Assembly (NCBI GenBank): GCA_905116865.2
Contig: CAJHNH020000691.1
Location: forward strand, 477,501-541,500
Direction: 5' to 3'
Length of the DNA stretch: 64,000 nt
From: Candidula unifasciata
Lineage: Eukaryota; Mollusca; Gastropoda; Stylommatophora; Geomitridae
Shown piece after piece: positions 1 through 64,000 of the stretch. The translations under genes and the position numbers were made by a program. The stretch's first letter is position 1. Every line of letters begins with the position of its first letter. The notes beneath the pieces are model-generated. The model ran no database searches, was not told the DNA's origin, and was given only the letters and a program-made list of their open reading frames with translations.

Positions 1-293
1 ATTATTGGACTAATCAGAGCAAGTCACTATTTTACGCCCTAGAACAGGCCACAATCGACTTCGCAGCCACATGTACACAAAATGTAAGTAAGATCGGCGA
101 ATCAGGCACATGTGGACTGGCACCAGGGACAACACATCACGTTCTGCAAGACTTCCCCCAAATTTGACATTGCCAGGAAAAACTTCTGGCCAAGAGAGAC
201 ACCTGACTGGAGCCAAACTTTACGGTGAATTACAAAAGAAAGTGAAGTTCATACTAGAGACAGTACTGCAGATCAATATCATAGCACACCCAT

Positions 294-600
294 AGTGATC
301 CGTTCTTTTTCTAACTTGAGTCTGAGTCCAAAGAAGCTCAGCACAGTGCACAGGCTCTGTAGCACCGGCGAGCATCCTGAAATACTTTGGGTAGATGTTA
401 AACTCCAAATTTTCCCCGGGCTACTCTTTTGATTTCCAACCACCAAGGGATTTTTTTTTTTACGTGCCCACTACCCAGAGATCAGGGGTAATTACTAGAA
501 GTCCAAGTCTACGTGACAAAATCCCGGCACTGAACGGGAATTAAACCCTGGACCTCTAGCACTCGAGGCGGACACCATGCCTCGAGACCACGCAGCCACC
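294..600 (-). repeat. SINE-C copy (tRNA-derived SINE), antisense
   Basis: Read on the - strand this matches the copies at 7410-7735 and 16615-16925: a tRNA-like head with a B-box-like GGTTTAATTCCC (rc of 537-548), then a shared body ending near GAAGAACGGATCAC. Pol III-type promoter boxes plus several dispersed diverged copies are what identify it as a SINE. The family name is only a label for this window. Confidence 0.7.
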
Positions 601-1205
601 TGACAGTTAGATAATTAGTTTATGTATGATTCATCTTTTGCATAATAAATATAATACCCTAAGATGGAGAAAGACGAGCGCTCATTCTAATGCCTTAAAT
701 CATAGTAGGTATGTTCAGGGCTATTTTTATGCACAAAAAGATGCCGTACTCAATTCAAAGTGTCTTAACTCTTTCAGTCCTAAACAACATTTTATGCACA
801 ATTAGCACTAGTGTAAATCCCACTCAACATGTAAAATGGTCTATTCCTTTTCATAGTTGGTCACAGTTTTTTAAGAAATCTGGCTTCCCTAATATTTTGC
901 GTCTGTTGGTTATTTATACATACGGGAATCTCCCGTAAAACCTTCTGGTACTCAAGGAGCTAAAGTGTGCCAGTACTCGCCTTAATATGTCTACTACAGT
1001 ACTGCTGAAACACACACACACACACATCCATACATAATGCGTAAAAAGGTGCCGGTACTGGGTACCGTTGTAAACCGACAGAAATAAAGCCTTGAGTATT
1101 TCATATATTAGTATAGACAAATTGTAAACTCAACGAGGGAAGTAGACAATATTACACTGACAACCTTTACCTTCCGGAACATTTACAGTATTAGTTTTTA
1201 GACTA
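601..1205. other. Intron or 5' flank without recognisable gene
   Basis: AT-rich sequence with a short CA run near 1012-1025. No exon-like open frame or recognisable element was seen. It presumably lies in an upstream intron of the copper amine oxidase gene. Confidence 0.4.
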
Positions 1206-1209
1206 ACCG

Positions 1210-1400
1210 CTTGTGATATGAGATGTTTGAGAAAGGCCGCGAGGAGATCGAGTAATAAATGCAGAGATTAAAATAACTATTGGCACAGTATCCATCGTTA
1301 GATTTACTGAGAAACAAAGACTGAAATGGTTCGGCCACCCAATGAAAATGAACCCAACGTTGCTAGCAGCAAGCGCATAAAACATTGAAAATGGAAACGC
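1210..1400 (+). pseudogene. LINE 3'-end fragment (RTE-like), decayed
   Basis: Frameshifted remains of a reverse-transcriptase C-terminal tail. A start resembling MRCLRKA and a later segment resembling FTEKQRLKWFGHPM match the better-preserved copies at 4895-5215 (-) and 22080-22480 (+). It has stops in every frame and is non-functional. Confidence 0.55.
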
Positions 1401-1625
1401 CAAAAGACTTCAGATTTCGGCTGGATGGGGGCAGGGAAGAGAGGGGGGGGGGCAGAGAAGAGAGGGGGGGGGAGGGAGAATCTGCACTATATTCAATGCT
1501 GAGGGGAAAGCCATAGGTAAATTGTAATCCTAGTGCAGTTGGAACTATTCGCATGCAGATAATTCGCTGCCTGCTGAGGAAGTAGATGGAGTACACACGG
1601 GGATGTCCCCGAGTGGAGTGATGTC

Positions 1626-1707
1626 AATTCATTCATTCATTCATTCATTCATTCATTCATTCATTCATTCATTCATTCATTCATTCATTCATTCATTCAT
1701 TCATTCT
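1626..1707. repeat. (ATTC)n microsatellite
   Basis: About 20 uninterrupted copies of the tetranucleotide ATTC. Confidence 0.95.
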
Positions 1708-1851
1708 TGGAAACGTCAAGAGGCATTGTGAGACCTTGATGAAGATGATGAAAGGAATCCTGACAATGGAAGACTTCACAATACGACAGCTTCCAAGAAA
1801 TGGCAAACAGTCTAATATATGATTGTCCAAAAACCCCACAAACAGCTGAAC

Positions 1852-2082
1852 TGACTGACTTTCTACCCCACCAGGACATCACACAAGCGATAAACACCCG
1901 ATGACACAAAGTGCCACCATGCGGATGAGGATCACCGTGGAGAGGTCCCAGAAACCGCGTTCAGACAATTGGCCATATTGATGGCCTGCCTATATTGCGG
2001 CCCCTGGCAAAAGCCAGAGTGGGGCTTTAAATAACAAAAAATTACGTCCTAAGAAGGACGTAAGGAATTAGTAAAAATAATT
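1852..2082 (+). mobile_element. Retroposon E copy with 14-bp target-site duplication
   Basis: A 231-bp short element containing TACCCCACCAGGACATCAC and, near its 3' end, a perfect inverted stem ACGTCC-TAAGAA-GGACGT. It is flanked by the direct repeat ACAAACAGCTGAAC (1838-1851 and 2083-2096). Long, variable-length flanking repeats suggest target-primed retroposition rather than transposase insertion. The flanks belong to a 35-bp minisatellite unit, so part of the duplication could be array periodicity. Other copies: 7968-8147, 20139-20361, 48335-48510 (-). Confidence 0.7.
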
Positions 2083-2262
2083 ACAAACAGCTGAACATAT
2101 GATTGTCCAGAAAACCCACAAACAGTCGAACATATGATTGTCCAGAAAACCAACAAACAGTCGAACATATGATTGTCCAGAAAACCAACAAACAGTCGAA
2201 CATATGATTGTCCAGAAAACCCACAAACAGCCGAACGTATGATTGTCTAGAAAACCCACAAA
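2083..2262. repeat. 35-bp minisatellite, about 5 copies
   Basis: CATATGATTGTCCAGAAAAC recurs with a period of 35 bp (for example 2096, 2131, 2166). A further unit lies at about 1816-1851, on the other side of retroposon E, so that insertion split the array. Confidence 0.9.
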
Positions 2263-2323
2263 CTGCAAAAGGATGTGCAACCTCATTTTATGGTTAATTT
2301 CTAGATACAATCTCTCCCTGCAG

Positions 2324-20769
<18,446 letters not shown>

Positions 20770-20823
20770 GCCTGGGATTTATCTGTCTTGATTTGTTTGG
20801 AAATATTGTACTGATTCAGCAGC

Positions 20824-20829
20824 AATAAA
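20824..20829 (+). terminator. AATAAA poly(A) signal of copper amine oxidase
   Basis: Canonical hexamer 55 bp after the TAA stop, which would give a very short 3' UTR. Confidence 0.75.
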
Positions 20830-20939
20830 CAAATTGAAACCCATATACCTTTGTTATAATGACAATTGTTTAATAACGAAAAAGACTATATTTGAAGTGT
20901 TTATTTTCTATATTACCATTAACGATCTAGAATACAATC

Positions 20940-21330
20940 TGTAAATAAGGTAGACTGTACTTCTTCTTCTTTTGACTTTCTAGCCCCCAGTGGAGCATAG
21001 GCTCTCAACCAACTCAAACCAAGTCGTGCTAACCTTTCCTATCGCATACAGCTCTCCCCATGTTGTCCTTATCTTTTTAGCTTCGCTCTCTAGCGACCGT
21101 CTCCATTTTCCCTCCTTTATTTCTATGCCTCTGTGGGTTCCAGTGCAAAGACTTTCTATTTATATTGTTCTCAGGTTTTCTCAGCGTGTTTAATATCCAA
21201 CGTCAGCATTTTTTCTCAACCTGTTGGTCCAATGGAACTTGTTTAGTTCTCTCCCAAAGCTCTACATTAGTGATTCTATCATATCCTTTAATTCCCTCTA
21301 TTTCTCGCAGGCACTATTTAATGAATGTTT
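20940..21330 (-). repeat. Dispersed repeat of unknown class
   Basis: CCCCAGTGGAGCATAGGC recurs in diverged form at 34145-34200 (CCCAGTGGAGTATAGAC). The CTTCTTCTTTT run suggests the antisense of a (GAA)-tailed retroelement 3' end. Confidence 0.4.
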
Positions 21331-21399
21331 ATAGTTTATTATTAACTGCCTTAGTAGTTCTCTGTGTTTCCGCTCAAGACAACAGTGCCGATTTGACAA

Positions 21400-22640
21400 A
21401 AGAATTAAATTTTGTTAGTCCCATAAAAGTTTTACACTATACCATACAGCCTAATTCCTATTCCTCCACTTATCGGTTTTAATGGTACTTATCTGAAGCA
21501 AGTTAAAGAATTCAAATATCTAGGAAGTATATTCTCGAACGTAAGAATATATAAAGTAAAACTTAAAAAAAAAATATAGTAGTGTAAAAAAAAAGTAAGG
21601 TAAAAAAATTAATTTAAAAAAAAGTAAAGATTCATTTTCACGCCTTTAGGAGCATCGGGCATATGTGTAAAACACCCATATTTTTACAGATCATTCGGCA
21701 ATAGGTGGGTAATGTGGTAAGCATTACGCCGGCCGTCTTTACTTCCCCAGGACATACATCCTGGTACCCATATTAGGCTGGGTCCACCTGTGACGCCCCA
21801 TACCATGATAAAAATCCACGCAGCCAGCAGTGGGTTTCGATCGCGGTACGTTGGAATTACGAGTCGGACTCGCAACGCCAGGGCCACAAACGCCGCGGAA
21901 GAATAGATCAGGAAATTTAAACAAGATGCCAACGAGTCAGTACACTTATATACCAGTTGACACCGTTATTAAGTCATCAAAAATAAGTATGAGCACCAAG
22001 AAACAGATTATAAACAGAATATTCATAGGAACACTGTGCTACCATTGTCAGACTGATATTATCAAAGGCTAACCAACGTAAAATTAACACCTGTAAAATG
22101 AGATGTCTGAGAAAAGCCGCCAACTTAACCATCCGAGACAAAGAAATGTTATCAGACAGACTGTAGGAACAACACCATTCAGCAAATTCATTGAGAAAGA
22201 GAAGAACAGATGGTTTGATAATTTAGTAGGAATGCGGCCAGCACAATTACCAGCGCAGACGCTACATATGGAAAGATCTCAAATGAAACCAAGAGGCCGC
22301 CCTAGAAGAACAGGGATTGATGACATTAAAGAACTATTAATTCAACATGGAATGACAGTAACCATTGCACCCATCACGCAATGGATCGTAAACTGTTACT
22401 TCCCTCAACGCTTAACGGCGGAAGTGGAAACTGGTGATAGTGATACCTACAACTCTGCCGAAATAAAATGCTATATCTCTTAACATCAATATTTTAGAAT
22501 ATAAAATACTGATCATACAGACTGTGCTATATGGTTCTTATATCCAGAATGCAGCTAAAAGAAACTTTTCAGAACAGAACAGAGCTATTTTTAGACTGAT
22601 GAAATATATAAGAGCATGGTGAGTGAGGAGCAACAATGAA
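21400..22640 (+). pseudogene. LINE reverse-transcriptase remains, interrupted by SINE-A
   Basis: LKQVKEFKYLGSIFSN at about 21490-21540 is the palm-to-thumb motif of RTE-like reverse transcriptases. After an antisense SINE-A (21630-21900) the thumb and C-terminus continue: LCYHCQTD, IRQTVGTTPF, KPRGRPRRTGIDDIKELL. Confidence 0.75.
21630..21900 (-). repeat. SINE-A copy nested in LINE
   Basis: Antisense copy of the SINE-A body (GGCATATGTGTAAAACACCC to ATTACGAGTC) inserted into the LINE above. Its head differs from the standard one and is shared with 22650-22890, so these form a subfamily. Confidence 0.7.
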
Positions 22641-22649
22641 AGTAAGTAA

Positions 22650-22890
22650 AAGTAAAGATCCCTTACGCCTAAGGCGCATCGGGTATATGGGCAGAGCGTC
22701 CCATATTTTTACAGACCAATCGGCACTGGATGGGTAATGTGGTCAGCATTACGCCAGCCGTCTTTATTTCCCCAGGACAGCCATCCTGGTACCTATTTTA
22801 GCTGGGTCGACCTGCAACGCCCCATACTACGATAAAAATCCACGCAGCCAGCAGTGGGTTTCGATCGCGGTACGTTGGATTACGAGTCCA
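22650..22890 (-). repeat. SINE-A copy, same subfamily
   Basis: GTAAAGATCCCTTACGCC to GTACGTTGGATTACGAGTC, almost the same as 21630-21900. Confidence 0.75.
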
Positions 22891-22979
22891 ATAATAAAAT
22901 CTTGTTCAAAATTACTACTAATTACTGACAAGAGGCCTACTTGACAACAGGCTTAGTTTATAAAGGGCACAAGCATATC

Positions 22980-23930
22980 TAAAAAATACCGAAGATCGTA
23001 CACATCCTTTACACGCGGAACTGAAAAACAACAATAAGGAAATAGACTTAAACGAGGCCAACCATGGCATCGCCGAGCAGGGAAGTCATAAAAACAGTAT
23101 ATATTATCAAGGACATTCAACCAGGAGAGGAATGGATGCGTATACCTATTGAATATAGGATACTGATTAAAGTAATCATTACTTTAGACAGACAGAAAAT
23201 GTAGTGACTTATTTCTTGCAATGGTTGATTCAGAGGTCAAAGCACTTATATATAAAAACACACCCGAAGATGATGCTGTTAAATACACAGATGGTTCTGA
23301 AATTTGTCACAAACGAAGTGCTTGAGCGTTCACGAGAAGAACAGAAGGAAACATTTATTAAAGAAGCCAGAGGAGACTTTGTTGTCACCACCAGCAGCTT
23401 GGCAGTGGAAACATGGCGGCCGCGAAGACCTTAGAATGGCTACAGACACAGGAATTCACACATGCATGTTTTTTGAGTGATTCTAAGAATATGATAAAAC
23501 AGATTAACGCCGGATCCATGCGAAGAAAGTGGTATCATTCATTACAAAAAATTGCGCTTCTTATTTGCCCCAGGACAATCCGGTGTGAAGGGCGTATGAT
23601 CTTGCAGGCGAAGCCACCTTAGAAAATGGAGCTTCTATGGACACAATTGACATAATCAATGCTATACGCGAGGCAGTACATGCTGAAGATCTCAAAAGTG
23701 AAGAAACTAATTTCTCTCTAACTCGATTGCGAGGTTTAGTTATACTAACTGGAGCAGAGCGACGTGAAAACCATGCAAAACTTTACAGTCGCTTCATCAA
23801 GAAACACAGAACTGAAGTCGTCAGCATAAACACACTAAGAAACATTCATAGGAGAAGATCTGAGCACTTACGGCTATGGCCGACGTGCACTGAGGGTGAT
23901 TTTGAAATGAAAAAAGATCAATGAACAGTT
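22980..23930 (+). pseudogene. LINE RNase H domain, frameshifted
   Basis: KYTDGSE (first catalytic Asp) at about 23280, then, in shifting frames, AAKTLEWLQTQEFTHACFLS, DSKNMIKQINAGSMRRKW, LFAPGQSGVKG and a C-terminal tail. Several frameshifts; not functional. Confidence 0.75.
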
Positions 23931-24690
23931 GTTGGGGAATATACATAGAATGACAGATATTAGAGATACGAACTGCGTACATAAAAGAGCTGAATGGGAT
24001 CACGAGGCAAACCAAGCCAACTGTGGAAAGATAATATAAAGGTAGGCAGATCAAGCCAACTGTGGAAAGATAATATAAAGTAAAGGTAAGCAGACCAAGC
24101 CAACTGTGGAAAGATAATTTAAAGGTAGATCCACAAACGCCATCAGGAGTCACCAAATGAAAGGCAAATATCGGGAAAGAAAAGGTCAATCATACAGACG
24201 AACGGATGCAATGAACTCTAAGGGCTCGGAATGTTGAAGCAGAATAAGAAGAAGAAGAAGAAGAATAAGTCGGATGAGGAGGAAAAGCAGAAGGAAAACA
24301 AGTAGTAAACGATTGATAAGGAGGGCAGATCACTAACACAGACCAGGTAAGCAAAGAAAGATTGAGTAGTTTCCCTGTAAGAAAAAAAAAAAAAAGTTTC
24401 TCGCTAACCTGACGACATGTAAGGCTTGTTGTTGTTGAATGTTTTCGTGTACGTACCACTTAAAATATTGGTGTTGTCTATGGTCAGAATAATAAATAAT
24501 GTTTATACGCTCATAGTCAGTTGAACTGCACAAAGCGAAATCTCCAAACACACGTAATTCAAATTTTGAATTCGAGTACGCACAATGGAATATATTTCAT
24601 GTAGGACTTTGAATCAGACCAGACCACAATTATGGGTTATTCAGTCACGAAAGTGACGCAAATAACCCAGACCACAAATATAGGCGGAGA
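23931..24690. repeat. Intergenic sequence with small tandem repeats
   Basis: Three copies of a 40-50 bp unit containing CAAGCCAACTGTGGAAAG (24015-24125) and a (GAA)n run at 24247-24267. Otherwise nothing recognised. Confidence 0.6.
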
Positions 24691-24699
24691 CTGTTAGCA

Positions 24700-24870
24700 G
24701 CCTAGGCTAGCTAGCAGCAGTCTGAACGTAGTCGAGCTTTTCTTTTTTTTTTTCTCAAAAGGACTTGGACTTGGACAATTAGGGGCAGGGACTACCTACA
24801 ACTTCTGCTAGCTAGCAGCAGTCAGAACGGGGTCGAGCTTTTCATTTTTCTCCCCAAAAGGACTAGGATT
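24700..24870. repeat. Tandem duplication, about 115-bp unit
   Basis: CTAGCTAGCAGCAGTC followed by GTCGAGCTTTTC and AAAAGGACT occurs twice (from about 24707 and 24819). Confidence 0.7.
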
Positions 24871-25151
24871 AGATAAGTAATTAAATCCAGTGAGACAGAA
24901 AAGTTGAAGAAACAAGTAAGCTGTAATAGGTTAATGTAACTACGAGAGCAGGGTTACTCAGCTAAGTTTTTAGTTTAAATAGGGCCTAACATTTTGAAAA
25001 TGGTGATCATCGCTGACCAGATATCCGAGCCTCACCAACACAGTACAGCTGGCAATGATCTGTAGGCACTTACTAGGCCTCCATGGGCCAGAACTGGCCG
25101 TTGGGCCATCATTTGAATATACCTAATCTAGAGGATATAAGGAAAATCAAG

Positions 25152-25673
25152 GGTTCTCCTTTAAATAACGGTCGCTAGTTGGACGTCGACGGCCACTTAG
25201 TCGGAGTTCACTCCCCTGGCTGCAGTGCAATTATGGAGTGGACAAGTCACGAATAAAAATCCACCGTGAGGTCGTCATGGCTGCTGGAGCTAGACCATGC
25301 GCTGCGACTGACATTAGCGACCGCGTTTTTGCGACGCAAGACTCTCGTAGACCACGCGCTTGACTCAAATAAGCGACCGCGTTCTTCCAACGCAAGACTT
25401 AGTGACCGTAGATGTGAGACCTGCGGATCTGTATGTCGTAATGAGCGATAAGCTTGCTTGGTTTCCGTGATGTGTTACCCTAACCCTACCCCTAACCCTA
25501 ACCCTACCCCAAACCCTAACCCTACCCCTAACCCCAACCCTAGGACGACAGGTAACTATCTCATTTGTTTCGTTTCCTCTTTTCCACTCCGTAATTGCAC
25601 TGCAGCCAGGGGACTGAACTCCGAGTAAGCGGCCGTCACCTTCCAGCTAGCGACCGTTATTTAAAGTAGAGCC
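25152..25673. mobile_element. Foldback DNA element B with telomere-like core
   Basis: 522 bp. Ends GGTTCTCCTTTAAATAACGG and, reversed, GGCTCTACTTTAAATAACGG, with arms of about 110 bp (GGAGTTCACTCCCCTGGCTG; CAGTGCAATTATGGAGTGG). Flanks AAATCAAG (25144-25151) and AAAGCAAG (25674-25681) form an 8-bp duplication with one mismatch. Arm sequence is homologous to element A. The core includes CCCTAACCCTACCCCTAA-type repeats at 25473-25545. Confidence 0.83.
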
Positions 25674-25710
25674 AAAGCAAGTCATATATGGCTTTCACGT
25701 CGCTCTGCTC

Positions 25711-25713
<3 letters not shown>

Positions 25714-25744
<31 letters not shown>
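25714..25744. repeat. (TA)n microsatellite
   Basis: About 15 TA units, roughly 200 bp upstream of the proposed TMTC4 start codon. Confidence 0.9.
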
Positions 25745-25749
<5 letters not shown>

Positions 25750-25941
25750 CCAATAAACAGATACTCTGTTGGTTGGTACAAAAGTTACAGCATAAGTAAA
25801 ATAATGACTTTCTAAACAGACATGATTTCTACTTTATTTTCTGTACTGTTACAGTAATAGTGCCATCAGTAACATAACAATACGTAGCTGCAAAAATTTT
25901 CAGGTGTCTAGTATGAAGTCGTATTGCTAAACTACCAGAAC

Positions 25942-26030
25942 ATGAGCAGCCGCGAGTTGTCTACAAGTGACCATAACTACACCTTGAGAGCTGAGGCTTC
26001 AAGCAAAAGCAGCCTGAATGTAAATTTCAG
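25942..26030 (+). CDS. TMTC4: TMTC4 exon 1 (start codon), predicted
   Basis: ATG with A at -3 and an in-frame TAG upstream opens 29 codons ([10 protein letters not shown]...) ending AATTTCAG|GTGAGG, leaving two bases. Exon 2 begins with exactly the one base required. The length before the first membrane segment is like that of vertebrate TMTC4. There is no sequence conservation to prove it, so the call rests on phase, donor and position. Confidence 0.6.
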
Positions 26031-29000
26031 GTGAGGATGACCATTGATATTTTACAGAATAATTTCACAGCTGTAGATCAGAGGTGTGGGTTCAGTTTTG
26101 ACACATCTGTGTTGATTTGTGCAGTTCTCTTTCTTTCTGTCCTCATGATTTTGATACTCAGTTTCCATCAGCTTGTCTCTACTTTAAAAATTTTTAAATT
26201 GTAAATAGAAAGGACTAGAGAATAATTTGTTTTACAGATACATATAACACGTCGATTGGTACTGCACAGCAACTTTAAACTATTGCACTAAGCTAAAGGG
26301 AGAGGGCATGATCTTTTAAGCTTCGATAGCTATTCATAGAACAGTTCTCTTTTATTGTCCACCAAGTAATTTCTCTCATTTCCTTTCACAACCCCTCTTA
26401 TACGTCCCCAGCTTGAAGTTGTAGAGGATCTTTATGTTCCAGTGATCGTAAGAGCTATCTGATGGTAGGGTGTTCCATGTAGGACTGGTTTAGAAAAAGT
26501 GACGAAAGGAAGTGAGACATAATCCTGCCTGCCTGCCTTTTAGGTAGAGTGGAAGACAGTTAAGGCTAGAGGAAAAAAACCCGAGGCAAGCTAGCAAGGG
26601 GGAGAAAGCGATACAAGTGGCAGGATAATGTCAAGAGATAGACGGACACAGTCTGAGAGAGAGAGAGTACATCCAAAGTGAAAAGCAGAAAATGCTGGAA
26701 TCTATTGCAGCCAGCTTTCATTGGGGAGAGAGTAGGGGAAGAGACACGATACCTGAATGGTTGATTTCAGCAAAGCCAACAAATTGTTTCTAAAATTGTG
26801 TGTACTGAATCACTGCTTGACAAAACAGTGCAGCCTAACACACTTTATAGTCATGTAACAAGCTAAGAGAAAGCAGAATGGTGCAGATAGCACTGATTTT
26901 CGCTAAACATAAATCATGCCACATCTCCTGCCTTGAAGGGGGCTCACTGAGTGATTGGGGCTCACTTTCTCCTATTTTGTGGAGTTGACATACAGAAGGA
27001 TAGAGTAAGCACTATTGACCAAACACCCCTTACACTCTACCAACAGCAGTGAAACGCTAAAGAAGAAATCCTCTTTATCATTTACACTCATACTTGCAAA
27101 ACTAAATGTTTACATACATTGTTAGATAAACACATGAATACATAAAGAGATGGAGGAGGGTCTCCAGGGTGATATGGTCAAGCTGTTAGCTTCCTATTCT
27201 GAAGATCGTGGGTTACACAGATGGGTCAGTAGTTCACCATGTGAGAAGCTCTTGGGCTTTTACAGCGCAGGCTGGAGTTGAAATTGTGAAGCAAGATTCT
27301 GGAGATGTTGCATTGACCACAAGTAGTCTGACTATGGAGGTCATGGCAGTGACCAAAGCAATAACATGGCTGGAGACACAGACCTTTTCCTATGCAAGCT
27401 TTCTCACCGACTATGAGTATGCTCAGGAAGATAGAGAAATTCTGTACTCGAAGACAGTGGGTGGAGTCCCTAAAGCGGTCTGGCTGACACATATTAGTTT
27501 CATATTTGTGCCAAGGCACGCAGGTGTGCAAGGGAATAAGCAAGCTGATTGCTTGCAGGTAAAGCTACTATGGAGGGCGGATGAGCCATGGACCATGCTG
27601 ATATTCTGAATGCACTACGAGAAGTAAGACTTTTGCAAGAACCAAGTGATGACTGTGAATCTGCAACAATGACCAGACTGCAAAAACAACATGTTAAAAG
27701 GGGTGTAGCCAGAAAAGAGCACTATGCAGGAAGCCAGAGAAGAATAAGAAACCAACAGAGAGCTAGTGTCTTGAGGCGCTACAGGCTGCTGGATTTACTA
27801 AGGTGGGGATCCGGGCACTTATGGACTGAATGGTTCGATGTGCAGTCTGTTGACTAACTAACTAAGATTGTTGGTTAATTTCACGAATGCATCATTCAGT
27901 TTATGAATGCAGTCTTTAATGAGATCCCTGGGGATCATCACTGTAGCTATGGAGTTTGTGCTTTGTATGACATCTTGGCCGGTGACTAGCTATTCTGTAG
28001 AGAGAGACTGAGCCATTTGGGATAACCTGGGGCATTGCAGTCGATCTTCTTAACACAGAGACACATACGCTCATATGCCATATGCATACAGAAATACATA
28101 CCATATTTGTTTCATGTATAAGTCGATCCCAATTTTTGTAGCCCAAAATAAAGAAATAATTGTTTTAATCACATTCTGTGAATAAGACGACACCTAGTTT
28201 TTAAACTTAAAAAAAAATTAGGATAACCTATCATCTTTACAAGGTAAAATACAGTACACCAGTTCTCACATTCTTTGCTCTTTCTGTTTCCCCAGCCGGT
28301 GGCTAGCAGGCTTGGCAGTGTTTGCCATTGCTGTTGTGTGTTTTGCCAACAGTTACGATGGGGAGTTTGTTTTTGACGATGCCGAAGCCATTGAGAACAA
28401 TAAAGACCTCCTGCCCACCACACCAGTGCAGGATCTGCTTCAGCATGACTTCTGGGGAAGGACACTGAGTAATTACAGCCACAAGTCGTACAGACCACTG
28501 ACTGTCCTCACTTTCAGGTATGTTTGCTGTGACCACTGACTGTCCTCACTTTCAGGTATGTCTGCTGTGACCACTGACTGTCCTCACTTTCAGGTATGTC
28601 TGATGTGACCACTGACTGTCCTCACTTTCAGGTATGTCTGCTGTGATCACTGACTGTCCTCGCTTTCAGGTATGTCTGCTGTGACCACTGACTGTCCTCA
28701 CTTTCAGGTATGTCTGCTGTGACCACTGACTGTCCTCACTTTCAGGTATGTCTGCTGTGACCACTGACTGTCCTTACTTTCAGGCATGTCTGCTGTGACC
28801 ACTGACTGTCCTCACTTTCAGGTATGTCTGCTGTGACCACTGACTGTCCTCACTTTCAGGTATGTCTGCTGTGACCACTGACTGTCCTCACTTTCAGGTA
28901 TGTCTGCTGTGACCACTGACTGTCCTCACTTTCAGGTATGTCTGCTGTGACCACTGACTGTCCTCACTTTCAGGTATGTCTGCTGTGACCACTGACTGTC

Positions 29001-32000
29001 CTCACTTTCAGGTATGTCTGCTGTGACCACTGACTGTCATCACTTTCAGGTATGTCTGCTGTGACCACTGACTGTCCTCACTTTCAGGTATGTCTGCTGT
29101 GACCACTGACTGTCCTCACTTTCAGGTATGTTTGCTGTGACCACTGACTGTCCTCACTTTCAGGTATGTCTGCTGTGACCACTGACTGTCCTCACTTTCA
29201 GGTATGTCTGATGTGACCACTGACTGTCCTCACTTTCAGGTATGTCTGCTGTGATCACTGACTGTCCTCGCTTTCAGGTATGTCTGCTGTGACCACTGAC
29301 TGTCCTCACTTTCAGGTATGTCTGCTGTGACCACTGACTGTCCTCACTTTCAGGTATGTCTGCTGTGACCACTGACTGTTCTTACTTTCAGGCATGTCTG
29401 CTGTGACCACTGACTGTCCTCACTTTCAGGTATGTCTGCTGTGACCACTGACTGTCCTCACTTTCAGGTATGTCTGCTGTGACCACTGACTGTCCTCACT
29501 TTCAGGTATGTCTGCTGTGACCACTGACTGTCCTCACTTTCAGGTATGTCTGCTGTGACCACTGACTGTCCTCACTTTCAGGTATGTCTGCTGTGACCAC
29601 TGACTGTCATCACTTTCAGGTATGTCTGCTGTGACCACTGACTGTCCTCACTTTCAGGTATGTCTGCTGTGACCACTGACTGTCCTCACTTTCAGGTATG
29701 TTTGCTGTGACCACTGACTGTCCTCACTTTCAGGTATGTCTGCTGTGACCACTGACTGTCCTCACTTTCAGGTATGTCTGATGTGACCACTGACTGTCCT
29801 CACTTACAGGTATGTCTGCTGTGATCACTGACTGTCCTCGCTTTCAGGTATGTCTGCTGTGACCACTGACTGTCCTCACTTTCAGGTATGTCTGCTGTGA
29901 CCACTGACTGTCCTCACTTTCAGGTATGTCTGCTGTGACCACTGACTGTTCTTACTTTCAGGCATGTCTGCTGTGACCACTGACTGTCCTCACTTTCAGG
30001 TATGTCTGCTGTGACCACTGACTGTCCTCACTTTCAGGTATGTCTGCTGTGACCACTGACTGTCCTCACTTTCAGGTATGTCTGCTGTGACCACTGACTG
30101 TCCTCACTTTCAGGTATGTCTGCTGTGACCACTGACTGTCCTCACTTTCAGGTATGTCTGCTGTGACCACTGACTGTCCTCACTTTCAGGTATGTCTGCT
30201 GTGACCACTGACTGTCATCACTTTCAGGTATGTCTGCTGTGACCACTGACTGTCCTCACTTTCAGGTATGTCTGCTGTGACCACTGACTGTCCTCGCTTT
30301 CAGGTATGTCTGCTGTGACCACTGACTGTCCTCACTTTCAGGTATGTCTGCTGTGACCACTGACTGTCCTCACTTTCAGGTATGTCTGCTGTGACCACTG
30401 ACTGTCCTCACTTTCAGGTATGTCTGCTGTGACCACTGACTGTCCTCACTTTCAGGTATGTCTGCTGTGACCACTGACTGTCCTCACTTTCAGGTATGTC
30501 TGCTGTGACCACTGACTGTCCTCACTTTCAGGTATGTCTGCTGTGACCACTGACTGTCCTCACTTTCAGGTATGTCTGCTGTGACCACTGACTGTCATCA
30601 CTTTCAGGTATGTCTGCTGTGACCACTGACTGTCCTCACTTTCAGGTATGTCTGCTGTGACCACTGACTGTCCTCTTGTTCATGTGTCTTAGACTCACCT
30701 CTCATTTATGTGTCTTATTTTACCTTACTTCCAATTGTCTTAGACTCACCTCTCATTTATGTCTTATTTTACCTTACTTCCAATTGTCAAAGACTCACCT
30801 CTCATTTATGTGTCTTATTTTACGTTACTTCCAATTGTCAAAGACTCACCTTTCATTTATGTGTCTTATTTTACCTTACTTCCAATCATCTTAGACTCAC
30901 CTCTCATTTATGTGTCTTATTTTACCTTAATTCCAATTTTCTTAGACTCACCTCTCATTTATGTCTTATTTTACCTTAATTCCAATTGTCTTAGACTCAC
31001 CTCTCATTTTTGTGTCTTATTTTACCTTACTTCTCTATTAAGTGTCTTATTTCACCTTATTTTCATGTCTGAAACTCACCTCTCTTTCACATGTCTTATT
31101 CTTTTGTTTCTTTCTTGTGTCTAAGACTGTTTTGCCTTTTAAGTATATCAGAACTTACTCAGTTACACCCGGAGTCACAGTAGTGTAGTGACTAGATGTT
31201 GCCTGTCAGCTCACAGGCCTAGGATCCAAATTCCTATTGAAGATGATGTTTTTGAAAAAGTGACCTTGCCTAGGTCGAGCAAGCCTAAAATGTGTACCAG
31301 GTAATGACCTGGAAAATAAAAGCACCTGGCATGAGGATGTTGACCACATTACCCATTTGAGTACCGATATATTATAAATCTTCAGGTGTAGCAGTGGGTG
31401 CCTGCTGTGTTGTGACTGTACTACTGAAACCATCACTTTTCAGTGTCTGATATTTCTGCTGTCCATATTTTGTGGGCTCGACCTCTGGCTCTGTTACTGT
31501 TGTATCTGTATAACATTGCTCTCTGTGGTGCCCTGTCTGCTGCCAATCGTGTTACATGGCCAAACCATTTGATTTGTTATCTGCGTAAAAAGTTCAGTAT
31601 CGGTTCTGTGCCGACTCTTCTGCTGATATCATTGTCCCTAGGTTGATCTTTCCACGTTACACCTAGCATAGTACATAAATATTTCATTTCTGTTGTGACT
31701 ATTTTCCTTCTGTCTTCTGAAGACAGTGTCCTTGTTTGACATTGATAGCATAGCATTGGTAAGAATATTGTGTTGAACAGTGTATTACCTGATTTAATCA
31801 ACTTACCTGTTCTCACCTTCAGATGGAACTATTGGGCAGCTGGAGGCTTGTTTCCCAAAGGCTTTCATATTGTTAATATTCTCCTACATGGAGTTGTTAG
31901 TGCTTTGTTGATGCCATGCTTCACCCTTGTCATGGTTGATGTTGGTGCTTCTGGTGGGGAATCAAAGCATGCTGAAGCAAAGTGGCCATTCTTATGCAGT

Positions 32001-35000
32001 ATCTTGTTTGCAGTTCATCCAGTCCACACGGAGAGTGTGAGTAACTTTGTGACACTGTCTTATCTAGTGTGGGTAAATATACTCCTTTATGCCCTGGTGT
32101 GGGTAAATATACTGCTGTATGCCCTGGTGTGGGTAAATATACTGCTGTAAGCCCTGGTGTGGGTAAATATACTGCTGTATGCCCTGGTGTGGGTAAATAT
32201 ACTGCTGTATGCCCTGGTGTGGGTAAATATACTGCTGTATGCCCTGGTGTGGGTAAATATACTGCTGTATGCCCTGGTGTGGGTAAATATACTGCTGTAT
32301 GCCCTGGTGTGGGTAAATCTACTGCTGTATGCCCTGGTGTGGGTAAATATATGGTGTATGCCCTGGTGTGGGTAAATATACTGCTGTATGCCCTGGTGTG
32401 GGTAAATATACTGCTGTATGCCCTGGTGTGGGTAAATATACTGCTGTATGCCCTGGTGTGAGTAAATATACTGCTGTATGCCCTGGTGTAGTATCTGATT
32501 GACATTGTAGGGGAAAAAAGAATAGATGCACACCCCCCCCCCCCTCCTCCTCCCAGCCATTCCACCAAGCATATCTTAAAAGTTGACTAATTAGGGGTGT
32601 TTCATTTAAAGTCAGAATGCATCTGCCTGAGAGACAAGGGACCAACAGTCTCCATACAGATTAGCCAGATTTGTAAAAAGAATTTGTATGCAAACTCAAG
32701 TTCTGGCATCAGGGCAGGAAGAGATCTCTGGGACGGGCCAAAGTCTAGAAGTGGATGAACAACCAGAACTTTCTGCCAGTCTTTACAGCCAATGAATGCA
32801 GATAAAAAGAAAGAGTAACTGTATGGGGTAAAACATGAAAAATGTCTAGCATAATTACTAATAAACTGCAGCATCGAAGCAACTAGGAAATCAAATGGAG
32901 TCTCTGGAGATGTGGATCTACAGAAAAGAACAGATGAAATTTTATGGAAACAAAAACAGTCAAGACAGGTTCTGAAGAGATTGGGAATAAAAAGAGAGTT
33001 GATGAAAGAAATTTCAAAAATGAGATAATTAAGATAATTTGGCCACATTAAAAGACATAACACTCTTTAGAACTATACTGGAGGGAAGGGTCAAGAGCAA
33101 GAGAGAAAGAAGTAGACAATATTGCAAAGGGGGAAGGCTGCATCAAGAGATGGACAAACAGCAGTTTGAGAGTGTACTACCAAGACAAGAGACACAGTAT
33201 GCTAAAGAACCATTGCAGCTAACATTCGTTGTGAAAATGGTAACACAATTTATTATTTGGTCCCAGGACAAAATAGAGGGAATTAAATGGTAAGATAGAA
33301 TACTAAAATGCAGCTTTGAAAGAAAACTAATTCCAATAAATCAAGAGGTGAGACTTGGAATGTCAGTGAACAAATTAAGAAGAATTTGGAAGCAACAGAG
33401 ATGTGGTTTCTGAGACTAGTGTTACGAATGGATGGCAAGAATAACTAACAACAATTGCTTGAAAGAAGCTAATGAAAGTAGATCTCTATATACAACAATA
33501 AGAAAGAGACAAACACTGTTCTTTGGTCACATAATGAAAAGAGAGACATTGTAGAACATTGTGACAACTAGAAAGATCGGTGGAAAAAGGGGTAGAGGCA
33601 GACCAAGAGAGATGATGCTGGATGGGCTGAAATGATGGCATGGAGGGAAATCATCAAGAGAGCTGTTCCAGGCAGCCAAGGATCATGATCTTTTAAGATG
33701 CATGAGTGTCTACGCCAGTTGGCAGGGCACATGATGATGATGATGAAGAGGTGAGAAAAAGATGCATGTATAAATTAAGACACACATTATGAAAATCTGA
33801 CCATGCAGGGTCAAAGGAATAAAGGCAGCCATAAATACAGATAGAGAAAAGATTTTTTTTTTAAATCTGATGGGAAAGACATGGTTGTACACATGACAAA
33901 CAAAATGATGCCTTGGTCAAGGGCCTATGCTCGACTGGGGAATAAACAACTTTTGTTTACTGATCTAAATACAAAAGATAAAATTATCTTTCTTTGCTAC
34001 TTTTCTTCTACCTTTAGCATGTTGACCCTTATGGTCTTGAAATAATCTTGTGCACCTAGCATATACCAAGGGAGTTGTGGTGTAGTAGTAATTGCTTGTA
34101 CCAATATTAGATTGATCCCTTCCAGTTAATCTTGTTTAGTGCTCATAATCTCCCAGTGGAGTATAGACAGCCAACTGACACCAAGCCCTGTTTTATCTGT
34201 AGACTTGTTCATGATTGCTTCGATTTTAGTGAAATTATTTTTATATGAACAGTTCAAAATAATAAACACATAACTAAAACAAGTGAACAGAATTAGACAT
34301 TCATGAAATGTAATTTTTACACACACAGTCACTTTATTTTTCAACATAATTTCCACCAACATTGATGCATTTGTCGCATCGTTTTATCAGTCCTCCCAAA
34401 CCTGCTGCATAGAACTGCGTGCACTGTTTTCTAAACAACATTATCATTTCACATTTAACTTTTGCATCATTCATGAAATTTCTACCGTCAAGGTGGGTTT
34501 TCAGTGGAGGGCTTTACGGAAAAACATTTGTCAGCAAAAACAGGAAGCATTTCCTTATGAATTTAATTTGCAGGCAGCCCTTTTGCCCCCTCCCCTCCCC
34601 AATAAAAACACAACAGCATATTGTTCGTTGAGGGTACACTCCTTGAGTGCAGTCACCATTGTTTTTTTCTGTGTTGCGAATGCGCATGCACCACCTAGCA
34701 CCATCTAACGAACAGAGACAGAAAGTTCAGTGTTGCTATTACCTAATGACATCTTTAGAAACCCCCAACTACATTTTTCTGCCATCCCATAACTGTTTGT
34801 GACTCACTTACTAACTTCCCCTCGTACAATTACAAACAAGAATACACAAATATTACCTATCTGAAAGTAGAGATGTTTCACAGAAATATCCATACACATC
34901 TGCTAATGCTAAATAATGCACCACACAATGATCTGACAAGCTTATAGATCTGTTCGTATGATCTTAGGTGGCTGGTGTTGTTGGCCGTGCTGAACTGCTT

Positions 35001-38000
35001 TGTGCCTTATTTTTCATCACCTCATTCCTGTTGTATGTAAAAGCCTGTACCAGGGGTAAGTGTAGTCATGAGGGCTGTGTCCAAACAGTTATCTTTACAA
35101 ACTATTTCTAGTACAAGCTATACCTAAGGTGTGTGGTTATACCATTTCTAATACTGTTTCTTCATAGTGTCACCATGTTATTAGTTAACAGCTGGAAAAA
35201 CCTTCACAAGAAAGAAGTAAAAGAAATAGAAATAAAAAAAACCCTTATTCAACAGACAAAGCGGAAAGTATGTTGTAGCTATGATGCTGATCTGCTGGCT
35301 CGAAAGTCTTGGGTTTGGAACTGCAGTGGGTGGATTTGAAAAACAGAAACAGTTGACCTTGGCTCTCAGATCCACCCATCTAAAATGGGGGACAGGAAGT
35401 AAAAATGAAAAAAGAGGCAGCCATGTGATGTTGACCCTATCACCCGCAGAGTGCCAGCTGGCCTGTCAAACAATATGATTCTAGCACCATATGCCCAGTA
35501 AATCACTGGCACTGAGTGAAGAGTGCGGAGGCTCAGATAGATCATTACGGTCTGAGGAGAATGACACTCCGAGGAGTGACCAGGGGATGTGGCCGACCCT
35601 TAACACTCAGGGGAAGGATGAGACGGATATACAATCAGACGGTTACTGGTACCATCAGAATAATAACTCTTTGCTTGCTGCTGAAGATGGGGACGGAGTA
35701 CTTTTGGGAGGGTCCCGAGTGCTGTGATGTCGATTCCTAATTCAACATTCAACATCACTGGCACTGAAAGAGTCTTTTACTAAATATTTATAAATACAGG
35801 GTTTCCTTGACTTGTTATGACCCAGTCCAGTTAACAGGTTTAAGGTGAACTGGTTGTTAAGTCAAATTGTATTTGTTAGCACTGTTTTCATGCAAAAGGG
35901 TTCTAAAAATTGTACATAAAATACAAACATTCTGTCTGTTTACCTATAATTAGACCCTGCTGCACTGTGATCATCATTTCATATAATTCTGTTAACCCGA
36001 CAGTTTAATGTATACTTCTTTACTATTTTTATTTTCATATTTGTTGTTGTAACTTTTCCTGTTGAAGTTGTCAAGCTGTTTTCTTCTCACTGTGAAGGTC
36101 ATGGGTTCGTTTCACAGCTGTATTATTCTATTCACGAGTGCAATTTTTATGGAGACCCCTGGGGATCGTCGCCAGAGCTATGGAGTTTGCGCTTTGTGCG
36201 ATGCTCTTGGCAGGCGGCTAGTCGCTGTGCGGAAAAAGACCAAGCTGTAACCCTTTCGTTTCTAAGCAATATATGATGTTTATATTATCACTTTTAGGTG
36301 AATCCTACCCATTACATAATATGTTCTCATACTTGTCCCCGTGGCAAAGTGCTTGAGTGGTTTGCTTCATGCTCATTTTGTTGTGGAATTGATTGTTTAT
36401 TAACCACATCCTTCATTTTTAGGGAGCTGATGTTTCAAGAGTTTATAAGGGTTGTTGTTGGAGCTGCAGAATCTATGGTTTTTAGGGTGCTTTCCTGAGA
36501 GAGACTGAGCCATATGGGATAAACACCTTGCTCCTTGAAGTTATTTCTTTTGCCTGTAAATTTGTTACATTTGGTTAGAGCACACTTGAGAAATCAGGCT
36601 TCTCAGCTGACAGCTGCTTCCACTGTGCAACTATCATCTTTGAAAGATGACAGACCATGGCAACAGCCAGGCTTAAACAAAAAAGAACCCTGCAAAAGTG
36701 GTAAATAGAGACAGTTAAGGCAGTTTGGTAGATAATGTTATAGTGGTTGTTGTTGATGTTGAAGTTGTGTTCCTCTCGTTGCAGCCACTTTTGTTACTGT
36801 CAGGGTTAATCAGAAAGTCATAATTTACAAAATATCAGAAAAACATTATAATGTGACCACAACACTTGACTATAGGAATATTGAAAATGTCAAATATGAC
36901 TACCAACTTATAGTTTTACCTGTTGTTAGATGTAGTCGGACAGAGCTGAAGTTGAAACTTTAGCTATAGGGCTGTTGTAAATGGCTAGAGAAGTTGGTTA
37001 AACCAGCAAAACTTGTGCATGAATGAAAACAACACAATTATGCCCCCTTTGCTTCATACTTTTAGGTGGGGTCCCTTTGTTCAACAGAAACCAGGATTTT
37101 TCAGATGGTATGCAACAGTGTGCATTACCAGCACCTTTAATTTGGGCATAATTTTTTTTCTGCACTACTGTAATAGACACTTTGTAGTGAGTACTAGCAT
37201 GTTATAGACATCTTGTTATGATTACCAGCACCTTTTCCTAGAAAAAGCTCTGCCAGTAACCATTATTTTTAGAACCAGTCTTCCCCTGTGGATTTTGGGG
37301 TCCCACTGTGGGGAAAACAAGAATAGACCCACTGCCTTCCCAACAAGCATGTTGTACGAGTCAAATTATTGGGGGCTTCCTTCAGAGTCAGAGTGCATCT
37401 GCCTAAGAAACAACAAACCAACCATCTGCTTACAAATAAGCAAGATCTGTAAAATGGATGCACACGCAAAACTCAGGTTCTGGAACAAAGCCGAAGTCCA
37501 GAAATGGACAAACAACCAGGTCTATCCGCCGTGGTTTACATCCGGTGAACACAAAAAACAAGGAACAACAGAACCAGACTGCCAGTATCCTCACTTGAAG
37601 TTTTTCATGTTCTAATCATAATGAATATTTAGCTACATTTATGATGATAATCTAAACGCAGATTCAGAGTTCCGTCCTAAGGGTTTCTCTTTCATCTGGT
37701 TGTGCGCCAGTTTGATATTTTGTGGCCTGGCAACATTCAGCAAGGAACAAGGAATTACAGTTCTTGTGAGTAGCAGTTTTTAACCAAGTGATTTGCGTAG
37801 CTTGGAAATTAGTTTGTTAATAAAGCAAAAGGCCAATCTTACGTCAGTGGCATATCTGGAATGTGATGCTTCTTACGTCAGTTTCATATCTAGAATGTGA
37901 TGCTTCTTACGTCAGTGTCATATCTAGAATGTGATGCGTCTTACGTCAGTGTCATATCTAGAATGTGATGCGTCTTACGTCAGTGTCATATCTAGAATGT

Positions 38001-41000
38001 GATGCGTCTTACGTCAGTGTCATATCTAGAATGTGATGCTTCTTACGTCAGTGTCATATCTAGAATGTGATGCGTCTTACGTCAGTGTCATATCTAGAAT
38101 GTGATGCTTCTTACGTCAGTGTCATATCTAGAATGTGATGCGTCTTACGTCAGTGTCATATCTAGAATGTGATGCGTCTTACGTCAGTGTCATATCTAGA
38201 ATGTGATGCGTCTTACGTCAGTGTCATATCTAGAATGTGATGCGTCTTACGTCAGTGTCATATCTAGAATGTGATGCATCTTACGTCAGTGTCATATCTA
38301 GAATGTGATGCTTCTTACGTCAGTGTCATATCTAGAATGTGATGCGTCTTACGTCAGTGTCATATCTAGAATGTGATGCTTCTTACGTCAGTGTCATATC
38401 TAGAATGTGATGCGTCTTACGTCAGTGTCATATCTAGAATGTGATGATTGACTCACAGTCGGCACACAGTGGATGATGTCAACATCATGCCAGCCCCCAT
38501 TACTTCCCAGGACATTGCCTGCTGCCACTGTTTTGCTGGGTTGAGCTGGGAGCCAAGGTCCCTTTGTAACAAACAAAAATCCACCTTTTGCGAATTTGAA
38601 CCCAAGACCTTGAGGCAGGCGGGTAAGCATCTAACCCAGTGGTTCTCAACCTTCCTAATGCTGCAACCCTTTAATACAGTTCCAAGTGTTGTGGTGACCC
38701 CCAGCCGAAAAATTAATGTTGTTGTTACTTCATAACTTCAGTGTATATGTGTTTTCCTATGGTCTTAGGCAACCCCTGTAAAAGGCTTGTTCGACCCACA
38801 AAAGGGTCATGACCCATAGGTTGAGAACCACTGATCTAACCCCTGCACTGCCAATTAGGTTAATAATGTGATGAAATCTTATGTATATAAGACATTTTCA
38901 TCCATGTCAACATGATACACAATTAATCCAACAATTATGTCCTTACTGATGAGGACACATCACCATTTTTTCGCCTCAGGACATTTGCCTGGATAAGCAT
39001 CTTCATTGCATCTTTCCTAACCGTGCACAAGTGTGCTAGGCCAACAAAACTGCACACCATTGTCCTCTTATACATCAAACTATACTGACCCAATGAAGCA
39101 CCAGGAGACTTACCATTGTCTATAATGTTGTATTCATCTGTGTTTTTGTTACTGGTTGTGTGCATTGTTTTTGATGATGTTTCCATTTGTGTTTTTGTTA
39201 CTGGTTGCATGCATTGATTTTAATGATGTATCCTTCTGTGCTTTTGTAACTGGTTGTATGCATTGTTTTTGATGATGTATCCTTCTGTGCTTTTGTAACT
39301 GGTTGTATGCATTGTTTTTGATGATGTATCCATCTGTTTTTGTTACTGGTTGTATGCATTGGTTTTGATGATGTATCCAACTGTGTTTTTGTTTCTGATA
39401 GTATGCATTGTAGGAACAGATCAAATGGTTTTTGGACCTGAGTCAAGCCTACCACCAGATACAGCACCACAGAGAGCCTTGTCATTCAGACATAATGTAA
39501 GCAGAAATAGAGGTCGACCACACAAGCGATGGATAGATGGAATATCTGAGGCTGTAAATACCAGGGTCTACATAGCACATATCAAGGCTTACACCTGATG
39601 CCTCTTCAAAACCTGATGCTGAAAGGCAGAACAAGACTGAAGAAGAAAAAGAATGCATTGTGTGAGATGTTGTATCTATCATATCAGTGTTTTTCTTACA
39701 GGGACTTTGCAGTGTTTATGATATTGTATCTGTTTGCGGTGTGGACCTCGGAGTCTTGCTTGGATTCACAAAATCAGCAGGCACAAAGTTGTCCGTGTCT
39801 GTGCAGAAGCCTGTGCCTTCAGCATCTTCATCTCTGTCCAATGGAGCTTCATTAAAAAAGGTTTGTGGGGAGAATGGAAGTTTGCTGTGTATTGTTATAT
39901 ATGTGTGTTTGTCCTTTGTGACTAAGTAATGTAGTCATGTGTGTTTATAACAAGTTGTTTTGAACATTCAGATTGTTGCTTTGGCATAGTAGTCGAGCTG
40001 TTTGCCTTGCGCTCTAGAGGTTGTGAGTTCGTTTCACATTGGCAGCTTTCGGTTCATGGGAGCAGTTTTTATGGAGACTCTAGGTGATCATGGCCAGAGC
40101 TATTTAGTTTGTGCTTTGTATGACACTCTTGGCAAGAACTAGCCATTCTGCAGAAAGAGATTGTCATGTGAGATTAAAATCTACTTCAGTGAAGTCGATC
40201 CTCACACCTTTAACCTTTGTTTTGCACTTTCTTCACTACATTAACAACAAAAAAAACAATTCTTACACTTCCTCTTCCTCATCATCTTCTTCTTTTTATC
40301 ATCTTCTTCTTCTTTTTATTCTCTTCATTCTTATTTTCTTTCCTACTGTTTCCTTACCCTTTTACTCTTCTTCATATTCTTTGTCTACTGTCACCCTCTA
40401 TTTTGTCTTTGAGCCCCATTTTTGACTACAGGCCAAGCTTCTTCCCTACCTTTATTTTCATCTTTTTTCTCAGCTTCTCTACCTACATCTCCTGTTTCTT
40501 CTTCATTTGTCTTCATCTTCTTCTTTTTTTTCTCTGGTTCTTTGTTTTCTTCTTTTATGTCTACCTCTTCTTGTTAATTGTTTTCTCTTATTCTCCTTTG
40601 TTTTTCATCTACTACCCTTTCATCATCTGCTGTTTCTTAACATTCATCCTATATTCCCAAATAGCTTATATACAGAGCATTTATTAATAGCAATACTGTT
40701 GACATCTTTTATGTGAATTCCCCAGGAATGTGGATCAGTGGCACCGTGGCAGGTATCACTTGTGAAGCGGCACATTCTGCTTACTGCTACCGGTGTAATA
40801 CTGTTGGTAGTTCGGTGGAAAGTTATGGGGTCATCACCGCCGACATTTCAGATACATGACAACCCTCATTCATTTGTTAATGGATCTCTCTTCAGGGTAG
40901 GAATCCTTATTTGTTTCATCATTAATAATAGACATATTCTATTATTTGTGATAAAGCTCGTTTACACTTGTAATGATGTTACGTGTTCTAATGTTGTTAC

Positions 41001-44000
41001 TGTCTACAATTGACAACACTGAATCGGCACTTGAATTCCAATATGCATTCTATCAGCTTATTGTAGTTTATCATCATTTCTCCACCAACCCAGTTATTCA
41101 ACATCAATCCTTTCCTGGTGATCACAGTTAAACTATGTAATACTCATTTATCCTATATTCTATGTCTTCAAATGCAACAACCGTCTTTGTCGAACTCTGG
41201 TATGCAACTGACCATGAGCCAACCTCAGGTTTTTCCTCCTTCATAACTCTAGCCCGGAGTATTCCCCTGCTTTTGTCTCTTGCACAGGTTTTCTGCTCGG
41301 CCTTCTTTGAGCATGGTCCACTATACAAAACAGAGTCATCACACAATTCAAATTTTGAACTGTGTCCATTTTCATAATAATACTCTTCATATGTAAGACA
41401 TACCTATTCAATATATACGCAGAAAATATAATGAGAAATGTCAAAAATGACCAGACTTGTGACAGTTATGATCCGCTCAGTATTGGTGGCAACCCTATTC
41501 CGGAACTCTGCTACACAGATGACACAGTCCTCCTTTCGAACAGCGTAAAGGGAATAGAAAATTTAATATTGTCCGTCCAAAAGCACAGTGAAGATAAAAA
41601 TCTGTTCTTGAATTTAAAGAAAACGAAAATAATGTCCACAGATAAAACTGGCTGTCACCCAAAAATAACAATAAATAATGAAGAAATTGAAAATGTCACA
41701 CACTTTGAAAATCTAGGCTCTGTAATAAACAACAATGGAGACTGTTCGACAGAAATTAAAAGGAGGATGGCCATAGCAATGCAAAGATTGAACAGCCTTA
41801 AAAGTCTGGTTAAGCACCAGCAAGGAGATAAAAATTAGAATTTCGAGAGCATGCATCTTCCCTGTGGCTACATACGGATGTGAGTCGTGGACTCTCAGTC
41901 CTTAAGAAAGAGAATAGGGGCTTTTGAGCTGAAATGCTATAGAAAGATTCTCAGAATATCTTGGACAAAGAAGATGAGAAATATTGACATCTCAAAAGAT
42001 CTTAACATCAAGGAAGATTGGCTAATAAACAGCATCCTTTCTCAAAAGCTGAAATATTTTGGTCATATCAAGCGCCACGACGGATTGGGAAAAAATTATA
42101 GCAGAAGGCATGGTACCAGGAAGGAGAAGCAGGGGCCGACCGACACCAAGATGGGTACAGGATATAAGTGACTCCTTGAGTGTGAAAGTTCATGAGGCGG
42201 GAGAACTGGCAAGAGACAGAGTTTCTTACAGGCAGACTGTGATGAGAGCGACTTTCTGCAAAGGACCTGCTACATGATGGATGGATGTTGGACTCATTGT
42301 TTCTGTTGTCTTAAGGAAACTTCTCAGATCCTGCACTTTTTTTTTCTTACTTTTATTTTAATAATCAAAACACTCATGCCTGAATTTGTTTTTCTTATGT
42401 GGGTTTTGGGGGGGGGGGGGGGGGGGGGGGGAGAGAGAATAGTAGACCCCCTAAACAAGCATGTCATACAAGGCGACTAATTATGGAAGTTTCCTTTGAA
42501 GTCAGCGTTCATCTGCCTGAGAGACGAGGAACCAACAGTCTGCATGTAAGTAAGCCATATATGTAAAAAAAAATGTGCACGCAAAACTCATGATCGAAGT
42601 CCAGAAATGGATGAACAACCAGAGGTTTTAAAGAGAGTTGACAGCCAGTGAACTTTAAGAAGAGGAAGAAGAATTTGTTTTATGTTTACAAAATGTTTAA
42701 GTCAGTGACACTGTCGAGCTCTTGTTATTGACACTTAGTATCAGTTATTATCCTCAGGTCTTGAACTACAACTACCTGTATGCCATCAATGCCTGGATAC
42801 TGTTGTGCCCACAGTGGTTGTGCTTCGACTGGTCGATGGGTTGTGTGCCTACAATTGCCTCCCTTGATGACCCTCGCCTGATTGCAGTGATGCTATTTTG
42901 GGTCATGTTGCTGCTACTGTTGTGGACTTGCTTGTGCAATGAAAGTATAGCCACCAGAAGGTACTGACATGAATCATGTGTTCCTCATTTTAAGGAGAAG
43001 AAGAATCGACCCACTGCCTCTATAAAAGCATGCCATAAAAGTCGACTAATTAGGAGTGTTTCATTTGAAGTCGCAGTGCATGTGCCTGTGAGTTGAGGGA
43101 CCGGCAATCTGCCTACAAATAAATAAGATCTGTAAAACAGATGTGCATGCAAAACTCAAGTTCTGTGACAAAAGTCCAGAAGTGGATGAAGTACCAGAAC
43201 TTTCCGTTGCTGTTACAGCTGATGCACGTAAATAAGAAGAAAAATCATTTATCACATGAGGCAAACACTATGAATTATTCATAACTCTGCACTGTACACA
43301 AATAAAAAGACACCTTTCTTTACCAGAAGGGTAGACCTTCTGACTTGGGTGGGCATATGAGCTGAGAATGCCTTCAATATAAACCCTGACACTTGGAAGG
43401 CTGCTGCAAAGGACTGAATCATATAGCGAACATCTATCCAGAAAAGTGCAGCAACTTGCAAGGCATCCATAAAAAAGGGCAGCTGAACAACACAGGTAGG
43501 CTAGAAAACCCCTATAACAGACCTTTTATCTACAGACATTGTTCTGTGCCCTCATTGTCCTAGATCCTTCCGGGCACGTATTGGGCTTATATGTCCTAGA
43601 TCCTTCCGGGCACGTATTGGGCTTATAAGTCACTTCTGGACTCACTGACCGTCGACTGTAGTTTCATAACTGATGAAAGAAAGAGTGATCCTCATCACTT
43701 GTGGTGACAAACAACAAGCTGAGCATTGCTTTGTTATGTTATGTTATCACAATCCACTTCACTGCACATTGGGCATTTCCGTGCATGCTGAGTGCTCTAA
43801 TGCAGCAGTCACTCCAAAGTACTTTTACTAATTGTTTCCATAAGAAGCTGGTTATATTGTTTCCTATCTCGGCCTCGAAGACGGCATAGACGTGCTTCAC
43901 TGTGCTTTTCATCCCATGTCACGCAATCGTGTTAGTGTCAGGGATTCCTCATCATCCACTAGCCCAGTCCGTACAGCGTTGACGATATCTGCTCTGTCCA

Positions 44001-47000
44001 TGCTTCTTCCCGCAATCATTAGTGCGGTGCTTGCCAGTTGGTCTGCTCGCTCATTTCCCTTTACCCCCGCATGACCAGGTGTGAAGATCCAGGTGAGGCA
44101 GGTTAAGTGTGATTTTTGAATGGAGCATTGCTATATAGCACCATATGCCTCTTATGCCTCAAGATGTGGAAAAGAGTTCTTTCTTTTATCATACTTTACC
44201 ATTTGTACCTAATAACTCGTCATCATCTGAACAGTTGGCTGCATGGTTCATGGTGTGTGTCTGAGTGGGCATACACTTTGCAGGGGAAGGGGAAGACAAT
44301 AGAAGAAGTCAGGCATTCAGTTCAGCTACTTCTAGTATGACAGTGAAAATAGTAGCTGTCACAAGGGCACTTGCATGGCTGATGGAACAGAAAAGAACTC
44401 ATGCATCAATAGTGACAGACTCAATAAGCATGCTTAACTCTTTAAGGCCCAAACAACGGTGTGAGCGTAGTTTGAGAAGTTCTGTTCTGCCCAAACAACA
44501 GTGTCATCGTTAATCGTGTATCTCTTACATTTTTCTTTGCATGCGCGTTCGTACTAGTTTCTAATGTTTGGAGGTACGAATAACCTATTCAGGGAAAGTC
44601 ACTCTGCCGAAATCCTTTTAGTTTCACTTCTTGAACTAAAACACACGTGGATAATTTGAGAGAAAAAAACATAAATTTTTTTTTTAACAGTTTATTTTCT
44701 AAGTTCGTTTTTGAGTGCACTGAATACCAATGTTCTAACCACAAGAACAGGTCGCAGAATGCGTCTTTCTGCGGCCGAAGCTCTGAAATTGTTTCAGTCA
44801 GATGTTTTTAATTGTGAAAATGATAATAACAATTTAGATTTTTTGGAAAGTGATTCAGACAGTGAATTTTCACCAGTGAAGCTGAGCGATCAGCTGTTCG
44901 GAATCTAGCGATTCTGACGAGTTTATTACACAGACAATGTCCCATACTACCGTATTTATGGTGTAAGAGAAGGAAAGTGCTCTAAACAAAGAGATAGTAC
45001 TATACTATGGCTAAGCCACATTGAAATCATCGCAGCTACAGTCTGTAAATAACTGTACAAAGTGAATAGTAAATAGTGTGTGTGTTATGGCTCATTTTTC
45101 TGCCATTTTTTCTCTGACATTTTGCTTAGCACTCGGTGGAAACTAAGAGCCCCTGAGTGATAAACTAACCCAGAAAGTTATCATAACTTTAGAATATGTT
45201 AGGACATTGAACAAACTTTGAAGTTTTGTTCTGAAATTTGGATATTTACTATTCTTGTGGCTGCAAAACCATGGTAAGTGAAGAATTTTTGTGTGAAAAG
45301 TTGTCCTTGTGAAATTAACACCTGCTGAATTCTGCTTTTCCACTAACTATAACAAAAATAAACAAACACTTATCATCAGATTCAGAATGTACACTCATTT
45401 CTCGTTTAAAAAATATAAACTGTTATAGGGATTAGAAGTATATTACAGTCTCTACAGCCTTTCTTGTACACCCACCCCTCTGCCAGTTTTGTAAAGGGAA
45501 ATTAATGTGGGCCAAGTCTGTCAAAATTCATGGGCCTGAAAGAGTTAAGAAGATCCAGACTAGCAGACTCCAACAAGAATCGGTTGACAGCATCGAGAAT
45601 TTATCAATTTATCAAGAAACTATCTTGGCTGTTACACCAGGATACAAAGGAAAGAAAACAGCCGACAGTGTCTGCAGTAATTAGTTGGGAAAGAAGTATG
45701 GACAGGGCAGATATACTGAATAGGCTGTGTTCCAAAGAGGTTGAGACAGATTAATCAGAGGCTGCACTGCATGTTGAAAATGGATTTTAAACAGCATCAA
45801 GCATGTAAAGCATGTAGAAACTGGTTGTAGGCAAAGAAAGAAGATGTGCCACTCAACTCTTACTGGGTGCATTAAACATGGAGATACTGAGAGGGCTGCT
45901 GCATCAGAGGACGGAACACGAATGAGTCAGACCTATGTACTAGGATGTTGTAAACAAATAACATAACCGTACATTGAGGAAAAACAAGTCTTGTTAACTT
46001 GTACCCCTGTTGTAGCTTGCAGTATTTGGTATTAATTTCTGTAAGGTTGTTCTTGATTCAATCATTCCATCCTTTGTATGATCAAGTTGTTCTTGATGCC
46101 ATCATTCCATCCTTTGTATGATCAAGTTGTTCTTGATGCCATCATTCTGTTTTATACATGGTCATGTTTTTCTTGATGCCATCATTCCATATTTTGCATG
46201 GTCAGTTTGTTCTTTATTCCATCTTGCTCGTTCCATAATTTACCCAGTCAGGTTGCTGTTGATGCCATCATTCCATCTTTCACAAGCTTAAGTTGTACTT
46301 GATGCCATTGTTCCAACCCTTAAATGCTCAGGTTGTCTTGATGCCATCGTTCCATGGTTTTGCCCTTGTACTGTGCTTATTATGTTTCTTCCACATAACT
46401 GGTAACTAATACTAAGGCGTTCTGTAATGAATTGTTTAACTGGTTTAATTCCTCGCTTCCTTCTACTTCAGACATCTCAATATTTAATTGTTTGAGTATC
46501 TTTGTGTTTTCAAATCAAATACTACTTGTAGACCAACTATTAGTTTTATGTAACACAATTTAAAAAAATAAACTAAGTGCTTAAACAATATTTAATAACT
46601 AGTTTGGCAAATCAGATACTAATTTTCTTGATGGCTAACTTGGGCAGCAAATGTCTGCAGAAGTCAGATGCATCGGCCAAAAGACGCAAATATTGCAGCC
46701 ATGTTGTAAACAGACACGACACATTTTACACCTTCAGATGAATGCAGAACTATCAGAAGAAGAAGATACTAATTTCACTTATTCTAGAGCCACAATTACA
46801 GTTTTTAAATAACACCATGCAAATCAAATAACATTTTTAAATCAAACATTAATTTTTATGATTCTAGAATTACAATTAGTTTTTGAATATGACTGTTTTA
46901 AAATTAATCACTGCGTTTGATTATCCTACTAGAGCTGTGAGTTTAGCTATGGCTGTCATTGTGGTGCCCTTCTTGCCTGCCACCAATATTCTCTTCCGTG

Positions 47001-47227
47001 TGGGGTTTGTGGTTGCAGAAAGGGTGTTGTACCTTCCATCAGCGGGGTTCTGTTTGTTGGTTGTTCTTGGGCTCCGGAGAATCTGCAGCTACCCCAGGCT
47101 AACAGAGGTAAGTCTTACTATCAGGTTTGCTAGCTGTTGTTTTTTTGGAGTCATCTTTGGACCTTATGAGGTCTTTAATTTTCTGTTCACACAAGTTAAC
47201 TGTGGGGTTTTACTACAGCAAATTAAG

Positions 47228-47269
<42 letters not shown>

Positions 47270-47571
47270 GCGCGCGCGCACACACACACACACACACAAC
47301 ACTCGGGTGCTGTCACCTGCGAATTCGAAGGTCGTAGCTCCCAGGTTGACCCTGATTTAAACGGCTGTCAGAAAAGTCCAGAGAAATAGAGGGGGCTGAC
47401 GCGATGTTAACCACATCACTCACCAAATGACAATTGGTCTATAAAAGATAGGTTAACACTGTACATCTGAAAGTGTAGAAAGGGTTCCTTCACATACACC
47501 ACACACACACACACACCTGCCCATGCACACACATGTATATATATAAATATACACCCACGCACGCATGCACG

Positions 47572-47640
<69 letters not shown>

Positions 47641-50600
47641 TTATCTTTGGCAATATGCCAGATTCATGTAAGTGCAATTGTGGCAGTTCTCACCTAATGA
47701 ATTTACAGAGCTGTTTTTGTGTGTGTCACTTGATTAATGCTAAAAGCACACCTGTGACTTTCTATTCTGGAAAACCTGTTTCTAGGATTACTGAACCTGT
47801 TTCTAGGATTACTTAACCTGTTTCTAGGATTACTGTACCTGTTTCTAGGGTTACTGTACCTGTTTCTAGGATTACTGAACCTGTTTCTAAGATTACTGAA
47901 CCTGTTTCTAGGATTACTGAACCTGTTTCTAGGATTACTGAACCTGTTTCTAGGATTACTGAACCTGTTTCTAGGATTACTGTACCTGTTTCTAGGATTA
48001 CTAGACCTGTTTCTAGGATTACTGAACCTGTTTCTAGGATTACTGTACCTGTTTCTAGGATTACTGAACCTGTTTCTAGGATTACTGAACCTGTTTCTAG
48101 GATTACTGAACCTGTTTCTAGGATTACTGAACCTGTTTAATAGGTCTTGACTAGGATGAGCCCTGGTCTTGGTGAACTACCTCTACATCCCGATGTGTAT
48201 TCAGTTGTATGTTAAAGCATAAAATAGGATACTTCCATACTCATGTGTAAAGGAGGAATGACAGATAAAAGTGCTTTTGTTTGTGTTTATGCAATTATAC
48301 TGTCATCCCCATGTGGGTTGCAGTTTTATGTTATTTTGATGCCCCACCCTGGCTTTTGCCGAGGGCCTTAAATATAGCCGGGCCTGAAATAGGGTCTAAC
48401 GGCTGAACAGGGTTTCCGGGACCTCTCCTCGGGTGATCCTCATCCGCATGGTGGCACTTTGTGTGACCGGGCGTTTATCGCTTGTGTGATGTCCTGGTGG
48501 GGGTACAATACATACCTACCTGTTTATGCAACATATTAGCAAAAACAACAACAACAACAATCTGCCATGTGTGTACCAGTCCATAAGATGTTCAAGAAAA
48601 ATTAAAAAGTCGACCACATTCAACCTACTGCGAACAGTTTTAGTTATAATTATAGTCTGACGTCTCTGTGCCCAATGTATTGACTAAGATATATTATTTG
48701 TGCCAAATTTAATGGCTTCAGTAGTTTTGTCAGGTATTATAAATAGCTAAGTGACTCTACCAGTGAGTCTTGTCCATCTTTGCATGTTTGGGACTGGTAT
48801 TTTAGTCTTTTTGTTTGAGTGGTTGTCCTTTTTGTCTGTCTGTCTGTCATCCTAATTTAGGCTGTGATTGTGATATGTATAAAGGGGTAATTCTCTTGTG
48901 GTCTAGTTTAACATATTTGATATCAAGATGGTGAGTCCTGTCCTCCTCCATTGGGTCCAGTTATTATTATTATTATTATAATACTGTATTAATGTCCTAA
49001 TGATATTCCATCTTGGCTTGTTCATCTCCTCCTATGTTGGAGTAACCAAGCTGGTATGGTTCTGTGCTGCCTGCAGAGTACCCAGGGCCAGTACCAGTAT
49101 ATGTGACACATAGTAAGGACTTTATGTAGCTGGGTCAGGAAGACCATCAATCACTAGTATACATTGTCTTCTGCAGGTTGCTTTGGCTGGGTTTGTTCTA
49201 CTGATTCTTCTGTTTGCTGCCAGATCAGCACAGGTATGATCATTATATTTTGTTTTGTTTCTTGCTGCCATGTTACAGAGCTGCTGAACCACACATTGTG
49301 GTATACCAGGGCTGATACCAGTGAAGGTGTCCACAACTCTTTGTGGCATCCTAGAAATGGATTCCCAAACAGGGACTGGCCATTGTAGATAGGATCAATA
49401 TGTCTTTCAAAGTCGGAGTGCATCTATCTGAGAGGCAGGCGTCTAGGAAGGTGTCCACAACTTTTTGTGGCATCCTAGAAATAGGTTCCCAATCGGGGAC
49501 TGGCCATTGTAGATAGGATCAACATGTCCTTCAAAGTCGGAGTGCATCTATTTGAGAGACAAGCAACCAACAGTCTGGACATAGTGGACAGTAAAGAACA
49601 GAAAGCTATGCTACAAGTATAGAAAGCTATGCTACAATGAAAGTAGGAAATGCTATGGCCATGCTGCAAGAAGAGACATCCATGCTACAGTGAAAGAAAT
49701 CCATGCTACAAGGAAAGAAATCCATGCTACAAGGAAAGAAATCCATGCTACAGTGAAAGAAATCCATGCTACAAGGAAAGAAATCCATGCTACAAGGAAA
49801 GAAATCCATGCTACAAGGAAAGAAATCCATGCTACAAGGAAATAAATCCATGCAACAAGGAAAGAAATCCATGCTATGAGGAAAAAAATCCATGTTACAC
49901 AGAAACAAAGCCATGTTAACAGAAACAAAACATTGCTACAATAAAAGAAAGCCATGCTACAATGAAAGAAATCCATGCTACAATGAAAGAAATCCATGCT
50001 ACAAGGAAATAAATCCATGCTACAGTGACATAAATCCATGCTACAGTGAAATAAATTCATGCTACAAGGAAAGAAATCCATGCAACAAGGAAAGAAATCC
50101 ATGCAACAAGGAAAGAAATCCATGCTACAAGGAAAGAAATCCATGCTGCAAGGAAAGAAATCCATGCTACAAGGAAAGAAATCCATGCTACAAGGAAAGA
50201 AATCCATGCTACAAGGAAAGAAACCCACACTACAAGGAAAGAAACCCATGCTACAAGGAAAGAAATCTATGCAACAAGAAAGGAAATCCATGCTACAAGG
50301 AAAGAAACCCACACTACAAGGAAAGAAATCCATGCTACAAGGAAAGAAATCCATGCAACATGGAAAGAAATCCATGCTACAAGGAAAGAAACCCACACTA
50401 CAAGGAAAGAAACCCATGCAACAAGGAAAGAAATCCATGCTACAAGGAAATAAATCCATGGTACAAGGAAAGAAATCCATGCTACAAGGAAAGAAATCCA
50501 TGCTACAAGGAAAGAAATCCATGCTACAAGAAAAGACACCCATGTTACAAGGAAAGACACCCATGTTACAAGGAAAGAAATCCATGCTACAAGGAAAGAA

Positions 50601-53600
50601 ATCCATGCTACAAGGAAAGAAATCCATGCTACAAGGAAAAAAATCCATGCTACAAGGAAAGACACCCATGTTACAAGGAAAGAAATCCATGCTACAAGGA
50701 AAGAAATCCATGCTACAAGGAAAGAAATCCATGCTACAAGGAAAGAAACCCACACTACAAGGAAAGAAACCTGTGCTACAAGGAAAGAAATCCATGCAAC
50801 AAGGAAATAAATCCATGCTACAAGGAAAGAAATCTATGCAACAAGAAAGGAAATCCACGCTACAAGGAAAGAAACCCACACTACAAGGAAAGAAATCCAT
50901 GCTACAAGGAAAGAAATCCATGCAACAAGGAAAGAAATCCAGGCTACAAGGAAAGAAACCCACACTACAAGGAAAGAAACCAATGCAACAAGGAAAGAAA
51001 TCCATGATACAAGGAAATAAATCCATGCTACAAGGAAAGAAATCCATGCTACAAGGAAAGAAATTCATGCTACAAGGAAAGAAATCCATGCTACAAGGAA
51101 AGAAATCCATGCTACAAGGAAAGAAACCCATGCTACAAGGAAATAAATCCATGCAACAAGGAAAGAAATCCATGCTACAGGGAAAGAAATCCATGCTACA
51201 AGGAAAGAAATCCATGCTACAAGGAAAGAAATCCATGCTAACAAGAAAGAAATCCATGCAACAAGGAAAGAAATCCATGCCACAAGGAAAGAAATCCATG
51301 CCACAAGGAAAGAAATCCATGCTACAAGGAAAGACATCCATGCTACAAGGAAAGAAACCCATGCTACAATGAAAGAAATCCTTGCTACAAGGAAAGAAAT
51401 CCGTGCAACAAGGAAAGAAATCCATGCTACAAGGAAAGAAATCCATGCAACAAGGAAAGACATCCATGCAACAAGGAAAGAAACCCATGCTACAAGGAAA
51501 GAAATCCTTGCTACAAGGAAAGAAATCCATGCAACAAGGAAAGAAATCCATGCTACAATGAAAGAAATCCATGCAACAAGGAAAGAAATCCATGCTACAA
51601 GGAAAGAAATCTATGCTACAAGGAAAGAAATACATGCTACAAGGAAAGAAACCCACACTACAAGGAAAGAAACCCATGCTACAAGGAAAGAAATCTATGC
51701 AACAAGGAAAGAAATCCATGCTACAAGGAAAGAAATCCATGCTACAAGGAAAGAAATCCATGCAACAAGGAAAGAAATCCATGCTACAAGGAAAGTTATC
51801 CATGCTACAAGGAAAGAAATCCATGCTACAAGGAAAGAAATCCATGCTACAAGGAAAGAAATACATGCTACAAGGAAAGAAACCCACACTACAAGGAAAG
51901 AAATCTATGCAACAAGGAAAGAAATCCATGCTACAAGAAAGGAAATCCATGCTACAAGGAAAGAAATCCATGCTACAAGGAAAGAAATCTATGCAACAAG
52001 GAAAGAAATCCATGCTACAAGGAAAGAAATCCATGCAACAAGGAAAGAAATCCATGCTACAAGGAAAGAAATCCATGCTACAAGGAAAGAAATCCATGTT
52101 ACAAGGAAAGAAATCCATGCTACAAGGAAAGAAATCCATGCTACAAGGAAAGAAATCCATGCTACAAGGAAAGAAATCCATGCTACAAGGAAAGAAATCC
52201 ATGCTACAAGGAAAGAAATCCATGCAACAAGGAAAGAAATCCATGCTACAAGGAAAGTTATCCATGCTACAAGGAAAGAAATCCATGCTACAAGGAAAGA
52301 AATCCATGCTACAAAGAAAGAAATACATGCTACAAGGAAAGAAACCCACACTACAAGGAAAGAAACCCATGCTACAAGGAAAGAAATCTATGCAACAAGG
52401 AAAGAAATCCATGCAACAAGGAAAGAAATTCATGCTACAAGGAAAGAAATCCATGCTACAAGGAAAGAAATCCATGCTACAAGGAAAGAAATCTATGCAA
52501 CAAGGAAAGAAATCCATGCTACAAGAAAGGAAATCCATGCTACAAGGAAAGAAATCCATGCTACAAGGAAAGAAATCTATGCTACAAGGAAAGAAATCCA
52601 TGCAACAAGGAAAGAAATCCATGCTACAAGGAAAGTTATCCGACAATGGAAGAAAGCCATTTATTTTCAAAAATGACCTTGACCCTTATGTCGATCCAGC
52701 CTTACTGTGTACTGGGTGAAGTCCTGGGAAGTAAAGGCGGCAGATGTGATGCTGACCACATCACTCATCAAGTGCTCATTGATCTATAAAGTATAGGTCT
52801 AGCGAATGTACCCAGTGTGCCTAATGGTGTAGAAAAGGGCTCTTTTTGTAATATAATTAAGGGTAGAAATATTTTTTTTGCTAAGAACTATTTTGTTAGT
52901 TTCAGTCGCAGTTGTTTTATGTATTTTGCAGAGAAGTAATGAATGGAGGAAAGGCATATGGTTGTTCAGAGCGGGAGAGAAGGTCTGTCCTGACAATGCT
53001 AAGGTGAGACTTCTTCTTGACACCCACAATCTGTTGAAGCCCACATGAGTGAAGTCACTTTGTCTAGCGTGACTTATGCTGCCACATGAGTGAAGTCACT
53101 TTGTCTAGCGTGACTTATGCTGCCACATGAGTGAAGTCACTTTGTCTAGCGTGACTTATGCTGCCACATGAGTGAAGTCACTTTGTCTAGCGTGACTTAT
53201 GCTGCCACATGAGTGAAGTCACTTTGTCTAGCGTGACTTATGCTGCCACATGAGTGAAGTCACTTTGTCTAGCGTGACTTATCTGCCACATGAGTGAAGT
53301 CACTTTGTCTAGCGTGACTTATGCTGCCACATGAGTGAAGTCACTTTGTCTAGCGTGACTTATGCTGCCACATGAGTGAAGTCACTTTGTCTAGAGTGAC
53401 TTACGCTGCCACATGAGTGAAGTCACTTTGTCTAGCGTGACTTATGCTGCCACATGAGTGAAGTCACTTTGTCTAGCGTGACTTATGCTGCCACATGAGT
53501 GAAGTCACTTTGTCTAGCGTGACTTATGCTGCCACATGAGTGAAGTCACTTTGTCTAGCGTGACTTATGCTGCGACATGAGTGAAGTCACTTTGTCTAGC

Positions 53601-56217
53601 GTGACTTATGCTGCCACATGAGTGAAGTCACTTTGTCTAGCGTGACTTATGCTGCCACATGAGTGAAGTCACTTTGTCTAGCGTGACTTATGCTGCCACA
53701 TGAGTGAAGTCACTTTGTCTAGCGTGACTTATCTGCCACATGAGTGAAGTCACTTTGTCTAGCGTGACTTATGCTGCCACATGAGTGAAGTCACTTTGTC
53801 TAGCGTGACTTATGCTGCCACATGAGTGAAGTCACTTTGTCTAGCGTGACTTACGCTGCCACATGAGTGAAGTCACTTTGTCTAGCGTGACTTATGCTGC
53901 CACATGAGGAAGTCACTTTGTCTAGCGTGACTTATGCTGCCACATGAGTGAAGTCACTTTGTCTAGCATGACTTATGCTGCCACATGAGTGAAGTCACTT
54001 TGTCTAGCGTGACTTATGCTGCCACATGAGTGAAGTCACTTTGTCTAGCGTGACTTATGCTGCCACATGAGTGAAGTCACTTTGTCTAGCGTGACTTATG
54101 CTGCCACATGAGTGAAGTCACTTTGTCTAGCGTGACTTATGCTGCCACATGAGTGAAGTCACTTTGTCTAGCGTGACTTATGCTGCCACATAAGTGAAGT
54201 CACTTTGTCTAGCGTGACTTATGCTGCCACATGAGTGAAGTCACTTTGTCTAGCGTGACTTATGCTGCCACATGAGTGAAGTCACTTTGTCTAGCGTGAC
54301 TTACGCTGCCACATGTCTCTGTATTCCAATGTATCTGTTAATGTTGACTGTTGTTTGTTATGTGAGTTCCAAAGATTATCATAAAGATTTATCATAGGAT
54401 GGTAGAGTTATGACACATTTCTGACATGAGGGTTAGTGAGAACAAGTCTCATCATCATCATGTAGCAGGTCCTTTGCAGAATGTTGCTCTCATTACGGTC
54501 TGCCTGAAAGAAACTCAGTCTCTCCCGCCTCATATACTTTCATACTCAAGGAGTCACTTATAACTTGTGCCCATCTTTGTTTCGGTGCCCCTCCTTCCTG
54601 GTACCATGCCTTCTGCTATAATTTTTTTTTCCGTTGTACTTGATATGACCAAAATATTTCAGCTTCTGAGACAAGATGCTGTTTATTAGCCAATCTTCCT
54701 TGATGTTCAGATCTTTCAAGATGTCAGTATTTCTCCTCTTCTTTGTCCAAGATATTCTGAGAATCTTTCTATACTATTTCAGCTCAAAAGCCCCTATTCT
54801 CTTTCTTAAGGACTGGGAGATAGTCCATAATTCACATCTGTATGTTGCTACAGGAAAGATGCATGCTCTCAAAATTCTTTTTTTTTGGAGACAAGTCTAG
54901 TTGTTGAAAATTGTGTTTGGAAAATAAGGAATTTAAGGCTATCTTCCAAATAACGGTCCCAAATTATCGAGGCAGAAAATATACCCTAACATGGCCTCAG
55001 TCACGTGTCAATTGCGCACTTCCGCCACCGCCGAGAGTATCCCCCACACCGCTCACGCGGCATGGATTTGGGCTAAACTAGATGGCTGGGACTCACGAGC
55101 ACCAGCAACCGCATTTCCTGCAGCTGCCCTGATTTTATTTGCTCATTAGTCCTAGCCATCTAGTTTAGCCCCAATCCACGCCGCGAGAGCGGTGTGGGGG
55201 ATACTCTCGGTATAGTCCCCGAAAGTTCGCAATTTGGCGGTGGGGGTATAGTCCCCGGAAGTGCGCAATTGACACGTGACTGATGCCCTGTTAGGGTATA
55301 TTTTCTGCCTCGATAATTTAGGACCGTTATTCGGAAGATAGCTGAATTTAAAATAACATACTTCAATGCTCTCCTCTCCGTCTCCCCAGTCTAAGAGTAG
55401 TGGATTGGATTTCTCACCTTTTTTCAGACAGATAGTATCAAATAGGATGTCTCTCATTAGACAGTAGTCTTCTGCAAAGCATCTATTAAAATGGATGGTC
55501 CAGAAGTGTGTTTGTCAGCCTGTTAATGCTTGCAGGATGGAAAAATGTTTCATAGTGATGGTTAGGACAGAACAAAAAATGTTGACAGTATTTTATTTAT
55601 TAGATCAGATAAAATTCAGATTTTTAGCTTATGCGAAATAAAAATCATCATATAATAATTTATTTATTAGGTCTAATATTATAAAATTCAAATTTTTAGG
55701 CAACGCCAAATGAAATAAAAACAAAAAATTGTAAGAATTACATCCCGTGTTAAACAATTTAAATTTTTAGCTCATGCAAATAAATAAATGTTGATAGCAC
55801 TTTTTTTTTTTAGATTGAGTGTTATAAAATTCTGATTTCTGGCTAACAAAAGAGGTTCGAAACTTGATATACCTAGCTGGACCATTGTTTCTGAGACAAT
55901 AAAGATCTGATTTTTGATTTGTCTGATAAGAGATGTGTGAGTGTGTTAAGATTGGCATCTTTTTCTTTCAACTGGTCTGATATTTAGCATTAAACAGGTC
56001 CATAACAATATTGGCTAACTGTGTAGATAATGATCTAGAGTACCAGTATATGGTATATAATGTTGCTGATAGAAGGGTAATATGTTGGTATTTGTATCTG
56101 GTAATTTTTGTCTAAAAATTAAACAGGTCCATTATAATATCAAACAGCTGTGTGGAGACGATGGTCTAGGGTTGAAGTTGAAAGGATCGACTTCATTGCA
56201 CCAGTTTTAATCCACAT

Positions 56218-56301
<84 letters not shown>

Positions 56302-59300
56302 ATCTATCTCTCTATGCAGAATAGCTAGCTGCCTGCAGAAAGCGCTGCACAAAGCATGAACTACATAGCTTTAGTAACAATCCCCATAGATCTTCATAAA
56401 AATTACACTCACGAATCAAACAACACCGCCCAAAACAAACAAAGGCTTTCAGGGCAAATGGCAAATGACTTGACTCCCGAAATCTAGATCTAGATCTGGA
56501 GTACCAATGTATAATATATAAGGTGGTTGATATTATAAAATGTGTGAAAATGTTGGTATTTGTATTTGGTAACACTTTGTCGGATATATCAAACAGGTCC
56601 ATTACAATATCGGAAAGCTGTGTGCAGATGTTGGGAAAACGGAGGAGGCTATCGAACGTTACAGACGGGCCATAGAGTGAGTTTTGTCCATAGTCTCTCC
56701 AGGTGATTGTCTTTATTCTGGTAGCTAAGTCTGAATTTCATTATTAAAGGTGAAGTGATAACAAGATAATGTTGTAGATTCAGTCAGCAGTGGTGAAAAA
56801 ATGTGTTTCTGCTCAGCATGACTGTGGCGTCGATAAGAGTTTTGGTAAAATAAGTATGAGATAATTTTGGCATTTGTCCAGGAAGAAAAGCGGTAAGAAT
56901 GAGAACTGATCATCTCACTTCATTTTGATGTAACCTAATATGTGTTGGTAGCTTTGGTTGTGGTAATACTGGTTGGTTGTTTGGCACCTTTCTGTGCGTC
57001 TTTCCAGATGGCAGTGGTTGTGTCTGATGTAAGGAAACATGGGAAGCACTCCCATGGCAGTGACAGTTGTGACTGCATCAAGACCTGCTCATGTTAAGTC
57101 TTCCATAATTAGAGTATGGGATTTCTGGACCATTGTTGCCCAAGCATTTAAGCATGTATTTAATTTGCTTCTTCTGAGGCTCAGCCCTTTACCTGCCTAC
57201 AGTCATTTTTCTCTCTTTTCATATTCTCCTCCTGATTGTCTTCTCTATGCAACACATGGTTTGTAGGAATTTATGAAAACTCGCCCGCACAACGAGAGTT
57301 CCCTCCCTTCTCTTTCATGTCGCGGCCAGTTGCATGGCCTATTCTATGTTGTGGGGGTGTTATGAGATGAGTTTGTTCGGCGTTCGCTCACCTTATATAA
57401 TTGTTATGTGAGGTCGTGAGTCTCTTTGAGGCGCCGCAGGCACCTGTGTACAAGTTAAAAGTACTGTAGGGGGAAGGGCAAATGTTTGTGAGTATTGAAA
57501 CTAGGATGTTTTTTGTATTTCTGTGTTCCTTGGTGGTGACACCCCCCCCCCAGAAAAAGAAGCAAATGTAAAAAACACTTAGGAATAGAATAATATGCCA
57601 GTTTCCATGCTCACAAAATGTCGGGCAACTAGCACAAAGTAGAAGTAATCACGCAAGTGAGTGGTGACAACACAGGAAAAAAAAGAATGGTTAAACTTTT
57701 AAAAATAATGAATACATGACACCTCTACAACACAGGACAGGCTGTGCGACAGGCTGCAGCATGAATGGGAGGGGAAAGAACTCTTGTGGTGCTGGCGAGA
57801 GTTATGTATAATGAAAAACACCGGTTTATACTAGTGGCAGCAATATTTTGAAGTAGAAATAATGGCGCTGTTAGTAGTCTGTGACCGAGATGATATTTTG
57901 TTCACAGACTGTATGATGTTGTAACTGATTGTTGTTCTCAGACTGAACCCTGTGTATGATCAGGCTATGAACAACCTGGCCAACATGCTCAAGGACCAAG
58001 GCAAGGAGCTGGAAGCTGAGCTGTTGCTGGACAAGGCTGTATCAATATCGTAATGTTCTTTATTGCACAGATGATTTTAGTTATAATAGTTTATATCCTA
58101 TTTCTTCTTCTTCTTTTTAGCGTTCACCAGCTGTAAACTCTGGTGGAAAGTCTGGTTGTTCATCCACTTCTGGACTGTAGTCCTGTTCCAGAACCTGAGT
58201 GTTGCATGTGCATCCGTTTTACAGATCTGACTTATTTGTATGCAGACTGCTGGTTCCTTGCCTCTCAGGCAGATGCACTCCGACTTTGAAGGAAGCTCCC
58301 AATTAGTTGACTCCTACAACATGCTTTTGGGCTGGCGGTGGATCTATTCTTGTTTTCTCTATAACAGGGCCCCGTGACCCACACAGCGAATACCCTGTTT
58401 AACTTTCCGGGGTTACTTTTCTTACAGTCCATGCCTCAGACATTTGTAATTATGCCTGTCTTCAGCTTTCTGTCTCATAAACTGTCTGTCATTTCTCATA
58501 CGTGTGTTCTTCCATGATGCTAACATCTTTTCTCTTGTTCCCTTCCCCCTCCTATTTTTTTCCAACTACAGGTTAGACAGTTTTTTTTTTTATATATTCC
58601 TCATATGTATTTGTCACTGCATGCTCACTCAGCATGCACCATCATTACACTGCCCCCCCACCCCCATTCCCAACCCTCACTGAGGTAACTGACGGAAGAG
58701 AAGGAGAAGAAAAAGCATGCGTGCATTTCATTGCAGGATTCTATTGTCATCGTTCATCATCATCATCATTGTCCCATAGCACTGCATGCCATTGGGTCAC
58801 CAGTTGCTGTTGACTGTCTGATCAGCTCCCTCTCCCTTTGTCAGATGCAGTGGATTTCATGGTTGCATGCCTCAGGCCTGTCCAGTCAGTCAAGTTCTGT
58901 ATCCAGATCTTTCTTGGTCTGCCTCTTCTCCTCTACTGAGCCCTGTAGTATTGTTTTTAAGAGGCTATCAGATCTTGTGATGTATTGTACCATTGGCTTT
59001 TCTGTATTTTCAGTGTAGTTAAAAGAGGTTCATAGCTGCCAGTTGTCTATCCTTACCCTGTCCTTTTTTTGCATCATCCAGCCCAGATTTTGCTGCTGCG
59101 TGGATGAATCGAGGCATCGTGAAAGCTGCACTGAAGAAATACCAGGATGCTGAATACAGTTATAAACAAGGCATAAGATGTCGCAGGAACTATCCCGATT
59201 GCTACTACAATCTTGGGAATTTGGTAAGTGGACAGCAGTTATGTAAGAACACAATTTATTCAGTGTGGCTTTAGGACAAAGAATAACAACTATGTCAACT

Positions 59301-62300
59301 AATTAGGGGTGTTTCCTTGAAAGTCATAGTGCATCTGCCTGAGAGGCAACAAAGAGTCTGTTTACAAATAAGTCAGATCTGTAAAATAGGAGCATGCAGA
59401 TCAAGACCAAAGTCTAGGAGTGGACGAACAACCAGAAGTTTCCCCTGGAGTTTCCCTCTGGTTAATGCTAAGAAGAAGAAGAGGTATTTGCAGTTGACCA
59501 GTATTAGTAGCAGCAGCAGATGGGAGTCTCCAGAACCATCTCAATCCAGTCAAAACCAAGTGTTTAATGTTGAATGAAGAATCAACATCACAGCACTCGG
59601 GACACCCACATAAGCCCTCCATCCCTATCTTCAGCAGCAAACAAAGAGTTGCAGTTCCGATGGCACCGGTAACTGCCCTTCCCCTGAGTGTTGAGCGTCT
59701 GCCAATACCAAGTGTGAGAAATATAATATGAAGACAAAAAGCATTCAACAGACAGAGAAAGATATTAAAAATGAATAAATTAGATAAAAGAGTGTCATGT
59801 TACCAGCTGCCACAGACAGCCACACTGAAGAAATGTAGCGACACAGAGCAAGGGTAATGCTGCTCAAGTGTGTTTGTCTCTCTCTCTCTCTCTCTATCTC
59901 TCTCTTTCTTTATTTCTTTCTCACAGCACATTAGTTACTGAATACTGTTGGAGACACCTAGTCAGTAAGCACTTGATATTGATGATTAATAGCCGCTGAG
60001 TTGGAAAGAATCTCTTTAGGAAATCTGGTAACTAATATCTAGTTTAAAACCCCCCCCCCCCCCCAAAAAAAAAGAACATGTTAATATGAAAATCCCCAGA
60101 TGCTTCCTCTCTTAACTCGTTCACTACTGACAGCCCCTCATCAGATGAGCAGCTTAATCTCATTTTTTGTACTTCATTCAGCTAATGCTTTGAGCAGAGT
60201 GGCAAGCTTCTGTGGGAAGATCACGGGTTGTGGACATACTTTGGATCTTTTCTCTAGGTCATAGATCTGCACCACTGGGTGGTGAATTGATACATGACAA
60301 GGCAATTAGTAGAGAAACAAGATTAATATGATCTGGAGAGAATGAAGCACCTGGGTGTAACCAGAGGGTCTGGCCGGCTCACTACACTCAGAGGAAAGGC
60401 AAGATGGATATATAACCAGACTGTGACCGTTACCATCAGTATTGAAACTCTGTGCTGGCTGCTGAAGATGAGGATGGAGCACGCATGGGAATGCCCTGAG
60501 TGCTGTGATGTCAATTCTTGACTCGACTCAACTCATTCAGCTGTTACACTAGCCATTGAATCCTAATTGTTACTTTACTCTCTAGCCCCGAGAAAGCCAT
60601 TTTTGTGGCTTTAACAGGCTTATGTTGGCATGTTGTCTTTAGACAGTGCCTGTACGTCTGTATGACAGCTTTGGTACTGCCACAACTGCATAGTGTGTAG
60701 ACATGGTGGGTATGATTTACCAACCCAACAAATTGCAATTATTATTTGGGTGACATTTTTTTGTTTCATTGTGATAGTAAAGTAAAGGTCCCTTTTCCAC
60801 ACCTTTGGGCATATAGGGCTAGACCTATATTTTTGTAGACCAATCGGCACAAGATGGGTGATGTGGTCAGCATCACGCCGGCCGTCTTTACTCCTGGGGA
60901 CTGCACCCGGTACCCACTCAAGGCTGGGTTGACCTGGGAGTCAAGGTCATTTTTTTTTTTAAAGTCTGGCTCCGCCAGGGAGCGAACCCGTGACCTTCTG
61001 ATCCCCATGCAAGTATCTAGCCGCTATGCCACAGCGACTCCTGTTTCATAGTGATGTCGTAATAAATTTATCATGACCTCACTTTGCTCTCTGTGGCTGT
61101 GTCAACAAAATCCTTGTTTTCTTAATCAAAGGGAAAGAAAGCAGTTATTTCTTTGCTCCATCTGTATTTAGTGATTACTTCCCTTCGTTTAAAAAAAAAA
61201 AATCCTTTTGCTCAAAATAATTAAATAGGAGAAATCTATACTTTTAGGGACCTGTGGGCTGCTATATCTCAATAGTTAGCAAGCTTGACTGTCTTCTCAA
61301 TGGTCTTGGGTTCCAACTTCCCTAAATAAAAAAATAAAAAACTGACCATGACTCAAAATTTCTTCTGCTTCTTCTTCAATGTCAGACGGGCCTGCGTGCC
61401 CAAATTGTAACCCTTTGAAAATAAAGTTTGTTCGTTTGTTCATTCGTTCTTTTTCTCTAGTTTCTTAGGACAGAGTTTCAGAAAATTATAATGATACATT
61501 TATTGTTAAAAAATTTAAAAAAGGTAAATTTTAAAGATATTTAAGGGGCAAATTTGTTCTTTCTGCCCAATACAGTTAATATAGGAACTCTACTAGACTC
61601 TACAACTATGTGTTTAAAATAATAACTGCTTTGATAAAATGAGTAGAAAGTAACAGGTGTTTAGTACTGAAAGAGTTAACAATGCATATTTAAAAGCAGT
61701 GATCTTTAGTAAGGATGTATTTTAATTGTTTTTCTGCAGTACATTGACATGGGGCGATCCCAAGATGCATTGGATGCTTACCGCAATGCCACAAGTCTCA
61801 AACCAACTCATTGGAATGCTTGGAATAATGCCGTTGTACTTCTGGATAACCTGGGTAGGAATATAACTTTTTTCCACTGTTGTTCCCACTGAGTAGTGGA
61901 GTGCCTAGGAGGTAAAAGGTGCTGAGGTTAAATCAGATTGGGAACATTTGTATAAAATGTGAGGATGGGAGGTTCCTCTCTGACTTCTGGGTTGTAGAAA
62001 ATAAAGGACCCTTATCACACCAAGGGTGCTTTATGTAGGTATAGAACACTCAGTGTATATTGTCTATGTTGTTGATTTGGCATCTAAACATCTAAGATAG
62101 AAGACAGTAAAGGACCCTTTTCTATACCTTGATAGATACTCCCCACATGGATTCTGGGGACCCATTGGGGGAGGGAGGGGGATGTGGACTAGACCCACTG
62201 GCTGCCAACGAGCATGTCATAGAAGGTGACTAGTTAAGGGCGTTTCCTTTGAAGTCGGAGCATATCTGCCTGAGAAGTAAGAGGGACAAACAATCTGCAT

Positions 62301-63559
62301 ACAGATAAAGCAGATCTGTAAAAAGGATGTGCATCCAAAACATGGGTTTTGGAACAAGACAAGTCCAGAAGTGGATACACAACCGAAGCCTGTTGCCGGA
62401 GTTCACAGCCGGTCAACACAAAGAAGAAGTGATACTTTGATATATTCCAAGGATATAGTACTATCACTATATTTTTGTAGACCACACATCAGTTGGTGGT
62501 TGTCGTGATAGCTGCTTTTACTTCCAAGAGCATTTCCTGGTGCTCATGTATGGGCTGGGTTGACTTGAGAGCCCAGGTGAGTTTAACAGTTCTGCCTTGA
62601 AGGAGATTTGAAACCACAAACACAGGGCCAGCATACAAGCCACAGCGCTACTATGGCTCCCAGTCTTCTTACATAAAAAAGTAAAGTAAAAGACTCTTCA
62701 TGTCTTTGAGGTATCAGGTATATGGTGCTAGACTTATATTTTTGTAAACCAGTTGGAATCCATTGGGTGGGGGGGCGAGAGGTAAAAATAAGAGGATCAA
62801 CTTCAATGGAACCAGCAGTCTGCATACAAATGAGTCAGGTCTGTAAAACGGATGCACATGCAACACTCAGGTTCTGGAACAGGAATGCAGTCCAAAAGTG
62901 GATGAACAACTGAACTTTCAACCAGAGTTTACAGCTGGTGAATGTGAAGACGAAGAAGATTGCACTGGGTTTTATCATATTTAGCTCAGTCTATCTCTGC
63001 AGAATGGCTAGTAGCCGCCTGTCGAAAGCGTTACACTAAGGTCATGCTCTATGGCCTCCAGCAACAATCCCGAGAGATCTCCGTAAAAATTATGCTTGTG
63101 AACTGAGCGCTGCCACTGTGAAATAAATCCATGACCTTTAGAGCACAAGGCAAACAACCACTTCTCCATACATTACCTGGTGTCCATTTTAGGCTAGACC
63201 AATCTGGAAGCCAAGATACATTTTTGTTTTCAAATCCACCATGTTGTGGATATGGACCCTAGCATCTAGCCACTAAGTTATAACAGCTCTTACTTTTCTC
63301 AGATAAGGGTGACACAATATAATTTATTACTTGATGGCCTCAGAAGTGTTCTCAAGGTTATTTGCTCCTTCTTCAGGGTTATATGACCAGGCGGTAAACC
63401 TGGCATTTTCCGCACTCAAATTTCTGCCAGATAATTCTGCGTTAATGTTCACCTTGGCAAGTTGTTATGGCAAGCAGGGCAAGTTTGAGGAGAGTGAGAA
63501 GTGGTTCCTGGCAGCCCTGCAGAGAAATCCACAGAACGCAAACATTCACCTTAACCTAG
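25942..63559 (+). CDS. TMTC4: TMTC4, transmembrane and TPR repeat protein; 16 exons, 3' incomplete
   Basis: TMTC1-4 are ER multi-pass proteins that transfer O-linked mannose to cadherin-type domains. A GT-C-like membrane part is followed by lumenal TPRs; mammalian TMTC4 also affects ER calcium and stress. Sixteen exons join in one frame to about 727 residues (human protein: roughly 740). Visible in order: first membrane segment 33-47 and [10 protein letters not shown] (50-58, the acidic pair of lumenal loop 1); [17 protein letters not shown] (169-174); [22 protein letters not shown]; the family domain with VRWKVMG-x-SPP and [35 protein letters not shown]; then TPRs from residue 519 ([45 protein letters not shown]). 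The wording of these blocks fits TMTC4 better than TMTC1-3. The last TPRs and stop are past the window. Same strand as the upstream amine oxidase, with no sign of functional linkage. Confidence 0.94.
26520..26770 (+). pseudogene. LINE 3' end, decayed, in TMTC4 intron 1
   Basis: Frames read [23 protein letters not shown] and PEWL, the charged C-terminal pattern of a non-LTR reverse transcriptase. Confidence 0.5.
27155..28050 (+). mobile_element. SINE-B interrupted by an RNase H-bearing LINE fragment
   Basis: SINE-B head (GGGTCTCCAGGGTGATATGG to GATCGTGGGTT, 27155-27215) and body (AATTTCACGAATGC onward, 27880-28050) are separated by about 660 bp. The insert begins within the RNase H domain: [24 protein letters not shown] and GNKQADCL keep the four acidic catalytic positions. 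A frameshift near 27570 moves the C-terminal tail into the next frame. Confidence 0.8.
28296..28517 (+). CDS. TMTC4: TMTC4 exon 2 (lumenal loop 1, FVFDD)
   Basis: Acceptor CTGTTTCCCCAG; donor TTTCAG|GTATGT. Encodes a hydrophobic segment, [27 protein letters not shown] and [10 protein letters not shown], all strongly conserved. The last 23 bases and the donor have been amplified into the array that follows. Confidence 0.96.
28518..30675. repeat. 38-bp minisatellite, about 57 copies, built from the exon 2 splice donor
   Basis: The unit is the last 23 bases of TMTC4 exon 2 (CCACTGACTGTCC...TTTCAG) plus the first 15 of the intron (GTATGTTTGCTGTGA). Variants (GATGTG, GATCAC, TTACTTTCAGGC, GTCATCAC) recur at multi-unit spacing. 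Each unit carries CTGAC, a pyrimidine tract, TTTCAG and GTATGT in a row. Confidence 0.98.
30676..31030. repeat. About 50-bp minisatellite, 7 copies
   Basis: CTTAGACTCACCTCTCATTT followed by TTATTTTACCTTACTTCCAA repeats, starting directly where the 38-bp array ends. Confidence 0.93.
31165..31395 (+). repeat. SINE-A copy, diverged
   Basis: GGAGTCACAGTAGTGTAGTG head, TTTTTGAAAAAGTGACCTTG linker and a degraded tail. Confidence 0.65.
31590..31800 (-). pseudogene. LINE reverse-transcriptase thumb fragment
   Basis: On the - strand: [16 protein letters not shown] and [20 protein letters not shown], homologous to the part of 21950-22140. It ends 20 bp before exon 3. Confidence 0.75.
31823..32036 (+). 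CDS. TMTC4: TMTC4 exon 3 (HPVHTE)
   Basis: Acceptor TCTCACCTTCAG; donor GAGAGT|GTGAGT. Encodes [17 protein letters not shown] and [11 protein letters not shown], the family's second signature block. The phase joins the split Arg codon from exon 2. Confidence 0.95.
32063..32490. repeat. 30-bp minisatellite, about 14 copies
   Basis: GTGTGGGTAAATATACTGCT plus GTATGCCCTG, 30 bp, starting 26 bp after the exon 3 donor. As 30 is a multiple of 3 it leaves open frames on both strands that are not genes. Confidence 0.97.
32515..32815 (+). repeat. SINE-D copy
   Basis: Shared body GTTGACTAATTAGGGGTGTT, GCATCTGCCTGAGAGACAAG and GTGGATGAACAACCAGAACT, with an AAAGAAAGAG tail. A C-rich run at 32532-32545 marks its 5' part. 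Confidence 0.75.
33010..33745 (+). pseudogene. Two LINE 3' ends in tandem, decayed
   Basis: About 33010-33290 (TYNL-like, [19 protein letters not shown]) and 33440-33745 ([35 protein letters not shown]). The second ends in GATGATGATGATGA. Confidence 0.6.
34334..34515 (-). pseudogene. mariner-like transposase C-terminus
   Basis: On the - strand: [20 protein letters not shown], then [16 protein letters not shown] and stop (34334-34336). It matches the end of mariner/IS630-type transposases (pattern RW-x-KC-I-x-GGDYVEK). Only the last 60 or so residues are readable. Confidence 0.65.
34968..35055 (+). CDS. TMTC4: TMTC4 exon 4 (GVVGRAELL)
   Basis: Acceptor GTATGATCTTAG; donor ACCAGGG|GTAAGT. Encodes [16 protein letters not shown] and a membrane segment. 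Confidence 0.94.
35270..35501 (+). repeat. SINE-A copy, target of a LINE insertion
   Basis: GTTGACCTTGGCTCTCAG and CACCATATGCCCAGTAAA belong to the SINE-A body and tail; the rest of the tail follows after 35753. Confidence 0.65.
35516..35753 (+). mobile_element. 5'-truncated LINE tail with 14-bp target-site duplication
   Basis: RNase H-LINE tail ([21 protein letters not shown], then an ATTCAAC-type tail) flanked by the perfect direct repeat ATCACTGGCACTGA at 35502-35515 and 35754-35767. Confidence 0.88.
36055..36550 (+). repeat. Two SINE-B copies in tandem
   Basis: 36055-36255 (GGTCATGGGTTCGTTTCAC to AAGACCAAGCTGTAA) and a more diverged copy at 36335-36550 (CCCCGTGGCAAAGTGCTTG to GATAAACACCTTGC). 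Confidence 0.75.
36551..37265. other. Intron 4 segment, nothing recognised
   Basis: No exon-like frame or repeat family seen. Confidence 0.4.
37270..37560 (+). repeat. SINE-D copy
   Basis: GGTCCCACTGTGGGGAAAAC, GTGCATCTGCCTAAGAAAC, ATGCACACGCAAAACTCAGG and ACATCCGGTGAACAC in family order. It ends about 100 bp before exon 5. Confidence 0.82.
37662..37765 (+). CDS. TMTC4: TMTC4 exon 5 (KEQGITVL)
   Basis: Acceptor TCTAAACGCAG; donor GTTCTT|GTGAGT. Encodes a membrane segment and SKEQGITVL. The 34-bp array starts about 75 bp downstream. Confidence 0.94.
37835..38443. repeat. 34-bp minisatellite, about 17 copies, with TTACGTCA in each unit
   Basis: TCTTACGTCAGTGTCATATC plus TAGAATGTGATGCG, 34 bp, in intron 5. 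Each unit contains TTACGTCA (reverse TGACGTAA), a bZIP/CRE-like motif. Confidence 0.97.
38444..38640 (-). repeat. SINE-A copy split by the SPIN-like element
   Basis: Antisense SINE-A (ATGATGTCAACATCATGCC to AGCATCTAACC); its head resumes at 38842 (CCTGCACTGCC). Confidence 0.7.
38637..38833. mobile_element. SPIN-like hAT MITE with perfect TSD
   Basis: 197 bp with 16-bp inverted ends CAGTGGTTCTCAACCT / AGGTTGAGAACCACTG and a perfect 8-bp duplication ATCTAACC (38629-38636, 38834-38841), the hAT signature. Inside, AATACAGTTCC, GTTGTGGTGACCCCC, GTTTTCCTATGGTCTTAGGC and GGGTCATGACCC correspond, as I remember it, to the SPIN consensus known from vertebrates, a triatomine bug and a pond snail. Non-autonomous: no transposase. 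Confidence 0.9.
39130..39412. repeat. About 49-bp minisatellite, 6 copies
   Basis: TGTATGCATTGTTTTTGATG then ATGTATCCTTCTGTG and TTTTGTAACTGGT, period 49 bp in the clean part. Confidence 0.92.
39420..39660 (+). pseudogene. LINE 3' end fragment
   Basis: [17 protein letters not shown] at about 39505-39555 is the terminal RGRP-x-x-RW-x-D-x-I motif of RTE-like elements; a GAAGAAGAAAAAGAA run follows. Confidence 0.55.
39702..39860 (+). CDS. TMTC4: TMTC4 exon 6 (variable loop)
   Basis: Acceptor TTTTTCTTACAG; donor AAAAAG|GTTTGT. Starts [13 protein letters not shown], aligning with GLNAVFDIL of vertebrate TMTC4, then a Ser-rich linker of low conservation. Confidence 0.87.
39975..40205 (+). repeat. 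SINE-B copy
   Basis: GCATAGTAGTCGAGCTGTTTG, GTTGTGAGTTCGTTTCAC and ATTCTGCAGAAAGAGATTG in family order. Confidence 0.75.
40255..40625. repeat. Pyrimidine-rich tract
   Basis: About 370 bp almost purely C and T on the + strand (CTTCTTCTTTTTATC-type). Open frames here are Ser/Phe/Leu-rich artefacts. Confidence 0.85.
40726..40896 (+). CDS. TMTC4: TMTC4 exon 7 (TMTC family domain, part 1)
   Basis: Acceptor GAATTCCCCAG; donor TTCAGG|GTAGGA. Encodes a membrane segment, then [13 protein letters not shown] and DNPHSF, the core of the TMTC-specific domain (DUF1736). Confidence 0.94.
40897..41399. other. Intron 7 proximal part, nothing recognised
   Basis: No clear coding or repeat signal until the LINE. 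Confidence 0.4.
41400..42290 (+). pseudogene. LINE reverse transcriptase, second RTE-like family, longest copy
   Basis: The frame from 41431 reads [16 protein letters not shown], where YTDD stands at the catalytic FADD/YADD box, then [13 protein letters not shown] and [11 protein letters not shown]. After a frameshift near 41835 come [35 protein letters not shown] and [16 protein letters not shown]. It ends ATGATGGATGGATG. The 5' half and endonuclease are missing. Confidence 0.88.
42395..42660 (+). repeat. SINE-D copy with poly-G run
   Basis: A run of over 20 G (about 42408-42431) precedes GAATAGTAGACCCCC and the family body (CATCTGCCTGAGAGACGAGG). Confidence 0.72.
42758..42960 (+). CDS. TMTC4: TMTC4 exon 8 (FDWSMGCVP)
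   Basis: Acceptor TTATCCTCAG; donor AGAAG|GTACTG. Encodes [26 protein letters not shown] and a very hydrophobic membrane helix. Confidence 0.96.
42995..43245 (+). repeat. SINE-D copy
   Basis: AGAATCGACCCACTGCCTC, GTCGACTAATTAGGAGTGTT and GTGCATGCAAAACTCAAG in family order, just after exon 8. Confidence 0.75.
43557..43628. repeat. 36-bp tandem duplication
   Basis: GTCCTAGATCCTTCCGGGCA plus CGTATTGGGCTTATA(T/A) occurs twice in a row. Confidence 0.93.
43915..44100 (-). pseudogene. LINE RNase H C-terminus
   Basis: On the - strand: [19 protein letters not shown] (last catalytic Asp), then [17 protein letters not shown]. The start of the domain is absent. Confidence 0.8.
44280..45900 (+). pseudogene. 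LINE RNase H domain split by a piggyBac-like element
   Basis: Left part: [15 protein letters not shown] (catalytic Glu position eroded) and [10 protein letters not shown] (catalytic Asp). Right part from 45545: IQTSRL-type continuation, then MDRADILN. The two halves are separated by 44438-45544. Confidence 0.8.
44438..45544. mobile_element. piggyBac-like element, internally deleted, TTAA flanks
   Basis: 1107 bp between TTAA at 44434-44437 and 45545-45548. Terminal inverted repeats CTCTTTAAGGCCCA (left) and, reversed, CTCTTTCAGGCCCA (right). A 65-codon frame at 44711-44908 ([14 protein letters not shown], then acidic [13 protein letters not shown]) looks like the acidic N-terminus of a piggyBac transposase; the catalytic domain is gone. 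Confidence 0.82.
46020..46370. repeat. Degenerate tandem repeat, about 40-60 bp units
   Basis: GTTGTTCTTGATGCCATCATTCC-like units, about seven, with the first three nearly identical. Confidence 0.8.
46371..46932. other. Intron 8 distal part, nothing recognised
   Basis: AT-rich; no exon-like frame until exon 9. Confidence 0.4.
46933..47107 (+). CDS. TMTC4: TMTC4 exon 9 (AERVLYLPS)
   Basis: Acceptor TTATCCTACTAG; donor ACAGAG|GTAAGT. Encodes [20 protein letters not shown] and [11 protein letters not shown], nearly identical to vertebrate TMTC4. Confidence 0.97.
47230..47300. repeat. (CA)n microsatellite
   Basis: CA run interrupted by CGCGCGCG. Confidence 0.95.
47305..47500 (+). repeat. SINE-A copy
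   Basis: ATTCGAAGGTCGTAGCTCCC, CCACATCACTCACCAAATG and TCTATAAAAGATAGGT in family order. Confidence 0.65.
47500..47645. repeat. CA/TA/TG compound microsatellite
   Basis: Alternating purine-pyrimidine runs (CA, TA, TG, TA), including a small (AC)n(AT)n(GT)n inverted structure at 47570-47640. Confidence 0.93.
47765..48140. repeat. 20-bp minisatellite, about 19 copies
   Basis: AACCTGTTTCTAGGATTACT, with ACTGTACC, ACTTAACC and ACTAGACC variants. Confidence 0.97.
48335..48510 (-). repeat. Retroposon E copy
   Basis: GATGCCCCACCCTGGCTTTT to GTCCTGGTGGGGGTAC is the antisense of copies at 1852 and 20139; the 3' hairpin is absent. Confidence 0.8.
48515..49176. other. Intron 9 distal part, nothing recognised
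   Basis: A short (ACA)n run near 48545-48560 and (ATT)n near 48962-48977; no other feature. Confidence 0.4.
49177..49233 (+). CDS. TMTC4: TMTC4 exon 10 (57-bp membrane exon)
   Basis: Acceptor TGTCTTCTGCAG; donor GCACAG|GTATGA. Nineteen residues, [19 protein letters not shown], the last membrane helix before the TPR region. Confidence 0.9.
49327..49575. repeat. Tandem duplication of about 123 bp containing SINE-D sequence
   Basis: GTGTCCACAACT, TTGTGGCATCCTAGAAAT and TTCAAAGTCGGAGTGCATCT occur twice, 123 bp apart. The last motif is from SINE-D. Confidence 0.85.
49665..52640. repeat. 21-bp minisatellite, about 141 copies
   Basis: AAGGAAAGAAATCCATGCTA(C), 21 bp, nearly 3 kb in intron 10. Variants CCCACACTAC, GCAACAAGG and GTTATCCATG recur in blocks, indicating segmental duplication. 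The period is a multiple of 3, so long frames on both strands (a 1005-codon frame on the - strand among them) are artefacts. Confidence 0.98.
52650..52850 (+). repeat. SINE-A copy, 3' two thirds
   Basis: TCAAAAATGACCTTGACCC to TCTATAAAGTATAGGTCTAG and AAAAGGGCTC, abutting the 21-bp array. Confidence 0.75.
52932..53003 (+). CDS. TMTC4: TMTC4 exon 11 (72 bp)
   Basis: Acceptor TATTTTGCAG; donor GCTAAG|GTGAGA. Encodes [20 protein letters not shown], aligning with the vertebrate RSGEWRSEEQLFRSAL segment that leads into the first TPR. Confidence 0.93.
53041..54313. repeat. 41-bp minisatellite, about 31 copies
   Basis: CACATGAGTGAAGTCACTTT then GTCTAGCGTGACTTATGCTGC, starting 37 bp after the exon 11 donor. 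Very homogeneous, with a few 39-bp units. Confidence 0.98.
54450..54890 (-). mobile_element. 5'-truncated LINE (second RTE-like family) with 8-bp TSD
   Basis: Antisense copy of the tail at 41840-42290, starting CATCATCATCATGTAGCAGG (3' end) and finishing at GCATGCTCTCAAAATTC plus a T-run. ACAAGTCT flanks both ends (54442-54449, 54891-54898). Confidence 0.83.
54937..55343. mobile_element. Foldback DNA element C
   Basis: 407 bp. Ends GGCTATCTTCCAAATAACGG and, reversed, AGCTATCTTCCGAATAACGG, with a perfect 8-bp duplication GAATTTAA (54929-54936, 55344-55351). Arms are near-palindromic along most of the length (AATTATCGAGGCAGAAAATA; CACGTGTCAATTGCGCACTT; CTAAACTAGATGGCT). Shares the AAATAACGGTC terminal motif with element B but has no telomere-like core. 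Confidence 0.87.
55352..55990. other. Intron 11 distal part, AT-rich
   Basis: Contains eroded repeats of AAATTCAGATTTTTAGC (about 55613, 55685, 55760, 55826); no gene. Confidence 0.4.
55995..56180 (+). pseudogene. Two decayed copies of the TMTC4 exon 12 start
   Basis: ACAGGTCCATAACAATATTGG (from 56003) and ACAGGTCCATTATAATATCA (from 56128) mirror the real acceptor and exon start ACAG|GTCCATTACAATATCG at 56597. The first has an early stop; the second reads [13 protein letters not shown] before losing homology. The SINE-B and CT run separate them from the real exon. Confidence 0.8.
56221..56297. repeat. (CT)n microsatellite
   Basis: Nearly 40 CT units. Confidence 0.97.
56298..56455 (-). repeat. 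SINE-B copy, antisense
   Basis: GCAGAATAGCTAGCTGCCTG to TAAAAATTACACTCACGAAT, antisense of the family body; inserted between exon 12 pseudo-copies. Confidence 0.75.
56597..56676 (+). CDS. TMTC4: TMTC4 exon 12 (first TPR)
   Basis: Acceptor ATCAAACAG lacks a strong pyrimidine tract; donor ATAGA|GTGAGT. Encodes [20 protein letters not shown]. Two decayed copies of its start and acceptor lie upstream (55995-56180). Confidence 0.94.
56677..57941. other. Intron 12, nothing recognised
   Basis: No family repeat or coding signal seen in about 1.2 kb. Confidence 0.4.
57942..58049 (+). CDS. TMTC4: TMTC4 exon 13 (TPR)
   Basis: Acceptor TTGTTCTCAG; donor AATATC|GTAATG. Encodes [20 protein letters not shown] and AELLLDKAV, a typical TPR helix pair. 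Confidence 0.94.
58103..58386 (-). repeat. SINE-D copy, antisense, well preserved
   Basis: CTTCTTCTTCTTTTTAGCG, GTTCATCCACTTCTGGAC, GCCTCTCAGGCAGATGCACT and GGATCTATTCTTGTTTTC are the reverse of 63632-63930. Confidence 0.85.
58735..59000 (-). pseudogene. LINE 3' end, fourth family
   Basis: Antisense of 15026-15300, starting CATCATCATCATCAT and including CCAGTCAGTCAAGTTCTGTA. Confidence 0.65.
59082..59223 (+). CDS. TMTC4: TMTC4 exon 14 (TPR)
   Basis: Acceptor GCATCATCCAG; donor AATTTG|GTAAGT. Encodes [20 protein letters not shown] and [11 protein letters not shown]. Confidence 0.96.
59290..59480 (+). repeat. SINE-D copy
   Basis: TGTCAACTAATTAGGGGTG, GCATCTGCCTGAGAGGCAAC, then GTGGACGAACAACCAGAAG and an AAGAAGAAGAAG tail. 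Confidence 0.78.
59560..59710 (-). pseudogene. RNase H-LINE 3' tail, antisense
   Basis: Antisense of the CDVDS-ending tail: AATGTTGAATGAAGAATC, then CACAGCACTCGGGACAC. Confidence 0.75.
59711..60250. other. Intron 14 segment, low complexity only
   Basis: A CT run at about 59878-59912 and a C/A homopolymer pair at 60050-60073; nothing else. Confidence 0.4.
60255..60535 (+). pseudogene. RNase H-LINE 3' tail, diverged
   Basis: GCACCACTGGGTGGTGAATTG to TGCCCTGAGTGCTGTGATGT; frameshifted copy of 13890-14262. Confidence 0.7.
60776..61045 (-). repeat. SINE-A copy, near full length
   Basis: Antisense copy with tail, linker (AAAGTCTGGCTCCGCCAGG) and tRNA-like head ending ATGCCACAGCGACTCCTG. One of the best-preserved copies. 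Confidence 0.87.
61046..61739. other. Intron 14 distal part, nothing recognised
   Basis: AT-rich with homopolymer runs; no repeat family identified. Confidence 0.4.
61740..61854 (+). CDS. TMTC4: TMTC4 exon 15 (TPR)
   Basis: Acceptor TTTTTCTGCAG; donor AACCTGG|GTAGGA. Encodes [20 protein letters not shown], then [13 protein letters not shown]. Confidence 0.95.
62125..62430 (+). repeat. SINE-D copy
   Basis: CCCACATGGATTCTGGGGAC to CAACACAAAGAAGAAG in family order. Confidence 0.8.
62450..62760 (-). repeat. Two partial SINE-A copies, antisense
   Basis: 62450-62670 (TTTTGTAGACCACACATC to AGCGCTACTATGGCTCC) and a 5'-less piece at 62685-62760 (AAGTAAAAGACTCTTCATG). Confidence 0.6.
62790..62960 (+). 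repeat. SINE-D, 3' half
   Basis: CTGCATACAAATGAGTCAGG to TACAGCTGGTGAATGTGAAG and a GAAGAAG tail. Confidence 0.7.
62965..63170 (-). repeat. SINE-B copy, antisense
   Basis: GGGTTTTATCATATTTAGC to GACCTTTAGAGCACAAGGC, antisense of the family from tail to tRNA-like head. Confidence 0.8.
63377..63559 (+). CDS. TMTC4: TMTC4 exon 16 (TPR), last exon in window
   Basis: Acceptor TCCTTCTTCAG; donor AACCTAG|GTACGT. Encodes [20 protein letters not shown] and [17 protein letters not shown]. It ends in phase 1, so at least one more exon follows beyond 64000. Confidence 0.94.
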
Positions 63560-63631
63560 GTACGTCAGATGTTTTTTTTTAAAGAAGTGGATAAGTTGTA
63601 TATTTCATATCCACTGATAAGTAAATTATAA

Positions 63632-63930
63632 CCCCTGTGTGGGTTCCGGGGCCCCATTGTGGGGAAAACAAGAATAGACCCACTGCCTCCCCAAAAGCAT
63701 GTCGTAAGAGTCGACTAATTGGGGAGCTTTCTTTGAAGTCAGAGTGCATCTGCCGGAGAGGCAAGGAACCAACAGTCTGTATTCAAGAGAATGAGATCTG
63801 TAAACTGATGCACACGCAACACTCAGGTTCTGGAGCAGGACTGCAGTTCAGTAGTGGACGAGCAACCAGAACTTTCCGCCAGAGTGTACAGCTGGTGAAC
63901 GTGAAGAATAAGAAGAAAAGTAAATTATGG
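63632..63930 (+). repeat. SINE-D copy, near full length
   Basis: CCCCTGTGTGGGTTCCGGGG to TGAAGAATAAGAAGAA. Starts 73 bp after the last visible TMTC4 exon; a reference copy for the family. Confidence 0.87.
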
Positions 63931-64000
63931 GTATTTTAATTAGAGTGGAAACTCTTGTGCATCTTATTTTGTTTGATCTTAAAATTGTGCTTTGTGTTAT

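Follow-up and report, generated by a model that had tools for sequence, protein, structure and literature searches.

A 38-bp minisatellite spanning the exon 2 splice donor of TMTC4 in Candidula unifasciata, probably tolerated rather than used in splicing

The splice donor of TMTC4 exon 2 in C. unifasciata is repeated, together with the coding end of the exon, in a tandem array with a 38-bp period that far exceeds chance expectation, and the earlier observation of a donor amplified about 57 times is thereby confirmed as real, with 57 full units and a partial one. The array is best read as a neutrally grown, donor-spanning minisatellite, probably tolerated and not used, and tolerated because the first donor dominates. 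Intron 2 would then most likely be removed in one step, from 28517 to 31823, with the exon-proximal donor dominant over its copies.

All features are on the + strand of the window, the whole analysed stretch of 64,000 nt. Exon 2, the second coding exon, occupies 28296..28517 and ends with CTCACTTTCAG within an Arg codon; it is followed by the authentic donor GTATGT in unit 1 (28518..28523), an intron of 3305 bp, the authentic acceptor (31803..31822) and exon 3 (31823..32036). Joining the two exons gives an open TMTC4 frame, and the junction 28517|31823 yields ...LTFRWNYW, the same as in the C. unifasciata gene model protein P0074, which reads through and agrees with this junction. The authentic donor reached a leave-one-out score of 8.99, above 12 of the 15 other donors, and the U1 duplex of the unit donor was calculated at -7.8 kcal/mol.

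Tandem Repeats Finder placed the array at 28493-30675 (period 38, 57.4 copies, 97% matches, score 4184), which upholds the end given earlier, 30675, and moves the start from 28497 to 28493-28495. When set in register with the exon, the repeat crosses the exon-intron boundary as had been proposed, each unit combining the last 23 coding nt of exon 2 with the first 15 nt of the intron; the 57 full units cover 28495..30660 and a partial 58th of 15 nt (30661..30675) forms the array end. The motif CTGAC is present in 57 of 57 units, while TTTCAGGTATGT (TTTCAG followed directly by GTATGT), earlier ascribed to every unit, is found in 53, the first being the genuine junction; three units carry GC in place of GT at the donor (AG|GC) and one has TTACAG. 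Elsewhere in the 64-kb window TTTCAGGTATGT is absent from both strands (53 occurrences on +, all in the array, and 0 on -). The true donor is indeed the first of near-identical competitors: CAGGTATGT is present in 54 of 57 units, and all 54 GT-bearing donors are identical to the authentic one over nine positions, so that dominance of the first donor is an assumption of the preferred reading. Where donors are duplicated and identical, the choice does not always favour the upstream copy. Folding of the first 306 nt of array RNA gave nothing unusual (z +0.8), and an Rfam scan and a tRNA scan returned zero matches. A second minisatellite (51 bp x 6.9, 30685..31033) lies directly 3' of the array; its kinship to the 38-bp unit was considered and rejected as not significant (P 0.16).

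The earlier note saw in the array a series of ratchet points for recursive splicing, by which the intron would be removed stepwise or units would behave as exons of zero length or 38 nt; this we consider unlikely. The likeness is there, each AG|GT being flanked on the left by an acceptor-like stretch and on the right by a strong donor-like one. The acceptor motif directly abuts the donor motif, 53 array sites passing both score cut-offs, and these make up 53 of 61 such + strand AG|GT sites, with five on the - strand, the acceptor cut-off being the array's own score. The unit acceptor is moderate (93rd percentile of 4229 AG sites), the unit donor is as strong as the authentic one, and the next donor, 38 nt after each AG|GT, formally defines an RS-exon, which fly ratchet points are said to require in short form according to extracts of PMC8605326. 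In the fly gene kuz, extracts of the literature describe the normal state as occurring only when the ratchet donor is stronger than the RS-exon donor, whereas the two are identical in the TMTC4 array. A further fly study, as far as its extracts go, found nearly all recursive segments to exceed 1 kb and the mechanism to be apparently confined to very long introns (PMC6110457), in contrast to an intron of 3305 bp with sites spaced by 38 nt. The array acceptor scores 3.1, below 12 of the 15 real acceptors of the gene.

The acceptor half is, moreover, conserved coding sequence. The exon end of the unit encodes PLTVLTFR in protein-constrained codons; RPLTVLTFR is exact in 76 of 120 listed homologues, its degenerate pattern is matched by 109, nine more are one or two residues off, and the region is missing in two (P0017 and P0072). 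The ratchet look is probably a by-product of the codons CTG ACT GTC CTC ACT TTC AG, since these read as a branch-point-like motif, pyrimidines and CAG. An array of the same genome at a ceramidase exon has units without an acceptor-like tract, pyrimidines making up 8 of 18 positions and the score being -0.9; ratchet likeness is therefore not needed for a donor array. Coding constraint, a modest acceptor score, spacing, intron length and the tract-less ceramidase array together argue against an array of recursive splice sites. A working ratchet run, in which many of the array's AG|GT sites would be used to trim transcripts ahead of the last step, seems quite improbable. On such a reading an error at a later donor would repair itself because every decoy donor carries its own acceptor, and if it were true, a good acceptor half would make a donor array self-cleaning and able to outgrow others.

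Use of a later donor and splicing of units as exons both give the same product, exon 2 + m x 38 nt + exon 3. For every number of retained units (m = 1..57) the first stop is the same, a TGA at 28537..28539 on the + strand, reached after six extra residues. The disruption expected from kept units was thus correctly anticipated, but it is more than a shift of frame, being always the same stop. As the early stop is identical for all m, leaked transcripts would be expected to be cleared by nonsense-mediated decay. The same property could serve a rheostat, in which decoy donors divert a copy-number-dependent share into stop-containing mRNA and array length sets TMTC4 output. The donor 9-mer common to 54 of 57 units fits this, as do the three mRNAs with repeat-unit donors described for human IFI6 in extracts of PMC4526556. 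Against it, a protein search of the genome found TMTC4 at a single locus, with no contig from a second haplotype, and we regard a rheostat as improbable.

Unit typing divided the array into higher-order blocks of 16 units (28495..29102), 15 units (29103-29672) and 16 units (29673-30280), followed by an incomplete fourth of ten (30281-30660), all on the + strand. Variant units are common to the blocks at shifts of 15, 16 and 31 units, and the type of the junction unit (unit 1, type 'a') returns in units 17 and 32. Under the neutral reading, a 38-bp segment straddling the exon end by chance would have been duplicated and have grown, with later growth also proceeding blockwise, by 15-16 units, and carrying the variant of the junction unit. 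The variant pattern itself is observed; slippage or unequal exchange is the process we infer from it, and the block structure fits growth by exchange. The copy number of 57 depends on a single long-read draft assembly, made with wtdbg2 from about 25x PacBio coverage according to extracts of PMC8496239, and an artefact could have arisen if repeat reads were misjoined and the number inflated. This is very unlikely: the read N50 of 9.9 kb exceeds the 2.2-kb array, private variants and lengths set the blocks apart, and further arrays of the same kind occur in the assembly.

One observation counts against the neutral reading and is left without explanation by it, namely the likeness of the true acceptor to the end of exon 2. 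The acceptor (31803..31822) matches the exon end at 15 of 20 positions, with LPVLTFR in frame against LTVLTFR; among the 4226 AG-anchored 20-mers that lie outside the array it ranks first, in a comparison chosen after seeing the sequence, and it gave P 3.5e-5 against resampled columns of other acceptors. The 14 other introns reached only 3-8 of 20, and 210 cross pairs at most 12. Such likeness would be expected if intron 2 had been born by tandem duplication of the exon end (the Rogers model, already proposed for amphioxus mirages), the array being a remnant. The start of the intron and the start of exon 3 are, however, unlike (5/20), and in a TMTC paralogue on C1445 the frame ends at the same residue and phase, at TCGTTCAG|GTAGGT with a stop right after, the intron there being placed from the end of the upstream frame. 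This apparently shared position makes the intron seem older than the paralogue split, unless it was gained twice. Within this genome, then, absence of the intron is seen in the paralogues on C646 and C7176 but apparently not in that on C1445. We hold the duplication origin to be highly improbable, and a recent birth of intron 2 from the array appears unlikely on the paralogue sequences.

Returning to the neutral minisatellite, the same array design was found at three other genes of the C. unifasciata genome. One exon, with a match to ABCG1 (E 2e-14), ends PFQ|GTATGT and continues into 57.7 copies of a 24-bp unit, while donor-spanning arrays occur at exons matching neutral ceramidase (C36, Pfam E 1.8e-14) and the sulfonylurea receptor SUR1/ABCC8 (C293, E 4.4e-14). 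Among the matches listed, 6 of 17 arrays were judged by eye to start at an exon end (C34, C36, C74, C239, C293, C299), the 17 being all seven in the 100 listed rows of tandem CAGGTATGT matches and the first ten, in listing order, from tandem CAGGTAAGT, of which at least four were examined in a sequence piece that stops short of the array start. Open frames of the six candidates span 33-173 codons, and frames of up to 46 codons are also found among the 11 uncounted arrays. Protein-level support was obtained for two of the six, ceramidase and SUR; C299 gave a weak GH18 match (E 0.005, below Pfam's cut-off) and none was found for C34, C74 and C239. For the array at C423 (L009), whose frame has no Pfam match, a position across an acceptor is possible; at loci L001-L007 there was no array over their single site, and for L008 the listing contained no row. 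Genome counts of TTTCAGGTATGT were 184+167 (53 of them in the TMTC4 array) against 95+92 for the reversed word, those of CAGGTATGT three times in tandem 640+1061 against 470+407, and those of three CAGGTAAGT in tandem 323+205 against 170+316; such counts tally matches and not arrays, and hence do not point clearly to donor arrays being in excess generally. In 55 arrays, taken from 200 kb of C224 and from the window, donor-like units (score 6) were likewise not clearly enriched, with 13 seen against 8.7 when shuffled and at most 15 in 100 shuffles.

Within the TMTC4 introns, nine arrays have units of 20 bp or longer in five or more copies (arrays of 2-4 copies and simple repeats left out). Four of the nine start no more than 75 nt from a donor, above random placement (P 0.00125, with a limit picked after looking), as do three of eight without the focal array (P 0.006); with a limit of 300 nt the value is P 0.125. 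None of the nine has its end 75 nt or less from an acceptor. The three other donor-near arrays were rejected as mirages, not being homologous to their own donors (shuffle P 0.19, 0.97 and 0.24); one control array out of five gave P 0.018 for donor homology.

The TMTC4 array is probably a known kind of repeat accident, the copies being ignored by the splicing machinery, and it adds a mollusc to the hosts of donor-spanning minisatellites, which are known from amphioxus and from a single human gene. It also amounts to a natural test of competition between 5' splice sites: an exon end is followed by 53 further CAG|GTATGT donors at fixed spacing, and the unit used would reveal if the spliceosome measures from the exon, measures from the end of the intron or relies on recursive clean-up. 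In the human gene IFI6 (6-16, G1P3) the minisatellite has a 12-bp unit in about 26 copies, in frame. It was reportedly presented by Turri et al. in 1995, going by the title, as carrying several splice donors. As in TMTC4, tandem repeats there supply several donors at an exon end, and downstream units serve as donors according to extracts of PMC4526556, whereas use of the downstream units in TMTC4 would lead to a stop codon. The ratchet points of Drosophila share the juxtaposed acceptor and donor at AG|GT with a further donor shortly downstream, but are conserved and lie kilobases apart in long introns, in contrast to 57 tandem copies at 38-nt spacing. Intron gain under the Rogers model, as in the potato RdRp case, resembles the array in duplicating a segment over a splice boundary; unlike it, the TMTC4 intron has a position apparently common to a paralogue, and so is probably not recent. 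A close likeness in form is to the mirages of amphioxus (Adh3, the globins BflGb6 and BflGb9, TnC and PGBD5), extracts on which describe tandem repeats over exon-intron boundaries, minisatellite-like, with AG/GT in many units, that apparently left regular splicing undisturbed. Here the host is a mollusc and not a cephalochordate, there are 57 units against the six and three given in those extracts for two BflGb6 haplotypes, and the junction unit shares its variant with inner units, whereas the boundary units of the amphioxus globins are there reported to stand outside homogenisation; splicing of the mirages has been described from amphioxus, that of TMTC4 is predicted by the gene model P0074.

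When analysing the boundary between exon 2 (28296-28517, plus strand) and the 3305-bp intron 2 of TMTC4, an uninterrupted array of 57 full 38-bp units (28495-30660, plus 15 nt of a 58th) was found, each made up of 23 nt of exon end and 15 nt of intron start, with the authentic junction 28517/28518 inside unit 1. The motif TTTCAG/GTATGT is present in 53 of the 57 units, the exceptions being GC for GT in three and TTACAG in one. Typing of the units gave the order a.c.d..e......f. / a.c.d..g.....f. / a.chd..g......f. / i.......f., which resolves into three blocks of 15-16 units followed by a truncated one. Type g differs from type e by a single additional change, which makes the first block the apparent source of blocks 2 and 3; type a, to which the junction unit belongs, comes back at units 17 and 32, indicating that copying or conversion of blocks also involved the junction unit. 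Variation occurs at nine positions of the unit and, as they include one that breaks the donor GT and one that alters the tract, nothing suggests that selection keeps the copies intact, though the number of variants is small.

TMTC4 lies on the plus strand and takes up the right-hand part of the window, beginning with exon 1 near 25942-26030; tblastn served to locate its exons, which were then read. Fourteen exons join into two open stretches with no internal stops; exon 1 and a small exon (49177-49233, plus strand) were added from C. unifasciata's own proteins, and without exception the 16 donors used carry GT and the 15 acceptors AG. The gene is annotated as two proteins, P0017 being the second half, whereas P0074 ends by running on into the intron that follows exon 40726-40896 (region 40717-41013). 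The published assembly rests on about 25x PacBio (N50 9.9 kb), wtdbg2 and polishing (PMC8496239).

Weight matrices built from the splice sites of TMTC4 itself gave the array donor a leave-one-out score of 8.99, above that of 12 of the gene's 15 other authentic donors, with a U1 duplex energy of -7.8 kcal/mol. At 3.14, the score of the acceptor half falls short of those of 12 of the 15 real acceptors but stands at the 93rd percentile among 4229 AG sites outside the array. With this score as the acceptor cut-off, 61 AG/GT sites on the plus strand pass both cut-offs, 53 of them in the array, and five on the minus strand. The acceptor half is also coding, the exon end CCA CTG ACT GTC CTC ACT TTC AG giving P-L-T-V-L-T-F-R; RPLTVLTFR is exact in 76 of 120 listed homologues, a degenerate pattern fits 109, nine further ones are one or two residues off and the region is absent from two. 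The AG ends 16 nt downstream of the branch-point-like A, a distance near the short limit.

The earlier note had read the units as ratchet points of recursive splicing. The AG/GT juxtaposition bears this out and the spacing does not, recursive segments in flies being nearly all above 1 kb and the process apparently restricted to very long introns, in the parts of the study consulted (PMC6110457). Ratchet points are said, in the portion of PMC8605326 consulted, to depend on a short cryptic exon followed by a further donor, which the next 38-bp unit would formally supply; tandem repeats are absent from the passage on recursive-splicing features of a 2026 preprint (PMC13105047). Recursive splicing at the array is possible, and is the least supported part of the reading.

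When exon 2, m retained units and exon 3 (31823-32036) were joined, the first stop was identical at all values of m (1-57), the units adding six residues, YVCCDH, before it. The frame shift proposed in the earlier note holds in effect, with a stop position independent of m. Whether the exon is extended or units are spliced as exons, the mRNA is the same apart from unit variants and therefore cannot distinguish the two, and zero-length steps would leave no trace in it.

In intron 2, the real acceptor (31803-31822) agrees with the end of exon 2 at 15 of 20 positions, the closest match among the 4226 AG-anchored sites that lie outside the array, and read in frame it would give LPVLTFR; in the other 14 TMTC4 introns the identity is 3-8 of 20, and at most 12 among 210 cross pairs. 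This likeness suggested birth of the intron by duplication, against which the TMTC paralogue on contig C1445 argues, as its frame breaks off at the same codon, in the same phase (TCGTTCAG/GTAGGT); in the paralogues on C646 and C7176 the frame continues past this position. Intron 2 therefore seems old judging from the shared position, and the acceptor likeness may reflect chance, choice of the comparison after the fact, or an earlier conversion by units of the array.

Three more minisatellites (32067-32489, 37837-38446 and 53041-54315) start 30, 71 and 37 nt downstream of TMTC4 donors, nearer than random placement predicts; a donor origin was rejected, the units not deriving from the adjoining donors. 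At 49659-52635, about 142 repeats of a 21-bp unit leave several frames open (longest 1010 codons, minus strand), probably a non-coding minisatellite. Telomere-like TAGGGT/CCCTAA stretches occur within the contig at 13057-13499 and 25477-25542. The open frame 17793-18122 presumably encodes a copper amine oxidase-like stretch (GMHHIPHTEDIPVTP...), and that at 27190-27609 we take to resemble the RNase H domain of a LINE-type element.

A genome-wide search for TTTCAGGTATGT revealed, among the matches listed (first 100 places), a second case in an ABCG1-matching exon (L010 4146-5629, contig C424, minus strand; phmmer E 2e-14; Pfam ABC2_membrane E 3.5e-5, below the Pfam cut-off). The exon end, ...MADMPFQ/GTATGT, is followed by 57.7 copies (TRF) of a 24-bp unit, typically ...CCTTGCCCTTCCAG/GTATGT, with exact CAGGTATGT in 43 units; the first units keep the reading frame (VCHTLPFQ) and unit lengths vary further in. 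Tandem-triplet searches, counting matches and not arrays, gave 1701 against 877 in the control for CAGGTATGT, and for CAGGTAAGT 528 against 486, hardly exceeding the control. Among 17 arrays inspected in listing order six were exon-end-like by eye, and protein matches support two, at exons matching neutral ceramidase (L038, contig C36; Pfam E 1.8e-14, PDB E 1.6e-6) and the sulfonylurea receptor ABCC8 (L048, contig C293; E 4.4e-14). Acceptor likeness of the exon ends is common but not required, since the five scored range from -0.9 (ceramidase) through 1.7 (ABCG), 1.8 (contig C34) and 3.1 (TMTC4) to 3.6 (contig C74), the first search word TTTCAGGTATGT being itself biased toward pyrimidines before AG. 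At L009 4873-5053 (contig C423) a 44-bp repeat of 4.1 copies ends in TTTCAG/GTATG before a possible exon and might be a mirror case with a repeated acceptor.

Among molluscs, an abalone intron minisatellite reaches 62 copies (PMC6905558), and the parts of the literature consulted (PMC3902484, PMC6905558) mention no donor-spanning array, a negative that carries little weight. By anatomy the TMTC4 array belongs with the mirages of amphioxus, described in the consulted parts of PMC3087553 and PMC3902484 as tandem repeats over exon-intron boundaries, many of whose units contain AG/GT and which leave regular splicing intact, and likewise with the minisatellite of human IFI6, which supplies several used donors according to the part of PMC4526556 consulted. 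The array is a real and extreme case of this known kind, recurring at three other C. unifasciata genes.
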